Assembly (NCBI GenBank): GCA_022822305.1
Contig: JAJEBY010000013.1
Span: 1 to 64,000, forward strand
Origin: Anaerolineae bacterium
GTDB taxonomy: Bacteria; Chloroflexota; Anaerolineae; Aggregatilineales; Phototrophicaceae
Reading direction: 5' to 3'
DNA length: 64,000 bases
Shown here: positions 1 to 64,000 of the stretch, piece after piece
Layout: the number at the start of each line of letters is the position of its first letter
Position numbering within the stretch: position 1 is the first letter of the stretch
Position numbers and translations under genes: made by a program
Notes under the pieces: model-generated
Told to the model about the DNA's origin: nothing
Database searches by the model: none
What the model saw: only the letters and a program-made list of their open reading frames with translations

Positions 1-134
1 CGGTAGCGCTGCCGCCACTTATAGATCAAGCCGGGCGTGATGCCCAGGTCACGCTCCACCTGAGCGACGGTCATGCCGGGCTTGGCCGCCAGATTAAGCG
101 CCTCTCGCTTCAATTCGTCCGGATACTTCATCAT
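1..134 (-). CDS. IS3-family transposase OrfA, N-terminal part (truncated by window edge)
   Basis: Translation from the ATG at 134 begins M-M-K-Y-P-D-E-L-K-R-E-A and continues through a helix-turn-helix (T-V-A-Q-V-E-R-D-L-G-I then W-R-Q-R-Y). This is the pattern of the HTH_Tnp_1 domain that binds IS3 ends. A GGAG ribosome-binding sequence lies just upstream (GTAGGAGTCG before ATGATG), supporting the 134 start; the adjacent ATG at 131 is an alternative. About 44 residues are visible. The catalytic OrfB would lie beyond position 1. Confidence 0.75.
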   Translation of the reverse strand, partial: MMKYPDELKREALNLAAKPGMTVAQVERDLGITPGLIYKWRQRY

Positions 135-186
135 CGACTCCTACCTGCCTTCCTCACCTGATTGTATTGGACAAGTTTACTGTCCA
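1..186 (-). mobile_element. IS3-like insertion sequence, left end (continues off the window)
   Basis: The reading frame at the window edge encodes the N-terminus of an OrfA transposase running out of the window. About 50 bases upstream of its start lies TGGACAAGTTTACTGTCCA (168-186), whose arms TGGACA/TGTCCA make a terminal-inverted-repeat-like end. IS3-family elements have orfA close to the left end, which fits. The exact terminus (186 to 188) and any target duplication cannot be set because the other end is outside the window. Confidence 0.6.
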
Positions 187-240
187 CAAAATCGGGGCAA
201 GTTCAGGGGGCGTCCCAGCGAGCTAGGGAAGGGGAGCTAA

Positions 241-357
241 TCTTGGCGGATTCCACAGAATTCTGATGCGTTTTGCATGGATTAACACTGTGAATCGTCG
301 CAAAATCGGTGTTTTCCAGGTAGTGTTGCGTAAGTTTCGCAGTAGCGGACAACCCTT
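241..357. repeat. 117-bp dispersed repeat, copy 1
   Basis: This stretch aligns without gaps to 40255-40371, with about 7 mismatches in 117 bases. In both places it follows the G-rich end of a GGGAAGGGGAGCTAA-type repeat and is followed shortly by a GGGCGA/TCGCCC hairpin, so it is one module of a composite intergenic repeat. No convincing gene is present in 187-406. Confidence 0.85.
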
Positions 358-385
358 GTAGGGGCGACCCATTGGGTCGCCCGTA
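358..385. repeat. REP-like hairpin (CCCA/TGGG type)
   Basis: GTAGGGGCGACCCATTGGGT followed by CGCCCGTAG folds into a stem with arms GGGCGACCCA and TGGGTCGCCC. It sits 22 bases from the 3' end of the HUH transposase gene at 407-952, with a matching hairpin at 975-1000 on the other side, so the transposase gene is bracketed by REP-like elements. Confidence 0.85.
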
Positions 386-406
386 GGCATGTGGCCGCAA
401 ACTGCG

Positions 407-952
407 CTATTCAACGAATAGCGAGTCTTCTGACCACCGAGACGGATTCTCGCAGATATGTGCCCGAATTGAATTGAGAGAAGTCTCATTCCGGATGATA
501 TGTTCGTAGTAGTTTCTCTGCCAGATTCGGGGCGCGAGAGCTATCGATAGCTTTTTCGCTCGCTTGGTAACGGCCCCTTTGAATTGCCCTACGGTAGCGC
601 CTAGCGAACCGGACTTCAAAGTTAAACGCGTTTGCGGCTGTACATTTTCCGATTCTGAAAGGACTCCAAATGCGTTGCCTGGAGAGATTTGGATGATGCC
701 ATGCAAATAGTTGGGCATCACGATGAATTTATCCAGGCTCACGTTCGGTCGTTTTTGGGCAATTGCACGCCACGATTCTTCAACGATCAGTCCCAGGTCA
801 TTGAGGATCATTATTCCATTGCAGATTTCACCGAACAAACGACAGTGACTATACGTGCATACAGTCACAAAGTAACATCCACCTTGGCGATAATCAAATC
901 CCTTTAGACGAAGCGATCGGCGTTGCGGCAATGCTATACCAAATTCCGTCAC
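407..952 (-). CDS. REP-associated tyrosine transposase (Y1_Tnp/HUH family), HUH motif degenerate
   Basis: This is a single-domain Y1 transposase of the RAYT type. The N-terminal R-R-S-L-R-L-K-G-F-D-Y-R, the V-C-T-Y-S strand, the M-P-N-x-x-H-G motif and the C-terminal W-Q-R-N-Y-Y-E-H-I-I-R block carrying the candidate nucleophilic tyrosine are all present. The metal-binding HUH reads Y-L-H where the two paralogues in this window read H-M-H (3110-3670) and H-I-H (48557-49081), so one histidine is lost and the enzyme may be inactive. The open frame extends to an ATG at 985, but that ATG lies inside the flanking hairpin. A GTG at 952 gives an N-terminus of the same length as the paralogues, so I chose it; a TTG at 928 is also possible. 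Confidence 0.8.
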   Translation of the reverse strand: MTEFGIALPQRRSLRLKGFDYRQGGCYFVTVCTYSHCRLFGEICNGIMILNDLGLIVEESWRAIAQKRPNVSLDKFIVMPNYLHGIIQISPGNAFGVLSESENVQPQTRLTLKSGSLGATVGQFKGAVTKRAKKLSIALAPRIWQRNYYEHIIRNETSLNSIRAHICENPSRWSEDSLFVE

Positions 953-974
953 TAGACATATCCCTGTGGCTAGC

Positions 975-1000
975 GGGCGACCCAATGGGTCGCCCCTACA
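975..1000. repeat. REP-like hairpin (CCCA/TGGG type)
   Basis: GGGCGACCCAATGGGTCGCC is a near-perfect palindrome followed by CCTACA. It lies at the 5' side of the HUH transposase gene and partners the hairpin at 358-385. Confidence 0.9.
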
Positions 1001-1041
1001 ATTGACATCCTCAATTCAAACTGACAACTAGATGTGGGTCC

Positions 1042-1926
1042 TCATTTGACCGCGCCCATGGTCAAGCCGCGCACCAGATAGCGCTGGAAGAAGAGCGCCA
1101 TGATGAAGGGCGGCAGCATGGTCACCACGGCCGCGGCCGACATATCTTCCCAAGCCACTTCATATTGCCCGATGAAGAGCGTCAGCACGATGGTCAGGGG
1201 CTGGGAATCATTGCTGCGGCTGAATATCAGCGGGATGAGGAAATTGTTCCAGGACCAGAGCATGGCCACCAGGAAGACCGCCACCATGCCCGGGCGCGCC
1301 AGCGGCAGGATGATGCTGTAGACCAGGCGCCAGCGGCCGGCGCCATCGACGCGCGCGGCATCCTGAATCTCGCCGGGGATATCGCGCACGAAGGTGGTCA
1401 TCATCCATACCGAAAGCGGCAATAGCAGCGTGACAAAAATGAGAATGATGCCGACCAGGGTATCGACCAGCTCCAGTTCGGACATCAAGAAAAATAGCGC
1501 GATCAAGGAGACCCAGATCGGCAGCGGCAGCATCAACATAATCAGCAGGAAGATGAAATTTTTGCCGCGGAAGTTCATGCGCGCGAATACGTAGCCGGCG
1601 CCCGTGGCCAGGATTGTGACGATGGTCGAAGAGGCCACGCTGATGATGACGCTGTTGCGCAAGCCGGAGCTCATGAGTTCGGCAGTGGGCGAGAAGCCTC
1701 CGCTGCGGAATTTGGCGCCGGTGGAGAAGATGGTGCGATACGAATCCAGGGTTGGTTGGGTCGGGAACCAGATTTTGTAGGGCGCGGCGTAAAGCTCTTG
1801 CCGGGTGGAGATGCTGCTGACGGCCACCCAGTAGATCGGCGCCAGCGCCCAGATCAGCACGATGGCGCAGCAGATATAGATGAAAGTGAGGCGCAGCCGT
1901 TCCTGCGCGCGCAGGCCCAGGTTCAT
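1042..1926 (-). CDS. CUT1 sugar ABC transporter permease, MalG type
   Basis: A 294-residue inner-membrane permease with six hydrophobic segments. The cytoplasmic EAA loop is visible as D-A-A-R-V-D-G-A-G-R-W-R-L-V-Y at about residue 190, the site that docks the ATPase. It ends in the typical G-L-T-M-G-A-V-K tail of MalG-like proteins. I chose the ATG at 1926 because the open frame upstream (to 2022) is translated C-rich repeat sequence. It is the last gene of a unit with the binding protein at 4153-5385 and the permease at 2102-3028. No cognate ATPase is present, so a shared MsmK-like ATPase elsewhere is likely. Substrate unknown. Confidence 0.9.
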   Translation of the reverse strand: MNLGLRAQERLRLTFIYICCAIVLIWALAPIYWVAVSSISTRQELYAAPYKIWFPTQPTLDSYRTIFSTGAKFRSGGFSPTAELMSSGLRNSVIISVASSTIVTILATGAGYVFARMNFRGKNFIFLLIMLMLPLPIWVSLIALFFLMSELELVDTLVGIILIFVTLLLPLSVWMMTTFVRDIPGEIQDAARVDGAGRWRLVYSIILPLARPGMVAVFLVAMLWSWNNFLIPLIFSRSNDSQPLTIVLTLFIGQYEVAWEDMSAAAVVTMLPPFIMALFFQRYLVRGLTMGAVK

Positions 1927-2098
1927 GCCCCCATCCCCCGGCCCCTGGTTCCCCCCATAACTCCCCCCCGTTGTTCGGGGGGCGTCCCACAAGGAGGGAA
2001 GGGGAGCAAAAGCTTCGCCCAAGCACCTTGGTAATCAGTGACTTGCCCGACGGTCGGATCGGGTGGCTGACTTGTGGCAAAGAAAATGGAACAAATCG
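1927..2098. repeat. C-rich/G-rich repeat island at a permease-permease junction
   Basis: The island includes CCCCCATCCCCCGGCCCC near its left end and GGGAAGGGGAGC near 2000. It separates two permease genes that probably once overlapped by ATGA: ATGAACC occurs on the minus strand both at 2105-2099, overlapping the stop of the upstream gene, and at 1926-1920, the present start of the downstream gene. The island therefore looks like an insertion bounded by a short direct repeat. Confidence 0.7.
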
Positions 2099-2101
2099 GG
2101 T

Positions 2102-3028
2102 TCATTTGTCGTGCACCCCTTGGTTGTAGACGCGCAAGACGAAGATCAAGCCCACCGCCAGCGACATGACCAGGACGATGTATGAAAAGGCCGCGCCCAA
2201 GCCGACGCGCAGATCGCGGAAGACCAGTTCATAGTTGTACAGCATCAGAGTTTTGGTGAAGGGATTGATGGCGCCGCCGGCCGATCCGCCCGCGGTCAGC
2301 GTCCAGACGACATCAAAGATCTGGAAGGCGGCGATGAACTCGACCACCAGGGCGATGCCGAATGAGGGCAGCAGCAGCGGGAAGGTGATATAGCGGACGC
2401 GCGACCAGGCATTGGAACCATCGACTTTGGCCGCGTCATAAAGATCGTCGGGAATGCCTTGCAAGCCGGCCAAGAGGATGATGGTGGGGAAGGCGTAACG
2501 CGTCCAGGTCTGGACGACGGCCACCCAGAGGATTTGGGTTTCCGGCGCCCGCAGCCAATACTGATATTCGTCGATCAAGCCGAATTGATACAGCAAGCCG
2601 TTGAGCGCGCCGTATTCGCCATTGAGCAGCCAGCCCCAGAGGAAGCCGTTGACCACAGGCGGCAGCATCCAGGGCAAGATGGTCAGCGTGCGCATCATGC
2701 CGCGCCCGGGAAAACGCTGGTTGAGCAGCATGGCGATGGAGAAGGCGACGGCGAGTTCGAGCGGCAGCGTAAGACCGACCACGACGAAGCTGCGTCCGGT
2801 GACTTCCCAGAATTCGTCGTCCTCGACCAATTTGACGTAGTTGTCCGCGCCGATGAATTTCGGCGGGCGGCGGATGCGCAGGTTTTCGTTGGTCAGGCTG
2901 GTTTGGAAGGTATCGACGGCGGGGTAATAGATGAAAATCGCGATCAGCAAGACGATCGGCAGCAGGATGATGAAGACGAAGGTATTGTCTGCGGAGAAGA
3001 GATTTCGGAACACGTTGGTTAGCTTCAT
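2102..3028 (-). CDS. CUT1 sugar ABC transporter permease, MalF/UgpA type
   Basis: A 308-residue membrane protein with about six membrane segments. The EAA motif is recognisable as D-A-A-K-V-D-G-S-N-A-W-S-R-V-R-Y-I-T-F-P near residue 195, and an N-terminal Y-Y-P-A-V-D-T-F-Q-T-S-L block follows the first membrane helix, as in MalF/UgpA proteins. The ATG at 3028 (M-K-L-T-N-V-F) is preferred to the upstream TTG at 3043. The stop codon overlaps an ATG in the ATGA arrangement usual for tightly coupled permeases, although the current downstream gene starts 180 bases later. The gap to the binding-protein gene upstream is filled by a transposase gene and repeats. Confidence 0.9.
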   Translation of the reverse strand: MKLTNVFRNLFSADNTFVFIILLPIVLLIAIFIYYPAVDTFQTSLTNENLRIRRPPKFIGADNYVKLVEDDEFWEVTGRSFVVVGLTLPLELAVAFSIAMLLNQRFPGRGMMRTLTILPWMLPPVVNGFLWGWLLNGEYGALNGLLYQFGLIDEYQYWLRAPETQILWVAVVQTWTRYAFPTIILLAGLQGIPDDLYDAAKVDGSNAWSRVRYITFPLLLPSFGIALVVEFIAAFQIFDVVWTLTAGGSAGGAINPFTKTLMLYNYELVFRDLRVGLGAAFSYIVLVMSLAVGLIFVLRVYNQGVHDK

Positions 3029-3061
3029 GAACAAGCCTAACAAACAGCCATTTCGAATCGT

Positions 3062-3087
3062 GTAGGGGCGACTCTGCGAGTCGCCCA
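3062..3087. repeat. REP-like hairpin (ACTC/GAGT type)
   Basis: GTAGGGGCGACTCTGCGAGT followed by CGCCCA folds with arms GGGCGACTC and GAGTCGCCC. It borders the 3' end of the HUH transposase gene at 3110-3670; a hairpin of the same type at 3679-3704 borders its 5' end. Confidence 0.85.
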
Positions 3088-3109
3088 GTTTACGGCAATA
3101 GTACGCGCT

Positions 3110-3670
3110 CTAATCGACAAAGAGGCTGTCCTCGAGCCATCGCGCCGGATTCTCAACAATGTACTGCCGGATTTCATTCAGAGAAATCTCATTACGCACA
3201 ATATGTTCGTGGTAATTCCGTTGCCAGATCCGCCGCCGGCTGCAGATCTGATTCAACTTGGCGCGCCGGGTTACCGCGATCTTGAATTGACCGATGATTG
3301 CACCGAGCGAACCCGATAGCAGAGTCTTGGATTGCCCTTCGCGCGAGGCAGAATCGACTGGCATTGTATTGGTGTTGTGGCTATCTTCGATGATTATCAG
3401 GCCATGCATATGATTCGGCATTACCACGAAATGGTCCAGTTGGATATTGGGTCGCGCTTCTGCCACATGGAGCCACTCATCCCGCACGACCGTTCCCAAT
3501 TCGCAAAGGCGGACTTGACCGTCTCTTATGGAGCCGAATATTTTTGAATTCTCGTGAGTACAGAGTGTAACAAAGTACACACCTTTTTGCCGGTAGTCGT
3601 ATTTCGGCAGACGAATCGAACGGCGAAACGAAAATGGACTCGGTGATGTCTGCATGCAGATCGACTTCAT
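3110..3670 (-). CDS. REP-associated tyrosine transposase (Y1_Tnp/HUH family)
   Basis: A 186-residue Y1 transposase with an intact HUH motif (M-P-N-H-M-H-G-L-I-I, about residue 85) and the C-terminal I-W-Q-R-N-Y-H-E-H-I-V-R block with the candidate catalytic tyrosine. RAYT proteins nick and join single-stranded REP hairpins. This gene is bracketed by REP-like hairpins (3062-3087 and 3679-3704) and lies inside a sugar transporter operon, between the binding protein and the first permease. The second in-frame ATG (M-Q-T-S-P-S at 3655) matches the N-terminus of the paralogue at 48557-49081 and may be the true start. Confidence 0.88.
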   Translation of the reverse strand: MKSICMQTSPSPFSFRRSIRLPKYDYRQKGVYFVTLCTHENSKIFGSIRDGQVRLCELGTVVRDEWLHVAEARPNIQLDHFVVMPNHMHGLIIIEDSHNTNTMPVDSASREGQSKTLLSGSLGAIIGQFKIAVTRRAKLNQICSRRRIWQRNYHEHIVRNEISLNEIRQYIVENPARWLEDSLFVD

Positions 3671-3678
3671 GGGCTTGT

Positions 3679-3704
3679 GGGCGACTCACAGAGTCGCCCC
3701 TACA
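3679..3704. repeat. REP-like hairpin (ACTCA/GAGT type)
   Basis: GGGCGACTCACAGAGTCGCC then CCTACA. First member of a cluster of about six hairpins in the 480 bases between the transposase gene and the binding-protein gene. Confidence 0.9.
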
Positions 3705-3824
3705 ACATACGACGCAAAAATGGATGGGTCATGTTGTGGCAGACAAGTCGCACGGTTGCCCTTACAGATTCGACGTTGGCAGCAGGCGATTCACGGCGAT
3801 GTTCTGGCATTTGCGTTTATGAAG

Positions 3825-3909
3825 GCGGGCGACTCACAGAGTCGCCCCTACGATTTCATCCGGATCCGGTTTGCAGAGATTGTGTTGGCGAGCCAAGGCT
3901 CGCCCCTAC
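3825..3909. repeat. 85-bp composite repeat, copy 1 (two hairpins plus spacer)
   Basis: The unit contains a GACTCACAGAGTC hairpin, a spacer beginning CGATTTCATCCGGATCCGG, and a GGCGAGCCAAGGCTCGCC hairpin. It recurs at 3986-4070 with the same length and about three substitutions. Two different REP hairpins joined by a fixed spacer resemble the BIME arrangement known from enterobacterial REP systems. No gene is visible in 3671-4152. Confidence 0.9.
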
Positions 3910-3985
3910 GGTATCAGACTTTACTGCAATTGTGACACGTTCACGGACAAATCGCCGGGTAGGGCCTGCAGTTTCGTCGGCATCG

Positions 3986-4070
3986 GCGGGCGACTCACAG
4001 AGTCGCCACTACGATTTCATCCGGATCCGGTTTGCAGAGATTGTGTGGGCGAGCCAGGGCTCGCCCCTAC
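3986..4070. repeat. 85-bp composite repeat, copy 2
   Basis: Near-identical to 3825-3909. One change, CCAAGG to CCAGGG in the second hairpin, falls at the loop. A further partial unit with a degenerate hairpin (GGGCGACTCACAGATTCGCC) follows at about 4104-4128. Confidence 0.9.
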
Positions 4071-4152
4071 AGTTAGCTTCGGATCCGGCTTTTGCAGGTT
4101 GGGTGGGCGACTCACAGATTCGCCCCTACATCAATCCCGATTGGCTTGTCAC

Positions 4153-5385
4153 TTATTCGTACTCGTCCTTCAGTTCGTTCCAAGCCTCGGCGAGAGCATC
4201 AATGACGGCATCGGAATCCATACCGGTTTGCATGGCTTCCAGGATGGTCTCGCTCACGGAAGCGGCCCAGGGACCCCACCAGAGCGTGAAGCGCGGCAGC
4301 TCGTGCACGTGCATGCCTTGCGCTACGATCTCGTCATAGCCTTGGATCACGCCTTCTTCGTTAAGCGCCGCGGCGACCGATGGACGCGAGGGATAGAGGC
4401 CGTAAGCATTGTAGATGGCCGTCTGTGTGCCTTCGCTGATATACCACTTGATGAACTCCCAGGCGGCGTCGGCATTTTCGCTATCGAGCGCGATGCCTAG
4501 CCCGGCGTGGAAGGTCCAGGTATTGCCGACTTCCGGCAGGACCAGATATTCAGTATCGGGCGCCTGGGCGGAGCTGTCGGGATTGTTGGCCACAGCCAGC
4601 GAGCCTTGCCAGGCTTGGTGGAAGACGCCGACGCCGCTCCAGAAGAGACCGTGCTGATTGATGCTGCCCGCCAAGATTTCGGGGCTAATCAACTCGTCGT
4701 CGAAGAAGGTTTTCAGCAGCGCCATGGCTTCCCGGCCCTTGCTGCCTTCGTCGGCGAAGACGGGGTTGAGATCTGCATCAAACATTGGATCGCCCATGCT
4801 GAGCGCCATCAGCCACCAGGACCAGTTGATCGCGCCCATGGCGATGGGATGATCATCGACGCCGGCTTCACGGATGGCGACGGCTTGCTCGTGCAGCTCG
4901 GCCCAGGTGGTCGGCGGCGCGTCAAAGCCGGCTTCGGCCGAGCTGGCCGCGTTGTAATCCATCATTACCAGCTGCTGGTAGGTCGGGACAACGTATAATT
5001 CGTCGTCGAGCGTCCAGAAGCTCATATGATCCAGATCGTCCAGAGGCAGGTCGCCGCGGGCGACGAAGTCGTTCAAGCCCATGAGGTTGCCGGTGGCGAC
5101 AATATTGGAGGGACCCTCCTCGGTGACGAAGATGACATCGGCGGGCGCCTGACCAGCGGCAGCGGAAACTTGCACGCGGCTGAAGAGATCGGCCAGCTGC
5201 ACCGATTGGATCTCAACGGTAATGCCGCTTTCTGCCATGAAGGCGTTGAGCGCTTCTTCATCCGGCGGCACGCCCCAGGGCGGGGTCAAGAACGTGATAG
5301 TGTTGTCTTGCGCCTGGGCGGCGAAGCCCATACTGAATAAGAGCACGAGCATTAGTGCCAGGCCAAGACGTTGTGCTAATTTCAT
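4153..5385 (-). CDS. CUT1 extracellular sugar-binding protein
   Basis: A 410-residue exported protein. The signal peptide has K/R at residues 5-6, a hydrophobic core and a likely cleavage before Q-D in A-A-Q-A-Q-D. The mature part has the two-lobed family 1 binding-protein pattern: an N-terminal I-T-F-L-T-P-P-W strand, then V-I-F-V-T-E-E, and a C-terminal A-W-E-F-I-K-W-Y-I-S block. It captures a sugar or sugar derivative outside the membrane for the permeases at 2102-3028 and 1042-1926. A strong GAGGAG site lies 8 bases before the ATG. It is the first gene of the unit, so the promoter should lie within 5386-5650. Substrate not determinable from sequence. Confidence 0.92.
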   Translation of the reverse strand: MKLAQRLGLALMLVLLFSMGFAAQAQDNTITFLTPPWGVPPDEEALNAFMAESGITVEIQSVQLADLFSRVQVSAAAGQAPADVIFVTEEGPSNIVATGNLMGLNDFVARGDLPLDDLDHMSFWTLDDELYVVPTYQQLVMMDYNAASSAEAGFDAPPTTWAELHEQAVAIREAGVDDHPIAMGAINWSWWLMALSMGDPMFDADLNPVFADEGSKGREAMALLKTFFDDELISPEILAGSINQHGLFWSGVGVFHQAWQGSLAVANNPDSSAQAPDTEYLVLPEVGNTWTFHAGLGIALDSENADAAWEFIKWYISEGTQTAIYNAYGLYPSRPSVAAALNEEGVIQGYDEIVAQGMHVHELPRFTLWWGPWAASVSETILEAMQTGMDSDAVIDALAEAWNELKDEYE

Positions 5386-5664
5386 TGCTGTTCTCCTCTG
5401 TATGCAATTTATTCGGGATGCCGCAAATCAAGACTTGAGCCGGGAGCCGTTGTGAACGGTAGCAATTGCCCAAGCCCAAGACCAGTCTATGCAAGAGTGT
5501 AATTCAGATGGGCGCGATCCGCAAACGTATGGAAGCGCGCGGCCACCATACAGAATGGAGCCGGGAGTCGTATGGAGAAACTCTCCGATTCTGAATGCGA
5601 CGACAACTGTCGCCGGTCATCAATTCAATTGCGTTATCAGTGTACTGAAAAATGAGGGGTATTC

Positions 5665-5940
5665 TTAGCGAGTTTGGTTGCCAACATCCTTGTCCGATTC
5701 TTCGTCAGCCAAACGCTTTATGGTTTCGCGTTGCTCCGCGCTGGACGAAAGCCATTTGACATTCAATTCGAGCAAGTGTCGGTAGATATCGGCGCGCACT
5801 TCGTTGACGATTTCTCGACGCAACTGTTCATGTTTGGCGTTTTCCTGTTCTTCAGCCCATTTGTAGAACACGAACAGCGCGGAAAACAGCGCGGCAATCG
5901 CGCCCATCAACGCTAACAGGAGTTCCGGGTCGAATACCAT
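5665..5940 (-). CDS. small membrane protein with charged C-terminal helix (unknown)
   Basis: A 91-residue protein with one transmembrane segment at about residues 6-27 (L-L-L-A-L-M-G-A-I-A-A-L-F-S-A-L-F), followed by a long highly charged region (Q-E-N-A-K-H-E-Q-L-R-R-E) that should be alpha-helical or coiled coil. The start ATG follows directly on the TAG of the small gene at 5941-6075 (TAGATG), so the two are probably translationally coupled. I do not recognise a family. An enzymatic function is unlikely at this length; a membrane-tethered regulatory or structural role is possible. Confidence 0.6.
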   Translation of the reverse strand: MVFDPELLLALMGAIAALFSALFVFYKWAEEQENAKHEQLRREIVNEVRADIYRHLLELNVKWLSSSAEQRETIKRLADEESDKDVGNQTR

Positions 5941-6075
5941 CTATCCCCACAGTCGGACTGCAATATAGCTCAAGAGCAAGAGCGCAATGAAAAGCATGGC
6001 GCTTACCCAAATGAAAACGATTGCAGTTGACAAAAAGCTACGACGTTTGGCGGGAGTTCTTCCAGGAAAACTCAT
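5941..6075 (-). CDS. 44-residue single-span membrane protein (unknown)
   Basis: From the ATG at 6075 the protein starts M-S-F-P-G-R-T-P-A-K-R-R-S-F, a positively charged cytoplasmic end, and continues into a strongly hydrophobic stretch (A-I-V-F-I-W-V-S-A-M-L-F-I-A-L-L-L-L-S-Y) that ends at L-W-G. A good ribosome-binding site (AGGAG in GTAGGAGATGGTC) precedes the start, and the stop abuts the ATG of the next small membrane protein. Both features argue that it is real despite its length. Function unknown; the pair may form a membrane complex. Confidence 0.6.
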   Translation of the reverse strand: MSFPGRTPAKRRSFLSTAIVFIWVSAMLFIALLLLSYIAVRLWG

Positions 6076-6206
6076 GACCATCTCCTACAATTTGTGTCTC
6101 AATACTATCATAAATTTGTTGGACAGCATACATTGATGCAATGTGCGGTAGATTCGTCGCTGTTTCCGGCGGGCGACTCGCAGAGTCGTCGCTTCGCAGT
6201 CTGAAG

Positions 6207-7445
6207 TCACAACGCAATGAGATCGCTGCTGCTGCCCGGTTCTCGCGGAGTCGCGTATACGCCGTCAACGACTTGCGCCGGCTGCCGGAAATGCTCGCGC
6301 AGATGCGGGATGTATTCCAGGAAGATGACCTCGTGCCCCAGTGCGATGTGATTGAAGAGCGCGAGATGCTGATGAATCTGTCCCATATCGCCGACATGCG
6401 GCACGACAGGCACGCCGAACTTGCGCGCCAGCAAGCTGATGGTGATGAATTCGCTGACGCCGCCTTGCCGCACGCAATCGGCTTGCAGGAAGCCTACGGC
6501 GCCCGCTTGCAGATAATTCTTGAACATGATCGCATTGGGCACGTGCTCGCCCAGCGCCAGTTTCAGCGGAGCGACGGCGCGGGCCAGGGTTTGATGCGCG
6601 AGGATGTCGTCGGGGTGGGTCGGTTCTTCTATCCAGTAGGGATTCATGGCGCGCAACCGGCCGCACATATCGATGGCCTGGGGCAGCGTCCATTGCTGAT
6701 TGACATCCAGCATGACTCGGGCGTCATTGCCGACGATCTCCCGCACCAGGAAGGCGCGCCGAATGTCTCTTGCCGGATCGGCCGAGCCGACCTTGAGCTT
6801 GACCGCGTCGAAGCCGCGATCCAGTGACCGCGCGACATTCTCTTTGATGGTGTCGTCGCTGTAGTGAAACCAGCCGATGGAGGTGTCGTAGCCGGGATAG
6901 CCGCTATCCAGAATCGCCATCCGCGACGACCGCTGCGCCTGCTCCGACTTTAGTATCGCCAGCGCATCGTCCGCGCTGAGCGCGTCCTCGAGATAACGCA
7001 GATGCAGCGTGGCCAGCAGCTGTTCCGGGCTGAGCTCCAGGAGCAGCTGCCAGAGCGGCAGGCCGCGCGCCTTGGCCCAAAGGTCGTAACAGGCGTTTAC
7101 GATAGACGAGAGCGCGAGGTGTACGATGCCTTTGTGCGGGCCGAGCCAGCGGTATTGCGGATGCTCGAGGATGGCGGCATAGACGGCGCCGAAATCAGCC
7201 ATCAGCGCTTCAATCTCCTGGCCGACCAGGATCTGCGCCAACTCGTCGATGGCGCGGCAGACCAGGTCGTTGCCGCTGCCCAGCGTCAATGCGAATCCGA
7301 TGCCGGCGTGCGCGCTGTCGCTGCGCAGTTGGGTGACCGCATATGAATATTGCGGATCGGAATGGACGCTGTCGGCGCCGGCGCCCGCTTCCAGCGCATA
7401 ACGCTGATCGTGGGCAACAGCCGCGGTGATGGTGATGTTAGACAT
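6207..7445 (-). CDS. L-fuconate dehydratase (enolase superfamily)
   Basis: A 412-residue enolase-superfamily enzyme expected to convert L-fuconate to 2-keto-3-deoxy-L-fuconate in the oxidative L-fucose pathway. Visible signatures are K-L-K-V-G (general base lysine), three metal ligands in M-L-D-V-N, W-I-E-E-P and L-G-E-H, and the catalytic histidine segment P-H-V-G-D-M-G. The stretches W-I-E-E-P-T-H-P-D-D-I-L and L-R-E-H-F resemble fuconate dehydratase/ENOSF1 more than mandelate racemase. AGGAGCG lies upstream of the ATG at 7445; the frame runs open to 7529 but that part covers the operators. It is transcribed divergently from the importer at 7663 and shares paired palindromes at 7467-7499. 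A rhamnonate- or other acid-sugar substrate cannot be excluded. Confidence 0.82.
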   Translation of the reverse strand: MSNITITAAVAHDQRYALEAGAGADSVHSDPQYSYAVTQLRSDSAHAGIGFALTLGSGNDLVCRAIDELAQILVGQEIEALMADFGAVYAAILEHPQYRWLGPHKGIVHLALSSIVNACYDLWAKARGLPLWQLLLELSPEQLLATLHLRYLEDALSADDALAILKSEQAQRSSRMAILDSGYPGYDTSIGWFHYSDDTIKENVARSLDRGFDAVKLKVGSADPARDIRRAFLVREIVGNDARVMLDVNQQWTLPQAIDMCGRLRAMNPYWIEEPTHPDDILAHQTLARAVAPLKLALGEHVPNAIMFKNYLQAGAVGFLQADCVRQGGVSEFITISLLARKFGVPVVPHVGDMGQIHQHLALFNHIALGHEVIFLEYIPHLREHFRQPAQVVDGVYATPREPGSSSDLIAL

Positions 7446-7466
7446 GGGGACGCTCCTGTCACGAGT

Positions 7467-7480
7467 TTTTGCTGGCAAAA
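7467..7480. promoter_or_regulatory. operator palindrome 1a
   Basis: TTTTGCTGGCAAAA, a near-perfect 14-bp palindrome. A second palindrome begins exactly 5 bases later. The same pair with the same spacing occurs at 17096-17128 and 21314-21346. Confidence 0.75.
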
Positions 7481-7482
7481 TC

Positions 7483-7511
7483 TTGTTTTGTATGCAAAAC
7501 TGCGCTATAGT
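7483..7511 (+). promoter_or_regulatory. putative promoter of the 7663-11295 transporter operon
   Basis: TTGTTT (7483-7488), a 17-base spacer and TATAGT (7506-7511) form a plausible sigma-70 promoter directed at the binding-protein gene. The -35 box and spacer are overlapped by operator 1b, suggesting repression. The 5' leader would be about 145 bases. Confidence 0.45.
7486..7499. promoter_or_regulatory. operator palindrome 1b
   Basis: TTTTGTATGCAAAA, fitting the TTTTGNNNGYAAAA consensus; its centre is 19 bases from that of palindrome 1a. It overlaps the proposed plus-strand promoter of the sugar importer and lies 41-54 bases upstream of the fuconate dehydratase start. A bound repressor could control both directions. 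Confidence 0.78.
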
Positions 7512-7662
7512 TGCGCGGTCTTTCGGCATGATCTGACGCTTGCAGGAGCAGCGTCAGCAATTGAATTGGCGAGCAGAAGGGAGTAGGATAGCATCTAATG
7601 CTCAGCTTTGGGCTACGGCCTTTGAATCGCAAGTGTAACTGAAGGATAGGAGATAACACATT

Positions 7663-9027
7663 ATGATTCGCAAGTTCACGCTTATCGCGCTGGTATTGGC
7701 GGTTGCGGCGCTGGGGTTGACGGTGACGGCCCAGGACGAACCGCAGTATGCCGGTCTGGACATGGATTTGTCCGGCATCAACATCAAGATGGCCAACATC
7801 GGTGGCGGCACCTATGAAGCCATGTATGAAGCAATCCCCATTTTTGAAGAGGCCACCGGCGCCACGGTCGAAATTGTCGCGCTGTTGGATGGATTCGCCA
7901 TTGACCAGAAACTCAAGGTCGATTTCGCAACGGGCGCGGCCGATTACGATGTGGCCTGGGATCACACCAGCTTCGTCGCTCAATACACGCCATTCCTGCT
8001 GCCGCTGCAAGACTACTTCAGCGAAGAAGAATTGGCGCCGTTCAGCCCAGCGATTCTGGATGCCGCGACTATCGACGGCAACCTGTATCTGATTCCGCGT
8101 CATGCTGATATCAGCCCCATTCACTATCGCAAAGACCTGTATGAGGACGAGGCGATTGCCGCCGCTTATATGGAGGCGACGGGTGAAGCATTGGCTGTGC
8201 CGACGACGCTCGAGCAGATTGATCGCCAGGCGCGCTTCTTCGTTGAGAATGGGCATAGCACCTACGGCTACACCGTGGCTGGCCGCGACGAAGCCCTCAA
8301 CGGCCGCTTCTACGAGATGGTCTTCGCCAGTGGCGGCGCCATGTTTGATGAAAACTGGGAACCCGTTTTCAACGACGAGATTGGCGTGGCCGTGGCGGAG
8401 ATGTTGCATGGCTGGTATAGCGATGGCATCATCCCGGCCGATACCACCTCGCTGGTATGGGATGGCGTGGCCGCGTACTTTTGCAACGGCGATACCGCCA
8501 TCAAGCTGGAATGGTACGGCTGGTATGCCTACTTCCAGGATCCCAACAATTGCCCGAACATCAGCGAAAACTTCGGCCTGGCGCGCGGCTTCACCGGCTT
8601 GAGCATCGGCGGCGATGCTGTGCGTCCCTCGGGTTGGGCTGGCGCGCACGCCTTTTCCGTGCCGGCGACTGCGCCGAATCCGCAAGCCGGCATTCAGCTG
8701 ATCAAGTTCCTGTCGTCCGAGCGCGTGGCTTATGAAGAAGCGCAGCTGGGTTACCTGCCCACGCGCGATGATGTCTGGGACCGCATCATTTCCGATGCTG
8801 CCGAGTCCGAGCGTCCGCTCGATCGCGAGCGGCTGGAGCTGGCGAAGCTGCAAGTGGCCGAAGATTTCCGCACGCCGCCGTTGATCGCCGAGTGGATTCC
8901 CTTCTCCAACATCTTGTATCCCAAAGTACAGGCCATCATGCTGGGCGATATCGGCGCGCAGGAAGGTCTGGATCAAGCCGCTGAAGAAACCCGTGAGTTG
9001 ATGGCGGACGCGGGCTACTACGACTAG
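7663..9027 (+). CDS. CUT1 extracellular sugar-binding protein
   Basis: A 454-residue exported family 1 binding protein. The signal peptide runs to about residue 24 (T-V-T-A-Q-D). The mature protein has an I-P-I-F-E-E-A-T-G-A-T-V-E-I-V strand-helix opening, a W-Y-G-W-Y-A-Y-F aromatic patch of the kind that lines sugar sites, and a C-terminal G-I-Q-L-I-K-F-L-S-S block. AGGAG lies upstream of the ATG. Two permease genes follow (9180-10136, 10426-11295) and no ATPase. Because it shares a divergent promoter and paired operators with fuconate dehydratase, it probably imports L-fucose, a related deoxy sugar or its acid; this is inference from context. Confidence 0.92.
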   Translation: MIRKFTLIALVLAVAALGLTVTAQDEPQYAGLDMDLSGINIKMANIGGGTYEAMYEAIPIFEEATGATVEIVALLDGFAIDQKLKVDFATGAADYDVAWDHTSFVAQYTPFLLPLQDYFSEEELAPFSPAILDAATIDGNLYLIPRHADISPIHYRKDLYEDEAIAAAYMEATGEALAVPTTLEQIDRQARFFVENGHSTYGYTVAGRDEALNGRFYEMVFASGGAMFDENWEPVFNDEIGVAVAEMLHGWYSDGIIPADTTSLVWDGVAAYFCNGDTAIKLEWYGWYAYFQDPNNCPNISENFGLARGFTGLSIGGDAVRPSGWAGAHAFSVPATAPNPQAGIQLIKFLSSERVAYEEAQLGYLPTRDDVWDRIISDAAESERPLDRERLELAKLQVAEDFRTPPLIAEWIPFSNILYPKVQAIMLGDIGAQEGLDQAAEETRELMADAGYYD

Positions 9028-9084
9028 TTTTCGCTTTCGCAAGGGGTGGGCCGCCGGCTCGCCCCGACAAGTTTGAATTGTTGG

Positions 9085-9153
9085 CGGGCGACTTACAGAG
9101 TCGCCCATACAAGTATTGAATCTAGACGGGCGACCCAATGGGTCGCCCCTACA
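9085..9153. repeat. two REP-like hairpins between binding-protein and permease genes
   Basis: GGGCGACTTACAGAGTCGCC (from 9086) and GGGCGACCCAATGGGTCGCC (from 9128) stand 42 bases apart. The second hairpin contains an in-frame ATG that spuriously extends the permease frame to 9138. Confidence 0.9.
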
Positions 9154-9179
9154 AAATTCATAGTGTTTCCGCCGGTTTC

Positions 9180-10136
9180 ATGACTTTCAACCTCGCAAGA
9201 AAAACTGATGACGAAGCGCCTGCTCGGGCTGATCTCTTCAGCCGCATCGACGCTGGCAGTTTTCCATTCCTGCTAATCCTGCCCTCTATCGTGGTTATCT
9301 TGTTGGTCGTCGGCTTTCCTCTGCTTTATTCCTTATATGTCAGTTTCACGCCCTACGAGCTGCTGCGGCCCAACAGTTTGAACTTCACGCTGGGCAAGGC
9401 GCTGCGCAATTATCAGAAATTGTTGAATGACGCTATTTTCTGGCGCTCTCTGGGCAACACCATCATTTTCCTGGCGGTGTCCGTGAACTTGAGCTATTTG
9501 ATTTCGCTGGCGCTATCGCAGCTGCTGGCGCGCGTCACGGTGGGGCAGAGCATCTTGCGCACGCTGCTGATGGTGCCGATGATGTTCGCGCCGATTTTGG
9601 TGGGCATGCAATTCCGCTGGTTCTTCAATGCCAGCGTCGGCTTGGTCAACAACTTCCTTTACAGTGTGGGATTAATCCAGACGCAAGGACAGATCGCCTG
9701 GCTGGTGGATGTGCCGCTGGGCATGTTTTCAATCATTGTGGCTTCGGTGTGGATGAACATCCCGGTGCTGACGATCATCTTGCTGGCGGGCACGCTGTCG
9801 CTGCCGACGGAGACCTTTGAAGCGGCCGAGGTCGATGGCGCGTCGGGCTGGCAGAAATTCCGGTTCATCACCTTTCCGCTGTTGGCGCCCTTCACCTATA
9901 TCGCCTTGACGATCATGTCGCTGGATATTGCGCGCGCCTTTGATATCGTGCGCATCATGACCGATGGCGGTCCCGCGCATCGCACCGAAATGCTCTGGAC
10001 CTATATCACGCGCCTTTCCATCGAAAACACCAAGTTCGGCCTGGGCAGCGCCATGTCCTGGATTACCGTGTCGCTGTCCGTGTTCTTCACGCTTTATTTC
10101 TTCCGCCAGTTGGTCAAAGCGAGAATTGTGCGATGA
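9180..10136 (+). CDS. CUT1 sugar ABC transporter permease, MalF/UgpA type
   Basis: A 318-residue membrane protein with six predicted membrane segments; the first is preceded by a charged stretch (A-R-K-T-D-D-E-A-P-A-R-A). The EAA loop reads E-A-A-E-V-D-G-A-S-G-W-Q-K-F-R-F at about residue 215. I start it at the ATG of M-T-F-N-L-A-R-K because the 14 residues before that are translated hairpin repeat. Its TGA overlaps an ATG (10133) in the usual ATGA way, but the next permease now starts about 290 bases further on, after a repeat island. Confidence 0.88.
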   Translation: MTFNLARKTDDEAPARADLFSRIDAGSFPFLLILPSIVVILLVVGFPLLYSLYVSFTPYELLRPNSLNFTLGKALRNYQKLLNDAIFWRSLGNTIIFLAVSVNLSYLISLALSQLLARVTVGQSILRTLLMVPMMFAPILVGMQFRWFFNASVGLVNNFLYSVGLIQTQGQIAWLVDVPLGMFSIIVASVWMNIPVLTIILLAGTLSLPTETFEAAEVDGASGWQKFRFITFPLLAPFTYIALTIMSLDIARAFDIVRIMTDGGPAHRTEMLWTYITRLSIENTKFGLGSAMSWITVSLSVFFTLYFFRQLVKARIVR

Positions 10137-10432
10137 ACAGCGGTCAGTATGGCGGCGCGGGTTTCGGGCGACTCACAGAGTCGCCCCTAGAAGGTTTGAT
10201 TGGAACATCAGCATATGCGCCGAGATTCTACCCCATCCCCCGGCCCCTTCCCCAGCAAGCTAGGGAAGGGGAGCTAAGTACGCGCGAACACCGTAGTCCA
10301 AGCCAGAGAAACGTCACGTTGAACGGGCTTGACAGATGCAATTGGGCTCAGATTGGGCGTCTGAGGGCCAGTAGCAATCTAGCCCAACAATTCGCTGCTA
10401 TTGGTAAGCGCTAGAGGATCGTGCGATGAACA
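10128..10432. repeat. repeat island bounded by a 12-bp direct repeat
   Basis: GTGCGATGAACA occurs at 10128-10139, across the ATGA stop-start of the upstream permease gene, and again at 10421-10432, across the actual start of the downstream permease gene. Between them lie a REP-like hairpin (10166-10190), a C-rich/G-rich hairpin repeat (10231-10276) and a dispersed repeat shared with 35210-35340. The arrangement looks like an insertion that duplicated its target and so preserved the downstream start codon. Confidence 0.75.
10231..10361. repeat. 131-bp dispersed repeat, copy 1
   Basis: It aligns without gaps to 35210-35340. The first 46 bases are the common C-rich/G-rich hairpin and the rest is a specific extension containing GCTTGACAG and TTGGGC blocks. 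Both copies lie just upstream of an ABC permease gene, and the translated frames are also similar (Y-P-I-P-R-P then Q-Q-A-R-E-G-E-L), though this probably reflects nucleotide identity rather than a protein. Confidence 0.8.
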
Positions 10433-11295
10433 CGCGCAGCGTGGGGCCGAACCGGCGCCGAAACGAGATCATCTGGAATGCCGTGGCTTGGGCGGTTTTG
10501 CTGGCGCTGGCGCTGCCGGCCTTCTGGATTATCATGACGGCATTCCGTCCCAACTCGGAAGTCAATTCCTTTCCGCCGGTGTGGATTCCGCAGCGGCTGA
10601 CCCTGGAAGCCTACGCCAACATGTTCGGCTTGAATCCGGATGTGCAGCAGCGCGTCGCCGTGGAAGCGTATCTGCGCAACTCGCTGCTGGCCGCGGGCAC
10701 GAGCACGATCGTGGCGGTGTCGCTGGGCACGCTGGCGGGCTATGCCTTCGCGCGCTTTCGTTTCCGCTTTCATACATCGTTGTTCCTGGGCATTATGTTA
10801 TCGCGCGCGGTGCCCGGCGTGGCGCTGAGCTTGCCGCTCTTCCTGCTCTTCAATCGCGCCGGCTTGACCAATAACGTATTCGGCTTGGCCTTTGTCTATG
10901 TCGCCATCAACATCCCCTTCACCGCCTGGCTGATGGATGGCTTCTTCCGCCAGATTCCGCAGGAGTTGACCGAATCGGCGTATATTGATGGCTGCGGGCA
11001 CTGGTCGGCGTTCTGGCGCATCGAGCTGCCGCTGTCGCTGCCGGGATTGGCCACGGCCGCCATCTTCGCCTTTTTGGCCGCCTGGAACGAATTCCAGATC
11101 GTGAGCGTGCTGGCGCGCAATAATGCCGCCAAGACCTTCCCGCCCGGGCTGTTCGCCTTCACCGAGCAGTTCACAGTTGATTGGCGGGGCATGGCGGCGA
11201 TGAGCGTGATCATGATGGTGCCGGCGGTGATCTTCGTGATTTTGGTGCAGCGCAATCTGGTCAGCGGCTTGACTTTCGGCGCGGTCAAGGGGTGA
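10426..11295 (+). CDS. CUT1 sugar ABC transporter permease, MalG type
   Basis: A 289-residue protein with six hydrophobic segments. The EAA loop is E-S-A-Y-I-D-G-C-G-H-W-S-A-F-W-R-I-E-L-P at about residue 190 and the C-terminus G-L-T-F-G-A-V-K-G is typical of MalG proteins. It completes the importer with 7663-9027 and 9180-10136. The start codon is the second copy of the GTGCGATGAACA direct repeat. No clear Shine-Dalgarno is visible (GAGGATCGTGCG). Confidence 0.9.
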   Translation: MNTRSVGPNRRRNEIIWNAVAWAVLLALALPAFWIIMTAFRPNSEVNSFPPVWIPQRLTLEAYANMFGLNPDVQQRVAVEAYLRNSLLAAGTSTIVAVSLGTLAGYAFARFRFRFHTSLFLGIMLSRAVPGVALSLPLFLLFNRAGLTNNVFGLAFVYVAINIPFTAWLMDGFFRQIPQELTESAYIDGCGHWSAFWRIELPLSLPGLATAAIFAFLAAWNEFQIVSVLARNNAAKTFPPGLFAFTEQFTVDWRGMAAMSVIMMVPAVIFVILVQRNLVSGLTFGAVKG

Positions 11296-11325
11296 TGTGG
11301 TTATGGCCCCGGCGGAGGCGCCGAG

Positions 11326-11350
11326 GCGGGCGACCTGATAGGTCGCCCGC
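11326..11350. repeat. REP-like hairpin (CCT/AGG type)
   Basis: GCGGGCGACCTGATAGGTCG followed by CCCGC. It lies between the convergent ends of the permease gene (11295) and the peptidase-like gene (11363) and could help end transcription in both directions. Confidence 0.85.
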
Positions 11351-11362
11351 ATGGATTAGGCG

Positions 11363-13423
11363 CTAGGCGCAGTTGCCCTCGGTTGTCACATAGCCGCCGT
11401 GAATCCAGCCGTTCAGCCCGTCATACTCGACATTGAACCAGCCTTCGCGGCTATCGAGCGCCCAGACTGCTGTGCCTTGCGGCAGCAGCCCGATCTTGTC
11501 GCCGTTTGGCGCGTCGCGGAAGTTCAGGCCGGTCGTTGTCGTCAGCTTGCAATCGCGGTTGACCGTGATTAGCGCGCCGTCCGCATCCAGGTGTTTCACT
11601 TCGAGCGAGTAGTCCGTCTGAAAACCTGTCTGCGGAACCACGGGCGAGATGGCGACAAGCGCGCGCTCCACCCCCGGTTGTAGGTCAACGGTCAATTCGC
11701 CCGGTCCCGTCACCAGTGAGCGCGATACGGCGGGACCTGACTCGGTTTCCTGCACGACTTGCAGCCAGGTTCGGTTGGGCAGGCGGTTGTCGGTGCGGAT
11801 CCAGCCCTCGGCGATCCAGGCGTCGTCCGCGGATTCGAAGCCGTCACGGAAGTCAATGGCGTCAATGCGCAGATCGTCGATTGCCATGCCGCGGAAGTCC
11901 GATCCAAACGTCGGTGAAATCGTTTCGAAGCGGAGCAGGACTTCTCCCCCAGCATAGGCGTCGAGACTGATGCTCTCGTCCAGCCAGCCTTCGGATGAGA
12001 ACGTATAGCGTTCCGAAACCGCCTGATCACGGTGTTCGGTGGTCGTATGCTCTCCTCCCAGTATTGTCCATGTTGCGCCACCGTCAGTACTTGCCGCAAC
12101 CTGGGCATATTCACGGTACTGATTTAATGCGCGCCAGATCTTGAAGTCCAGCGTAGCGCTGTCGACTTCGCTAAGATCAAAAGCGAAGGTGAGACGGGCG
12201 TTGCTGTTGTCGACGACGGCTGCAAAATAGAGATGCTCGCCTTCGGGAGGAACGGCATCAGTGAAACCGACTTCGGGCGCTTGGGTCAACTGTAAAGAGA
12301 GGGCGGCCGCGCCGCGCGCATCGACCGTGATGTAATCGGCGCCGAACTGCCATACGCTGCCGTCATAAGTCGAGGGCGAGCTGCGCAGCGTCGCAATTGG
12401 AGCTGGCGGCGTAAACTCGAGGATAAGGTCGTCGTAGCCGTATTGGTGAGGCGCCTCAAGGAAGTAATTCGCCACCACCCAATCAGCGAATGCGTCTTCA
12501 GCCGCGACCCCGGCGCTTTCCCGCAATACCTTGTCAATCGCGCGCCAGCCATCGGCGCTTTCGCCATGAATATCCGCGATGACCTCGTCCCCGTAATTCT
12601 CAGCGATGTAGATCAGGAAGAGACCCGTGGCGGCGATCAGTTCCGTGCAGCAAGGACTCTGCGGGAAGGCAGTAAAGCCCGTGCCCGGCGCTTCCAGGAA
12701 CCAGCGAAATTGCCCCACGCCCGCCCCGGTGCCGCCAAATGCATGGTCGAAATAGTGACTCAAGCCCAATTCCAGCCAGGCTTGCTCGTTTTCGTCCCGC
12801 AGGCTCAGCAGCGCTCTCTGATACTGGCCGGCAATCAGCCGGAACAAAGCGGTGTCCCATGCGCTCGAACCGTCGTAATCACGCACGAATGCCCAGATTA
12901 GTTCGCGCTCGTTGCTATTCGGATTGACCGATTGCGGCAGCCTGTCGCCTCCCAGGAAAAACGCTCGCTGTCCGGGTCGCAGCGCCAGCAGCACGCTCAG
13001 ACGTGGATCGCCGTCGACGCCCGGCGCCGCTTCATAATCGAGAAATCCCTCGTACCACTGCACAGCTTCTGTTTCCAGCCGCTCCGCCAGCGCCTGCGCT
13101 TTGTCGCCCGAATAACGAGCCGTATCTTGAACCCAGATCAAGACGTTGTCGGTCATGCCGCGCAATTCAAAGGGCAAGGCTTCCCATGCTCCAGTTACAT
13201 TGACGATGAACGACTCGTGATGGCCTACCGTGTATTCCGGTGGGCTTGGCGGCGACGTGATGGCGATGTCCAGGTCTTGGAAGCGGCTCAGGAATTCAGC
13301 TTCGTTGTAACCGGGAATCTCCAGTTCCGCCCAAGCTTCCAGAGCGGGATATTCAGCGTCTTGCGCTTGAATTGGCAAGAGCATGAATAACATGACGACC
13401 AAGATCAACGCTTTGTAGCGCAT
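11363..13423 (-). CDS. secreted immune-inhibitor-A-like (M6-type) protein with SH3 domain; catalytic histidines missing
   Basis: A 686-residue exported protein with a signal peptide to about residue 20 (L-P-I-Q-A-Q-D). The middle region has the adhesion/MAM-like beta segments found after the protease domain of immune inhibitor A proteins (A-A-S-T-D-G-G-A-T-W-T-I-L and M-A-I-D-D-L-R-I-D). The C-terminal 70 residues (L-N-F-R-D-A-P-N-G-D-K-I-G then G-W-I-H-G-G-Y-V) are a bacterial SH3 domain, likely cell-wall binding. Where a zinc HExxH would be expected the sequence is L-E-L-G-L-S-H-Y-F-D-H, so both motif histidines are replaced by leucine and proteolysis is doubtful. AGGAGAG precedes the ATG. 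It is unlinked in function to the sugar genes around it. Confidence 0.65.
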   Translation of the reverse strand: MRYKALILVVMLFMLLPIQAQDAEYPALEAWAELEIPGYNEAEFLSRFQDLDIAITSPPSPPEYTVGHHESFIVNVTGAWEALPFELRGMTDNVLIWVQDTARYSGDKAQALAERLETEAVQWYEGFLDYEAAPGVDGDPRLSVLLALRPGQRAFFLGGDRLPQSVNPNSNERELIWAFVRDYDGSSAWDTALFRLIAGQYQRALLSLRDENEQAWLELGLSHYFDHAFGGTGAGVGQFRWFLEAPGTGFTAFPQSPCCTELIAATGLFLIYIAENYGDEVIADIHGESADGWRAIDKVLRESAGVAAEDAFADWVVANYFLEAPHQYGYDDLILEFTPPAPIATLRSSPSTYDGSVWQFGADYITVDARGAAALSLQLTQAPEVGFTDAVPPEGEHLYFAAVVDNSNARLTFAFDLSEVDSATLDFKIWRALNQYREYAQVAASTDGGATWTILGGEHTTTEHRDQAVSERYTFSSEGWLDESISLDAYAGGEVLLRFETISPTFGSDFRGMAIDDLRIDAIDFRDGFESADDAWIAEGWIRTDNRLPNRTWLQVVQETESGPAVSRSLVTGPGELTVDLQPGVERALVAISPVVPQTGFQTDYSLEVKHLDADGALITVNRDCKLTTTTGLNFRDAPNGDKIGLLPQGTAVWALDSREGWFNVEYDGLNGWIHGGYVTTEGNCA

Positions 13424-13508
13424 ACGAACTCTCCTTGTTTGAAAATAAAAACCTGCGAAATTAGCATAGTATTAGCGTCCCTGCAATAAACGGCAACGCA
13501 ATGGATGA

Positions 13509-13537
13509 TTCAAAACACTTGGACTGTTCACTATAAT
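13509..13537 (+). promoter_or_regulatory. putative sigma-70 promoter for 13571
   Basis: TTCAAA (13509-13514), a 17-base spacer and a perfect TATAAT (13532-13537) lie upstream of the acid-sugar dehydratase gene, giving a leader of about 27 bases with a GGAAGG ribosome site. Confidence 0.5.
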
Positions 13538-13570
13538 GACGGAGCGCGCCAAACTTGGAAGGACGCAGCC

Positions 13571-14689
13571 ATGAAAATCACCGATATCGAAATTCGCTTG
13601 TGCAAGCACCAGGAAGAGGTGATGTCGGAGACGGAGCTGCGCGACACGCAGCGTTCCGATCTGCATTTCATCCTCGTCACCATCAAGACCGATGCCGGCG
13701 TCGATGGCGTCAGCATGGGTTTCGCCGGCATGGGCGCGGAGATGGCCGGCTCGATCGCGGCTGGGTCGATCAAGCCGTTTTTCCTGGGCAAAGATCCATT
13801 GGCGCGCGAGAAGCATTGGTACGATTTCCGGCGCTATGACCGCGTCTGGCATCTGACGCCGATGTACGCCTACGGGCCATTCGATATCGCGCTCTGGGAT
13901 ATCGCGGGCAAGCTGGCCGATATGCCGCTTTACAAGCTGCTGGGTCATTTTCGCGAGAAAGTCCCGACTTATGTCAGCTCCTATTTTCTGGATTCGCCGG
14001 AGGACTACGCCGATCAAGTCGTCGAGTACAAAGCCCGGGGCTTTCACGGCTACAAGCTGCATCCGCCGAGCGATTATCACGAAGCGCTGGCGGCCTACCG
14101 GCTCTGTCGCGAGGCGATCGGCGATGACCCGCACTTCAAGCTGATGGCGGATCCGGTCACCGCGCATACCTATTACGAAGAGGCGCTGCGCATGGGCCGC
14201 GAGCTGGAGAAGCTGGACTATTATTGGTTCGAAGAACCGCTTTACGATGTCGATTTCAGCAGTTTGCGCAAGCTGACGCGCGACCTCGATATTCCCATCG
14301 CCGGAACGGAAGTGCTGGTTGGATCGCATTATTCGACGGCCGAATGCATCGCCAGCGGCGTGGTGGATATCGTGCGCAGCGATGTATCGTGGAAGGGCGG
14401 CGTGACCGCCGTGATGAAGACCGCTAATCTGGCCGAGTCCTTCGGCATGCGCTGCGAGGTGCATACGGCGATTTATCCGGCGCTGGAGATCGTTAATCTG
14501 CATTGCTGCTGCGCCATCTCCAACAGCGAGTTCTTCGAGGCGCTTGTGCCGACTTCACTGATGAAACTGGGCATTCAGAATCCGGTGCGTATTGATGCTG
14601 AAGGATATGCGCATCCGCCGCAAGGCGCGGGAACCGGCATCGAATGGGATTGGGATTTCATTGACGACGCGACGGTGGCGGTCTTGTGA
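13571..14689 (+). CDS. enolase-superfamily (mandelate racemase-like) acid-sugar dehydratase
   Basis: A 372-residue protein with the N-terminal capping domain and the barrel: G-Y-K-L-H-P at about residue 160, metal ligands in L-M-A-D-P and W-F-E-E-P-L, a third ligand in A-G-T-E-V, and a C-terminal histidine in E-V-H-T-A. The second position of the usual K-x-K motif is histidine (K-L-H), so it is not an ordinary muconate or galactarate-type enzyme and its substrate is uncertain. The ATG at 13571 is chosen for its GGAAGGA site and because family members begin M-K-I-T-D-I-E. It lies in the deoxy-sugar region but has its own promoter. Confidence 0.85.
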   Translation: MKITDIEIRLCKHQEEVMSETELRDTQRSDLHFILVTIKTDAGVDGVSMGFAGMGAEMAGSIAAGSIKPFFLGKDPLAREKHWYDFRRYDRVWHLTPMYAYGPFDIALWDIAGKLADMPLYKLLGHFREKVPTYVSSYFLDSPEDYADQVVEYKARGFHGYKLHPPSDYHEALAAYRLCREAIGDDPHFKLMADPVTAHTYYEEALRMGRELEKLDYYWFEEPLYDVDFSSLRKLTRDLDIPIAGTEVLVGSHYSTAECIASGVVDIVRSDVSWKGGVTAVMKTANLAESFGMRCEVHTAIYPALEIVNLHCCCAISNSEFFEALVPTSLMKLGIQNPVRIDAEGYAHPPQGAGTGIEWDWDFIDDATVAVL

Positions 14690-15011
14690 CGAGTACGGAA
14701 CTTCGTTCGGGTTTTCCCCCATCCCCCGGCCCCTTTCCCCATAAAGGGGGAAGGGGAGCGTCGTCGTTTGCAAATTGGATTGTAAACTATGAATTTACCT
14801 TATTTCTGCGAGGTGATACGCAAGGTATGTCCGCATTTTCGGACTGCTTGTACATTGCCAATCAAGCTTTGGAGCGGTGACTCTGTGAGTCGCCCATTGC
14901 GTTAGATCGACGCGGCGACGCGCGGATACGTCAGTGGCGCAAGTGTCGATACGAGGGCGACCCAGCGGGTCGCCCGTACATCATTTGTATGGGTTTTTGG
15001 GGTGAGGGGGC
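14690..15011. repeat. intergenic repeat region (no gene seen)
   Basis: It holds a C-rich/G-rich hairpin (about 14716-14760, CCCCATCCCCCGGCCCC ... GGGGGAAGGGGAGC), a partial GACTCTGTGAGTCGCCC hairpin near 14880, and a full GGGCGACCCAGCGGGTCGCC hairpin at 14955-14980. The two flanking genes converge here. Confidence 0.75.
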
Positions 15012-15335
15012 CTAATCCGTATGGAAGATCTCTTCCAGCGTCTTCCACCATTCGCCCTCGGCGCGATCCGCAACCGGATTCTGCATGGGCATGCAGATAT
15101 CCCACCATTTCTGCGTGATTTCGTCCGCCGCCATCTTGGCCATGTCGGCTTCAAAATCGTCGCCGTGGTATTCCATATAGGCGAAGAGCAGATCGCCATG
15201 CAAGAAAATGGAATAGTTGCGGATGTTGCAGTCTTCGATCACCTTCAACACGCCCGGCCAGGTATTGGCGTGCAATTCCTTATATTCGTCCAGATGCTCC
15301 TGCTTGATGCCGATCACTTGTCCAAAGCGCCGCAT
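15012..15335 (-). CDS. L-rhamnose/L-fucose mutarotase-like protein (RhaM/RhaU family)
   Basis: A 107-residue single-domain ferredoxin-like protein. Family hallmarks are the N-terminal E-H-L-D-E-Y-K-E-L-H-A-N-T-W-P, the N-Y-S-I-F strand, L-L-F-A-Y-M-E-Y and K-W-W-D-I-C. Members interconvert the alpha and beta anomers of 6-deoxy sugars so that dehydrogenases or isomerases can use them. AGGAG precedes the ATG at 15335. It follows the MaoC gene by about 10 bases on the same strand, in a unit with the CoA-transferase at 15865-17013. Fucose is favoured over rhamnose only because of the neighbouring fuconate dehydratase and lactonase. Confidence 0.85.
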   Translation of the reverse strand: MRRFGQVIGIKQEHLDEYKELHANTWPGVLKVIEDCNIRNYSIFLHGDLLFAYMEYHGDDFEADMAKMAADEITQKWWDICMPMQNPVADRAEGEWWKTLEEIFHTD

Positions 15336-15345
15336 GTGATTGCTC

Positions 15346-15855
<510 letters not shown>

Positions 15856-15864
15856 GGTATCTCC

Positions 15865-17013
15865 TCAGCCGCTAATCGCGAACTCTCTCATGATGCTGTT
15901 GGTATCTTCACCGATGCGGGGCGCGCCTTTTTCGTATTTCAGGATTTCGCCATCAATGCGGATGGGACAGCGGGTGGTATCCAGCTTGACCGTCTCGCTA
16001 CGCGATACTTCCTGAACCATATCCAGCACCTTGAAACCTTCGTGCTGCAGCAGCCGATCCCAACTCAGCACATCGGAGCACCAGATGTCCTGCGGCTCCA
16101 GGATGTCCAGCCAGTGCTGCGTGCTGCCGCCCCGCAAATGCTCGACCAGGATGCCCTTGATCTCGTCGCGGCAGGTGAACCAGGTGGCGGAATCGGTGTA
16201 GGCGAGCAGGGGCGGGCAATCCAGCAGCTCGCCCAGCACCGGAATCGATCCCATCGCCAGCGCCAGATATCCGTCTGATGTCTCGTAGATGCCGTAGGGC
16301 GCGGACAGGTAGGCGTGGGCGTTGTTGATGGCGCTGCGCTGCGGCAGCTTCCCGCCGTCGTTGAGGTGCGTGGTCAGCACTTCGAATTGGAAATCGAGGA
16401 TGGATTCCAGTAGGCTGACCTGCACCAGCCCGCCTTCGCCGGTGACGCCGCGCCGCACCAGGCAGGCCAGGATGCCTTGCACCAGATGCGCGCCGGTGAA
16501 TAGATCGACGACCGCCAGACCAAAGGGCGTCGGCGGGCGATCGGCATCGCCATTGAGCCAGACCAGGCCGGATATCGATTGCAGCAGCAAGTCTTGCCCG
16601 GGTTTGTAGACCCAGATGCCCTCGTTGCCATAGCCGCTGATCTCGCCGTAGACGATGCGCGGATTGATCTCGCGCACGGTATCGTAATCCAGCCCGAGCC
16701 GCGTCATCACGCCGGGGCGGAAGTTGGAAACCAGCACATCGGCCTGCGCGATGAGTTCGCGCGCCCGCGCCATATCCGCGGCGTCTTTCAGGTTGGCGGC
16801 GAAGCTCTCTTTGTTGCGATTGATGGAATGGAATAAGGTGCTCTCGCCATCGAGTTCCAGCTCGGAGATATAGAGTTGGCGGCAGAGATCGCCGCCATCC
16901 GGGCGTTCTACCTTGATGACGCGCGCGCCCAGATCGGCCAGCCGCAAAGCCGCCGAGGGTCCGGACAGGAATATGCTGAAATCGAGTACGAGTAAGCCTT
17001 CCAGAGGTCGCAT
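15865..17013 (-). CDS. CaiB/BaiF family III CoA-transferase
   Basis: A 382-residue protein with the family opening [10 protein letters not shown] and [21 protein letters not shown], the N-R-N-K-E-S segment and G-Q-D-L-L-L-Q, whose aspartate is the expected acyl-carrier residue. It should move CoA between carboxylic acids, activating an acid for the adjacent MaoC proteins. The ATG at 17013 is the natural N-terminus; GGGAG lies a rather long 12 bases upstream, and the open frame continues to a TTG at 17052. It is transcribed divergently from the lactonase at 17207 with paired operators between. Confidence 0.88.
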
Positions 17014-17095
17014 GAGATTGATGATCTCCCTAGCCGCGGCGCGCGTTGACAAATGTTCAATTGCGGCAACCCTGATCGTCGCCGCGGAAAGTCTG

Positions 17096-17109
17096 TTTTG
17101 CTTGCAAAA
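17096..17109. promoter_or_regulatory. operator palindrome 2a
   Basis: TTTTGCTTGCAAAA, a 14-bp palindrome (arms TTTTGC and GCAAAA) between the divergent CoA-transferase and lactonase genes; paired with 2b after a 5-base spacer. Confidence 0.8.
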
Positions 17110-17129
17110 ACACTTTTTGTATGTAAAAT
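17102..17129 (+). promoter_or_regulatory. putative promoter of the fuconolactonase-like gene
   Basis: TTGCAA (17102-17107), a 16-base spacer and TAAAAT (17124-17129). Both boxes lie within the paired palindromes, as expected of a repressed promoter. Confidence 0.4.
17115..17128. promoter_or_regulatory. operator palindrome 2b
   Basis: TTTTGTATGTAAAA, same consensus and same 19-base centre-to-centre distance as the pairs at 7467 and 21314. It overlaps the proposed -10 box of the lactonase promoter. Confidence 0.75.
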
Positions 17130-17206
17130 ATAGAGGGCAAAATCTGATCTGTCAAATCGAATATTCATACTCGGCGCGGCGGGCGCGGCGCAACCGGGAG
17201 GCGAGC

Positions 17207-18052
17207 ATGCTCAAGGTCGATACCCACCAACATTTCTGGAATCTGGACGAGGTGGCTTACCCCTGGCTGATACCCGAATACGGGCCGATTTATCGCAATT
17301 TCGCGCCGGAGGAATTGGCGCCGCAGCTGGCGGCTTGCGGCGTCGACAAGACCGTCATCGTGCAAGCGATGGATTCTTACGCCGATACCGATTCCATGCT
17401 CAAGATCGCGGCGGAGCACGATTGGGTGGCGGCGGTGGTGGGCTGGATACCGCTGCACGATCCGGCGGAAGCGGCGCGCAAGCTGGACGAATATCAGCAG
17501 AATCCGTATTTCGTCGGCATGCGGCACCTGATCCACGAAGAGAGCAACGGCAACTGGGTGGTGCAGAAGCAGGTGATCGAGAGCCTGGGCATGCTGGCGG
17601 AGCGCGGTTTAACCTTTGATGTGGTGGCGGTCTTTCCCGGGCATCTCAAGCATGTGCCGACTTTGGCGGAGCAAGTGCCGGATCTGAAGATGGTCATCGA
17701 CCACCTGGCCAAGCCGCCCCTGGACGAAGCCGATCGCGCGGACTGGCGTGATCAGATGGCCGCCGCCGCCCAGAGCCCCAATGTTTACGCCAAGATATCG
17801 GGCTTGAATACGGCGACGTCCGACTTCGAGAATTGGACTTACGAAGACATCAAGCCGTCGATTGACTATTGCATCGAGCAATTCGGCGCCGAGCGGCTGA
17901 TGTTCGGCAGCGACTGGCCGGTGGCGGTGCTGGCCGGCGATTATGCCAAAGTCTGGGACGAGACCAGCAAAGCCATCGCCGATTTGAGCGAGGCGGAACG
18001 CGACGCTATCCTGGGCGGGACGGCAAATAGTTTCTATGGGTTGGGGTTGTAA
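17207..18052 (+). CDS. amidohydrolase 2 family, L-fuconolactonase-like
   Basis: A 281-residue TIM-barrel amidohydrolase. The N-terminal K-V-D-T-H-Q-H-F-W carries the H-x-H metal pair in the form usual for sugar lactonases, V-I-D-H-L-A-K-P gives a further histidine, and F-G-S-D-W-P-V supplies the catalytic aspartate near residue 235. Such enzymes open L-fucono- or L-rhamnono-lactone to the acid, the step before fuconate dehydratase. The ATG at 17207 is preceded by GGGAGG; the frame continues upstream through the operators and is not used there. Confidence 0.85.
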   Translation: MLKVDTHQHFWNLDEVAYPWLIPEYGPIYRNFAPEELAPQLAACGVDKTVIVQAMDSYADTDSMLKIAAEHDWVAAVVGWIPLHDPAEAARKLDEYQQNPYFVGMRHLIHEESNGNWVVQKQVIESLGMLAERGLTFDVVAVFPGHLKHVPTLAEQVPDLKMVIDHLAKPPLDEADRADWRDQMAAAAQSPNVYAKISGLNTATSDFENWTYEDIKPSIDYCIEQFGAERLMFGSDWPVAVLAGDYAKVWDETSKAIADLSEAERDAILGGTANSFYGLGL

Positions 18053-18283
18053 GGCTTGTTCGATAACTCATCACGCTTGCGCGTCAGCCTGCCCCACCCC
18101 CCGGCCCCGATGCATCAGGGAGGGGGAGCAATGTTGCGCGAAATCGCCAATAAATCCGTCATTTTCGCGCTGAGCGAGTCTGTTTCTTCCATCTATCGCA
18201 GGTAGATTCAAGTCATTTGCATGTGACTCTGCATTATCGGACAAGCCATGTAACGTCCAAATGCCGCGATTATGAAGCTGCAA
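18053..18283. repeat. intergenic repeat region after the lactonase gene
   Basis: It contains a C-rich/G-rich hairpin (about 18092-18129, CCCCACCCCCCGGCCCC ... GGGAGGGGGAGC) followed by AT-richer sequence with a GACAAGCC end like that of the 117-bp repeat. Probably acts as, or lies near, a transcription end. No convincing gene. Confidence 0.6.
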
Positions 18284-18523
18284 TCAAGCCATGCGGTCCA
18301 GTCTCTCAATCCGTCGCTCCGCGCTACTGAGTTTTTGGCAAACCTGGTTCAACTTATTCCTTAGCTCCCGGTTTTTGGAAGCGAGTTCAGAGAGCTTTTC
18401 ACGGTGCTCCATACGCAATTCGTGAATGGCTTCCCTCGTCTTGCTTTGGGAATCCCAAATCAGGAAGAAGAAAAAAGTGATGATAATGATGAGTACGAAT
18501 TCCTAAGAAAGTGTGATGTGCAT
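18284..18523 (-). pseudogene. small membrane/coiled-coil protein interrupted by an early amber codon
   Basis: From an ATG at 18523, with GAGGA upstream (GAGGATAGAAC), the frame reads M-H-I-T-L-S, then TAG (18505-18503), then continues in frame through a hydrophobic segment (V-L-I-I-I-I-T-F-F-F-F-L-I-W) and a charged heptad-like helix rich in E, L, K and R, to a TGA at 18284-18286. The ribosome site and coherent membrane-plus-coiled-coil design suggest a real gene of about 79 residues recently broken by a point mutation, or a sequencing error. Stop-codon readthrough is less likely. It resembles the protein at 5665-5940 in layout only. Confidence 0.5.
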
Positions 18524-18593
18524 GTTCTATCCTCATTTCTGTCGCTAGCCTGTCGCGAGCAAGTCAAGCGACGACAAGTGTCCTGACTGAATT

Positions 18594-19676
18594 CTACATT
18601 GCGGGAAGCGCCGTCCCGCCATTCGCGCTGGACGCATAGGCCGCTTCCACGGTGGCCATGGTCTCGATGGCATCGTCGACCGCGGTGGGCAGCGCGTCGG
18701 TCTCGCCGTTGGCGTAGCGCTGCAAGCTGGCCATGGCGCCGATGAAGGCTTCCGGGAACCAGGAACCGCTGATATCCAGGGATTGCCAGCTCGGCTCGGC
18801 GCCCTCCTCCAGCAGCACATATTCGAAGCGATCGGGCACGCCGTCCGGGTAGTTCATATTGAGCCCGGCGCGGATCTGGATGGCGCCCTTGCTGCCCTCG
18901 AACTTGACGTAGGATTGCTGCTTTTGGCTGCCATAGGCGTGGCTGTGATTGGTCATGACATTGACGCGTGGGTTATCACCATAATCCATGATGATCATCG
19001 AGCGCACGCCGCCTCGCAGATCGGGCGCGCTGGGATGGCTCATAGTCTTGGCGTAAACCGAACGCGGCGTGCCGCAGAACGAGCGCGCCAGATCCACGTA
19101 GTGGATACTGTGATAGAGGATTTCCACGCGCGGCAGCGGGAAGAGGAATCCCCACAATTGCCAGGGCGTATTGACTTGCATGCGCACTTCCAGGTCGTAT
19201 AGCTCGCCGAGCAAGCCCTGCTCGATCATATCGCGGGCGGCGATGATGAAAGGCGCGAATCGCAGCTGGAAGTTGATGGCGGCCACCAGCTCGCGCTCGC
19301 GGCAGACGGCCAGAATCTCGCGCGCTTGCGCCAGGTCGTCGCCCATAGGCTTTTGGATCAAGACGGCGCGGCCGCGCGGCAGCTCGCGCAGGATCTCGGT
19401 GATGGCATTGCCGGGCACGGCCACATCAAAGACGGCGTCGGCGGGCGAATCGACGATGGCCGCGTTCAGCGAATCGTAAATCACGGGCACGTCGAACTTG
19501 TCTTTCATCATGGCGGCGCGCTCGGCACTGAGATCGTAGCCGCCCGCGACCTGGAAGCCGGCGATTCGATAGGCCGGATAATGGGCGTCGTGCACGATGC
19601 CGCCCATGCCGATGCTGACGATGGGACGCGGGGTCTCCGGCAAGATGGCGTTTTGTCGAAATGTGAAATCTGGCAT
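18594..19676 (-). CDS. Gfo/Idh/MocA family NAD(P)-dependent oxidoreductase
   Basis: A 360-residue oxidoreductase. The N-terminal Rossmann fold has a modified nucleotide loop (S-I-G-M-G-G-I-V-H-D), then the E-K-P equivalent Q-K-P-M-G-D at about residue 110, and the substrate domain with an H-S-I-H-Y-V-D-L segment corresponding to the family's catalytic histidine region. Such enzymes oxidise sugars, inositols or their derivatives. Here it could supply the sugar-to-lactone dehydrogenase step of the oxidative pathway, but this is inference from position. GAGGAAAT lies upstream of the ATG. Confidence 0.85.
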   Translation of the reverse strand: MPDFTFRQNAILPETPRPIVSIGMGGIVHDAHYPAYRIAGFQVAGGYDLSAERAAMMKDKFDVPVIYDSLNAAIVDSPADAVFDVAVPGNAITEILRELPRGRAVLIQKPMGDDLAQAREILAVCRERELVAAINFQLRFAPFIIAARDMIEQGLLGELYDLEVRMQVNTPWQLWGFLFPLPRVEILYHSIHYVDLARSFCGTPRSVYAKTMSHPSAPDLRGGVRSMIIMDYGDNPRVNVMTNHSHAYGSQKQQSYVKFEGSKGAIQIRAGLNMNYPDGVPDRFEYVLLEEGAEPSWQSLDISGSWFPEAFIGAMASLQRYANGETDALPTAVDDAIETMATVEAAYASSANGGTALPAM

Positions 19677-19954
19677 TATTCAATTTCCTCGATTGGTTGA
19701 GACGGTCAACGCAGATTGGACTAGGGTGCGAGGTCGCATGTCAATTGTATCAGAATTGGAGCGAATGACTGCATCGTCCACAAGCACGCGCAAACGAATG
19801 TAGGGGAGACCTATCAGGTCGCCCGCCCACGTCCCCCTAAAACGCGCGCCAAATGCGCGGGTGGCGGTCATGGGGATGGGATTGAATCGGCGGACGAGCC
19901 AATGGCTCGCCCCTACAGTTTTCGCTGTTTGGCGTGATATTTGCCAGATTCAAT
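19677..19954. repeat. intergenic region with REP-like hairpins
   Basis: It has GTAGGGGAGACCTATCAGGT/CGCCC at about 19800-19826 and a GACGAGCCAATGGCTCGCCC hairpin near 19895-19914. The first 100 bases probably include the promoter of the minus-strand oxidoreductase gene. No gene seen. Confidence 0.7.
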
Positions 19955-20767
19955 TCAGGCGGAATCCAGCGTGAGCGCCGCGTCATCGGCCATGGTGGTC
20001 AAGCCGGCGCGTTCGTTGATTTGGCGGGCGCAATGTCGCAGGGCGGCGGCGACTTTGTGCGGCTCGCTGCTTTGGCGCGTGGCGGTGAGTTGAGTCACGG
20101 CCACCGCCGCCATCACGCCGACATCGGGGCTGCCCACCAGCACGGCGGTGTCTTTCATGCCGATGAAGGTTTCATCGACCGCGGTCGAGAGACCACTGCG
20201 CCGGATCGCGGCGATGCGCCGCCAAAACTGCTCGCGCTCGGCCGCGCGCATTTCCGCATAGTCGGGGGCATGCTCCAGCGTCGCTTCTATGCTGGCATCG
20301 GTCATCGCCGCCAGCAGCAGGCGCCCGGACACCGTGCGCGTCAGCGGATGGGTCGTGCCCACGGCGACCTTGATCGTCACGTTCTCCGGGCTTTCCACTT
20401 GCCCGACTACCAGGAGCTGCCGCTGGTCGACGACGCTGATATGGCAGGATTCGCGGATGGTCCAGGCCAATTCCCCCATCGGCAGTTTCGCCACTTGCAG
20501 CAGGTGATCGAGCGGCGAATGGCGATTGGCCAGTTCAAAGAGCTTGAGCGTCAGCATGTATTTGCCGGAGACATTGTCCTTGATGACGTATCCGCCTTCC
20601 GCCAGGCAATTCATGGTGCGGAAGAGTTGACTGGCGCTGTTGTCGGTCATGTCCGATATTTGCGAGAGCGAGAGCGGTTCCGATGCCTGCGCCAGCAATT
20701 CCAGCACCGCCAGCCCTTTTTCCAGAGCCGGGACGCTGTAGTTGGGCGCTGCCTTGTTCTCGCTCAT
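19955..20767 (-). CDS. IclR-family transcriptional regulator
   Basis: A 270-residue regulator. The N-terminal winged helix (A-L-E-K-G-L-A-V-L-E-L-L then L-S-L-S-Q-I-S-D-M-T, S-Q-L-F-R-T-M-N-C-L and G-Y-V-I) is followed by the C-terminal GAF-like effector domain (V-S-G-R-L-L-L-A-A-M and G-L-S-T-A-V-D-E-T). IclR proteins often bind as tetramers to paired sites in response to small acids. It lies 29 bases downstream of the MaoC gene, so it would be made from the promoter carrying operators 3a/3b. That makes it the best candidate to bind the paired TTTTGNNNGYAAAA palindromes and to regulate itself. The ATG at 20767 is preferred to upstream starts that overlap the MaoC gene. Confidence 0.9.
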   Translation of the reverse strand: MSENKAAPNYSVPALEKGLAVLELLAQASEPLSLSQISDMTDNSASQLFRTMNCLAEGGYVIKDNVSGKYMLTLKLFELANRHSPLDHLLQVAKLPMGELAWTIRESCHISVVDQRQLLVVGQVESPENVTIKVAVGTTHPLTRTVSGRLLLAAMTDASIEATLEHAPDYAEMRAAEREQFWRRIAAIRRSGLSTAVDETFIGMKDTAVLVGSPDVGVMAAVAVTQLTATRQSSEPHKVAAALRHCARQINERAGLTTMADDAALTLDSA

Positions 20768-20796
20768 TTCAGCCGCCGCGACTCGACGATCAAGCG

Positions 20797-21252
20797 CTAG
20801 CTCTCGACCGCGCTCTTGCGCTGCGCCAGATACAGATGCTGGCAAGCCAGCACCACCTTATCGTGCTGGTTGATCACCTCGACCTGCTCAATGACATAAC
20901 CGAGCTCCGGCCGCTTGGGATAATCGCGCTTTTCGGTGATGGTGCATTTGACGCGGATGGTATCGCCGATGAAGACGGGACGGATGAAGCGCACGCGATC
21001 GTAGCCGTATGAGAAGGCGACCGGATTGATTTCACTGGCGGTCATACCGACGCCGACGCTGAGGATCAAGGTGCCATGGGCGACGCGCTCCTTGAATTCC
21101 TGGGTTTTGACCCACTCGGCATCCATGTGATGGGGGAAGAAATCGCCGGTCTGCCCGGCGTGCAAGACGATATCCGCCTCGGTGATAGTACGGCCGATGG
21201 TCTCGCGCGTGAAGCCGATTTCGTATTCTTCAAAGTAAGTGGTTTTGATCAT
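20797..21252 (-). CDS. MaoC family dehydratase/hydratase
   Basis: A 151-residue hot-dog-fold protein beginning [13 protein letters not shown]. The hydratase motif is intact: [10 protein letters not shown] supplies the Asp/His pair, and V-A-H-G-T-L follows. It would hydrate or dehydrate an acyl-CoA, plausibly one made by the CoA-transferase at 15865-17013, which stands next to the related but dyad-less paralogue at 15346-15855. The ATG at 21252 follows GGAAAAG; the frame is open far upstream through the operator region and is not used there. It is the first gene of a unit with the IclR regulator. Confidence 0.88.
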
Positions 21253-21286
21253 GGACTTTTCCAATTGTGTGGATGGGCGGAAGCGG

Positions 21287-21315
21287 TTGACAAGGCTTGA
21301 CCCGCTCATTATATT
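21287..21315 (+). promoter_or_regulatory. sigma-70-type promoter of the 21394 gene
   Basis: TTGACA (21287-21292), a 17-base spacer and TATATT (21310-21315), close to consensus. The start point would fall near 21322, inside palindrome 3a. On the opposite strand the same place reads TATAAT (21313-21308), a -10 box for the MaoC-IclR unit. Confidence 0.65.
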
Positions 21316-21327
21316 TTGCAGATAAAA
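21314..21327. promoter_or_regulatory. operator palindrome 3a
   Basis: TTTTGCAGATAAAA, the least symmetric of the six sites but at the same 19-base distance from its partner 3b as in the other two pairs. Confidence 0.7.
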
Positions 21328-21332
21328 CTGAT

Positions 21333-21346
21333 TTTTGCAAGCAAAA
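21333..21346. promoter_or_regulatory. operator palindrome 3b
   Basis: TTTTGCAAGCAAAA, a 14-bp palindrome of the shared consensus. The pair 3a/3b covers the start point of the plus-strand promoter and the -35 side of the minus-strand one. Confidence 0.8.
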
Positions 21347-21393
21347 CTGACATGGCGATCATCGCGCGGCGGGATGATCCGGAGGAGACTGGA

Positions 21394-22548
21394 ATGGCTA
21401 AAAGGCAATTGCGAGGCATCACCTGGAATCATTCGCGCGGCTACGTCTCGGTGGCGGCGACGGCGCAGCGCTTCTGTGAGCTGCACCCCGATGTCGACAT
21501 CCTCTGGGACAAGCGCTCGCTGCAAGAATTTGCTGATGCGCCGATTCAAGGCTTGGCGGAGCAATACGACCTGTTGGTGATTGATCATCCCTGGGCCGGA
21601 TTTGCCGCGCACAGCGAGGTGTTGGTCTCGCTGGGCGAGCTGCTGCCGACGGACTACCTGGCGGATCAAGCGGCTAATTCTGTCGGGCAGTCGCACCCCA
21701 GTTACATTTTCGATGGCGTGCAATGCGCGCTGGCGATTGACGCCGCCACGCCGGTCGCGTCTTATCGTCCCGATTTGCTGGAGCGCTATGGATTGGAGCA
21801 GCCGCAGACTTTTTCGGAATTGTTGGCGCTGGCGCGGCAGGGGCGTGTGATCATGCCCGGCATCGAGATCGATACGCTGATGAATTTCTACATGCTCTGC
21901 GCCACGCAGGGTCAGCCGCCATTCGTCGATGATGAATGGGCCGTGTCAGATGAGATGAGCCTGCAGGCGCTGGAGCAATTGCGCGAGCTGGCGGGGTTGT
22001 GTCCGCGCGAGATTTTCGGGTGGAATCCCATCGCCGTCTATGAGGCGCTGTCGAGGCGCGATGACTATGTCTATTGTCCCTTTGCCTATGGCTATTCCAA
22101 TTATTCGCGCCCGGGCTACTCGGCGAATATTTTGGTCTTTGACGACATGGTCGCGATCGAGGGACATGGCCGCTGCCAGAGCACGCTGGGCGGCACGGGG
22201 CTGGCGATATCAACCGGTTGCCGGCATTTGCAGATCGCGCGCGATTATGCCCTGTTCACCGCCAGCCCGATTGTGCAGCGCACGATCTTCTTCGAGAACG
22301 GCGGCCAGCCCGGGCATCGCGGCGCCTGGGTTGATGACGAAGTCAATCGCCGCAGCAGCAACTATTTCCGCAATACGCTGCCGGCATTGGATCGCGCCTA
22401 TCTGCGGCCGCGTTTCCCCGGTTATCTGCATTTTCAGGATCACGGCGGCGCGCCCATCCGCGACTATCTGATGAACGGCGGCGATGCCAAGGCCGTGCTG
22501 GCGAAACTGAAGCGTTTGTTCGTGGACGCCAAGGCCTTGTACGTGTAA
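21394..22548 (+). CDS. binding-protein-like (family 1 SBP) protein without signal peptide
   Basis: A 384-residue protein that opens [17 protein letters not shown] and runs straight into the first strand of a family 1 solute-binding fold. Later features such as [20 protein letters not shown] and G-T-G-L-A-I-S look like the ligand-facing parts of that fold. There is no hydrophobic leader or lipobox, while all the other binding proteins here have obvious ones. GGAGGAG precedes the ATG; the frame extends upstream only into the operator region. It should therefore stay in the cytoplasm, perhaps as a sensor, carrier or repurposed enzyme. No permease is adjacent. It is under the 3a/3b operators. Confidence 0.75.
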
Positions 22549-22591
22549 GTGTGGTGGCTGGCCGACCGCCACAGGTAGAATCGTAAATCAC

Positions 22592-22616
22592 CACAGAGGC
22601 ACAGAGCACAGAGAAT
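22592..22616. repeat. short dispersed motif CCACAGAGGCACAGAG
   Basis: CACCACAGAGGCACAGAGCA lies in the gap between two genes; a similar AACCACAGAGGGCACAGAGG occurs at about 50355-50375. This kind of motif recurs between genes in many genomes and has no assigned role. Confidence 0.5.
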
Positions 22617-22624
22617 AAGGTGAC

Positions 22625-23413
22625 TCACTCGTCGATGTGATCGGTGAAGCGGCTGAGCGCGGCGGCCCAGAGCTGCTGGATATCGTCGTCGGTATCCGTG
22701 CCGCCGGTGTTCAAAATTGAGACATCTTTTTCGTCGATGACGCGGAAAGTTTTGTCGGCGACCGATTCGCAGCGGGTGGCGATGGCCTGGAAGATGCCTT
22801 GGCCGATGAGGACATGCCCCAGATCGTTCAAGTGGGCCGCATCGATATGCAGCAGCCAATCCGCGCCGCCCATGATCTGCTGGGCATCGGCGAAGATCGC
22901 GCCGTGTTTTTCCGCCACCAGCTTGATCGCCAAATTATAGGCCTTTGAGATATCGTAGCTCCAGCGGGTCCAGGTGGGGTAAACTTCGGGATCGTTGGCG
23001 CCGACGCCGTAGGTCTGATGATAGGCGCCCAGCAAGACCACCAGCGCGCCGGTCCCCGCTTGAATGTCGCTGACAATCGTTTCCAGATCTTCAACGTATT
23101 CCTGCAGGGGCATGCCGGAACGCATATCGTTGAGGCCCTCGGCGATGATCACCAGATCCGGCGCTAGATCAATACAGTGCTGCTGATAGCGTTCGAGCAA
23201 GCTGGGTTTGGCGGATTCTCCGTAACCCGGGCAGCGCGGCGAGATCACGCCGGCCGGCAAGCCGCGATTGAAGACTTCCAGCGGCTCGTCCTGGAATTTG
23301 CGCAGCAAGTCCGCCACCACCTGATTCCATTCGTTTTCCGGTTCGGCGGCGCACATGCCATAAGCGATGCTGTCGCCCAGCACCACCAATTTGCGGAAAG
23401 GACCGTGTTCCAT
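22625..23413 (-). CDS. SGNH/GDSL-family hydrolase (tandem copy 2)
   Basis: A 262-residue cytosolic hydrolase. Block I is V-L-G-D-S-I-A-Y-G with the catalytic serine near residue 15, block III is A-E-G-L-N-D-M-R, and block V is D-A-A-H-L-N-D-L-G-H with the Asp/His pair. Such enzymes remove acyl or acetyl groups from sugars and other substrates. It is about 60% similar by eye to the gene immediately upstream (23437-24228); both end in an unusual V-S-I-L-N-T-G-G-T-D-T-D motif, so the two arose by tandem duplication. No signal peptide. Confidence 0.85.
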   Translation of the reverse strand: MEHGPFRKLVVLGDSIAYGMCAAEPENEWNQVVADLLRKFQDEPLEVFNRGLPAGVISPRCPGYGESAKPSLLERYQQHCIDLAPDLVIIAEGLNDMRSGMPLQEYVEDLETIVSDIQAGTGALVVLLGAYHQTYGVGANDPEVYPTWTRWSYDISKAYNLAIKLVAEKHGAIFADAQQIMGGADWLLHIDAAHLNDLGHVLIGQGIFQAIATRCESVADKTFRVIDEKDVSILNTGGTDTDDDIQQLWAAALSRFTDHIDE

Positions 23414-23436
23414 TTGTTTACCCTCGTCGCTCGTTT

Positions 23437-24228
23437 TCAGTCGTCAAACTCGATGGTGAATCGCTCCAGGGCGGCGTTCCAGAGTTCGCGGATTTCTTCG
23501 TCGGTATCTGTGCCGCCGGTGTTGAGGATGCTGACGTCTTCTTCATCCATGACGCGCATGGTTTTGTCGGCGACGCCGGCGCAATGGTTGGCGATCACCT
23601 GAAAGATGGCGTTGCCCATCAGCACCTGGCCCAGATCATTGAGATGGCAGCAATCGCTGTGCAAGACCCAATCGGCGCCATTGAAGACCGCCCGCGCATC
23701 GACATAGAGCGCGCCCAGCTTGGCCGCCAGCAAGCCGATGGCGTGGTTGTAAGCCGCCGATTCCAGGTCGTTCCACTTGGCCCAGGTCGGGTAGAGATTG
23801 GGATCATTGACGCCGCGCCCGTGGATCTGGTGATACATGCCGGGCAGGACGATCAACGCGCCGGTCTGCGCCTGAATATCGCGCGCGATCGTTTCCAGAT
23901 CGGCCAGGTAATCTTGCAGGGGCATCCCGGCGCGCATGTCGTTCAAGCTTTGCGCGATCACGACCAGGTCCGGATTCAAGTCGATGCAGTGACGTTGATA
24001 GCGTTCGAGCAAGCTGGGCTTGGCGGAATCGGCGTAGCCCGGGCAGCGCGGCGAAATGACTTCTGCCGGCAGCCCGCGATTGAAGATCTGCAGCGGCTCG
24101 TCTTGGAAATGTCGCAGCCAATTGGCCAGCACTTGATTCCATTCGTTGCGCGCTTCGTGGGCGCACATGCCATAGGAATTGCTGTCGCCCAGGATGACCA
24201 GGCGGCGGAAGGGTCCACGGTTGGGCAT
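23437..24228 (-). CDS. SGNH/GDSL-family hydrolase (tandem copy 1)
   Basis: A 263-residue paralogue of 22625-23413 with V-I-L-G-D-S-N-S-Y-G, A-Q-S-L-N-D-M-R (the glycine of block III is serine) and D-C-C-H-L-N-D-L-G-Q. The ATG at 24228 follows AGGAGCG; the upstream frame is translated repeat. It lies 23 bases upstream of its paralogue and downstream of the ribose-type transporter, so it may process an acylated sugar brought in by that system; this is inference. Confidence 0.85.
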   Translation of the reverse strand: MPNRGPFRRLVILGDSNSYGMCAHEARNEWNQVLANWLRHFQDEPLQIFNRGLPAEVISPRCPGYADSAKPSLLERYQRHCIDLNPDLVVIAQSLNDMRAGMPLQDYLADLETIARDIQAQTGALIVLPGMYHQIHGRGVNDPNLYPTWAKWNDLESAAYNHAIGLLAAKLGALYVDARAVFNGADWVLHSDCCHLNDLGQVLMGNAIFQVIANHCAGVADKTMRVMDEEDVSILNTGGTDTDEEIRELWNAALERFTIEFDD

Positions 24229-24270
24229 GATTGCGCTCCTGATTGCTCGCCGCTGCGGTTTGCGTGTTAT

Positions 24271-24376
24271 GGCGGGCGACCCACCGGGTCGCCCGTACAT
24301 CAGTTTTGCATAGGTCGGCGGCCAAAATGTGACCGCAACGTAGTTTCAACGGCGGGCGACCGGATAGGTCGCCCCT
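24271..24376. repeat. two REP-like hairpins
   Basis: GGGCGACCCACCGGGTCGCC (about 24274-24297) and GGGCGACCGGATAGGTCGCC (about 24354-24375) fill the gap between the binding-protein and hydrolase genes. The second keeps the arms but has a different loop and one mismatch. Confidence 0.85.
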
Positions 24377-24381
24377 GCGGC

Positions 24382-25461
24382 TTACCACTCGCCTTCGAAG
24401 TTGTCGACGTTGTCGGCGGTCACGATGGGCCGCGGCAAGATGATCTCGGTCGGGATTTCAGCGCCTTCGATATGGGCGACCAAGGCTTTCGAGCAGACAT
24501 AACCGGCCGCGCGCGGGGAATCGAATACGCTGCCATAAAGCTCGCCGTTGGCGATGGATTCCAAGCCTTCCACGCTGCCGCCGATGCCGATCACGCGCAC
24601 CTCGCCCAGCATATCGGCATCGCGCAAGGCTGATACGGCGCCGATGGCCATATTGTCGTCATGCGCGTAGATGACATCGACATCGGGATAGGCTTGAATG
24701 AAGTTTTCGGCCACGGCCAAAGCGTCTTCACGCGTCCAGTTGCCCGGCTGGGAGGCGACGATTTCGATGGCGGGATTCGCTTCCAGCGCCTCGAGGAATC
24801 CTTCCGAGCGCTCGATGGATGCCTGGAAGCCGGCCGCGCCTTCAATGATGGCGACTTGACCGCCGTCGGGCAGGATTTCCAGCACAAATTGCGCCACGTT
24901 CCAGCCGGTCTGTACTTCGTCTACGCCGATCAAGCTGACGCTGCCTTCGTAATTTTCCCGCGGCGGACCGCCAAGGTCGTTCCAGCAGGTCAGCACCGGT
25001 ATCCCGGCCGCCACCGCCGATTCCAGCTGCGGGATGACCGCTTCGGCATCCAGCGCCACCAGCACGATGCCGTCCGGTTCCTGAGCGATGATGTCTTCCA
25101 GTTGGGTGATCTGCTTCTGAACATCGAATTGAGCATCGGTCAAAATCTGCTCGAAGCCCATGTCTTCGGCCGCTTGATCATGACCTTCCACCATCGCGAC
25201 CACGAAGGGGAAGTTGTTGCCGATCTGGGAGACGCCGATCAGGTAGCTGTCGGTGGTCTCGTAAGGCGCCATGACGGGCATGCCGTTGTCGTCCAATTCA
25301 TAGAGGAAGGACAGATCGACTTCTTCTTCCATCATCTCTTCGTCCATCATTTCTTCGTCTTCGCCGCCGTCATCGTCTTGGGCGAAGATGCCGCCGGGCA
25401 GCAGAATAAGCGGGACGAATACACAGATAGCGCAAGCGAGCAAGAATTTACGCAGATTCAT
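24382..25461 (-). CDS. ribose-type (CUT2) sugar-binding protein
   Basis: A 359-residue exported type 1 periplasmic-binding fold. The signal peptide ends at G-I-F-A-Q-D and is followed by an unusually acidic, methionine-containing linker (residues about 28-48, blocks of D/E with M-M pairs), which probably forms a flexible tether. The core shows I-G-V-S-Q-I-G-N-N-F-P-F, G-I-P-V-L-T-C-W-N-D and Y-A-H-D-D-N-M-A-I-G-A, all ligand-contact positions in RbsB-like proteins. AGGAGA precedes the ATG. It is cotranscribed with the permease and ATPase upstream in the order ATPase, permease, binding protein. Confidence 0.9.
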   Translation of the reverse strand: MNLRKFLLACAICVFVPLILLPGGIFAQDDDGGEDEEMMDEEMMEEEVDLSFLYELDDNGMPVMAPYETTDSYLIGVSQIGNNFPFVVAMVEGHDQAAEDMGFEQILTDAQFDVQKQITQLEDIIAQEPDGIVLVALDAEAVIPQLESAVAAGIPVLTCWNDLGGPPRENYEGSVSLIGVDEVQTGWNVAQFVLEILPDGGQVAIIEGAAGFQASIERSEGFLEALEANPAIEIVASQPGNWTREDALAVAENFIQAYPDVDVIYAHDDNMAIGAVSALRDADMLGEVRVIGIGGSVEGLESIANGELYGSVFDSPRAAGYVCSKALVAHIEGAEIPTEIILPRPIVTADNVDNFEGEW

Positions 25462-25543
25462 GATACTTTCTCCTATAGATTGTTACTGCTAACATTTCTC
25501 TTCGTGAACCTAGCGATGTTGTCGATAAGCCCTCCTTCGTCGT

Positions 25544-26530
25544 CTATTGCTTGCGGCGCTGATACGTATAAAGCGCGACCGCGCCGATCATGATGAAGCC
25601 TTGGATCAACTGCTGGAAATTGGCGCCGATATTGAGCAGGTTGAAGCCATTGCCCAGCACCTGCAGCAGCAAGACCGCGACCACCGTCTTCCAGACGCTG
25701 CCTTCGCCGCCGAAGATGCTGGTGCCGCCCAGGACGGCTGCGGTTATGGCGATGAATTCCGTGCCCACGCCGCCCAGGGGCGAGGCCGAATATATCCGGC
25801 CCAGCAGGATGATGCCGCCGATGGTAGCGCAGATGGAACTGAGCACGAAGGCGCTGATGATGAGCTCGTCAACGCGCAAGCCCGCCAGCTTGCTGGCTTC
25901 TTTGTTGCCGCCGATGGCCAGCAGGTAGCGGCCGTAACGCGTATGATTGAGCACAAATTCGCCCAGGATGCCCAGGCCGATGAAGGCGATGACCGGGAAG
26001 GGAATGGAGAGGATCTCGCCGCTGCCGAACCAGCGCAGCTCCGGCGTGGCGCCGCGCAGGATGCGTCCGTCGGTCAAGACCAGCAGCAAGCCCTTGATGA
26101 TGGAGAGCGTGCCCAGGGTGGTCACCAGCGAATTGACGCCGATCTTGGTGATGATGGCGCCGGTGATCAAACCGATGATGACGGCGATAATCAGCGAGGC
26201 GAGCAGGGCGGGCACGAAGCCGATAAAGGGTATCAGCAGCAGGATGACGACGCCGGTAAAACCCGCTTGGGCGCCGACCGCCAGATCGAATTGCGCCGTC
26301 GACAGCAGGAAGGTCATGCCGATGGCCAGCAAGCCCACCACCGAGGCTTGCCGGACGATATTGATGATATTGCGGGGCCGCAGGAATGCGTCCGAAGATA
26401 ACGCCAGGATGATGCAGAGGATGATGAAAACATAGACGATCGCCATATTTTGCAGGGAGAGCGCTTTGGCCAGGCGCGCGGCGCGCGTTTCGTCCCTTTT
26501 GATTTTGAAGTCGGCTTGCGTTGTGGTCAT
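25544..26530 (-). CDS. ribose-type (CUT2) ABC transporter permease
   Basis: A 328-residue membrane protein of the RbsC group with eight to ten hydrophobic segments, including Q-A-S-V-V-G-L-L-A-I-G-M-T-F and F-D-L-A-V-G-A-Q-A-G-F-T-G-V near the start and the conserved A-A-V-L-G-G-T-S-I-F-G-G-E-G-S loop that contacts the ATPase. AGGAAGG lies before the ATG at 26530; the longer frame upstream overlaps the ATPase gene. It forms the channel for 24382-25461 and 26595-28121. Confidence 0.92.
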   Translation of the reverse strand: MTTTQADFKIKRDETRAARLAKALSLQNMAIVYVFIILCIILALSSDAFLRPRNIINIVRQASVVGLLAIGMTFLLSTAQFDLAVGAQAGFTGVVILLLIPFIGFVPALLASLIIAVIIGLITGAIITKIGVNSLVTTLGTLSIIKGLLLVLTDGRILRGATPELRWFGSGEILSIPFPVIAFIGLGILGEFVLNHTRYGRYLLAIGGNKEASKLAGLRVDELIISAFVLSSICATIGGIILLGRIYSASPLGGVGTEFIAITAAVLGGTSIFGGEGSVWKTVVAVLLLQVLGNGFNLLNIGANFQQLIQGFIMIGAVALYTYQRRKQ

Positions 26531-26594
26531 GATGCCTTCCTGCTCTGATGCGCCCGGCAATTTGGCGCGCTCACGTTTTCTGGCCATCCTGGAT

Positions 26595-28121
26595 TCATGA
26601 GGCCGTTGTCGCTGTCGCTGCCCGGCTGGTGGCGGCGGAGACCAGCCGCGCCTCGCTGATATCCTCGCGATCCAGTTCGGCTGCGATGGCGCCATCGCGC
26701 AGCACGATGCCGCGATCGGCCACGCCGGCGACTTCCTTGAATTCCGACGAGATGAAGAGAATGGCTTTGCCCTGATCGGCCAGTTGCCGCATCAGCGCGA
26801 AGATCTCTTCTTTGGCGCGCACGTCAATGCCCTGCGTCGGCTCGTCGAGAATGAGGATGCGGGCGTTGGTATTGAGCATGCGCGCCAGCACGACTTTCTG
26901 CTGATTGCCGCCGCTGAGGTTGCGCACGCGCTGCCGCGCCGATGGCGTGACGATGCGCAGCTGCTCGATGTACTCCTGGGCGATTTGGCGTTCACGGGCG
27001 AACTGAATGATTCCGCGCGGCGAGACGTCCGCAATCGAGGACAAGCTGATGTTGCGCGCCAGTTCAAACTCGAGGATCAGGCCCAGACCCTTGCGATCGC
27101 TGGGCAGCAGACAGATGCCGCGCTGGATGGCGTCATAGGGCGAATCGATGCGGGCCGGCTCGCCATCCAGCCAGATCTCCCCGCCATCGGCATGCAGGTT
27201 GCCGATAATCACATGGGCGATATCGCTGCAGCCGCTGCCGACCAAGCCAGTCAATCCCAGGATTTCGCCTTTGTGCAGGGTCAGCGAGATATCGCGGATG
27301 CGCGCGCCGACGTCGATGCCCCGCAATTCCAGGACGGCTTGGCCTTCACCCGCGACGGATTTCTCGGGGAACATGTCGCGTGGCGAGTGCCCGATCATCA
27401 TCGCCACCACCGCCTCCGGCGTGGTCTTGTCGATGTCAAGGGTGTCGACGCGGAGGCCGTCTTTGAGTATGGTGACGCGATCGGCGATCTCGAAGATTTC
27501 GTCGATGAAGTGGGTGATGAAGATGAAGGACTTGCCGCCGGCTTGGAGCCTGCGCACGGTTTGAAAGAGCGCTTCCTTGGCGTTCTGGTCGAGCGTGGCT
27601 GTCGGTTCATCCATGACGATAACCTGGGCGTCGCGATCCAGCACCTTGAGGATTTCCACCAGCTGGCGCTCGGCCACGGTCAAATCGCGGATGCGCAGGC
27701 GCGGATCCAGGTGAATGCCGAAGCTGTCGCAGAGCCGTTGGTAGCGGGCGAGATGGGCGGCGCGATCGATCCGGCCGAGCGCGCCTGATTGTTCGCGTCC
27801 CAGATTAATGTTGGCCAGCACGGTCAGCGCGGGCACCAGCGGCAGATCTTGATAGACGATGCCGATGCCCTGGCGGATGGCATCCGCGGGCGATTCGATA
27901 TTGGCGGGTTTCCCGTCCAGCATAATGCTGCCCGAATCGCGCGGATAAGCGCCGGAGAGGATTTTCATCAGCGTGGATTTGCCGGCGCCGTTTTCGCCGA
28001 CGACGGCATGCACCTCGCCGGGCGCGATTTCCAGATCGACCTTGTCCAGGGCGATTACGCCGGGGAAGGTTTTGGTGATGCCCCGCATCTCGAGGATGTT
28101 TTGTAAAGAACTATCGGTCAC
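26595..28121 (-). CDS. ribose-type sugar ABC transporter ATPase (double nucleotide-binding domain)
   Basis: A 508-residue RbsA-like protein with two ABC domains. The first has a complete Walker A (G-E-N-G-A-G-K-S at about residue 42) and V-I-M-D-E-P-T. The second has the degenerate Walker A usual for this family (G-L-V-G-S-G-C-S) but a full signature L-S-G-G-N-Q-Q-K and I-L-D-E-P-T-Q-G. It energises import by the permease at 25544-26530. The start is GTG at 28121 with a weak GAGAG upstream, and the true promoter should lie in 28122-28215, between it and the ureohydrolase gene, which points the same way. Confidence 0.92.
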   Translation of the reverse strand: MTDSSLQNILEMRGITKTFPGVIALDKVDLEIAPGEVHAVVGENGAGKSTLMKILSGAYPRDSGSIMLDGKPANIESPADAIRQGIGIVYQDLPLVPALTVLANINLGREQSGALGRIDRAAHLARYQRLCDSFGIHLDPRLRIRDLTVAERQLVEILKVLDRDAQVIVMDEPTATLDQNAKEALFQTVRRLQAGGKSFIFITHFIDEIFEIADRVTILKDGLRVDTLDIDKTTPEAVVAMMIGHSPRDMFPEKSVAGEGQAVLELRGIDVGARIRDISLTLHKGEILGLTGLVGSGCSDIAHVIIGNLHADGGEIWLDGEPARIDSPYDAIQRGICLLPSDRKGLGLILEFELARNISLSSIADVSPRGIIQFARERQIAQEYIEQLRIVTPSARQRVRNLSGGNQQKVVLARMLNTNARILILDEPTQGIDVRAKEEIFALMRQLADQGKAILFISSEFKEVAGVADRGIVLRDGAIAAELDREDISEARLVSAATSRAATATTAS

Positions 28122-28215
28122 TTTTGGCTCTCAAGACGGCAATAACATAATCGTAGGAACAAGTAGACGCCACACCATGCTTTAATCTTATATCGGGCAA
28201 CGCGCAGACTGCAAC

Positions 28216-29172
28216 TCAGCGGCGGTATTGCACGCCCGGCAAGGTGCAGAGCAGTTCATACAGGATGTTGGCGCCCAGCAGCGCCGTATTGCCCGAGGGG
28301 TCATAGGGCGGCGAGACCTCGACCAGATCGGCGCCGATGATGTTCAGCCCTTGCAAGCCGCGCACAATTTCCAGGCCTTGCGCGGAAGTCAAGCCGCCGA
28401 ATTCGGGCGTGCCCGTGCCCGGCGCCACGGCGGGATCGAAGCTGTCGATGTCGTAACTGACGTAAACTGGCCCGTTGCCCATCTGTGCGCGGATCTCCGC
28501 CATCAGCGGCGTCAGCGATTTATGCCAGAGTTCCTCGGCTTGTATGACCCGCATGCCCTGTTCGCGCGAATAATCGAAATCATCGGCCGCGTAGCCGCTG
28601 CCGCGCAGCCCCATCTGAACGCAGCGGCTTGTATCGAGCAGCCCTTCTTCAACCGCGCGATAGAAGACGGTGCCGTGCGATATTGGCTCGCCGAACATGG
28701 TGGCGTTGACATCGGCGTGGGCATCGACATGCACCAGGCCGACGGGACCGTGCTTCTCCGCCATGGCGCGCAGGATGGGAATGGTGATGGTGTGGTCGCC
28801 GCCCAGCGTCAGCGGAATGACATTGTGCGCCAGAATCTTTTCCGTGAAGAAGGCGCAGATGATATCGATGGCTTTGGGCAGGTGGAAGGTATTGACGGGC
28901 ACATCGCCGATATCCGCCACCGATAGCGAATCAAAAGGCGCGGCGCGCGTGGCCATGTTGTAGGGGCGCAGCAAGACCGATTCTGTCCGAATTTGGCGAG
29001 GACCGTAGCGCGTGCCCGAACGATTGGAAGCGCCTACATCCAGCGGTACGCCGACGAAGCACGCGTCCAAGTCCGCCGCGCTATCCAGCAGGGGCAATCT
29101 CATCATAGTCGCGATGCCGCCGAAGCGTGGCATGTCGTTGCCGCTCAAAGGTTGATAGTAATTTTTGTTCAT
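28216..29172 (-). CDS. ureohydrolase family (agmatinase/guanidino-acid hydrolase)
   Basis: A 318-residue binuclear manganese enzyme. Metal-site motifs are L-G-G-D-H-T, V-D-A-H-A-D-V and S-Y-D-I-D-S-F-D-P. It would release urea from agmatine, guanidinobutyrate or a similar guanidino compound; the N-terminal N-R-S-G-T-R-Y-G-P-R is common to agmatinases and guanidinobutyrases alike. AGGACG precedes the ATG at 29172. It is the last gene of a unit with RidA, an M81 peptidase, an amidase and an oligopeptide-type binding protein, suggesting catabolism of an amide- or guanidino-bearing compound rather than polyamine synthesis. Confidence 0.88.
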   Translation of the reverse strand: MNKNYYQPLSGNDMPRFGGIATMMRLPLLDSAADLDACFVGVPLDVGASNRSGTRYGPRQIRTESVLLRPYNMATRAAPFDSLSVADIGDVPVNTFHLPKAIDIICAFFTEKILAHNVIPLTLGGDHTITIPILRAMAEKHGPVGLVHVDAHADVNATMFGEPISHGTVFYRAVEEGLLDTSRCVQMGLRGSGYAADDFDYSREQGMRVIQAEELWHKSLTPLMAEIRAQMGNGPVYVSYDIDSFDPAVAPGTGTPEFGGLTSAQGLEIVRGLQGLNIIGADLVEVSPPYDPSGNTALLGANILYELLCTLPGVQYRR

Positions 29173-29211
29173 GGCGCACGTCCTGGAAACCGATTTCGCA
29201 AGAAGAAGCAT

Positions 29212-29613
29212 TTATTGATCGGCGATGGCGTCTACCTGTATCTCGACCAGCCAGTCGCGTTCAACCAGGCGGCTGACCTCGACCAGCGTCGAGGCTGGCG
29301 GGTCTTCGCCGAAGAATGATTTCGCGATGGGCGGTTCTACCTCGATATAGGCATCCATATCGGTGGTGAAAGTGTAGATGTGCACGACATCCTTCCAGCT
29401 CAGCCCGACAGTTTCCAGCGCGATGGTGACTTGCTCGTAACAGAAGCGCAGTTGCCCGGCCATGTCGCCGACATATACGTTTTCGCCGGCGCGATTGAAG
29501 GCCACCTGGCCGCCGATGCGATACATGACATTGCCGGTGGCGCGCACGATATGCGTGTACAGATTCTTGTCGGGCGCGTGCAGCGCGTCAGGATTGATTT
29601 TTTCTATGGGCAT
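29212..29613 (-). CDS. RidA/YjgF family protein (enamine/imine deaminase-like)
   Basis: A 133-residue protein of the RidA fold: G-Q-V-A-F-N-R-A-G, F-C-Y-E-Q-V-T-I-A-L-E-T-V-G-L-S-W-K-D-V-V and a C-terminal L-V-E-I-Q-V-D-A-I-A. RidA proteins hydrolyse reactive imines or act as pathway-specific deaminases. The canonical catalytic arginine would lie near the L-V-E-V-S-R-L-V strand. AAAGGT lies before the ATG; spacing to the upstream and downstream genes (15 and 39 bases) shows one transcript. Confidence 0.85.
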   Translation of the reverse strand: MPIEKINPDALHAPDKNLYTHIVRATGNVMYRIGGQVAFNRAGENVYVGDMAGQLRFCYEQVTIALETVGLSWKDVVHIYTFTTDMDAYIEVEPPIAKSFFGEDPPASTLVEVSRLVERDWLVEIQVDAIADQ

Positions 29614-29628
29614 AGCCGCTACCTTTCG

Positions 29629-31119
29629 TCAGGGATAGGCGTCGTCGGGCATCTCATCGAGCGGATAAACCGGTCGCGGCACATGTTCAAACGCGCCCAG
29701 CTGACGGACATCGGGGTGGGTCACGCCGACGGCGTCGACCGGGATGAAAGTTGCGATCTTGCCTTCCAGGGCTTGCCGGATATGCAATCCCAAACCCTTG
29801 AAGACCGCCATCTGCATCGCCGTGACATCAAAGCCGAGGATCTCGAAAAGATCGATATTTTCAGTGACGACCTTGCGTTCGGTGACGGCAACCAATATGC
29901 CATCCACATCTAAAACGCCGATCAATCCGACATCGTGGGTGGTTCCGGTCCACTTGTCCATCGGGATCGGATCGCGATGAATCAATCGCACCGCGCCGCG
30001 CAAGGTAATCGGATCGCCGTGCAGGGAATCAGTCTTGGCGCCCAGGCTGACCTCGAGTTCGGCGCCGACGCCCGCCGCCGCCATTTGCCGCGCGACCTCG
30101 GTGTCCTTGATGGTGGAGACGCCGCCCGCGCTGACGCCGTTCGCGATCATGCCGCGCAGGATGGCGACGCTATCGGCCGAGCCGCCGCCCGCGGGATCGT
30201 CGGCTTCGTCGATCAAGCCGATAGGCTCGTCCGCCGCCAGTGCTTGCTTCACCGCGTCGTCGATCGAGGTCAGCTCGACGATGAATTCGCGGCGTTTCTC
30301 CCAGGCGGCGGCCGCTACCTGTTTCGCCAAGCGCTCCGCCAGCTCGGGCTCGCCATCGGTCGTGCAGACCACGCTGAAACCTTGCGAGGGCGAATTAGTG
30401 CCATAGAAGCCCATGTGGATGGAGATATCGATGACGCCCGGTGTCCGCTCCAGTTCTTCTCGCAGTTCGTGCAGCGCCACCATAGGACCCTGGTCTGAAG
30501 CCATGTTGATGGCTGGCAGCAGCATGGGCGCGCGCTCGCGGACGGAGACGGGATTGATCGCGCCCGCCTTGACCTCAAACATGCGCCGCGCCACTTCCAG
30601 GCCGCGTTCATAGGCATCGCGATGCGGCTCTTCGTTGTAGGAGATGGTCAGATCGGCATTGTCCAGCTGCAGCTGCGTGGTATCGGAATGCGGATCGTAA
30701 ACGGCGAGGATGGGCACGGACGCGCCGACTTCGGCACGCAGCGCGGCGATCAATTCGCCTTCGGGATCGAGCACGCCGGCGCTCTCCTCCACGCTCATCG
30801 CGCCGTGCAGCGATAGCAGGATGGCATCAATATCGGGATTGGCGCGCGCGGCGGCTACGAATTCGCTTTTGATGCCGTGATAGAAGCCGGCTTCGACCGG
30901 ACCGGAGGGCAAGGTGCTGGCAGAAACCACCGGCAGGATCTCGTGCTCGCCGTCTTCCAGCACTTCGATGAATCCGCCGAGCACGGTCTTCTTCCCGCGA
31001 TGCCGCTCGATGATGGTGGCGCCGCGGCGCAGCCCCATGGCGGCAAAATCCGCTTCTGTGGTGAGATGTTCGCAATAACTGTTGCTCTCGTGAGAAAACT
31101 GTCCGATCAGTATTTTCAT
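29629..31119 (-). CDS. M81 family (MlrC-like) metallopeptidase
   Basis: A 496-residue zinc protein. The N-terminal G-Q-F-S-H-E-S-N-S-Y is the family signature. Further candidate metal ligands are the D-P-H in A-V-Y-D-P-H-S-D (about residue 155) and the H-M-G-F-Y segment. The C-terminal domain has D-S-L-H-G-D-P and the V-T-E-R-K block. MlrC opens or cleaves small linear peptides in microcystin breakdown, but most relatives are of unknown substrate and occur next to amidases and peptide importers, as here. Its ATG overlaps the amidase stop by four bases (ATGA). Confidence 0.85.
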   Translation of the reverse strand: MKILIGQFSHESNSYCEHLTTEADFAAMGLRRGATIIERHRGKKTVLGGFIEVLEDGEHEILPVVSASTLPSGPVEAGFYHGIKSEFVAAARANPDIDAILLSLHGAMSVEESAGVLDPEGELIAALRAEVGASVPILAVYDPHSDTTQLQLDNADLTISYNEEPHRDAYERGLEVARRMFEVKAGAINPVSVRERAPMLLPAINMASDQGPMVALHELREELERTPGVIDISIHMGFYGTNSPSQGFSVVCTTDGEPELAERLAKQVAAAAWEKRREFIVELTSIDDAVKQALAADEPIGLIDEADDPAGGGSADSVAILRGMIANGVSAGGVSTIKDTEVARQMAAAGVGAELEVSLGAKTDSLHGDPITLRGAVRLIHRDPIPMDKWTGTTHDVGLIGVLDVDGILVAVTERKVVTENIDLFEILGFDVTAMQMAVFKGLGLHIRQALEGKIATFIPVDAVGVTHPDVRQLGAFEHVPRPVYPLDEMPDDAYP

Positions 31120-32555
31120 GTCTTTTCCTCTATTGGGATTGGCGCCAGCCAGCTATCCCAGCCAATGGCTCTTTCGAGCGCGCCGGCGATAGCGAAAACG
31201 CGCGCGTCATCATAACTGCGGCCGACGATCTGAATGCCGGTCGGCACGCCGTTGGCGGCGAAACCGCTGGGCACGCTCATCACCGGCAATTGACTCAACA
31301 TGTTGAATGGGTAGGTCATCCACCAGGCTTCGGCGACAATGGGATGCGCCGGCTCGCCGTTTATGCGAATGTCAAAATCCAGCGGCGAGCGCTCGGCTTC
31401 GATGCTGGGAATGGCGTTGGTGGGGCAGATGAAGGCATGGCAGTCCTCCAGCAGCGGACCCAGCCGGCGATACATATCAACTTGCGTCTCGTAGGCGGCG
31501 ACCACATCGTCGCTGCTGACATCGGCCGCGACCTGCAGCCAGTCGACGGTGTAATCCGCCATTTGGTCTCGCCAGCGCTCCAGGTCATCGACGTTGCGCG
31601 CGGCCGATCCGCGCAGGGCGTTGATGGTCTTCCAGGCCAGGTAGATTTCCTCCGTCCAGCCCAGCTCGACTTCTTCAACCACGCAGCCGCAATCGCGCAA
31701 GTGGTCCAGCGCCGCCAGCATATTGGCGCGCACATCGGCGTCGATCTGATAGAAGCCCAGATCGATCGAATAGGCGATTCTCCAACCGCGCAGGTCCAGC
31801 TTTGGATTTTCCGACAAGATGACTTGGTCGCGGAGCGAGTTGATGTCCTCGACGTGAACGCCGGACATGATATTTTGCATGCGCGCGGCATCGGCCACCG
31901 TCCGCGTGATCGGACCATAATGCAGATAGGGATCGAAGGTCCGGCGCGCGCCCAAGGGATTGCGACCGAAAGGCGGTTTGTAGCCGACGACGCCGCAGCA
32001 GGCGGCCGGGATGCGGATCGAGCCGCCAATATCGGAACCATCGGCGATGGTGGTCATGCCGGCGGCGACTGCAACCCCGCTGCCGCTCGATGAGCCGCCC
32101 GGACCATAGACCGGATTCCAGGGATTGCGCGTCACGCCCCAGAGCGGCGTATAACAATTGGCCGCTTCGCCGAATTCGGGCATGGTGGTTTGGGCGATGA
32201 TGATGGCGCCGGCATCAAGCAAGCGCTGCGTCGAAGGATCGGTACCCTGCGCGACATTATCGGCGAAGAGCCGCGAGCCCATGGTCGATTTTTCGCCCGC
32301 GACCGCCGTTGAATCTTTCACCGCCAGCGCCACGCCATCGAGCGAGCCACGAGATTGACCCTTCATGTAGCGGGATTCAGCCGCTTTCGCTTCTTCAAGC
32401 GCGCGCTCAAAATGCGTATACGTGAAGGCGTTGACCATTGGATTGATGGCCTCGCAGCGATCAATCAGCGCGGTCATCAGTTCCAGCGGCGAAAGCGACT
32501 TGTCGCGGAACCGCCGCGTCGCTTCAACTGCGGACAGCCTGGCTAGTTCGGTCAT
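31116..32555 (-). CDS. amidase (amidase-signature family)
   Basis: A 479-residue Ser-cisSer-Lys hydrolase. The lysine is in A-L-A-V-K-D-S, the serine-rich loop is P-G-G-S-S-S-G-S-G-V-A and the nucleophile is in G-S-D-I-G-G-S-I-R-I-P. It hydrolyses a carboxamide or similar bond, releasing ammonia or an amine. The ATG at 32555 (M-T-E-L-A-R-L-S) is chosen because the 29 residues before it are translated repeat. It is cotranscribed with the M81 peptidase. Confidence 0.9.
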   Translation of the reverse strand: MTELARLSAVEATRRFRDKSLSPLELMTALIDRCEAINPMVNAFTYTHFERALEEAKAAESRYMKGQSRGSLDGVALAVKDSTAVAGEKSTMGSRLFADNVAQGTDPSTQRLLDAGAIIIAQTTMPEFGEAANCYTPLWGVTRNPWNPVYGPGGSSSGSGVAVAAGMTTIADGSDIGGSIRIPAACCGVVGYKPPFGRNPLGARRTFDPYLHYGPITRTVADAARMQNIMSGVHVEDINSLRDQVILSENPKLDLRGWRIAYSIDLGFYQIDADVRANMLAALDHLRDCGCVVEEVELGWTEEIYLAWKTINALRGSAARNVDDLERWRDQMADYTVDWLQVAADVSSDDVVAAYETQVDMYRRLGPLLEDCHAFICPTNAIPSIEAERSPLDFDIRINGEPAHPIVAEAWWMTYPFNMLSQLPVMSVPSGFAANGVPTGIQIVGRSYDDARVFAIAGALERAIGWDSWLAPIPIEEKT

Positions 32556-32580
32556 TGCGCTCGTCTCGGTGTTACTTTTT

Positions 32581-32690
32581 TCCCCCATCCCCCGGCCCCA
32601 TCCCCCATCAAGAGGGAAGGGGAGACAACACCTACACGGCATCGGCTTGTTAAAGCCCCTCCCTCCTTGTGGGGGAGGGGTTTGGGGTGG
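32581..32690. repeat. C-rich/G-rich hairpins between binding-protein and amidase genes
   Basis: The region holds CCCCATCCCCCGGCCCC with a GGGAAGGGGAG partner, then GCCCCTCCCTCCTTGTGGGG with GAGGGGTTTGGG. The two strong hairpins may attenuate transcription between the binding-protein gene and the enzymes. Confidence 0.7.
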
Positions 32691-32706
32691 GGGCAGGCGA
32701 CTAATC

Positions 32707-34272
32707 CTACATTTCCCGCCGCAGCTGATACCAGAAGATCATCGACGGATAGGGCGGGTTGGGCACGATGCCGACGATGTCGTCGCCGTGAGCGATGATG
32801 CCGGGCGGATCGACTACGAAGACCGAGGCCGCGTCTTCAATCAAGATGCGCTGCGCCTCTACCCAGTGATCGTTGGCCGCGTCGGTATCGGAGGCTTCGG
32901 CCGCCCAGGCAGCCAGCACCAGCTCATCGAATTCGGCGTTGTTATGCCCGACGAAGGGCAGCCAGCCCAAGGGCGAACTGGTGAAGCAAATCAGCCAGGA
33001 CCAAGGCGATGGCACGTCGCCGCCGGCGGTGACCATGAAGATATCGAAGTCTTCGTTGGCCGGGTTATAGGCATAATCCCAGAAGGCGCCGGAAGACAAT
33101 TCCTGGATATTGAGCTGGATATTCAGCTTCGCCAGCTCGGCTTGCCAGAGGCTGGCCGCTTCCAGCGCTTCTTTGTTGCCGGTCGATAGGGCCAGATCCA
33201 GTTCGAAGCCGTCGGCCATGCCGGCGCCTTCCAGCAGCGCGGCAGCGGCATCCAGATCGTATTCGTTGGTCGGGAAATCGTCAGGCGCATCCCAGAGCGA
33301 TGACGGACCGAAACCGCGCGCGGGATTGCCCAAGCCCAGATAAATGCCCTGCAGCACATCGTTGTAGGGGAAGGTCCGCACCAGGGCCCGGCGCACATCG
33401 ACATCGGTCAAGGGCGGGTTGCTGAGATCGAATCCGGCCACCAGATGCGACATGGGCGAGAAGGTCACCAGCGTCACGCCTTCCGTCATCTCCAGCGAGT
33501 CGAGCGAATCCAGAGGCACGGTGGCGGTGACATCGGCTTCGCCGGAGCGAATCAGCTGATCGCGCACGGTGGGGTCTTCGGTGATTTCGTAGACGACGGT
33601 GGTGAATTGGCCGTCTTCCCAGCCGCCCCAGTAATCCGGATAGTGATTGAGAATCACGCGCACACTGGGCTCGAACGAGGTCAAGGTGTAGGGACCGGTG
33701 CCGGCGTCATTGCCGGAAACGAACCATTCTTCAGGCGCGGCGGCGGCTTCGGCTTTGTAGATGAACATGCCGAAGGTCGCGGACAGAATCAAGGGCACAT
33801 TGCGCGGCGCCTCGGCGGTGAAGCGCAAGGTATGGTCGTCAACGACCTCGATCGGACCCAGACCGATGAAGTCGTAAGCGACCAGGCCGATGGAGATATT
33901 GCGATCGAGCGATGCCTTGACATCGTCGGCGGTCAAAGGCGCGCCATCATGGAAGGTGACGCCCTGGCGCAAGTGGAAGATCCACTCGGTGCCGTCTTCG
34001 TTGGATTCCCAGGAAGTGGCCAGGACGGGCGCGACTACCTCATTGATCGGGTCCCAGATGGTCAGGGTCTCGTAAACGTTGAAGCCGATGCTGGTATCGC
34101 CGGACAGCATGAAAGGCGGATCCATCGATGGCATATCGCCCGGGAAGGCGTGGACGCCGACATTTTCGGAAATGCCATCCTGAGACAGCACGGGCCCGGA
34201 CACGATCGCCAGGGCGAGCAGCAAGCCCAGGGTGAACAAGAACTGAATTCGCGGGAATGCCTTGCTTTTCAT
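32707..34272 (-). CDS. oligopeptide/dipeptide-type (family 5) ABC solute-binding protein
   Basis: A 521-residue exported binding protein with signal peptide M-K-S-K-A-F-P-R then a hydrophobic core ending V-L-S-Q-D. It shows the family 5 progression: V-Y-E-T-L-T-I-W-D-P, W-I-F-H-L-R-Q-G-V-T-F-H-D-G-A-P-L-T-A-D-D-V (the family signature), and D-V-R-R-A-L-V-R-T. AGGAGCG lies before the ATG at 34272. Family 5 proteins bind peptides, opines or other nitrogenous compounds. It is divergent from the Lrp-type regulator and the permease/ATPase genes that complete the transporter (35399-39345). Confidence 0.92.
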   Translation of the reverse strand: MKSKAFPRIQFLFTLGLLLALAIVSGPVLSQDGISENVGVHAFPGDMPSMDPPFMLSGDTSIGFNVYETLTIWDPINEVVAPVLATSWESNEDGTEWIFHLRQGVTFHDGAPLTADDVKASLDRNISIGLVAYDFIGLGPIEVVDDHTLRFTAEAPRNVPLILSATFGMFIYKAEAAAAPEEWFVSGNDAGTGPYTLTSFEPSVRVILNHYPDYWGGWEDGQFTTVVYEITEDPTVRDQLIRSGEADVTATVPLDSLDSLEMTEGVTLVTFSPMSHLVAGFDLSNPPLTDVDVRRALVRTFPYNDVLQGIYLGLGNPARGFGPSSLWDAPDDFPTNEYDLDAAAALLEGAGMADGFELDLALSTGNKEALEAASLWQAELAKLNIQLNIQELSSGAFWDYAYNPANEDFDIFMVTAGGDVPSPWSWLICFTSSPLGWLPFVGHNNAEFDELVLAAWAAEASDTDAANDHWVEAQRILIEDAASVFVVDPPGIIAHGDDIVGIVPNPPYPSMIFWYQLRREM

Positions 34273-34348
34273 GATTGACACGCTCCTAAACTCTCTTTGT
34301 GCAAAAAACTGCCTGAATCGCGTATGGAATTGCAATATCGTGCTTGCG

Positions 34349-34377
34349 ATTATGCACAGTATTCACTGGACTGTCAA
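34349..34377 (-). promoter_or_regulatory. sigma-70 promoter of the binding-protein/amidase operon
   Basis: On the minus strand, TTGACA (34377-34372), a 17-base spacer and CATAAT (34354-34349), close to consensus, give a start near 34342 and a leader of about 70 bases. Confidence 0.65.
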
Positions 34378-34387
34378 ACATTTGACA
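34372..34387. promoter_or_regulatory. operator-like palindrome between divergent units
   Basis: TGTCAAACATTTGACA has perfect 7-base arms (TGTCAAA/TTTGACA). It covers the -35 box of the minus-strand promoter and lies about 50-60 bases upstream of the Lrp-type gene, the place expected for an Lrp/AsnC regulator that controls itself and the divergent operon. Confidence 0.55.
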
Positions 34388-34445
34388 ATATTGCACGCTT
34401 CATGTCACACTTGGGGCAAAATCAGAATGCATGCGGCGGCAAATT

Positions 34446-34955
34446 ATGGCGAACAGCAACGGTATTTTGGATCAACTGGATATCGAAATCCTGGCTCAGC
34501 TGCACGATGACGGGCGGCGCTCGTTCACCGAAATCGCCGAGAACCTGAAAGTCGCGACCAATACCGTGCGCAATCGCGTCAACCGCATGATTGATGACGA
34601 GACGCTGACCATCGTCGGCCGTCTCAATCCCAACAAAGTCGGCTTCGGCGCCTACGCCAATATCTTCATCGGCGTGGAACCGGCCCGCCATATTGAGGAG
34701 GTCAGCCAGGAGCTGGTGGCGCTTTCCGAGACCAGTTTTGTGGCCATGGTCTTCGGCGACTTCGACTTGATGGTGGATATCATGTGCGTCGATATGAATC
34801 ATCTGACCGAGCTGCTGGCGACCAAAATCCAGCAGATTCCGCACGTCACCCGCACCAAGACCATCACCGTATCCAAAGTCTACAAATACAAGCAGCCCGA
34901 TCCGCGCCTGCTGCACCAGCGACTGCTGTCCCGGATATTTCCAGAGGAAGGCTAG
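34446..34955 (+). CDS. Lrp/AsnC family transcriptional regulator
   Basis: About 169 residues. The N-terminal helix-turn-helix (L-D-I-E-I-L-A-Q-L-H-D-D-G-R-R-S-F-T-E-I then T-V-R-N-R-V-N-R-M) is followed by the RAM ligand-binding domain (E-P-A-R-H-I-E-E-V, G-D-F-D-L-M-V-D-I and T-R-T-K-T-I-T-V). These octameric regulators sense amino acids or related ligands. Its position between the two halves of a peptide-type transporter makes it the likely local regulator. No Shine-Dalgarno is visible. The ATG at 34446 gives the natural N-terminus; an in-frame ATG at 34431 is possible. Confidence 0.88.
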   Translation: MANSNGILDQLDIEILAQLHDDGRRSFTEIAENLKVATNTVRNRVNRMIDDETLTIVGRLNPNKVGFGAYANIFIGVEPARHIEEVSQELVALSETSFVAMVFGDFDLMVDIMCVDMNHLTELLATKIQQIPHVTRTKTITVSKVYKYKQPDPRLLHQRLLSRIFPEEG

Positions 34956-35401
34956 GCGATGGAAAGTATCGACCCCAGCTCCGCGCCGCCTCGCCCTGGC
35001 GCTGGTTGGCGAGCGGAGGTGTTTCTGTGGCGGGGTTGCGTCGTGGTCAACCCCTCCTCCGCGCCGCATCGCCGAGGCGCCGGTTGGCGAGCGTACAAGT
35101 ATGAGTGGCGGGATTGCGTCGTGGTCAACCCCACCCTCCAGCCCCCTCCCCGTATCAACGGAGAGAGGGAGCGCGAATCCGGGCTGGAGTTTTCCGCTGC
35201 GAGATGCTACCCCATCCCCCGGCCCTTTCCCCAGCAAGCTAGGGAAGGGGAGCTAAATGCGCGCGAGCACGCTAGTCTAGGCCAGATAAACGCGGCGCTG
35301 ACAGCGCTTGACAGGCGCAGTTGGGCACGGATGGGACGCCAGGTGGTCGTGACTCGTCAAGCCTTTCATGTATCGCGTCAACTGAGCGCGTTCTGGCGAT
35401 G
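34955..35401. repeat. repeat island between the regulator and first permease gene
   Basis: No gene is seen. It contains two 75-bp tandem units (34978-35052 and 35057-35131, sharing TTGCGTCGTGGTCAACCC), a C-rich/G-rich hairpin and the second copy of the 131-bp repeat (35210-35340). The ends share GGCGATG (34955-34961 and 35395-35401); the second copy is the start codon of the permease gene. Confidence 0.7.
35210..35340. repeat. 131-bp dispersed repeat, copy 2
   Basis: Gap-free partner of 10231-10361, again just upstream of an ABC permease gene. Confidence 0.8.
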
Positions 35402-36436
35402 AGTAGAATCGAGTATTTGGCGCGGCGGGCGGCGCTGGCGGTATTTGTGCTGCTGGGTGTGCTGCTGTTGACATTCATCGTCTCGCGGGTGATCCCGGGC
35501 GATCCGGCCCGGCTCTATCTCGGATCGCGCGCTCGCGCCGAAGCCATCCAACAAGTGCGCGAAGAATTCGGCTTGAACGACCCGCTGCCCCAGCAATTCT
35601 TGCGTTATGTCGGCAGCACTTTGAGCGGCGATCTCGGGTATTCTTTCCGCACCAAGCGACCGATTGTCGAAGATTTGCGCACGCGCCTGCCGGCCACGAT
35701 GGAACTGGTGTTGGTATCGACCGTGCTGGCAGTGACGATCGGCGTTCCGCTGGGCGTGCTCAGCGCCTCGCAGGCGGGCAAAGCCTTCGATCAATTCAGT
35801 CGCATCATCACTATCGCCGGCGTATCCATCCCGTCGTTCTGGCTGGCGCTGCTGCTGCAATTGCTGTTTTTCATGACGCTGGATTGGCTGCCATTGGGCG
35901 GTCGCTTGAGCCGCGATATTCTCTTGACCGATCCCTTCACCCAGGTCACCGGATTTTTCCTGATTGACGCGGCATTGGCCGGCAATTGGGAAGCCTGGCG
36001 CGATGCCCTCTGGCATATCATCATGCCCGCAGCCGTGCTCGCCACCTATCCCATTAGCCTCTCCGTGCGCATGACCCGAGCTTCGATGCTGGAGGTGCTG
36101 TCGGAAACCTATATCACCGCGGCGCGTGCTTCGGGATTGTCGGAGATCGAGATTCTCTTCAAGCTGGCGCTGAAAAACGCTATCGTGCCGACGCTGACCG
36201 TGTTGGGACTGGTCTTCGCCTTTTCCATCACCGGCGCGGTCCTGGTGGAGATCATCTTCAGCTGGCCCGGCATGGGCAGTTATATGCTCAACGCGATATT
36301 GAGCGATGATGTCTATGTGCTCTTCGCGGTGACCTTGATCGTCACCATCGTCTACATCATCGTCAACCTGCTGGTGGATTTCGTGCAGGCGGCGCTGGAT
36401 CCGCGCATCAGGATGGGGGGCGGCAGCGAAGCCTGA
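35399..36436 (+). CDS. oligopeptide/dipeptide-type ABC transporter permease, DppB group
   Basis: A 345-residue membrane protein with the family N-terminus (R-R-A-A-L-A-V-F-V-L-L-G-V-L-L-L-T-F then I-P-G-D-P-A-R) and a cytoplasmic T-A-R-A-S-G-L-S/E-I-E-I-L-F loop of the EAA type (T-A-A-R-A-S-G-L). Six membrane segments are apparent. The ATG at 35399 lies at the end of the repeat island and has no clear ribosome site. It forms the channel with the next gene, one base downstream. Confidence 0.9.
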   Translation: MSRIEYLARRAALAVFVLLGVLLLTFIVSRVIPGDPARLYLGSRARAEAIQQVREEFGLNDPLPQQFLRYVGSTLSGDLGYSFRTKRPIVEDLRTRLPATMELVLVSTVLAVTIGVPLGVLSASQAGKAFDQFSRIITIAGVSIPSFWLALLLQLLFFMTLDWLPLGGRLSRDILLTDPFTQVTGFFLIDAALAGNWEAWRDALWHIIMPAAVLATYPISLSVRMTRASMLEVLSETYITAARASGLSEIEILFKLALKNAIVPTLTVLGLVFAFSITGAVLVEIIFSWPGMGSYMLNAILSDDVYVLFAVTLIVTIVYIIVNLLVDFVQAALDPRIRMGGGSEA

Positions 36437-36437
36437 G

Positions 36438-37349
36438 ATGACGCCGATTGGATTGCGCGAGCGGGTTCTGGGCAGATGGCGCTGGATGGCGGCGGAGCCG
36501 GGCTCCGCCAGTTGGTATTTCAAGCGCGACCGCCTGGCGGTGTTCAGCTTGATCGTGTTGGCGATCCTGATAATGATGGCTGTATTGGCGCCGTTGATCA
36601 CGCCCTATCCCGAGCAGGGCAGAGGCTCGCCCAGCATCATGGACAAGCTGAAACCACCCAGCCTGGAGCATCCCATGGGCACGGATCCCCTGGGGCGCGA
36701 TCTCTTCGCCCGGGTGCTGTTCGGCGCGCGCACGGCCTTGATCGCCGGCTTCTCGATTCAGTTGATTTCTGTGCTGCTGGGCACGGCGCTGGGCGCGATC
36801 GCCGGTTATTTCGGCGGCATCGTCGACGAAACCATCATGCGCGTCACCGATGTCTTTTTGGCTTTCCCGCCCTTGCTGCTGGCGATGACGATTGCGGCCG
36901 TCCTGAAGCCGAGCCTGGTCAATTCCGTCATCGCCATTTCCATCACCTGGTGGCCCTGGTACGCGCGCATCGCGCGGGCGCAGGCGGTATCCGTGCGCGA
37001 GCGGGATTATGTGCGCGCGGCTGTCGGCATCGGCGTCGGCGATCGCATGATCATCATCCGGCATATTTTGCCCAATTTGATGACGCCGATCCTGATCCAG
37101 GCCACGCTGGACCTGGGCGCGGCAATCCTGACCGTCAGCGCCTTGAGTTTTGTGGGATTGGGCGTGCCTCCGCCGACGGCCGATTGGGGCGCGATGATCA
37201 GCGAAGGCAGAATCTACATCCAGAACGGTCGCTGGTGGGTGCCGACTTTCCCCGGGCTGGCGCTCTTCATCACCATCATGGCTTCCAACTTGCTGGGCGA
37301 TGGCATTCAGGTGGTGGCCAATCCGCAATTGCGCCGGGGCAGCCAATGA
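36438..37349 (+). CDS. oligopeptide/dipeptide-type ABC transporter permease, DppC group
   Basis: A 303-residue partner permease. Family features are H-P-M-G-T-D-P-L-G-R-D-L-F-A-R-V-L-F-G-A-R after the first membrane helix and the EAA loop Y-V-R-A-A-V-G-I-G-V-G-D-R, with L-T-V-S-A-L-S-F-V-G-L-G-V near the end. It begins one base after the previous stop and overlaps the next gene by ATGA. Confidence 0.92.
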   Translation: MTPIGLRERVLGRWRWMAAEPGSASWYFKRDRLAVFSLIVLAILIMMAVLAPLITPYPEQGRGSPSIMDKLKPPSLEHPMGTDPLGRDLFARVLFGARTALIAGFSIQLISVLLGTALGAIAGYFGGIVDETIMRVTDVFLAFPPLLLAMTIAAVLKPSLVNSVIAISITWWPWYARIARAQAVSVRERDYVRAAVGIGVGDRMIIIRHILPNLMTPILIQATLDLGAAILTVSALSFVGLGVPPPTADWGAMISEGRIYIQNGRWWVPTFPGLALFITIMASNLLGDGIQVVANPQLRRGSQ

Positions 37350-38341
37350 GCCCGGCGTCCGCGCAACCTCTGCTGGCTATCGACGATCTGCATATCAGCT
37401 TTCCCACGCCGCGCGGAGAATTGCGGGCGGTGCGCGGCATCAGCTTTCAGGTTGAGCCGGGCGAGATTTTTGGCATCGTCGGCGAATCGGGTTGCGGCAA
37501 GACCGTCACCGGGCGCTCGATATTGGGGCTGGTTCCGCAGCCGGGGCGCATCAGCGGCGGGCGGATCATGTTCCAGGGCAGCGATCTGACCGCCATGTCA
37601 CAGGCCGAACTGCGCCATCTGCGCGGGAATCGCATCGCCATGATCTTTCAGGATCCCTCGGCCGCGCTCAATCCGCTCTTCACCATTGGTCAGCAGCTGC
37701 TGGGCATCATGAAGCGTCATGATCCGGGCAAGCGCGCCGGGCATCTGGATGCCGCTGTCAGCCTGCTGGCTGATCTGGGCTTGCCGCAGCCGGAATCGCT
37801 GCTCGACAGCTATCCGCATCAGCTATCGGGCGGCATGCAGCAGCGCGCCATGATCGCTATGGCATTGGCCGCGGAGCCGGACCTGATCGTGGCTGACGAG
37901 CCGACCACCGCCCTCGATGTCACCATCCAGGCGCAGATCCTCGATTTGCTGGTGGCGCTAAAAGAAAAGCGCGGCGTCACCATCGTCTTCATTACTCACG
38001 ATCTGGGCGTCGTGGCCGAGACCTGCGATCACGTGGCGGTCTTCTATCTGGGTCAGATCGTCGAGCAGGGCACAGCGCGCGAGATTTTCAAGGCCCCGCG
38101 TCATCCTTATACGCAGGGATTGCTGGCGGCCTTGCCCTCGCCCGATGCCGGGCAGGACGCCTTGAAAGTGATACCCGGCTCGGTGGGCGATATGGTCGGA
38201 GACGGCGTCGGCTGCGCCTTCGCGCCGCGCTGCGAATTCCGCATGCCCCACTGTGATCGGCAGACGCCAACGCTGATGCCGCTTGGCGGGCAGCAGCAAG
38301 CGGCCTGTTTCCTCTACGACGAGATTGGCGAGGGGACATGA
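37346..38341 (+). CDS. oligopeptide/dipeptide-type ABC transporter ATPase, OppD/DppD group
   Basis: A 331-residue ATPase with Walker A G-E-S-G-C-G-K-T, signature L-S-G-G-M-Q-Q-R, Walker B D-L-I-V-A-D-E-P-T-T-A-L-D and the C-terminal oligopeptide-transporter domain with cysteines (G-C-A-F-A-P-R-C-E-F then C-D-R-Q-T-P) that in relatives can hold an iron-sulfur cluster. The start overlaps the permease stop (ATGA at 37346). The frame is open much further upstream but that is shadow sequence inside the permease gene. Confidence 0.93.
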   Translation: MSPASAQPLLAIDDLHISFPTPRGELRAVRGISFQVEPGEIFGIVGESGCGKTVTGRSILGLVPQPGRISGGRIMFQGSDLTAMSQAELRHLRGNRIAMIFQDPSAALNPLFTIGQQLLGIMKRHDPGKRAGHLDAAVSLLADLGLPQPESLLDSYPHQLSGGMQQRAMIAMALAAEPDLIVADEPTTALDVTIQAQILDLLVALKEKRGVTIVFITHDLGVVAETCDHVAVFYLGQIVEQGTAREIFKAPRHPYTQGLLAALPSPDAGQDALKVIPGSVGDMVGDGVGCAFAPRCEFRMPHCDRQTPTLMPLGGQQQAACFLYDEIGEGT

Positions 38342-39345
38342 GCGGGGACACGCTGATCGACATCCGCGGGCTGACGGTCGAATACAAGACGTCGGCGGGT
38401 CTGCTGGGAAGCCGCAGCCAGCGCACCCGCGTCCTGGAAGACTTCAGTTTGCAGCTGGAGCGCGGGGCGACCCTGGGCGTGGTCGGCGAATCGGGCTGCG
38501 GCAAATCGACCCTGGCCAACAGCATGATGCGTTTTGTGGAGCCGATTGCCGGGCAAATCTTCTTTGAGGGGCGCGACATCCTGGCGCTGGATCGGCGGGA
38601 GCTGCGCGGGCAACGGCGACAGATGCAAATCGTGTTTCAGAATCCCTTCTCGTCGTTGAATCCGCGGCTGCGCGTCAAAACCATCGTTGCCGAACCGCTG
38701 ATCACCCACCTCGATTTGACGCCGGCGCAGCTGGAGGAGCGCATCATCGAGCTGCTGAGCGAGGTCGGCCTTAACGAGGCGTTCATGCGGCGCTTCCCGC
38801 ACGAGTTAAGCGGCGGTCAAGCGCAGCGCGTGGCATTGGCGCGGGCCGTGGCGCTCAATCCCAAGCTGCTGATCCTCGATGAACCGACCTCGGCGCTGGA
38901 TGTCTCGGTGCAAGCGCAGATCGTCAATTTGCTGGGCAAGCTGCAGCGCGATCACCAGTTGACCTACCTCTTCATCTCGCACAGTCTGGCGCTGGTGCAG
39001 CATATCAGCGACTATATCGCCGTGCTGTATCTAGGCGAGGTGGTGGAATACGGCCGCCAAGCCGATATCACCCGCGCGCCGCGGCATCCCTATACGCGGG
39101 CGCTGTTTTCGTCGACGCCGCAGCCCGATCCCGAAAGCGGCCGCGAGCGCATCATCCTCGAAGGGACCGTGCCCAGCCCCAAAGATCCGCCGGGCGGCTG
39201 CCGCTTTCACACGCGCTGTCCCCAGGTGATGGAGCTCTGTCGGCACAAAAAGCCCAAGGCGCACGCCACCGAGGCCGGCCATTGGGCGACTTGTCATTTG
39301 CTGGATGCTGAGCTGGAATCGCTTCAAGGGGTCGACGCGTCCTAG
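38338..39345 (+). CDS. oligopeptide/dipeptide-type ABC transporter ATPase, OppF/DppF group
   Basis: A 335-residue ATPase with G-E-S-G-C-G-K-S, L-S-G-G-Q-A-Q-R, I-L-D-E-P-T-S-A-L-D and a C-terminal G-G-C-R-F-H-T-R-C-P block typical of OppF. ATGA overlap with the previous gene. Its TAG stop lies in a CTAG palindrome that also encodes the stop of the convergent deaminase gene. Confidence 0.93.
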   Translation: MSGDTLIDIRGLTVEYKTSAGLLGSRSQRTRVLEDFSLQLERGATLGVVGESGCGKSTLANSMMRFVEPIAGQIFFEGRDILALDRRELRGQRRQMQIVFQNPFSSLNPRLRVKTIVAEPLITHLDLTPAQLEERIIELLSEVGLNEAFMRRFPHELSGGQAQRVALARAVALNPKLLILDEPTSALDVSVQAQIVNLLGKLQRDHQLTYLFISHSLALVQHISDYIAVLYLGEVVEYGRQADITRAPRHPYTRALFSSTPQPDPESGRERIILEGTVPSPKDPPGGCRFHTRCPQVMELCRHKKPKAHATEAGHWATCHLLDAELESLQGVDAS

Positions 39346-39779
39346 ACGCCGATATCCTCGTTCCACAGCGTCGGATGAGCGCGGATGAAATCCTGCATCA
39401 TACGATAGCATTCGTCGTCATCCAGCTGAACCAGTTCGACGCCGCGCGACCGCAAGTAGGCTTCCGGTCCCTGGAAAGTGCGATTCTCGCCGATGACCAC
39501 CTTGGGAATGCCATAGAGCAAGATAGCGCCGCTGCACATATCACAAGGCGAGAGCGTGGTGTAGATGGTCGCCCGTTGAGAATCCGCCGCCGTGAGCCGG
39601 CCGGTGTTTTCCAGGCAATCCATCTCGGCGTGCAGGATGGGACTGAGGTTCTGTACGCGGCGATTATGTCCGCGGCCGACGATCTCGCCATCGAGCGCCA
39701 GTACTGAGCCGATGGGAATGCCGCCTTCCGCCAGTCCAAGTTTGGCCTCGGCGATCGCCGCACGCATGAATTTGTCCAT
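39342..39779 (-). CDS. cytosine deaminase, yeast (Fcy1) type
   Basis: A 145-residue zinc deaminase. The metal motifs are H-A-E-M and T-L-S-P-C-D-M-C. The remainder matches the fungal cytosine deaminase pattern rather than bacterial CodA or tRNA adenosine deaminase: G-G-I-P-I-G, V-G-R-G-H-N-R-R, L-E-N-T-G-R-L, Y-G-I-P-K-V-V-I-G-E-N and a C-terminal W-N-E-D-I-G. It converts cytosine, or possibly a related amino-heterocycle such as creatinine-like substrates, to the keto form plus ammonia. AGGAG precedes the ATG at 39779; the upstream frame is repeat. Convergent with, and overlapping by four bases, the OppF gene. Confidence 0.85.
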   Translation of the reverse strand: MDKFMRAAIAEAKLGLAEGGIPIGSVLALDGEIVGRGHNRRVQNLSPILHAEMDCLENTGRLTAADSQRATIYTTLSPCDMCSGAILLYGIPKVVIGENRTFQGPEAYLRSRGVELVQLDDDECYRMMQDFIRAHPTLWNEDIGV

Positions 39780-40455
39780 TTGGGTGTCTCCTGTTGTGAT
39801 TTGCCTGGATTTGGCGCCCGCCAACACGCAGTTGCACGCTCCGTCAAGCTCGCGCATTTTTCTATAGCTACCTCCGACCCCCAGCCCGAAGCATCGGAAG
39901 GGGACACACAAGTTTGTACGGAGGCGCGCGCCGCGGTCAACCCCTCCCCGTATCAACGGAGAGGGGGAGCGCGTCCGCAGATATTCATTTTCTGTATCAG
40001 AATCCGTACCATTTTGCCCATGCAATACCCGAGCACAAAGACGCGTCACCCCTTCCCATTGCGATGGGGAGGGGCCGGGGGAGGGGTAAAATTTTGTCCG
40101 CGACCTGATAGGTCGCCCCTACATTCCACTCTACTCTGGCGGGCGACTCACAGAGTCGCCCCTACAAGGCTTGTCTGGTAATTCACCTCGGCAGCGCCTG
40201 GTTTTACCCCACCCCCCGGCCCCCTCCCCGACAAGTCAGGGAGGGGGAGCTAACTCTTGGCGGATTCCACAGAATTCTGATGCGTCTTGCAAGGATTAAC
40301 ACTTTGTATTGTCGCAAAATCGGTGTTTTCCAGGTAGTGTTGCGTAAGTTTCGCAGTAACGGACAAGCCTTACAATCCACTCTAGTCTGGCGGGCGATTC
40401 ACAGAGTCGCTCCTACGGTCCATGCTGAGATGCACCTGATTGTTGGCCTGTCGCA
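39780..40455. repeat. repeat-filled intergenic region (no gene seen)
   Basis: In order: G-rich/C-rich fragments including CCCCTCCCCGTATCAACGGA (about 39940), a CCCCTTCCC...GGGGAGGGG hairpin (about 40049-40086), GCGACCTGATAGGTCGCCCC (40102-40121), GGGCGACTCACAGAGTCGCC (40141-40160), a C-rich hairpin (40208-40252), the second copy of the 117-bp repeat (40255-40371) and a degenerate hairpin GGGCGATTCACAGAGTCGCT (about 40391-40410). This is the densest mixed repeat block after 3671-4152. Confidence 0.85.
40255..40371. repeat. 117-bp dispersed repeat, copy 2
   Basis: Gap-free partner of 241-357 with about 7 substitutions; preceded by the same GGGGAGCTAA end. Confidence 0.85.
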
Positions 40456-41466
40456 TCAGCGCTTGGTGATGGCGTCGACATAGATCTCAACCAGGCGGTC
40501 GAAATCCATATCGTAAGCGACGGTGACCGGCTCGATATCGGTCTCGATGGGCAGGGCTTCGTTTCCGGATACGTAGTCGCCCTGGATGTACCCGTGCGAC
40601 GCGCCGTAATCGAGGCCGGGCTGTGTGCTGACCTCGACGCAGATACGCTCGCAGGTGAAGATGCCCGGGTCGATCAGCCAGGCCAGGCAGGCGTGATCAT
40701 AAACGCCGTAATACAAGACCGGTTGGCGGCGATCCAGCTCGGGATCATTGAAGCGCGGACCGATATAGCGCCGGAATAGATCGGCGACTTCCGGATAATC
40801 GCTTTCGGAATTGATGATGCGCCGGTACATGGACCCCGAAAAATGCGTGCGCCGGCAGACATTGAGCGGCATCAGGGTGATAGGCGCGCCCGAATGCATG
40901 ACGATGGCCGCCGCTTCCGGATCGACCCAAAAGTTGAATTCGGCGGATGGCGTGACATTGCCCGATCCGCGCGGCAAACGCCCGATGGCGCCGCCCATGA
41001 TGACGATTTCCGCCACCTGCTCAATGATCTGCGGATACATGCGCATGGCGAAGGCGACATTGGTCAAGGGACCTACGGCCACGATCGTCACCTCGCCCGG
41101 CTGCGCCAGCACGGTCTCCGCGATGAAATCGGCCGCGTGGCGCGGGTCGGCGTTCGTGCTCGGCATGCCCGGCGGGATGTCGTCGACGGTTTCGTGCAGG
41201 GCCCAGCGGCCCCAAACCTTTTCGGCGTACGGACCGCGCCGGTGGATCAAGGGGCGGTCGAAGCCGCGACAGACGGGGATGTCGTCGTGACCCAGGATTT
41301 CCAGTAGCCGCAGCGCGCAAGCCATCTCGTAGTTGAGATCAAAATTGCCCATGACCGGCGTGATGCCCAAGACATCGATATGCGCCGATTTCAAAGCGAA
41401 GATGGCCGCCATGCAGTCATCGTTCATCCAGCCGATATCGGTGTCATAGATGATCTTGCGCGCCAT
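40456..41466 (-). CDS. inosine-uridine-type nucleoside hydrolase
   Basis: A 336-residue IUNH-fold protein. The calcium site is D-T-D-I-G-W-M-N-D-D at the N-terminus; A-V-G-P-L-T-N-V-A and E-F-N-F-W-V-D-P-E-A-A are further conserved positions. It cleaves the N-glycosidic bond of a ribonucleoside to base and ribose. A CAGGAGG site within the end of the ribokinase gene precedes its ATG, one base after that gene's stop, so ribose released here could be phosphorylated by its neighbour. The 336-residue length and the N in the calcium motif differ from the other two hydrolases in the window. Confidence 0.9.
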   Translation of the reverse strand: MARKIIYDTDIGWMNDDCMAAIFALKSAHIDVLGITPVMGNFDLNYEMACALRLLEILGHDDIPVCRGFDRPLIHRRGPYAEKVWGRWALHETVDDIPPGMPSTNADPRHAADFIAETVLAQPGEVTIVAVGPLTNVAFAMRMYPQIIEQVAEIVIMGGAIGRLPRGSGNVTPSAEFNFWVDPEAAAIVMHSGAPITLMPLNVCRRTHFSGSMYRRIINSESDYPEVADLFRRYIGPRFNDPELDRRQPVLYYGVYDHACLAWLIDPGIFTCERICVEVSTQPGLDYGASHGYIQGDYVSGNEALPIETDIEPVTVAYDMDFDRLVEIYVDAITKR

Positions 41467-41467
41467 G

Positions 41468-42394
41468 TTAGCCTCCTGTTGAGGTCATGAATGAACGGAC
41501 TTCCGACAAGGTTGGCAAGGAGGGCTGGGCGCCGGCTTTGGTCGCCGCCAACGCGCCGCAAGCGCAGGCGAGGCGCAAGCCCTCATCCAGCGCCAAGCTG
41601 CGCAGCCGCGCGTAAGCCAGCCCGCCGCAAAAGGAATCGCCGGCCGCGGTCACATCGACGGCATCCACCGCGAAGGCCGGGCATTGCAGCTCCTGGCTTT
41701 GATCGACAGCCATCGCGCCACGCTCGCCCAGGGTGATGGCGACGGCGCCGCTCCCCATTTTTTGCAGTTTATGCGCGCTGTCAAGCGCCCCCGCCGCGTC
41801 TATCGCCGATTGTCCCAGATAATGGGCGCTTTCGCTTTCGTTGGCTATCAGCAGGTCGATATGCGGGAACAGATCGCGGGGCAAGTCTGCGGCCGGCGCC
41901 GTGTTCAGGACGGTCGCGACGCCCGCCGCCTTGGCGACGCGGATGGCGCGATCGACGATTGAAACCGGCGTCTCCAGCTGGCAGAGCAGCAATCCGGCGC
42001 CGCGGATCAAATCTCCCGAGCCGGTCAATTCGTCGGCATTCCAGTTCATATTGGCTTGGGGGATGACGATGATGTAGTTGTCGGCGGCATCATCGACGAA
42101 GACGCAGCCGATGCCGGTCTGGCTGGCCGGATCGCGGATGACATGCTCCGTCTTAACGCCGGCGTCAATCAAACTTTGCAGCACTTGATCGGCGTAGGCA
42201 TCGTCGCCGACGCGACCGATCATATACGTTTCTATGCCCAGGCGCGCCAGCTGCACGGCTTGATTGGCGCCTTTGCCGCCGGGATAGGTATTGAAGCTCG
42301 CGCCCAGCACCGATTCGCCTTTGGCCGGCATGCGCGGGCCGCGAATCACGACATCGAGATTGAGGCTTCCCAGCACGACCGCGTAGTCGCTCAT
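41468..42394 (-). CDS. ribokinase-like PfkB carbohydrate kinase
   Basis: A 308-residue kinase: G-S-L-N-L-D-V-V at the N-terminus, P-G-G-K-G-A-N-Q-A-V sugar-binding motif near residue 40, and D-V-T-A-A-G-D-S-F-C-G-G with the catalytic aspartate. This pattern fits ribokinase best. It lies in a five-gene minus-strand operon with dehydrogenase, aldolase, oxidoreductase and nucleoside hydrolase. Confidence 0.88.
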   Translation of the reverse strand: MSDYAVVLGSLNLDVVIRGPRMPAKGESVLGASFNTYPGGKGANQAVQLARLGIETYMIGRVGDDAYADQVLQSLIDAGVKTEHVIRDPASQTGIGCVFVDDAADNYIIVIPQANMNWNADELTGSGDLIRGAGLLLCQLETPVSIVDRAIRVAKAAGVATVLNTAPAADLPRDLFPHIDLLIANESESAHYLGQSAIDAAGALDSAHKLQKMGSGAVAITLGERGAMAVDQSQELQCPAFAVDAVDVTAAGDSFCGGLAYARLRSLALDEGLRLACACGALAATKAGAQPSLPTLSEVRSFMTSTGG

Positions 42395-42412
42395 CGTTTC
42401 AGCGCCGCTCCT

Positions 42413-43498
42413 TCATTCGCTCAGGCTATCGCCCGCGCCGGCGAAACGCGGGAAACAATCGACCAGCGACGCGCTATCAAATGACGCCAGAGGCAGGACG
42501 ATTTTCTTGCCGCGCCGCTGCGATTCGTAGGCGGCCAGGACAAGTTCGATCGTGCGCCTTCCGGCATGACCATCGAGGTCCGTGGGCTGGACAGCGCGGA
42601 CATGATCGACCAGGTGAAATATGGCGCGCTGCGAGCAATCCAGCAAACCGGGATAAACGGGATCAATCGAGGACGGTTGGCGCAGCGGCAATTGCCGTCG
42701 CTGACCGCCTTGCAGCAGCCAAACCCGATTGTCCTGTGGAACGTAGGGGCTGAGGCAGAACTCCAGCTTGCCCAGATTGCCCTGCAAGACGACGCGCATA
42801 TCTTCGGGCCCGCGATCGGCATAGGACGTGTAAACCTCGCCGATGGCGCCGCTGTCGAAGCGCAGATTGACCAGCGCGAAATCTTCCACCTCGCGACCCG
42901 GATGGATGATGGCCATTTCGCCGGACACGGTCTTCACCGTTCCCAGCCAGCGCAGCGCCAAATCCAGGGCGTGCACCCCTTGTGATTTGAGCACGCCGCC
43001 GCCCTGCGCCATGCCGTGACGCCAGTTGACCGTCGTGCGGAACTGCGTATAGCTGAAGCGGGCGGCGTAGATCGAGCCGATTTGGTCGAGATGGGCGTCG
43101 ACGCAGGCGACGACGGGGTGAAAGCGCATATTGAAGTAGGCCAGCAGCATGACACGTTCGCGCGCGGCGGCGCTGATCATGGCATCGCATTCGTCAAGCG
43201 TGTTGGCGAAGGGTTTTTCGCAGAGCACATGCTTGCCGGCTGAGATGGCGCGCAGGGCTTGTTGGGCGCGCGCGGATTCCGGACCGCAAAGCGAAACGAG
43301 GTCGGCGCCCGGGAAGGCCGCGGCTTCCTGCCAGCTGGCTGGACAGGCGGCGGCGTATTGCTCGGCGCAGGCTTGGGCGCGTTCGGTGAGGGGATCGTAG
43401 ACGGCGACGATGTCACAATGCGGATTCGCGGCGAACCAATGCAGCTGGGCTTGCCCCGCTTTGCCGCAGCCGATGACCGCCACCCGCAGCGGATCCAT
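42413..43498 (-). CDS. Gfo/Idh/MocA family oxidoreductase
   Basis: A 361-residue dehydrogenase starting M-D-P-L-R-V-A-V-I-G-C-G-K-A-G, with C-E-K-P-F-A-N near residue 95 carrying the conserved lysine, and G-V-H-A-L-D-L-A giving the catalytic aspartate/histidine region. It probably oxidises or reduces a sugar, inositol or sugar-phosphate derivative. Its ATG overlaps the aldolase stop by one base (TGATG), showing tight coupling. Confidence 0.88.
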   Translation of the reverse strand: MDPLRVAVIGCGKAGQAQLHWFAANPHCDIVAVYDPLTERAQACAEQYAAACPASWQEAAAFPGADLVSLCGPESARAQQALRAISAGKHVLCEKPFANTLDECDAMISAAARERVMLLAYFNMRFHPVVACVDAHLDQIGSIYAARFSYTQFRTTVNWRHGMAQGGGVLKSQGVHALDLALRWLGTVKTVSGEMAIIHPGREVEDFALVNLRFDSGAIGEVYTSYADRGPEDMRVVLQGNLGKLEFCLSPYVPQDNRVWLLQGGQRRQLPLRQPSSIDPVYPGLLDCSQRAIFHLVDHVRAVQPTDLDGHAGRRTIELVLAAYESQRRGKKIVLPLASFDSASLVDCFPRFAGAGDSLSE

Positions 43499-44304
43499 CA
43501 GGCCTCTTCTCCCAGTAGCGCGATGGCGGATTCCGCGCTGCAGTCGTCGTGGATGATGTGCTTTAGCGCGCGCATCAAACGGGGCATATCGCGGTAGGTC
43601 CAGACGAAGCGTCCGCAAGCCAGGCCGGCCGCGCCGGCATCCATGACCGCGCGCGCCTGACGCAGGAAAGCCGGTCCATCGTCGGCGCTGACGCCGCCCG
43701 CCGCCAACACCAGCGCCGGCGAGGCTTCCACGACTTTGGCGAAACTCTCGGCGGAACCGGTGTAGTGGGTCTTGATGAAATCGACGCCCAGTTCCGCGCC
43801 CACGCGCGCAGCATACCGCACTTGCTCAGTCTGGTAATGTTCATGCTCCGGGATCAACTCGCCACGCGGATAGATATGGGCCACGGTGGGCAAGCCGCAT
43901 TGCCGCGCCTCGCGCACGAAGCCGCCCAATAGCGTCAGCGCCTCAGATTGGCGCGCGCCGCCGATGATCACGCCCATCGCCGCAGCGTCCGCGCCCAGCG
44001 CAGCGGCTTCCGCAACGGTCGCGGTCATGGCGTCGAAGTCGCGATGGAAGGGGGAGTAGCTGCTGCATTTCAAAATCAGCGGGACTTGCCCGGCGTGCGG
44101 CAAGAAGCACTTCTCGGCGATGCCCTTTTGCAAGGTGATGGCATCGGGCGCGGTGACGACGATGCGCGCGATCAAGGACGCCGCGTCTTCCAGGCTGGGC
44201 AAGAGGCCGCGCGCGATGCCGTGATCAACGGTGATATCGAGCAAGCGCCCGGGACGCCGCGACATCAGTCGCCTGGCGCGTATCGCGAAACCCAATGCGC
44301 TCAT
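43498..44304 (-). CDS. class I (Schiff-base) aldolase, FbaB/DeoC/LsrF-like
   Basis: A 268-residue TIM-barrel aldolase. L-L-D-I-T-V-D-H-G marks the first strand and F-I-K-T-H-Y-T-G carries the Schiff-base lysine at about residue 175, followed by L-A-A-G-G-V-S and A-G-A-A-G-L-A-C-G-R phosphate-binding loops. It would cleave a keto-sugar phosphate to three- or two-carbon units; the precise substrate (fructose-1,6-bisphosphate, a deoxy-sugar phosphate or an LsrF-type compound) is not determinable. Confidence 0.85.
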   Translation of the reverse strand: MSALGFAIRARRLMSRRPGRLLDITVDHGIARGLLPSLEDAASLIARIVVTAPDAITLQKGIAEKCFLPHAGQVPLILKCSSYSPFHRDFDAMTATVAEAAALGADAAAMGVIIGGARQSEALTLLGGFVREARQCGLPTVAHIYPRGELIPEHEHYQTEQVRYAARVGAELGVDFIKTHYTGSAESFAKVVEASPALVLAAGGVSADDGPAFLRQARAVMDAGAAGLACGRFVWTYRDMPRLMRALKHIIHDDCSAESAIALLGEEA

Positions 44305-44313
44305 ACTGCGCTC

Positions 44314-45354
44314 CTAGGGAATTATCGCCGTTTTCAATCCGCGGGCTTGACGCGCGTTCTCGAAGGCGCAATCGAATTGATCCAGCGGGTAACGCGCGGT
44401 GATGATGGCATCGGCATCAATGGCCCCGGAAGCGATCAAATCCAACGCGCGCCCAAATTGCGCCGTTGTCGAGGCGCTGGCCCCGCTGATATGAATCTGC
44501 CGGTAATGAATCTCGTTGATATCCAGCGCGACTTGCGATCCAGCGGGGAAACCGGCGAACAGATTGATCGCGCCGTTCTTGCGCGCGAGCCTGAGCAGGT
44601 CAGCCGCCAAATCGGGTAGGCCCACCGCCAGAATGATCTTGTCGACGCCGTGGCCCGCCGTTTCGTCCATCACGCAATCGAATAGATTGGATTGCTTTGG
44701 ATCATGAGCAATATCAGCGCCGTTGTCGCGGGCGAGTTGGCGGCGCTCCGCCGCGGGTTCCGTGACGATGACGCGCGTCTCGGGGACCGCCTTCGCCAGC
44801 TGCAGGTGCATGATGCCGATGGGTCCGGCGCCCAGAATCAATATCGTTTCGCCGGGTTGGATGCCGCCCATGTTCTCCTGCCCGTTAACGCAGCAAGACA
44901 GCGGTTCGCTGAGCGCCGCCGCCGCGGGGGATAGGCCGTTTGGAATGGCAAAGACATTGCCCGCCGCCATGGCTGCCGCCGGCGCCCGCAGGTATTCGGC
45001 GAAACCGCCGTCGTATTCGTATCCTAACGCCCGGCGATTGGCGCATAGATTGCCCATTTTGCTGCGGCAATAGAGGCAGCATCCGCAGGCGATGACGGGC
45101 GCGACGGCGACGCTTGCGCCAACTGTCCAGTCGCTTACCTTGGCGCCGATGTCGACGATGGTACCGGCGATCTCGTGACCGAGGATGCTGGGCACGCGCA
45201 CGCCGCGAGTTTTGCTTCCGGCCACGATCTTGAGATCGGTGCCGCAAATCGCAGCCGCATCGACGCGCAGCAAGATGTCGTCGGCGCCGATGACGGGCAC
45301 GGGGACCTCCCGCAGCGCGACATTATCGATACCTTCAAATACAGCAGCCAGCAT
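44314..45354 (-). CDS. zinc-dependent medium-chain alcohol/polyol dehydrogenase
   Basis: About 346 residues. The catalytic zinc site is C-G-T-D (near residue 38) with G-H-E-I-A-G, and the structural zinc cluster is C-G-C-C-L-Y-C then C-A-N-R-R. The nucleotide-binding G-A-G-P-I-G is near residue 175. It resembles sorbitol/threonine dehydrogenases and likely starts a sugar or polyol pathway. The ATG at 45354 is preferred because GAGGG then has normal spacing; an ATG at 45360 is in frame. First gene of the operon. Confidence 0.9.
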   Translation of the reverse strand: MLAAVFEGIDNVALREVPVPVIGADDILLRVDAAAICGTDLKIVAGSKTRGVRVPSILGHEIAGTIVDIGAKVSDWTVGASVAVAPVIACGCCLYCRSKMGNLCANRRALGYEYDGGFAEYLRAPAAAMAAGNVFAIPNGLSPAAAALSEPLSCCVNGQENMGGIQPGETILILGAGPIGIMHLQLAKAVPETRVIVTEPAAERRQLARDNGADIAHDPKQSNLFDCVMDETAGHGVDKIILAVGLPDLAADLLRLARKNGAINLFAGFPAGSQVALDINEIHYRQIHISGASASTTAQFGRALDLIASGAIDADAIITARYPLDQFDCAFENARQARGLKTAIIP

Positions 45355-45514
45355 TAGCATCCCTCAAGTTTGGCGAAGCGCAGGCAGTGCGCAAAGGGAC
45401 CTGCCGGGCCAAGGGATCGTCGGCAGCGACGGACAGGTCGTGACTTCCGGCAGCGCAAGCGCCCAAGCAGAATTATGCGCTTTATGGGCGCAACCCGCAA
45501 TGTATCTTGCCAAG

Positions 45515-45539
45515 AAAAAAGCCCCGTGTCAGCGGGGCT
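45515..45539 (-). terminator. intrinsic terminator after the 53-residue gene
   Basis: On the minus strand, AGCCCCG, a 6-base loop and CGGGGCT are followed by a run of six T, a textbook rho-independent terminator. It lies 25 bases after the stop of the small gene at 45564-45725. Confidence 0.85.
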
Positions 45540-45563
45540 GGAAGGGCAACTTGCCTGAGAATG

Positions 45564-45725
45564 TCAGTGGCGCTTGCGGTTGGGCAATAGCCGCCGCGAC
45601 CAGCAACGGGCGGTATCACGGCGCTTTTGCTGGCTCCAGAAGCGCTCCACGCGCGCTTCTTCCATCAATTCATGCATGCGCTGCCACTTGTAGGACGTGG
45701 TGGCAATCAGATGCTCGTTCATCAT
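45564..45725 (-). CDS. small basic, tryptophan/arginine-rich protein (unknown)
   Basis: Fifty-three residues beginning M-M-N-E-H-L-I-A-T-T-S-Y-K-W-Q-R and ending W-S-R-R-L-L-P-N-R-K-R-H, strongly basic in the second half with four tryptophans or tyrosines. A strong GGAGGGAGAAGG lies right before the ATG and a textbook terminator follows the stop, so it is an independent small transcription unit. I do not recognise a family; a nucleic-acid-binding or membrane-surface role would suit the composition. Confidence 0.6.
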   Translation of the reverse strand: MMNEHLIATTSYKWQRMHELMEEARVERFWSQQKRRDTARCWSRRLLPNRKRH

Positions 45726-46113
45726 CCTTCTCCCTCCAAATTTGCGCTACAGAAATAACGCTCATATAAATCTTGGGCTAAGTGCTGGAGGGATACGCCA
45801 ACGCAACGCCGAATTCACCGACATTTATATGGTGTGAAAGGAGAGAATCTTACGCGTATCGCCCCCATCCCCCGGCCCCTTTCCCCATAAAGGGGGAAGG
45901 GGAGCGCGATCGCAGAATTTGAAACTTCAGTTTCAGCAGAGTATGATGCCGCGGATTCTATGCGATCTTCATAGTCAAGTCACCCTTCCCCATTGCAATG
46001 GGGAAGGGCCGGGGATGGGGCAGAAAAACGCGCTGAAATTGCGAATTTTCGGACAAGCCCTACGCTCAGCGTTCTCGGTGGAAAACTGGATGTGTACCGA
46101 TTAAGCCGCCGCC
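45726..46113. repeat. intergenic region with two C-rich/G-rich hairpins in opposite orientation
   Basis: CCCCCATCCCCCGGCCCC ... GGGGGAAGGGGAGC at about 45863-45905 and CCCTTCCCCATTGCAATGGG ... GGGCCGGGGATGGGG at about 45981-46020. The first 100 bases hold the promoter region of the small gene at 45564-45725. No other gene seen. Confidence 0.7.
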
Positions 46114-47037
46114 TTACAGCGGCACTTCGCGGAGGCCGGCGCGCGCTTCGGCCATTCGACGCTGCCACTCTGTTGCCAGGTTGGCGGGAATCCGGGCGCA
46201 GCCGACATGCTCCAGCGCGAAGGAGGCGGCCACCGCGCCATAACATCCGGCCAGCGCCAGGTCGCGCTTGCGGCCCCAGCCGACGACGAATCCGCCGCAG
46301 TAGGTATTGCCCGCGCCGGTGACGTCGACGATCTCGGCCACATCAATCGCGGGGATATGCCAGGCGCGTTCGTCTCCCGAGCGCGCCACCAGCGAGCCGA
46401 GCTCGCCCATGCGCAGGGCGGCGATCTTCACGCCATCCGCCAGCAGGCGCCGCATGATCTCGACTTCGTCCGCGGTGTCGTACATCGTTTGCGCTTCCAG
46501 GAGGTTGGGGGAGACGATATCGGCGTGGGGCAGGCCCTGGAGAAAGCGCTCGCGGTCTGCGCTCAGCATGAAGGCGCGCGTCGGTTCCCAGAGCAGGGCC
46601 GCTTCGGGATAGCGCGCGCGCCAGCCGGCCACATACTCGGGTTCGCGCAGCAGCGTCAAGCCGGCCGCCGATGGATAGGCGACTGCGTCGCCATCAGCCA
46701 GCGGCTCGATCATGAAAGGCTCGAGCACTGCGACGCGGAAGACTTCGTTGCGCGTGCCATCCCATTCGAAGATCTGCCAGGCGCGCACTTGCGGCAGGTT
46801 GGTCCAGGCCAGCCCCGCCGTATCGAAGTCGCTTTCCAGGCGCTGGCGGATATCCGCAGGGAGATCGCGACCGGCCAGCCCGACCAAGCCCGCGCGTTCG
46901 CCGGCGAAGACCATGCCGTACGCCGCGTGGGTGCCGCCGCCGCCCAGGACCGCCATGCTGGTGCGGCCATCGGGGTAAACGATGTCGTCAATGATGACAC
47001 TGCCGACGGCGATGTAGTCAGGGCTGGGCATGGCCAT
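46114..47037 (-). CDS. PfkB-family protein of the MAK32 type
   Basis: A 307-residue ribokinase-fold protein. A G-G-G-G-T-H-A-A-Y-G motif near residue 35 replaces the usual G-G-K-G-A-N, and the C-terminal nucleotide loop reads D-V-T-G-A-G-N-T-Y-C-G-G, with asparagine where the catalytic aspartate stands in sugar kinases. Both features recall fungal MAK32-like proteins, so the change is probably characteristic of the subfamily rather than damage. Whether it phosphorylates anything is open. The ATG at 47037 has GGGAGAG upstream. It may share a transcript with the SIS protein 290 bases upstream, although a repeat lies between. Confidence 0.8.
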   Translation of the reverse strand: MAMPSPDYIAVGSVIIDDIVYPDGRTSMAVLGGGGTHAAYGMVFAGERAGLVGLAGRDLPADIRQRLESDFDTAGLAWTNLPQVRAWQIFEWDGTRNEVFRVAVLEPFMIEPLADGDAVAYPSAAGLTLLREPEYVAGWRARYPEAALLWEPTRAFMLSADRERFLQGLPHADIVSPNLLEAQTMYDTADEVEIMRRLLADGVKIAALRMGELGSLVARSGDERAWHIPAIDVAEIVDVTGAGNTYCGGFVVGWGRKRDLALAGCYGAVAASFALEHVGCARIPANLATEWQRRMAEARAGLREVPL

Positions 47038-47326
47038 TTGCCACTCTCCCTGATGCATCAAGTGCGTACAAGCCAGTTTCTGACGGGCGGCTTGTCTTGA
47101 GACAGCCTGCGTTAATTGGCGGGGCTTTCGAGGGAGCCAAGGCTCGCCCCGGCACACGGTCGCGCGCAGGCGGGCGACTCACAGAATCGCCCCTACGATT
47201 TTCCCCAGAAATGATGCTTGAGAGTCTTGTCCTGTCGCATTCATGCGCAATCGGGGCAAACCTGTCTTGTCCTTTGGACGCATCAGGGCGGGGGAGGCCG
47301 GTCCTTTCGTCATGGGTCTGCGCAGT
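47038..47326. repeat. intergenic region with a REP-like hairpin
   Basis: GGGCGACTCACAGAATCGCC (about 47171-47190) with one mismatch in the arm is the only structure noticed. No gene is supported here. Confidence 0.6.
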
Positions 47327-48490
47327 CTAGCGTTTGACTTCGGTGATCATGTGGCTGGAGCGAATCTGGCTGGCGCCGTCCGCCCAATCCACCTGGCGGC
47401 CGCCTTTGAAGTCGCGGAAGTAGGGCACGCCCAGCGCCTCCGCGCGCGCGGCTGCCAGCAGATTGCCGGGAATGCTGTAAATGATGGAAGCGTATCGTTC
47501 CGGGATTTGGCGCGGGATCGGCAGCAGCGCATCGACATATTGGCGAATCTCGCTGGCATCCTCGCTGGACACGAGGGCGATGGGACGGCTGATGCTCTTG
47601 GCGGCGCGCGCCACCTCGGCCATGCGATCGGCATCGAATTGATTGGCGGAGAGCAGAATCAGCGGGATAGCGGCATCGGCCGCAAAATACTGCAGATGCG
47701 CCCATTCTTCGGTTTCTTGCGCCAGCGCGTTGTCGCCGCTGGCTTCCAGCAGCTTGGCCGCGCTGAACATGGCGACGCCATAGAGCGGACCGGCGCCGAC
47801 GAATTCGTAGAGCGTCGCGGCGCGCCAGCTTTCGACCAGTTCGTTGACGACCGGCTCGCAGGCGCTAATCGTCTCTTCGATGACATCGGCCAATTCGGCC
47901 ACAGCGCGGCGCTCGGCATCAGCGGCGGCGGTGGTCAGCGCGCCGTTGACCTCGCCGATGCGCAACGCCGCCATCAGCAGCGCGATTTGCGAGGCCAAAT
48001 ACGAGCGCACACCCGGCACCACCATGCCCGCCAATTCATCAGGCAGGGGCGGCACGGCGGTCTCGAAGACGGTTTCAGCGGCAGATCCCAAAGGTCCGCT
48101 TGGGTGTCCGGTCAAGGCGACAGTGACCGCGCCGGCCTTACGCGCCAGATCCATCGCTTCGATGGTGCGGCTGACCATTCCCGAGACCGAGACACAGATG
48201 ACCAGATTGGTCTGGGGACCGGTATCCGGCAAGAATCCGGCGACATAGCGGCTGAAAGGCAGCGAACTCAGCGCCTGCGTGGGCACGCCGGTCAGTTGAT
48301 GGAAAGCCAGCTCGGCGCCGACGGGGGCGTGGTGGCTGTCGCCGCAGCCGACCAGGTAGATGCGCTTGATGGACAGGCAGGTTTCGAAGTCGAGCGCGCG
48401 GCGGGCGGCGGCGTCGAAGGGTCCGGCGATGTCGCGGACGAGGGCGGGCAGGGTGTCGATTTGCTGGTGCATGGGCGAGCGTGTGGGCAT
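47327..48490 (-). CDS. double-SIS-domain sugar isomerase-like protein
   Basis: A 387-residue protein with two sugar-isomerase (SIS) domains. The first starts I-Y-L-V-G-C-G-D-S-H-H-A and has I-C-V-S-V-S-G-M-V-S-R-T; the second has F-V-G-A-G-P-L-Y-G-V-A and E-T-E-E-W-A-H-L-Q-Y. This resembles the isomerase half of glucosamine-6-phosphate synthase and fructoselysine-6-phosphate deglycase (FrlB), acting on amino- or Amadori-type sugar phosphates. No glutaminase domain is present. GGAAGG precedes the ATG. Confidence 0.85.
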   Translation of the reverse strand: MPTRSPMHQQIDTLPALVRDIAGPFDAAARRALDFETCLSIKRIYLVGCGDSHHAPVGAELAFHQLTGVPTQALSSLPFSRYVAGFLPDTGPQTNLVICVSVSGMVSRTIEAMDLARKAGAVTVALTGHPSGPLGSAAETVFETAVPPLPDELAGMVVPGVRSYLASQIALLMAALRIGEVNGALTTAAADAERRAVAELADVIEETISACEPVVNELVESWRAATLYEFVGAGPLYGVAMFSAAKLLEASGDNALAQETEEWAHLQYFAADAAIPLILLSANQFDADRMAEVARAAKSISRPIALVSSEDASEIRQYVDALLPIPRQIPERYASIIYSIPGNLLAAARAEALGVPYFRDFKGGRQVDWADGASQIRSSHMITEVKR

Positions 48491-48527
48491 TTGGGTTTCC
48501 TTCCGTAATCATCTGAACATTAGGCAT

Positions 48528-48553
48528 GTAGGGGCGAGCCATTGGCTCGCCCG
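48528..48553. repeat. REP-like hairpin (GCCA/TGGC type)
   Basis: GTAGGGGCGAGCCATTGGCT then CGCCC; arms GGGCGAGCCA and TGGCTCGCCC. It borders the 3' side of the third HUH transposase gene. A degenerate hairpin (GGGCGAGCCAATGGCAAGCC, about 49113) and a full one (GGGCGACCCAGTGGGTCGCC, about 49149-49168) border its 5' side. Confidence 0.88.
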
Positions 48554-48556
48554 ACT

Positions 48557-49081
48557 TTAGCCGATGTATAAGTCATCATCCAGCCAGCGGGCTGGGTTTT
48601 CCACGATATATTGGCGAATTTTATCCAGCGATGCCGCGCTACGGATGATGTGGTCATAATAGCTCCGCTGCCAAATCGGACGCGCCGGCGGCGACCGGGT
48701 GAACTGACTTCGTTTGGTTACGATGGATTTATATTGTCCAATTATCGTGCCGAGCGAGCCAGCTGCCGAATCGCGAGCATCGGCGGGCGTGCAGGCAGCT
48801 GCATCCGCTTCAGAGACCAGCAAGATGCCGTGAATATGATTTGGCATGACAATGTATTCGTCAAGCGCGATCCCGCTACGGACGCGCTCGATCTGTTTCC
48901 AGCAGTTGTCCGCGATTTGCCCGATTTCATGTAGATGGACTGTCCCTTGCCTTACCGTACCGAATAGCGGTCGCTTTTCCACAGTGCAGATGGTAACAAA
49001 ATAAGCGCCTGAATTGCGATAATCGTATCCTTGCAGACGTAAGCTGCGGCGACTGGGAAGCGAATGGCGCGAGTTTTGCAT
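48557..49081 (-). CDS. REP-associated tyrosine transposase (Y1_Tnp/HUH family)
   Basis: A 174-residue Y1 transposase with an intact HUH (M-P-N-H-I-H-G-I-L-L) and I-W-Q-R-S-Y-Y-D-H-I-I-R carrying the candidate tyrosine. N-terminus S-R-R-S-L-R-L-Q-G-Y-D-Y-R. It is the third such gene in 64 kb and, like the others, is bracketed by REP-like hairpins. Confidence 0.88.
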   Translation of the reverse strand: MQNSRHSLPSRRSLRLQGYDYRNSGAYFVTICTVEKRPLFGTVRQGTVHLHEIGQIADNCWKQIERVRSGIALDEYIVMPNHIHGILLVSEADAAACTPADARDSAAGSLGTIIGQYKSIVTKRSQFTRSPPARPIWQRSYYDHIIRSAASLDKIRQYIVENPARWLDDDLYIG

Positions 49082-49215
49082 TGCAAATGCGAGTTTTAGG
49101 TTTTGCGGTCAGGCGGGCGAGCCAATGGCAAGCCACGATAATTCTTGCGCTGCGGGCGACCCAGTGGGTCGCCCCTACAACTGTCCCATTTTGCGTGCGA
49201 TACGATGGGAAGCCC

Positions 49216-50325
49216 CTACGACAGCAACTGACAGATGAAAGCCGAGACCCAGCTCGCCGCCGCCGCAACATCCCCCAGCGCGACCGTCTCCTCGGCGGTA
49301 TGCGCGTTTTCCAGGGTCACGCCGATCAAGCCCAGGCAGCGCGCCCCGGTGCTGAGCAGCATGTCGTCGCTGCGCGAGACGTAGCTGTAATTCAGGCGCA
49401 CCGTTCCCGGGCGGATTTGATTCACTTGCTCGGCCAGCGCAGTCGCCAGCGTTTGATACTCCAGCGGCGCGACCGAGCCGCGCCCGTAACCGGAGACAAA
49501 AGCGTGCGAGGCGCCGACGCCGGGGGCATGACCCAGCGACTGATCGACATTGTGGCCGTCGATATTGATGAAGCCCAAGCGTGGCGGCGGCAGGGCATGT
49601 AACAGACGCGCCGCGCCCTGCCCGAAGAGGCCGATGGGCGGGCCTTCTTCTTGGTCGGTGAAAGCGACGATGACCTTGCGTCCGCGCGCGGCGAGTTCGT
49701 CGGAGAGCGAGCTTAAGGCGCGCGCGGCAAGCAGCCCTATCAGCACTCCGGCCGCGTTATCCAGTCCGGCCCCGATGATGCGCCCGCCTTGCAGGCGCGG
49801 CTCGGCGAACATCAGCAGGCTGTCGCCCCAGTTGAGCGCGCCGTCGGTCGCTTGAAAGCTGATATGGTAGCCATCCGCTGTTTCCTGGAAGCGCAATTGA
49901 CCGCGCGCGCTGATGCGCAGGCATCCGTCGTGATAGCCGACGGCGATGCCGCCGCAGACATAATCGTCGTGGGGCACGCGAATGGCGCAAAGCGGATAAA
50001 GCGTCGCCTCGGCCAGATTCAAGACGCGAAAGGTCGGTCGATCCATGTGGGCGGTGATGAGCAGGTCCGGCGGGGCGGCATCGGCGCCGATCTCAATCGC
50101 CAGATTGCCGGTCGCGCCGATGCGCGGATCATCGGACAGATTCAATCCCAGATCGGCTGCGATCTCGCGGATGACAGCGCCGACTGCGCCGGGTAATTCC
50201 GCGCCGCTGTTGGGCGCCGGCGCCGCCAGCAAGCGCGTCAAATTGGCGGTGATGGCGTCTTCGGAAAAGGCGCTGTCGCCGTCGATGTTATCAATCAGAT
50301 TCTGAATGTTGTCGAAATCGGACAT
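49216..50325 (-). CDS. M42-like metallo-aminopeptidase
   Basis: A 369-residue protein with the M42/M28 cocatalytic zinc pattern: T-A-H-M-D-R-P, G-A-G-L-D-N-A-A-G, F-T-D-Q-E-E-G, N-I-D-G-H and E-N-A-H-T-A-E-E. These aminopeptidases trim short peptides in the cytoplasm. Relatives also include cellulases/deacylases, so the substrate is not certain. It is followed by 118 bases of spacer with a CACAGAGGGCACAGAG motif, on the same strand as the nucleoside hydrolase gene upstream. Confidence 0.85.
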   Translation of the reverse strand: MSDFDNIQNLIDNIDGDSAFSEDAITANLTRLLAAPAPNSGAELPGAVGAVIREIAADLGLNLSDDPRIGATGNLAIEIGADAAPPDLLITAHMDRPTFRVLNLAEATLYPLCAIRVPHDDYVCGGIAVGYHDGCLRISARGQLRFQETADGYHISFQATDGALNWGDSLLMFAEPRLQGGRIIGAGLDNAAGVLIGLLAARALSSLSDELAARGRKVIVAFTDQEEGPPIGLFGQGAARLLHALPPPRLGFINIDGHNVDQSLGHAPGVGASHAFVSGYGRGSVAPLEYQTLATALAEQVNQIRPGTVRLNYSYVSRSDDMLLSTGARCLGLIGVTLENAHTAEETVALGDVAAAASWVSAFICQLLS

Positions 50326-50443
50326 GGCAGGTTTCCGCAGCTGTCACAGGAAGATTAACCACAGAGGGCACAGAGGGCTTTAGGTGACCAACGGCCTCAA
50401 AGTCACAATGGATTGGCAGGCATAATGGGGAGAATCCGGCCCC

Positions 50444-51370
50444 TCACGAAAGCGCGCGCACGAACATCTGGTAGACGCCGACGGTATCGAGCGCTTGAAT
50501 CACATGGCAATTGGGCGCTTTGCCGCTGATGCCCATGTAATCGATCACAGTTTGTCCGCGGGTGAGAGCGCCATTCAGCTCGACGGTGACGTAATGTTTG
50601 CTGCTTTGGCGAATCAGCTCCGGCTGCAGCGTGATCGCCATCGCCAGGGGATCGGGCAGCAGGTAGGCGGGGCGGCCCAGGGCTTCGCGCACGCGCTTGG
50701 CGTTGCGGGCGGAAATTGCCTTGTAGAAGCGCCCGTTGACGGTATCGATCGAGCAGAGATGATCAAACTGTTCCCAGTTGAAGCCGTGCGCGACCGTCGT
50801 CTCCCAGCTGAGCATGGTCGATTCTTCGAAAGCGTCCAGCGTGATGAATGCCGCTTCCGGATCGGTGTAGATATTGTATTCGGCGGTGACGATGGGCGTA
50901 TTGCCTTGCGCGGCGATGGTGCCGCCCATGAAGACGAATTTTTTGATGCGCGCGGGAAAATCGGGATCGATGCGTATGGCGGCGGCCAGGTTGGTCAGCG
51001 GACCCAGCGCGACCAGCGTCAACTCGCCCGGGTATTCGCGCGACAGCCGCAGCAAGGCATGCACGGCATGCTCGTCTTCCAGCGCGCGCGTCAGCGGCGG
51101 ACGATCTTTGAAGTTGCCCATGCCATCGCCGCCATGGAATTCCGCGGCGTCTTCCCATTCCTGTACCAGCGGACGATCGATGCCGGGGTAAACGGGCACA
51201 TCGCAATCCAGGATTTCCAGGATGGTCAGCACGTTGGGATTGACCATGTCGATATGCACATTGCCGGTCAGCGTGGTGATGGCGAGCACATCGACATCGG
51301 GATGGGTGAGCGCCAGGATGATGGCTTGGGAGTCGTCAACGCCGGCGTCGGTATCGATGATCATTTTCAT
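50444..51370 (-). CDS. inosine-uridine-type nucleoside hydrolase
   Basis: A 308-residue protein with the canonical calcium motif D-T-D-A-G-V-D-D, A-L-G-P-L-T-N-L-A-A and E-Y-N-I-Y-T-D-P-E-A-A. It should split a nucleoside to base and ribose. It is the second of three such genes in the window. The ribosome site is weak; a start two codons later (M-I-I-D-T-D at 51364) is possible. Confidence 0.9.
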   Translation of the reverse strand: MKMIIDTDAGVDDSQAIILALTHPDVDVLAITTLTGNVHIDMVNPNVLTILEILDCDVPVYPGIDRPLVQEWEDAAEFHGGDGMGNFKDRPPLTRALEDEHAVHALLRLSREYPGELTLVALGPLTNLAAAIRIDPDFPARIKKFVFMGGTIAAQGNTPIVTAEYNIYTDPEAAFITLDAFEESTMLSWETTVAHGFNWEQFDHLCSIDTVNGRFYKAISARNAKRVREALGRPAYLLPDPLAMAITLQPELIRQSSKHYVTVELNGALTRGQTVIDYMGISGKAPNCHVIQALDTVGVYQMFVRALS

Positions 51371-51484
51371 GGCGGGGCACTTTCACTAGGGCGGGATAAG
51401 TGCCGCCGATTGTATAGCAAATCCACAGCGCGCGCCAAGTAACGCCCTGTCGCCGGACCGCACAGGCGCGTCATGCTAGAATGA

Positions 51485-53290
51485 TTGTCGGCAAGGCAGA
51501 CAAGTCGAGAGGTCTTCAACTTGAGGCGATTGGTTGCACCCGAACGGCTGCCCCTGCACTGGCTGATGCCAGCCCTCTTCTTCGTCGTCGGCTTGATCTA
51601 CCTGTATGCCGCGCCCAACTTCGAAGCCTCGGACACGGTTCAGCATATCGGCATGATCAAGTGGATCGCCGAGCGCGGGGAGCTGCCGATGCAATCGGCC
51701 GACCACGACAAACTGTACGGCCAGGAAGCCAGTCAGCCGCCGCTCTATTACCTGCTGATGGCGGCGGTCTGGAATGCCTTCGACACCTCGGATTTCGAGG
51801 CGCGCTACCTACCCAGCCCCTTCACCGTGGTCGGGGATCCGCTGCGGCTGGGCAATCGAAACGTGGTCATCTACAAGCAGGTCTATCCGCCCGATTTGCG
51901 CGGATCGTCGCTGGCGCTTTATGCGATACGCTTGCTGGGATTGGGCATGGGCGCGCTGACCGTTGGCGCGGTCGCGCAATCAGCGCGGATCGTTGCGCCG
52001 GGTCGGCGCGGCGTTCACCTGCTGGCGGGCGCGCTGACCGCCTTCAATCCGCAGTTCGTCTTCATCAGCGCATCGGTCAGCAACGACAACCTCGTTAACC
52101 TGCTGGCGGCGCTGATCACGTGGCAACTGCTGATCATGCTGCGCGAGGGCTTTCAAACGCGGCGCAGCCTGCTGCTGGCGCTATTAATTGCGCTGGCTGC
52201 ATTGACCAAAATGAGCGGCCTGGTCGTCGGCCTGGTTGTGATGCTGGCAGCGGTCTGGCTGCTCGTTCGCGAGGGAGACCGGCGCGGATTTGCGCTGCTG
52301 GTGATTGCAACCCTGCTGCTGGCGCTGGTCATGGCCGGCTGGTGGTATCTGCGCAACCTGACGCTCTACGGCGAGCTCTTTGGCACGGCGACCATGCTGG
52401 ATTATTTCGGGCGGCGCTCGATTTCGCCCTGGCAGCTTTTCCTGACCGAATTTAAGGGCTTGCGCGTCAGTTACTGGGCGGTCTTCGGCGCCTTCAACAT
52501 CGTCGTGGGCGATGCCTTCTACGCGCTGATGGACGGGCTGTGCTTGCTCGGCGCGGGCGGACTCGTCACTGTCGCTGCGCGGCGGCGGCGCGAATCAGCG
52601 CTGATGACAGCGCTCGGCTTTCTGGCGCTCTTGTTGAGCTGCGGCGCGGCCATGCTGATTTGGTGGAGCACCCAAACCTGGGCCAGCACGGGGCGGCTGC
52701 TCTTCCCCTATATCACCTCGATCAGCCTGCTGCTGGCGCTGGGTTTGAGCGCGTTGCGCATCCCTCCGCTAGTGATCGCGCTGCCGCTTTTCGCCTTCAG
52801 CGCTGCGGCGCCATTCATCACTATCGTGCCCAACTATGATCATCCGCCGGCGCTGGAGCGGCTGCCGGCATCGGCCACGGTCGCGGATGTGCGCTGGGGG
52901 GACATCCGTTTGACCGGATATGAACTTCCCGGGCAGCGCAGCTGGCGCGCCGGCGATGAGATTCCGGTGACGTTGTATTGGCGGTCGCGCGATCATTCGC
53001 CCCTGGCTTATGCCCTGGTACTGAGCTTGATTGACGCGCAGGGCGACGTCATCGCCGGCTTCGAGACCTGGCCCGGTTGGGGAACCATGCCGCATCCATG
53101 GATGCAGCTCGATATCGATTATCGCGATGACTACATCCTGCAGATTCCGGCGGACGCGGATTCGACTGCGGATTTGCGGCTGGAGATTCGCTGGTATGTC
53201 TTTCCCGATGGTCCGGCGCTGGAGGCGGAACTGGAAAGTGGCGAGCGTATGGAGGCGTATCGGCTGTCGTTGGGGAGCGTGGCGGAGTAA
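51485..53290 (+). CDS. polytopic membrane protein, glycosyltransferase-C/DUF2142-like
   Basis: About 600 residues with some 11 or 12 membrane segments and a C-terminal soluble beta domain (G-Y-E-L-P-G-Q-R-S-W-R-A-G-D-E-I onward). Near the N-terminus an E-A-S-D-T-V-Q-H segment and Q-E-A-S-Q-P-P-L-Y-Y-L follow the first membrane helix, as in lipid-linked-sugar glycosyltransferases (GT39/ArnT-like) and DUF2142 proteins. Likely role: transfer of sugars to an extracytoplasmic acceptor; inference. There is no ATG near the front. TTG at 51485 or TTG at 51521 (with GAGAGG upstream) could start it. Confidence 0.75.
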   Translation: MSARQTSREVFNLRRLVAPERLPLHWLMPALFFVVGLIYLYAAPNFEASDTVQHIGMIKWIAERGELPMQSADHDKLYGQEASQPPLYYLLMAAVWNAFDTSDFEARYLPSPFTVVGDPLRLGNRNVVIYKQVYPPDLRGSSLALYAIRLLGLGMGALTVGAVAQSARIVAPGRRGVHLLAGALTAFNPQFVFISASVSNDNLVNLLAALITWQLLIMLREGFQTRRSLLLALLIALAALTKMSGLVVGLVVMLAAVWLLVREGDRRGFALLVIATLLLALVMAGWWYLRNLTLYGELFGTATMLDYFGRRSISPWQLFLTEFKGLRVSYWAVFGAFNIVVGDAFYALMDGLCLLGAGGLVTVAARRRRESALMTALGFLALLLSCGAAMLIWWSTQTWASTGRLLFPYITSISLLLALGLSALRIPPLVIALPLFAFSAAAPFITIVPNYDHPPALERLPASATVADVRWGDIRLTGYELPGQRSWRAGDEIPVTLYWRSRDHSPLAYALVLSLIDAQGDVIAGFETWPGWGTMPHPWMQLDIDYRDDYILQIPADADSTADLRLEIRWYVFPDGPALEAELESGERMEAYRLSLGSVAE

Positions 53291-53295
53291 TGATT

Positions 53296-53413
53296 CCCCC
53301 CATCCCCCGGCCCCTTCCCCCACAAGGAGGGAAGGGGAGCTAAGTAACGCCGAGTAATGTAGGAAAAAAGCCCCTCCCCCTTCATGCGTGAGGCCAATTG
53401 GGGTGGGGGTGCG
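53296..53413. repeat. C-rich/G-rich hairpins after the membrane-protein gene
   Basis: CCCCCATCCCCCGGCCCC with GGGAAGGGGAGC (53296-53341), then GCCCCTCCCCCTTCATGCGT with TTGGGGTGGGGG (about 53371-53409). They lie between convergent genes and could end transcription. Confidence 0.7.
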
Positions 53414-53626
53414 CTACGCCGACTGGCTGGCGCGCCATTCCGCCATGGTTTTGCTGCCTTTGCTCTTGTTGCAGTGGGTGCAGAGCAGCTGCAGGTTGTC
53501 GGCGTGATCCGTCCCGCCGCGAGACTTTGGCAGGATGTGATCGACTTCCATGACCTTGAAGGGAAAATGCGTCTCGTAGCCGGCGCAGTGACCTTCCTGC
53601 TCGCCGTCAAGCGGGTCAAATCTCAC
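53414..53626 (-). CDS. short HNH-endonuclease domain protein (probable remnant)
   Basis: Seventy residues from a GTG at 53626. It has the HNH core V-D-H-I-L-P-K-S-R-G-G-T-D and the second half N-L-Q-L-L-C-T-H-C-N-K-S-K-G, with the first cysteine-bearing G-H-C-A-G-Y-E-T-H-F-P-F-K segment. This arrangement is common at the C-termini of DNA methyltransferases or restriction-linked nucleases. The metal ligands look intact, but there is no ribosome site or partner gene and the coding start is poor, so it may be the tail of a lost gene. Confidence 0.6.
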   Translation of the reverse strand: MRFDPLDGEQEGHCAGYETHFPFKVMEVDHILPKSRGGTDHADNLQLLCTHCNKSKGSKTMAEWRASQSA

Positions 53627-53636
53627 GCGCGGGATT

Positions 53637-53666
53637 TTGCCGATTTGACAGCAAGCTTGTTATAAT
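53637..53666 (+). promoter_or_regulatory. putative promoter of the BMP-type importer operon
   Basis: TTGCCG (53637-53642), an 18-base spacer and a perfect TATAAT (53661-53666) lie 54 bases upstream of the binding-protein start. Confidence 0.5.
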
Positions 53667-53719
53667 ACGCGCATCAGAACCTTCTCTGATTCTATCGAGC
53701 GTTTTAACGGAGGAATCCA

Positions 53720-54862
53720 ATGAAGAAGCTATGTTTTGTCATTTTAGCAGTTTTTGTTTGTTTGACGGCTTTCACCGCCGTCGCCCAGGATCCGCTTCGG
53801 GTGGTCCTGGTGGTCAATGGCACGCTCGGCGACAAGTCGTTTTTCGATAGCGCCCAGCGCGGCATGGATCACATCGCCGATGAACTTGATGTAGAGACGG
53901 ACACGGTCGAGCTTGGCGTTGATCCGGCCAATTGGGAATCCGGCTTGCTGGATGTGATGTCCGATAGCGATTCTTACGATGTTTTGATCACGGGCACCTC
54001 CCAGCTGATCGATGTCATGGCCTTGAATTCGCATCTGTATCCGGACAAGTACTTCATCTATTACGACCTGCCGATGCCGTATGACGATCCGGAACGCTGC
54101 ATCGAGGGCTGCTCCAATGTCTATTCGATGCTCTACAAGCAGAACGAAGGCTCCTTCCTGGCCGGTGTTTACGCGGCGGCAGTCACGACCAGCATGATGG
54201 AAGGCACCAACGACGATGTGATCATCGGCGCGGTCGGCGGCAACCAGATTCCGGTCATTGATGACTTCATCGTCGGCTACGAGCAGGGCGCTTGCCTGGT
54301 CAATCCTGACGTACAGGTCATCATCCAATACGCCGGCAGCTGGAACGATCCGGCGCGCGGCAAGGAAATCACGTTGGCCATGTATGAGCAGGGCGCGGAC
54401 ATCGTCTTCCAGATCGCTGGCGGCACCGGCGTCGGCGTTTTTGAAGCGGCGCACGAGCAGGGTCACTTTGCCATCGGCGTCGACTCGGACCAGGCGGTCA
54501 TCGTGGCCGAAACCGATCCCGAGCAAGCGGAGCAAATCCTGACCAGCATGCTCAAGAATGTAGATTTCTCGGTCATTCGCGCGGTAGAGCTGCATTTGGC
54601 GGGCGAGCTGCCCTACGGGACCATCGAGAACCTCGGCATTCCGGAAGGCGGCGTTGGCCTGGCTGATAACGAATTCTATCAGGCGGCCACCTCCGATGAG
54701 ATCAAAGCCATCGTGGATGCGGCCACTTCAGCAGTCGTCAATGGCGAGATCGAGATTCAAACCGTCTTCACCGACGAGGAGAATGTCGCTGCGGTTGGCA
54801 CGGCTTGCGAAGACATGCCCTCCGCCGGCATGACCGTCGCCGATCTGATGGGCGATATGTAG
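53720..54862 (+). CDS. BMP-family (PnrA/BmpA-like) nucleoside-type binding protein
   Basis: A 380-residue exported protein with signal peptide M-K-K-L-C-F-V-I-L-A-V-F ending A-V-A-Q-D. The BMP fold shows V-V-N-G-T-L-G-D-K-S-F-F-D-S-A (family opening), E-G-S-F-L-A-G-V-Y-A-A and G-A-D-I-V-F-Q-I-A-G-G-T-G-V-G-V, then G-V-D-S-D-Q. Members bind nucleosides or purines. GGAGG lies 5 bases before the ATG. There is no lipobox, so it is secreted or tethered by another means. It begins an operon with an ATPase and two permeases. Confidence 0.92.
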   Translation: MKKLCFVILAVFVCLTAFTAVAQDPLRVVLVVNGTLGDKSFFDSAQRGMDHIADELDVETDTVELGVDPANWESGLLDVMSDSDSYDVLITGTSQLIDVMALNSHLYPDKYFIYYDLPMPYDDPERCIEGCSNVYSMLYKQNEGSFLAGVYAAAVTTSMMEGTNDDVIIGAVGGNQIPVIDDFIVGYEQGACLVNPDVQVIIQYAGSWNDPARGKEITLAMYEQGADIVFQIAGGTGVGVFEAAHEQGHFAIGVDSDQAVIVAETDPEQAEQILTSMLKNVDFSVIRAVELHLAGELPYGTIENLGIPEGGVGLADNEFYQAATSDEIKAIVDAATSAVVNGEIEIQTVFTDEENVAAVGTACEDMPSAGMTVADLMGDM

Positions 54863-55050
54863 CCACCATCCCCCAACCCCTTCCCTCATATCGGGGGAGG
54901 GGGAGTTTTTCTGGCAGTCGGGCAAGTAGAATGCGGGTCAGCCTTTGGCTGACCCTTACCAGTATATTCAAGCGAAATTGCATTAGGGCGACCCGCCGGG
55001 TCGCCCGCAATTGCGCGTGTATCGCCGGATTGGTGCAGAGACACTCACTT
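54863..55050. repeat. repeat segment between binding-protein and ATPase genes
   Basis: A C-rich/G-rich hairpin (CCATCCCCCAACCCC ... GGGGGAGGGGGAG, about 54866-54905) and a REP-like hairpin GGGCGACCCGCCGGGTCGCC (about 54987-55006). They may set a lower level of the membrane components relative to the binding protein. Confidence 0.75.
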
Positions 55051-56592
55051 ATGCCTATTATCGAAACGCAAGCCATTCACAAGATTTATCCCAACGGGGT
55101 CCACGCCAACGACGATATCAACTTCGAGGTCGAGCACGGTGAGATTCACGCGCTGGTGGGCGAGAACGGGGCCGGCAAGACCACGCTGATGAAACTCATC
55201 TTCGGCATGGAGCATCCCACCTCCGGGCGCATTCTCTTCCGCGGAGAAGAAGTGGAAATCGAGAATCCCCAGGATGCCATCGAGCACGGCATCGGCATGG
55301 TGCATCAGAATTTCATGCTGGTGAATTCATTCTCCGTCGCCCAGAACATCATTCTCAATCGGGAGACCATGCAGGGCATCAGCATCGATATGCAGCAAGC
55401 CATCGACGATACCGCGGCGCTCTCGCAAGAATATGGCCTGGCAGTCAATCCCACCGCCAAGATAGAAGATATTCCGGTGGGCATGCGCCAGCGCGTCGAG
55501 ATTCTCAAGGCGCTTTATCGCGGCGCGGAGATCCTCATCCTCGATGAGCCGACCGCCGTCTTGACGCCCAGCGAAACGCAAGATCTCTTCGCCGCCGTCC
55601 GCAACCTGGTCGAAGGCGGCAAGACCGTCATCTTCATCACCCACAAGCTCAAGGAAGTCATCGCCATTTCCGACCGAGTCACGGTCATGCGGGATGCGCG
55701 CGTGATCGGCACGGTCAAGACGGCCGAAACCGACGAACGCGAATTGGCGCGGATGATGGTGGGGCGCGAGGTCTTCATGCAGGTCGATCGTCCGCCGGTC
55801 GAACGCGGCGGTTCCGTATTGGAAGTCAGTGATTTGACCTATGCCGACGACAGCGGGCATCAGCTGTTGAAGCACATCAGCTTTCATGTTTATGAGAACG
55901 AAATACTGGGCATCGCCGGCGTCGAAGGCAATGGCCAGACCGAGCTGGCGGAAGTTTTGACCGGCTTGCGCCCGCCGACCACGGGCGAGGCTTTCATCAA
56001 TGAGGAACAAATCCTGGGGCGCGGGCCGCGCTCGGTGCGCGAGCATCAAGTGGCGCATATCCCGGAAGATCGCCTGACCAACGGCGTGGCGCTGGCATCG
56101 ACCATCGACGACAACCTGATCATTGATCGCTATTATCGCGAGCCGTTTACCCGCCGCGGCCTGCTCGATATCAACGCCATCGAGGACAACGGCCGCGAGC
56201 TGATCCGCGAATTCAACATCATCGCGCCCAGCGGCGCCATTCCGGTCAACGCGCTTTCCGGCGGCAATATGCAGAAAGTGGTGGTCGCCCGCGAGCTCTC
56301 ATCCTCGCCCAAGCTGCTGATCGCGGCCCAGCCGACGCGCGGTGTTGATATCGGCGCTATCGAATTCATCCACCAGGAACTGGTCGATCAACGCACAAAT
56401 GGCCTGGCGATCCTGTTGATCTCGGCCGATCTGCAAGAGGTGATGAAACTGTCCGACCGCATCATGGTCATGTACGAGGGCGAAATCGTCGGTGTCTTCC
56501 CCAACGACGACAGCCTGACCGAAGAGCGCATCGGCTATTATATGCTAGGCGCCGAACGCCAGGACGCGGCGGAAATGGAGCGTTACGCATGA
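55051..56592 (+). CDS. nucleoside-type ABC transporter ATPase (double nucleotide-binding domain)
   Basis: A 513-residue protein with two ABC domains of the YufO/NupA kind. Walker A G-E-N-G-A-G-K-T at about residue 37, V-H-Q-N-F-M-L-V Q-loop and L-D-E-P-T-A-V-L-T in the first domain; G-V-E-G-N-G-Q-T (degenerate), L-S-G-G-N-M-Q-K and A-A-Q-P-T-R-G-V-D in the second. The ATG at 55051 starts [11 protein letters not shown] and has only a weak ribosome site. It overlaps the next gene by ATGA. Confidence 0.93.
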
Positions 56593-58289
56593 CAGCATTT
56601 AGGACGCATTTGCTTCTGATTCTGGGCGGCCTCTCCGGCCTCGCCGTCACGCTCTTCATCACCAATACCATGTTTGACGGTTCCATAGAGAAGATGTCGG
56701 CGACGCCCACCTGGCAGAATGTGGTGCTGGTTAATGTATTGATCGGCGCTTGTATATTTCTATTCGTCGTGGAGCTGCGGCGCGGGGCCATCCGCGTTTT
56801 GCTCACGGTTGTCGTGGCGCTAATTTTGGGATTCCTGGTGACCTTTGTCTTCAATCTCGATTCGTCGCTGCGCTTCACCCGCGGGGAATTCCGCGTGCAG
56901 GTGGTTTCCGAAGCGGAAGCCCTTGATGTCGACGGCGTCGATTTGGAATACAATCGCGTGCGCGGCGGCCACTTCAACAAACCCAACGTGGTCGAGCCCG
57001 TCAGCGAGGTGGCCTGGAGCTTCGCCGGGGGCGAGGGCGACGTGGTCTCACTCCTGGCGTATGCCAAGAACAAGCGCTCATCGGTCGATCCATTGGTCGA
57101 GCTGCGCGATGAATCCGGCGCGGTACTGGCATCGGCGACATCGGCCACGGTCGCGCAAGTCGAGGAGCGTTTCGACGATCTGGTGCGCGTGACGGACGCG
57201 GTCATCGCCGATTTTCAATTGCCCGCTGACGGCACATACACGCTGTATGCCCGGCCCGAAGAGCTGGCTACCGGCACCATCATGACTGAGGCTTTTCAGC
57301 AGACGAATGTGGCTTTCGAGGCGCTATTGCTCGGTCCCATCCAGCGCGTTAATCGCTGGGGCGCCTGGATCCAAGACGCCATCACGCTCATCCTGATCGG
57401 TTTGTCCTTCGCCATCGTCTTTCGCGCCGAGCAATTCAGCCTGGGCGCGGAGGGACAGCTGTATTTTGGGGCGCTGGTTTCCGGCGCAATCGCACTCAAT
57501 TCGCCGAATGTCCCAAGCATCTTGATCATCCCCATCATCCTCCTCGCCTCCGGCACAGCCGGTTTCATTTACGGATTGATCCCCGGCGCGCTGAAAGCCT
57601 ATCTGGGCGCAAACGAGTTGGTCTCGACGCTGATGCTCAACGTGATCGCCACCGGTTTTTTCGATATGGTGCTCTATTTCCAATTGCGGCCGATCGATTC
57701 TGCTTACGTGGCTACTGGAAAGTTTCCGGCTAACACGGTTTTGCCGGTGATAGTCGAGCGGACACAAGTTACGATCGCCGTATTCCTGGTGGCAATCGTT
57801 GTGTTCTTTTGCTGGCTATTGATCCGCCGCACGCCGCTGGGATACGAGATTCGCATCATCGGCTCCAACCTGAAATTCGCGGATTATGGCGGGGTGAATT
57901 CTCGCCGCACCATCATGCTGTCGATGGCGCTCAGCGGCGTCGTGGCCGGCTTCGCGGGCATGCACCTGGCCAACGGCATCTATCGGGAGTTGATCCTGGA
58001 TTTATCGCTGGCGCTGGCCTTTGAAGGGGTGGTGGTCGCATTGCTGGCTCGACTGAATGTGCTGGTGGTGCCTTTCGCCGGCTTGCTTTACTCCTATTTG
58101 CGAGTGGGCGCGCAGTTCATGGAGCGCGATGCCAACGCCAGTTTCGAGCTTGTGCGCATGATCCAGGCCATCATCATCCTGCTCATCACGGCGGAAGCCC
58201 TGGTCACCATCTTCCAGGGACGCCAGAAACGCGCCGATATCGACGAGAAGGGTCACGCGGTCGAGGCACTGGAGGCTGGCGATGTTTGA
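56589..58289 (+). CDS. nucleoside-type ABC transporter permease 1 with N-terminal extension
   Basis: A 566-residue membrane protein. Residues about 250-550 are the permease proper (F-R-A-E-Q-F-S-L-G-A-E-G-Q-L-Y-F-G-A near its start and G-F-A-G-M-H-L-A-N-G towards its end). The first 230 residues are an extra part: two or three membrane segments and then an exported beta-rich domain (S-E-A-E-A-L-D-V-D-G-V then a run of acidic strands) not found in ordinary relatives of about 350 residues. It starts within the ATPase stop (ATGA). Confidence 0.88.
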   Translation: MTAFRTHLLLILGGLSGLAVTLFITNTMFDGSIEKMSATPTWQNVVLVNVLIGACIFLFVVELRRGAIRVLLTVVVALILGFLVTFVFNLDSSLRFTRGEFRVQVVSEAEALDVDGVDLEYNRVRGGHFNKPNVVEPVSEVAWSFAGGEGDVVSLLAYAKNKRSSVDPLVELRDESGAVLASATSATVAQVEERFDDLVRVTDAVIADFQLPADGTYTLYARPEELATGTIMTEAFQQTNVAFEALLLGPIQRVNRWGAWIQDAITLILIGLSFAIVFRAEQFSLGAEGQLYFGALVSGAIALNSPNVPSILIIPIILLASGTAGFIYGLIPGALKAYLGANELVSTLMLNVIATGFFDMVLYFQLRPIDSAYVATGKFPANTVLPVIVERTQVTIAVFLVAIVVFFCWLLIRRTPLGYEIRIIGSNLKFADYGGVNSRRTIMLSMALSGVVAGFAGMHLANGIYRELILDLSLALAFEGVVVALLARLNVLVVPFAGLLYSYLRVGAQFMERDANASFELVRMIQAIIILLITAEALVTIFQGRQKRADIDEKGHAVEALEAGDV

Positions 58290-59664
58290 AAATGTAATTG
58301 ACGGTATCTTTAGCGCCGCCTTCCTCTTTGCGGTTCTGCGCGTCGCCACGCCCATCCTGTTGCCGTCTATGGGCGCGCTGCTATCGGAAAAGGCCGGCGT
58401 AATCAATATCGGCCTGGAGGGCATGATGCTCTCATCCGCCTTCACGGGGGTGGTTGTCAGCGCTTTTTCGCAGGACTGGTTCGGCTTCGAGACCGGGGTG
58501 ACCATCGGTCCCTGGCTGGGTTTGGCGCTGGGCGTGGGCGTCGCCATGCTGCTGTCTCTGGCTCTGGCTTTCTTCCATCTCAATATGAAAGGCGATCTCA
58601 TCCTCTCGGGCATCGCCATCAATATCTTCGGTTCCTCCGCCACTGTCGTCATCATGTACGAGCTAACCGGCGATCGCGGCAATACCAGCACCCTGGCCAG
58701 CCTGCAGATGCCCTTCATTCAGTTGCCCGAGATCATCAACCAGATCCCGATTGTTGGCCAGTTCGCCTACGAGGTGTTCAACAATCAGAGCATCATGACT
58801 TGGATCGCCTTCATATCGGTTTTCATCGTGTCCTTCTTTCTCTATCGCACGCCCTTCGGCATGCACTTGCGCGCGGTGGGCGAGAATCCGGACGCCGCGG
58901 CTTCAGTCGGCATCAACGTCAAGCGCGTCCGTTATCAGTCGCTGCTGATCAGCGGATTCTTCGCCGGTTTGGGCGGCATCCACATGAGCATGGGTTATCT
59001 GCAGCTTTTCCAGCGCGATATGACGAATGGTCGCGGCTTTATCGCCTTGGTCACGCCGTCGCTGGGCGGCGGTCACCCTGTCGGCACCATGGTCGCGTCA
59101 ACCATCTTCGGTTTCTTCGATGCGCTGGGAATCCGCCTGGGATCGCTGGAGATCCCTCCACAGCTGCCGCAGTCCATTCCCTATTTCGCCACCGTTTTGG
59201 CGCTGGTCATTTATGCGCTGCAGCGAAGAATCTCCAATCGCGTCAGTGAGATGCGCACCGCTTCCGGCGAAGCATTTGACGCCGACTTTTGGAAGTCGAT
59301 TCAGCGCATCAGCATACTGCACATGCTGTTGATGGTGGTCTCTGTGATTGGTGTGGTCACTGGCATCAGCATGGTAACTACGCCGCGCGGCTTCGGTGGC
59401 GATGACGCCATCCTCGCCGGCGCGCTCATCTTTATCGCTTCGGTCGTGCTCTTGCTCATCAGCATGCCTTTCGTCACTGACATCTTCCGCATTCAGCGGC
59501 GCTGGGCAGCGAGCGGGATTGTGACGGTGGCGTCGCTGGGCATCTATCTGACGCTGCTGCTGTCGCTGCGTCTGGAAATGCTGATCTCGGTCGTCATCGG
59601 ATTTGTGGCCAGCGCTCTGGTCTGGTACATGATCGGCGGTCGGGTTTTGATGCGGAGTGAGTAA
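58282..59664 (+). CDS. nucleoside-type ABC transporter permease 2 with C-terminal extension
   Basis: A 460-residue membrane protein with G-A-L-L-S-E-K-A-G-V-I-N-I-G-L-E-G-M-M-L near its start, the hallmark of the second permease of this transporter group, and L-R-A-V-G-E-N-P-D-A-A-A-S-V-G. Residues after about 330 form an additional block with about four membrane segments not needed in the family (usual length about 310-330). It overlaps the previous gene by 8 bases. Confidence 0.88.
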   Translation: MFENVIDGIFSAAFLFAVLRVATPILLPSMGALLSEKAGVINIGLEGMMLSSAFTGVVVSAFSQDWFGFETGVTIGPWLGLALGVGVAMLLSLALAFFHLNMKGDLILSGIAINIFGSSATVVIMYELTGDRGNTSTLASLQMPFIQLPEIINQIPIVGQFAYEVFNNQSIMTWIAFISVFIVSFFLYRTPFGMHLRAVGENPDAAASVGINVKRVRYQSLLISGFFAGLGGIHMSMGYLQLFQRDMTNGRGFIALVTPSLGGGHPVGTMVASTIFGFFDALGIRLGSLEIPPQLPQSIPYFATVLALVIYALQRRISNRVSEMRTASGEAFDADFWKSIQRISILHMLLMVVSVIGVVTGISMVTTPRGFGGDDAILAGALIFIASVVLLLISMPFVTDIFRIQRRWAASGIVTVASLGIYLTLLLSLRLEMLISVVIGFVASALVWYMIGGRVLMRSE

Positions 59665-59706
59665 TAGAGCAAAAGCGCGATTCGACAGGTTCAGGGCGGG
59701 ACTGGA

Positions 59707-60006
59707 TTAGTCCCTTGGCGGAGGTTGTGGAGGTTTGTGTTGCTCACCCGGCTTGACTAATCTCTGCGAGAATACAAATACGGCGTCCATTACGAGGACG
59801 GCTGCGCCAGCCGTATCTTTATCTATAGCTACCAATACCAGCCCACCGATCAAGGCAATTATGGCGATGCCACCGCCAATGAATTGGCCGCGTTTGGTGA
59901 TCGCGTAGGTGTCGGACATTAGCTGAAGCGCTATTGTTGTGTTGTCCGCCTGCTCTTGCTTTTCCCACGCCATCTTGTGCCGCTGATACTCTTCATAAGT
60001 GGGCAA
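59707..60006 (-). CDS. small two-span membrane protein (unknown)
   Basis: About 99 residues. A charged N-terminal helix (Y-E-E-Y-Q-R-H-K-M-A-W-E-K-Q-E-Q-A-D) is followed by I-G-G-G-I-A-I-I-A-L-I-G-G-L-V-L-V-A-I and A-G-A-A-V-L-V-M-D-A-V-F-V-F, then a proline-rich tail (H-K-P-P-Q-P-P-P-R-D). This resembles the DUF2335-type layout of small bacterial membrane proteins. The start codon is TTG and the ribosome site is poor, so the true start is uncertain. Confidence 0.5.
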   Translation of the reverse strand: MPTYEEYQRHKMAWEKQEQADNTTIALQLMSDTYAITKRGQFIGGGIAIIALIGGLVLVAIDKDTAGAAVLVMDAVFVFSQRLVKPGEQHKPPQPPPRD

Positions 60007-60103
60007 GAGCCGTTCATCAATGTGTACTGCTGAGAACTCGGCAAGAACCTATGGAGAATCATCATCATTTGGAAAATCGCGCAATTCGTCTTTTCGGACA
60101 GCA

Positions 60104-60340
60104 TTACTCGCGATTCTCCGCAAGCAATCTTAGATATTCGCCATTTATCGTAGCGATACTCTCTCGAATTGATTCTTCAGCACTTTGACGAGGCTGAGAA
60201 ACCGTCGCCAACCAATGATGATGAATGCGTTCGTACATGCTTATCCCGCTCGCGCCATAAATGTCCATGGCGGTTGCCAAGCCGGTGATAAATGGATTCG
60301 GCGGCAGCACTGTCTCAGGATCAAATCTCTTCATTTTCAT
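60104..60340 (-). CDS. small soluble protein (unknown)
   Basis: Seventy-eight residues, M-K-M-K-R-F-D-P-E-T-V-L-P-P-N-P-F, with no membrane segment and a mixed helical C-terminal half (E-E-S-I-R-E-S-I-A-T-I-N-G-E-Y-L-R-L-L). GGAAGC is the only ribosome-like site. It lies about 100 bases upstream of the two-span membrane protein gene on the same strand. No family recognised. Confidence 0.4.
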   Translation of the reverse strand: MKMKRFDPETVLPPNPFITGLATAMDIYGASGISMYERIHHHWLATVSQPRQSAEESIRESIATINGEYLRLLAENRE

Positions 60341-60605
60341 GCTTCCATTGTGGACATGTGAATGCGGGCGACTATCATCATAGACAACTATTGTTTGTGC
60401 CGCATTATAGTATCCTAGATTATCCTACAGGTGCAACATTTCCTATATTTCAGGATAGCAAGGATTGCATTAGAGAAACCTGTAAGTCAGTTGCATAATT
60501 CTAATCGGTAATGTGAATTGCGGGAATGAGACGGGGCAATAGCGAAAGCTCTAGCTGGGGTTGTCGGGGTTCCATCCTCCTGCGGAAGAAAGGCAAGGCA
60601 ACTAC

Positions 60606-61601
60606 ATGCGGGACAAAATCATTGGTGGACTCTACGGACAAGCGTTGGGCGATGCTTTTGCCATGCCCGCCCATATTCATCCGGATGACACAAGGCGCGT
60701 CTTCGGCTGGTTGGAGACCTGGGAAGACGCGCCCGATGACCATCTGGTGCACGGCGGATTGCCCGCCGGCCGCATCACCGATGATTCTGAACAAGCCTTC
60801 TCCATCGCGCGAGCGGTGATTGACGCCGGCGGCGTGACGCTCGATGCTGTAGTCACCGCGCTGCTGAGTTGGTACGACCGCGTCGATGGCGACAACAGTC
60901 CCTTTGTCGGTCCCAGCACGCGCCGCGGCATCAATGCGCTCAAAGCCGGCGGCGATCCCCATAAGACCGGTACCTGGGGCGATACCAACGGCGCGCCCAT
61001 GCGCATCTCGCCCATCGGCCTGCTGCATCCGGGTGATGTCGCGGGCGCGGTCGCCGATACGGTGACCGTCTGCATTCCCACCCACAATACGCTGCCGGCG
61101 ATTTCAGGCGCGTCGGCCGTGGCGGCGGCGATCGCCATCGCCATGACTGAGGATGCCACGCTGGATGCCATGCTCGCGGCTGGAATTGAAGGCGCGGAAC
61201 TGGGGCGCGCGCACGGACGGCGCTGGCCCGGCTGTGCGGTGGCCTTCAAGGTGGAACAGGCCTGGGAAATCGCGACGGGCGATGAGGATACCAATACGCG
61301 CCTGCGGCGGATCTACGATGAAATCGGCGCCAGCTTGAACGCGGTCGAGACGGTTGGCGCGGCGTTTGGCTTGCTGGCTATGGGCGAAGGCGATCCCAAA
61401 AGGACGGCGATCCTGGCGGCCAATCTGTCGGGCGATGCCGATACCATCGGCGCCATCGCTTGCGCCATGGCCGGGGCTTACGCCGGTTTCGACGCCATTC
61501 CCGCTGATGACATCGCCGTGCTGGAAAACGATCCCGTATTCATAGATTATGATGTGCGCGGCATTGCGGCGGGGCTGGAATCGCTGATTGCCGGGTGCTA
61601 G
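60606..61601 (+). CDS. ADP-ribosylglycohydrolase family protein
   Basis: A 331-residue all-helical DraG-fold protein. Metal-site motifs are G-L-Y-G-Q-A-L-G-D-A-F near the N-terminus, I-T-D-D-S-E-Q-A at about residue 62 and L-S-G-D-A-D-T-I-G-A-I near the C-terminus. These enzymes cleave N- or O-glycosidic bonds of ADP-ribose. Placed downstream of a nucleoside importer and just before a PfkB kinase and a nucleoside hydrolase, it more likely acts on a small nucleoside or ADP-ribosyl compound than on a modified protein. The next gene starts four bases after its stop. Confidence 0.88.
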   Translation: MRDKIIGGLYGQALGDAFAMPAHIHPDDTRRVFGWLETWEDAPDDHLVHGGLPAGRITDDSEQAFSIARAVIDAGGVTLDAVVTALLSWYDRVDGDNSPFVGPSTRRGINALKAGGDPHKTGTWGDTNGAPMRISPIGLLHPGDVAGAVADTVTVCIPTHNTLPAISGASAVAAAIAIAMTEDATLDAMLAAGIEGAELGRAHGRRWPGCAVAFKVEQAWEIATGDEDTNTRLRRIYDEIGASLNAVETVGAAFGLLAMGEGDPKRTAILAANLSGDADTIGAIACAMAGAYAGFDAIPADDIAVLENDPVFIDYDVRGIAAGLESLIAGC

Positions 61602-61605
61602 TCGA

Positions 61606-62562
61606 ATGCCAAAACGACTCGTCAGCGTCGGCGATCTCGTATTCGATTTCATGCTGCAAGTGCGGCTGCCGGTCGTGGCGGACGCGCATCAGATGTCGCC
61701 CGTGCTGCAATTGGAGCCGGGCGGCGCCGGCACCACCTTGCTGGCCGCGCGCAATCTGGGCATGGAGGCTGCTGCCATTGGCGCAATCGGCGTTGATGTT
61801 CAGGGTCAATTGCTGAAATCGATGCTGGACGAGGCCGGCGTCGATACCACCGCGCTGGTGATCCTGCCCGAAAGCACCACCACCACCGTCATCTCGCTCA
61901 GCGATCGCGACAAAGCCGGGCATGTCTTCCTCGGCGTACACGGCCGCAGTCGCGACATAGACTTGATTCCAGCTGCGCGCGAAAAGCTCGCCGAGGCTGA
62001 CGCCGTCTTCATGGCTGGATACTCCCTGCTGGAGCAGCGCATGGCCGGCTTGAACTCGTCGGTGCTGTCCTATATGGAGCGGAGCGAGACGCCGCTTTAC
62101 ATTGATGTCGGGCCATTCCTCGGCCAGCTGGACGGCGCGCAGGTAGACAGGCTGCTTAGCATCGCTGATGTGGCGATGATGACGGACGAGGAGATTCAAT
62201 TCGTCGCCGATGGCGAAAGCGATATTGATGCCTGCCGCCGCTTGCTGGAACGCTATTCGCATCTGCAGATCGTGATCAAGCTGGGGGCGGCCGGCTGTCA
62301 TTTGCTGGCGCGCGAGCTGGATCTGCCTTGCCCGGGCTTCGCGGTCGATCTGGTCGATACCATCGGCGCGGGCGACGCCTTTGACGCCGCCTTTATCTGG
62401 GCGCAGCTGCATGGCTACAGTCCGGCCGAATGTGGTACGATTGCCAACGCTATGGGAGCGGCGCAGATCTCGCGCGCCGGCGCGGGACGCAACGCGCCTA
62501 CCGAGGCGGACGTACAGAGCATTTTGAACGCGAACGAAACGGGGATTCAACTATCATGCTGA
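61606..62562 (+). CDS. PfkB-family carbohydrate/nucleoside kinase
   Basis: A 318-residue ribokinase-fold kinase with S-V-G-D-L-V-F-D-F at the start, E-P-G-G-A-G-T-T-L-L-A-A-R-N near residue 40 (sugar-binding glycines) and D-T-I-G-A-G-D-A-F with the catalytic aspartate near residue 275. Substrate probably ribose, a nucleoside or a related pentose made by its neighbours. Its ATG at 61606 follows the ADP-ribosylhydrolase stop directly, and its own end overlaps the next start by 7 bases. Confidence 0.88.
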   Translation: MPKRLVSVGDLVFDFMLQVRLPVVADAHQMSPVLQLEPGGAGTTLLAARNLGMEAAAIGAIGVDVQGQLLKSMLDEAGVDTTALVILPESTTTTVISLSDRDKAGHVFLGVHGRSRDIDLIPAAREKLAEADAVFMAGYSLLEQRMAGLNSSVLSYMERSETPLYIDVGPFLGQLDGAQVDRLLSIADVAMMTDEEIQFVADGESDIDACRRLLERYSHLQIVIKLGAAGCHLLARELDLPCPGFAVDLVDTIGAGDAFDAAFIWAQLHGYSPAECGTIANAMGAAQISRAGAGRNAPTEADVQSILNANETGIQLSC

Positions 62563-62963
62563 TTACGGTCAAACTGGATACGCCCAAGGGCGACGCGCTG
62601 ATTGACATTACCGAGCAAATCCGAGCAGTCGTGAGCGAAAGCGGCGTGCAATCGGGGCTCTGCGCGGTGATCGTGCCGCATACCACCGCCGCCGTCACCA
62701 TCAACTCGGGCATGGATCCGGCCACTCCCGATGATATCCTGGCCGATCTTAAGCGGCTGGTGCCGACGCGGGTCGATTTCATCCATCAGTACGACACGCC
62801 GGCTGACGCCGCCGGGCATATCAAAGCCAGCTTGATCGGCAACAGCCTGACGCTGCCGATTGACGAGGGCGCGCTGTTGGTCGGCTGGTCGCAGAATATC
62901 ATGTTCTACGAATTTGACGGGCCGCGCAGCCGTCAGGTCCAGGTCAAGATCATCGCGGGTTGA
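62556..62963 (+). CDS. YjbQ/UPF0047 family protein
   Basis: A 135-residue protein with G-L-C-A-V-I-V-P-H-T-T-A-A-V-T-I-N-S, the family signature carrying the candidate metal histidine, and G-N-S-L-T-L-P-I-D-E-G further on. E. coli YjbQ has weak thiamine-phosphate synthase activity; the natural role of the family is not settled. It overlaps the kinase gene by 7 bases. Confidence 0.9.
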   Translation: MLITVKLDTPKGDALIDITEQIRAVVSESGVQSGLCAVIVPHTTAAVTINSGMDPATPDDILADLKRLVPTRVDFIHQYDTPADAAGHIKASLIGNSLTLPIDEGALLVGWSQNIMFYEFDGPRSRQVQVKIIAG

Positions 62964-63009
62964 CGTGTATATTTTGCTGCCAAGAACATGACGTAAAGAG
63001 AGGATCGGG

Positions 63010-63393
63010 ATGGAAAAGCAAAAAGTGGAGCAGATGCGATTTCACGGCGCGCCAGTATTAGCGCGAATTGGACGCTGTCGCACGCAGCTAACGATCTTTC
63101 AAGTTGTTGGGCATGTGGTCATTTGGCTGGCTGTTTCGGTTGTCACCTTGGGGATCGGCGCGCTGCTTTGGCCCTACGCCGCAGCCAAGCTGATTTTGGA
63201 ATCGATTGTAATTGTCGGCGATGACGGCAGAGCCAATGCGACTTTGCGCTGCAACTTTGGATTCAGCGAACAGATTGGGCATGCTGCATTGTGGCTGATT
63301 GTGATTGCGCTTACCGGAGGAATCGCAGGATTCTGTTATCTCTTTGGCGTGGCTCATTTTGTGCTTAACCGCACCGATATGATTTCGGCTTAG
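63010..63393 (+). CDS. small membrane protein, DUF-like (unknown)
   Basis: 127 residues with a soluble N-terminal 25 residues and two long hydrophobic segments (V-V-I-W-L-A-V-S-V-V-T-L-G-I-G-A-L-L-W and L-W-L-I-V-I-A-L-T-G-G-I-A-G), joined by a short beta-like stretch (I-V-I-V-G-D-D-G). GAGAGGAT precedes the ATG. The layout recalls DUF898/DUF6693-type membrane proteins but no specific assignment is made. Confidence 0.6.
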   Translation: MEKQKVEQMRFHGAPVLARIGRCRTQLTIFQVVGHVVIWLAVSVVTLGIGALLWPYAAAKLILESIVIVGDDGRANATLRCNFGFSEQIGHAALWLIVIALTGGIAGFCYLFGVAHFVLNRTDMISA

Positions 63394-63415
63394 GCCGAAC
63401 GAGAGGCGGCTCTGA

Positions 63416-64000
63416 ATGCCCAGAAAAATCATCATCGACACCGATCCCGGCGTCGACGACACCATGGCGATCTTCTTCGCCTTGTGCTCGCCCGAGCTTG
63501 ACGTCATCGGTCTGACCACTATTTTCGGCAATGTGCATACCGAGCTGGCGACGACAAACGCGCTGCGATTGCTGGAGATCGCGGACCGCAACGATATCCC
63601 GGTGGCGCATGGCGCTGACAATGCGCTGACCGGCCCCTACGAGGGTCCCGTGCCCTTCGTGCACGGCAGCGATGGCCAGGGCGAGATCTTCTTGCCCGAT
63701 CCGGCCGGCGCCCCCGTCGACTTGAGCGCGGCGCAATTCATCGTCGAGCGGCTGCGCGCCTGCCCGGGAGAAATCGCGCTGGCGCCGCTGGGTCCGCTGA
63801 CCAATATCGCGTTGGCGCTGCGGCTGGAACCGCGCATCACCGAATGGGTTGATGAAGTGGTGCTGATGGGCGGCAATGCGCTCGTGCCCGGCAATGCCAG
63901 CCCGGCCGGCGAAGCCAATATCCGCAACGATCCTGAAGCCGCCGATCTGGTTTTCGGCGCCGATTGGCAGGTGACCATGGTCGGTCTCGATGTCACGCTC
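63416..64000 (+). CDS. inosine-uridine-type nucleoside hydrolase, N-terminal part (cut by window edge)
   Basis: 195 codons run open to the window end. It has the canonical D-T-D-P-G-V-D-D-T-M-A calcium motif, A-P-L-G-P-L-T-N-I-A and E-A-N-I-R-N-D-P-E-A-A. GAGAGGC lies 8 bases before the ATG at 63416. It is the third nucleoside hydrolase in the window and follows the kinase/ADP-ribosylhydrolase group, supporting a nucleoside catabolic role for the operon. Confidence 0.9.
   Translation, partial: MPRKIIIDTDPGVDDTMAIFFALCSPELDVIGLTTIFGNVHTELATTNALRLLEIADRNDIPVAHGADNALTGPYEGPVPFVHGSDGQGEIFLPDPAGAPVDLSAAQFIVERLRACPGEIALAPLGPLTNIALALRLEPRITEWVDEVVLMGGNALVPGNASPAGEANIRNDPEAADLVFGADWQVTMVGLDVTL

Follow-up and report, generated by a model that had tools for sequence, protein, structure and literature searches.

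Tandem palindromes with centers 18-22 nt apart have been predicted for 94 orthologous groups of IclR-family regulators (Suvorova and Gelfand 2021, PMC8222616). As described in that survey, IclR-family regulogs are mostly small, many contain sugar or sugar-acid genes, and the sites mostly lie near the gene start. Here, we analyze a 64,000-nucleotide stretch (the window) from the genome of an uncultured Anaerolineae bacterium that carries paired palindromes beside an IclR-family gene. The locus offers a clean, testable candidate regulator-operator pair in Chloroflexota, a phylum of which few members have been cultivated (PMC6306507). Our literature search found no work uniting Chloroflexota, IclR, binding sites, and regulon.

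Paired palindromes and their neighboring genes

As a first-pass annotation had reported, three divergent intergenic regions each contain two 14-bp palindromes, separated by a 5-bp spacer and thus with centers 19 bp apart:

7467..7499, operator pair 1 (predicted), TTTTGCTGGCAAAA / tcttg / TTTTGTATGCAAAA, between FucD (minus strand) and the importer operon (plus strand)
17096..17128, operator pair 2 (predicted), TTTTGCTTGCAAAA / acact / TTTTGTATGTAAAA, between CaiB (minus) and the lactonase (plus)
21314..21346, operator pair 3 (predicted), TTTTGCAGATAAAA / ctgat / TTTTGCAAGCAAAA, between MaoC1-IclR (minus) and SBPcyt (plus)

The annotation had also called the pairs identical, which is true of their layout and incorrect for their sequence. 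An exact match to TTTTGNNNGYAAAA is seen at five sites; the remaining one (21314-21327, TTTTGCAGATAAAA) deviates from it at a single position, and the pattern TTTTRYNNRYAAAA fits all six. Pfam, NCBIfam, and PDB searches bear out the kinds of genes that had been named at the locus:

6207..7445, minus, FucD, enolase-superfamily L-fuconate dehydratase homolog (PDB match)
7663..11295, plus, sugar importer (binding protein 7663-9027; permeases 9138-10136 and 10426-11295)
13505..14689, plus, second enolase-superfamily dehydratase-like gene, with no pair of its own
15012..15335, minus, RhaM-type sugar mutarotase (Pfam rhaM, NCBIfam)
15346..15855, minus, MaoC2, with Val in place of the presumed catalytic His of MaoC1
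15865..17013, minus, CaiB/BaiF family III CoA-transferase, with the GxD-motif Asp conserved in the alignment
17207..18052, plus, amidohydrolase-superfamily lactonase; the best model, L-fucono-1,5-lactonase, scores under its cut-off
18594..19676, minus, Gfo/Idh/MocA oxidoreductase, candidate sugar dehydrogenase (domain search)
19955..20767, minus, IclR-family regulator of 270 aa, proposed binder of the pairs (HTH_IclR and IclR_C domains)
20797..21252, minus, MaoC1, hydratase-like (4ffu, 203 bits)
21394..22548, plus, SBPcyt, solute-binding-protein fold without a signal peptide

MaoC1 has the Asp and His of a motif that we take to be catalytic, as we also assume for the GxD Asp of CaiB (the CaiB query began three codons inside the gene, at 17004 rather than at the likely start, 17013). 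The MaoC1 and IclR genes are separated by 29 bp, and the Gfo/Idh/MocA gene possibly belongs to the same operon.

Both expected domains of the IclR protein score above their cut-offs (PF09339, 42.6 bits against 22; PF01614, 90.1 bits against 24), and its closest PDB sequences are 2ia2, 8eju (a Pca regulon regulator), 3r4k, TtgV (2xrn), and KdgR (5y6i). Across 22 orthologs, with G005 omitted from the count, the invariant fraction is 0.53 in the predicted HTH versus 0.41 in the rest of the protein, and 0.41 in the presumed recognition helix; the HTH is thus conserved only mildly above the remainder.

The palindrome pairs are not due to chance. The window contains 8 strand-matches to the single-site pattern against 0.05 expected, a number reached by none of 100 shuffles. 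In the whole 3.67-Mb genome the single site occurs at seven places, six of them within the three pairs and the seventh unpaired (G000:C1:5387), while its reversed control pattern occurs at four. With up to two mismatches permitted, the pair pattern is found at three places and its reversed control at none. A first-order Markov model built on window composition predicts about one single site and about 3e-7 pairs per genome. Scattering of the pair through the genome regardless of function would have spoken against a regulon; there is no pair elsewhere in the genome.

Promoter overlap and direction of control

Near the pairs we identified the following promoter elements:

7483..7511, plus, probable promoter of the importer operon (TTGTTT 7483-7488, N17, TATAGT 7506-7511), with its -35 box within pair 1
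17127..17155, minus, CaiB core promoter (TTGACA 17155-17150, N17, TATATT 17132-17127), with its -10 box overlapping pair 2
21287..21315, plus, SBPcyt core promoter (TTGACA 21287-21292, N17, TATATT 21310-21315), both boxes conserved in aligned relatives
21308..21313, minus, a TATAAT next to pair 3 that may be the -10 box for MaoC1-IclR; most aligned relatives have TATAGT there

The proposal that the pairs overlap promoter boxes stands, and the boxes are conserved among aligned relatives. The SBPcyt -10 box includes the two T with which pair 3 opens, and at the importer the TTG and TATACT-like columns are largely kept in relatives, many of which have a spacer of 16. The overlap of the pairs with conserved boxes is best read as repression with autoregulation, the latter being expected from the position of the third pair, upstream of MaoC1-IclR.

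We consider it probable that the pairs are operators of the IclR protein (19955-20767). Two dimers, or one tetramer, would occupy the two palindromes, which lie about two helical turns apart, covering the -10/start region at CaiB and SBPcyt and the -35 region at the importer. Until a pathway intermediate binds the protein, this would repress the sugar-acid/CoA regulon along with the operon that encodes the regulator itself. The 19-nt spacing falls within the 18-22 nt class of the IclR family, and by analogy suggests cooperative binding of two dimers. Binding, cooperativity, repression, and ligand are all properties that we infer for this protein from sequence.

The same protein might instead bind the pairs and activate, or regulate dually, in the manner of PcaU/PobR-type members of the family, which are activators or dual regulators; we regard this as rather unlikely. 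The best named NCBIfam model for the protein is indeed PcaR/PcaU/PobR, although its score of 106.5 bits is under the cut-off of 284.75. Two promoters are also compatible with activation: the possible MaoC1-IclR -10 box has no good -35 box that we could see, its -35 region lying inside the operator, and the operator likewise covers the -35 region of the importer promoter. However, CaiB and SBPcyt both have the near-consensus promoter TTGACA-N17-TATATT, and their operators begin at its -10 box, a repressor position. Moreover, the CaiB core promoter is present, as TTGACA-N17-TATAGT, in all four genomes of the genus that have the cluster without IclR, and there the operator behind the -10 box is missing.

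Co-inheritance of the pairs with the IclR gene

A scan of related genomes, which the first-pass annotation had proposed, showed the pairs and the IclR gene to be inherited together. Exact pairs occur in 23 of 34 genomes of the same genus, exactly the set that encodes an IclR ortholog, and in none of the 11 that lack one. The gap is 5 in all 61 exact pairs of the 23 genomes, with gaps of 0-30 permitted, and the reversed-pair control is 0 across the 34. Of the 23 genomes with IclR, 20 have a pair upstream of the importer (class 1) and all have one between CaiB and the lactonase. Counterparts of pair 3 occupy 23 places in 22 of them, with two copies in G013, where MaoC1-IclR and SBPcyt are ~12 kb apart and each has one pair; in G005 the contig stops inside IclR. 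When relatives are aligned, site columns carry 1.74-1.92 bits versus 0.32-0.66 for the flanks.

The importer-side pair of G016 has a spacer of 4 (centers 18 apart) and one mismatch, no pair was found upstream of the relocated SBPcyt of G023, and in G018 the third pair is absent at up to two mismatches. G033, which lacks IclR, has two weak places at up to two mismatches that we take as chance. We did not count as pairs these or the two-mismatch matches in G035 and G049, the one-mismatch matches in G036 (where the reversed control gave 3 and 1 matches), the extra two-mismatch matches in G008, G020, and G022, or six further ones in G300 and G381. G300, from another genus of the family, shares both features: IclR is present, and so is an exact pair, with gene order and placement unchanged. 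The examined stretches of more distant IclR-bearing clusters, in G381, Rufibacter, two Persicobacter, and Martelella, contain no such pair, nor does that of the S. meliloti cluster.

Four genomes (G003, G007, G028, and G031) have neither IclR nor a pair and retain the genes for CaiB, the lactonase, MaoC1, MaoC2, RhaM, Gfo/Idh, and the importer. We rejected the idea that SBPcyt was lost along with IclR, as it is kept at another location in G007, G028, and G031; it was not found in G003, whose cluster-bearing contig ends shortly past FucD. Because the four form a single clade in our trees, they represent one evolutionary event rather than four. The exact position of this clade is uncertain, since the nodes placing it have low support: 69 in one tree, and 37 and 48 in another, computed without G033 and without genomes lacking MaoC1 in the examined stretches. 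A tree including G381, computed with the same omissions, was uninformative owing to a very long branch. That G300, outside the genus, carries both the regulator gene and the pair at the corresponding position favors their loss.

Given that relatives without the IclR gene also lack the palindromes, the pairs are very probably the operator of the neighboring IclR. It seems improbable that another regulator, encoded elsewhere, binds them and that the IclR gene is merely a co-inherited neighbor. The protein-motif link is predicted from sequence and the loss amounts to a single event, which leaves such a regulator some room, but the neighbors remain where IclR gene and pairs are both gone, and IclR is the sole transcription factor recognized among the cluster genes scanned. 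Tandem palindromes at such spacing are, in addition, described as common in the IclR family (PMC8222616). That the palindromes are chance, repeat, or DNA-structure elements is scarcely credible: the lone seventh palindrome would suit this idea, but the chance expectation for pairs is minute, and they are kept at homologous promoters in 23 genomes while the reversed control finds nothing.

Substrate, pathway, and known systems

L-fucose and L-rhamnose both fit as the predicted substrate and are two good candidates. The best PDB matches of FucD are the L-fuconate dehydratase structures 2hne/1yey (351 bits). However, FucD was found in 14 of the 34 genus genomes and in only 10 of the 23 with the regulator, and we therefore do not accept an L-fucose-specific pathway as established. 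The lactonase scores 212.7 bits with its best model, NF052480, against a cut-off of 400. The mutarotase exceeds the cut-off of Pfam rhaM (111.4 versus 23.4 bits) and falls below that of the NCBIfam equivalog (49.1 versus 99.6).

We tentatively suggest, as a minority possibility, that the regulon marks an undescribed CoA-dependent route for deoxy-aldonates. Oxidation by Gfo/Idh and lactone opening would be followed by activation of the sugar acid by the CaiB CoA-transferase, a MaoC1/MaoC2 heterodimer would dehydrate the thioester, SBPcyt, staying in the cytosol, may serve as a substrate-holding partner of the transferase, and the IclR protein would sense a pathway intermediate. The notion that CaiB and MaoC substitute for an enolase-type dehydratase is weakened by the second enolase-superfamily gene, present in 31 of the 34 genomes and often distant from the locus. 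The CaiB, MaoC, and SBPcyt module also occurs on Bacteroidota and alphaproteobacterial plasmids. Literature searches returned nothing combining three of L-rhamnose, CaiB, MaoC, and IclR, or three of CaiB, solute-binding protein, L-rhamnose mutarotase, and gene cluster; among the matches listed for a further search, sugar-acid terms occur with CoA-transferase in two and with MaoC in none. Through the predicted regulation, a CaiB-type CoA-transferase becomes linked to deoxy-sugar genes, and the regulon provides a direct way to the substrate.

The content of the regulon (a CaiB CoA-transferase and MaoC proteins, together with a solute-binding-fold protein lacking a leader) is more unusual than its operator architecture. 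TtgV, an IclR-family protein homologous to the regulator here (45.7 bits), reportedly sits on its operator as a tetramer (PDB 2xro), resembling the four-subunit occupancy of one operator that we propose. Its ligand class and operator sequence differ from those predicted here.

With the tandem-site regulons of PMC8222616 the locus shares the 19-nt center distance, at all three promoters, and a regulator gene that is co-inherited with the sites and preceded by one. By eye, TTTTGC-N2-GCAAAA is no literal fit to the group consensuses given there (GKTYCRYW3-4RYGRAMC and TGRAACAN1-2TGTTYCA): the half-site has T for C, and the core is 2 instead of 3-4. A consensus match is described in that survey as common and not strictly defining, and other motif types are named as well (PMC8222616). 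Its main text does not mention CoA-transferase, COG1804, MaoC, or rhamnose. Oxidative L-fucose/L-fuconate FucR loci (PMC5507952) likewise have a fuconate dehydratase, predicted ABC importers, and a regulator with predicted sites, whereas CaiB, MaoC, and CoA transferase are unmentioned in the main text of that paper. The tandem-palindrome architecture is thus already known for the IclR family, and this predicted regulator-operator set is a new example of it.

Palindrome pairs and the IclR gene

The first-pass annotation had placed three palindrome pairs (centres 19 bp apart) at 7467-7499, 17096-17128 and 21314-21346 and read them as operators of the IclR-family protein encoded at 19955-20767 on the minus strand. 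All three pairs were confirmed in the window, and the palindrome-pair observation holds. Five of the six sites match the proposed pattern exactly, the other being off by one base, and the pairs, described as identical, share a layout but differ in sequence. Scanning the source genome (3,667,285 bases, 16 contigs, 94.3% complete) for the pair, allowing two mismatches at most, returned these three places only, and the reversed control none. Relaxing the single site to TTTTRYNNRYAAAA gives seven places there, six of them inside pairs (reversed control, 4). The seventh is a lone palindrome, TTTTGCCGGCAAAA (contig 1, 5387-5400; stretch L102), flanked by open frames named by eye as glycosyltransferase-like and phosphotransferase-like; it may be a chance occurrence.

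Pair and protein were both searched in this genome and 60 relatives (61 genomes), 34 of which, the source included, form the genus set. Exact pairs and the IclR gene occur in the same 23 of the 34 genus genomes and in 0 of the remaining 11. Allowing up to two mismatches adds four of the 61 genomes (G033, within the genus, and G035, G036 and G049), where no IclR protein was found at E <= 1e-20; G036 matches with a single mismatch, and the reversed control in that genome gives 3 and 1 hits. We take these weak matches as chance. With gaps of 0-30 allowed between two exact sites, the 23 genomes yielded 61 places, all 61 with a gap of 5, and the reversed control none across the 34 genus genomes. 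The only spacing deviation seen lies before the importer in G016 (L087, about 367-400), with a spacer of 4 and one mismatch. Close IclR relatives (78-82%) lie on three named contigs titled Chloroflexi or Anaerolineae.

Across 40 fetched stretches plus the window, 66 pairs (up to two mismatches) fell into three classes: before the importer (20/66), with FucD, an L-fuconate dehydratase homolog, on the opposite side in some genomes; between the CoA-transferase CaiB and the lactonase (23/66); and before MaoC1-IclR and/or SBPcyt, a solute-binding-fold protein (23/66). In 53 of the 66, TTTTGCTTGCAAAA or its complement makes up one palindrome, whose arms are fully complementary; the second palindrome of those pairs is mostly more degenerate. 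This comparative evidence supports well the predicted role of the pairs as IclR operators.

Promoters, proposed operators and probable loss of the regulator

When pairs were aligned by class with 60-base flanks, site columns averaged 1.74, 1.90 and 1.92 bits of information in the three classes and flanks 0.32, 0.66 and 0.48, with promoter boxes among the conserved flank columns.

Promoter boxes read from the window sequence
21287-21292 and 21310-21315, plus strand: SBPcyt promoter, TTGACA and TATATT
17155-17150 and 17132-17127, minus strand: CaiB promoter, TTGACA and TATATT
7483-7488 and 7506-7511, plus strand: probable importer promoter, TTGTTT and TATAGT

The pairs overlap promoter boxes, as had been proposed: the CaiB and SBPcyt operators begin on the -10 box and extend across the likely start site, a position that favours repression at both genes. 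For MaoC1-IclR, a -10 box is present and a good -35 box is lacking, which leaves room for activation there. Relocated genes provide a further natural test of the operator reading. In the relative G013, MaoC1-IclR and SBPcyt lie about 12 kb apart with a copy of the pair at each (L086 at 6317 and 19594), and the TTGACA box is present at the SBPcyt copy and absent at the MaoC1 copy. An exception to the regulon is G023, where no pair was found upstream of the relocated SBPcyt (L075, left end).

A neat natural test of operator loss is offered by four IclR-less relatives (G003, G007, G028 and G031). They retain CaiB (88-89%), lactonase (78-80%), MaoC1, MaoC2, the mutarotase RhaM, the candidate sugar dehydrogenase Gfo/Idh, a second dehydratase-like gene and the importer; of the four, G028 has a rearranged importer, and FucD was not found in it. 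The IclR gene is missing between Gfo/Idh and MaoC1 in all four, and neither an IclR relative (E <= 1e-20) nor a pair (up to two mismatches) was found in them. In four aligned IclR-bearing genomes the CaiB promoter reads TTGACA-N17-TATATT followed by the operator, in the same columns through a 23-row alignment; in the four IclR-less genomes it reads TTGACA-N17-TATAGT followed by unrelated sequence. The core promoter is thus common to both groups, whereas the operator is not. No other regulator was recognised by eye among unmatched open frames of at least 130 aa in seven stretches around the IclR-less clusters.

The probable loss counts as one event, because all four IclR-less genomes group with G015 in a single clade. 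The evidence for its direction is G300, a genome outside the genus where IclR (70%) and an exact pair are both present, arranged as lactonase, Gfo/Idh, IclR, MaoC1, pair, SBPcyt. In an even sample of 400 genomes from the phylum, the source included, IclR matched at E <= 1e-30 in three: the source, G300 and G381.

Candidate substrates and a possible CoA-linked step

Regulon members comprise FucD, the importer, CaiB-MaoC2-RhaM, the lactonase, MaoC1-IclR (possibly with Gfo/Idh) and SBPcyt. The best structure matches of FucD are L-fuconate dehydratase, and RhaM, lactonase and Gfo/Idh are compatible with L-fucose or L-rhamnose. Rufibacter, two Persicobacter and Martelella carry plasmid clusters in which an IclR-family gene (30-33% identical) occurs with SBPcyt (41-57%), CaiB, Gfo/Idh and MaoC1. 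As read from the annotated clusters (the stretch from Persicobacter sp. JZB09 carries no annotation), the L-rhamnose symporter RhaT is added in Rufibacter and P. psychrovividus, and a mutarotase and an amidohydrolase in Martelella; an alpha-L-fucosidase lies near the P. psychrovividus cluster and a family 78 glycoside hydrolase near that of Rufibacter. On this evidence the deoxy-sugar regulon named by the first-pass annotation is well founded, but L-fucose in particular is not: among the 23 IclR-bearing genomes, FucD was found in just 10. Inside the window's cluster also lies a gene for an InhA-like protein with MAM and SH3 domains (11363-13423); some relatives have similar genes within or close to the cluster, and in others none was seen there.

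Pfam assigns SBPcyt a solute-binding fold, but a signal peptide is absent. A strongly hydrophobic N-terminal stretch is lacking from all 120 relatives listed (the best 120 of 5322 matches), whose maximum 15-residue hydropathy is 0.16-1.03, versus 2.45-3.08 in three of the window's binding proteins of exported type. SBPcyt adjoins CaiB genes in two Bacteroidota clusters, whose fetched stretches have no annotated ABC permease, the gene table being incomplete.

SBPcyt-type proteins next to CaiB
21394-22548, plus strand: window
13995-15155: stretch L097
11998-13143: stretch L099
9013-10122: stretch L100
8989-10119: stretch L101

Since such leaderless proteins recur beside CaiB in Chloroflexota, Bacteroidota and Alphaproteobacteria, SBPcyt is probably not an importer component. 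A second, distant SBPcyt-like gene lies near a CaiB-like gene on contig 16 of the source genome (1170286-1174278; L118), where no palindrome pair was found.

In MaoC1 (20797-21252, minus strand) both hydratase-motif residues, Asp and His, are retained. MaoC2 (15346-15855, minus strand), 94-99% identical among the genus loci compared, has Val in place of His; both proteins are short and may form a heterodimer. Together, SBPcyt, CaiB and the MaoC proteins suggest a cytosolic CoA-dependent step, a reading weakened because the second dehydratase-like gene is widespread (31 of 34 genus genomes). The regulon points to an unsolved CoA-linked sugar-acid pathway.

Relation to known IclR systems

The window protein contains both IclR domains, and its best solved relatives (43-66 bits) are 2ia2, 8eju (a Pca regulon regulator), 3r4k, TtgV (2xrn) and KdgR (5y6i). 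By eye, TTTTGC-N2-GCAAAA has no literal fit to either IclR-family consensus published in PMC8222616. That study predicts tandem palindromic sites for the regulators of 94 IclR-family orthologous groups, with centres 18-22 nt apart and mostly 19-21, a spacing consistent with tetramer binding; the paired-operator architecture, and with it this kind of regulon, is therefore already known.
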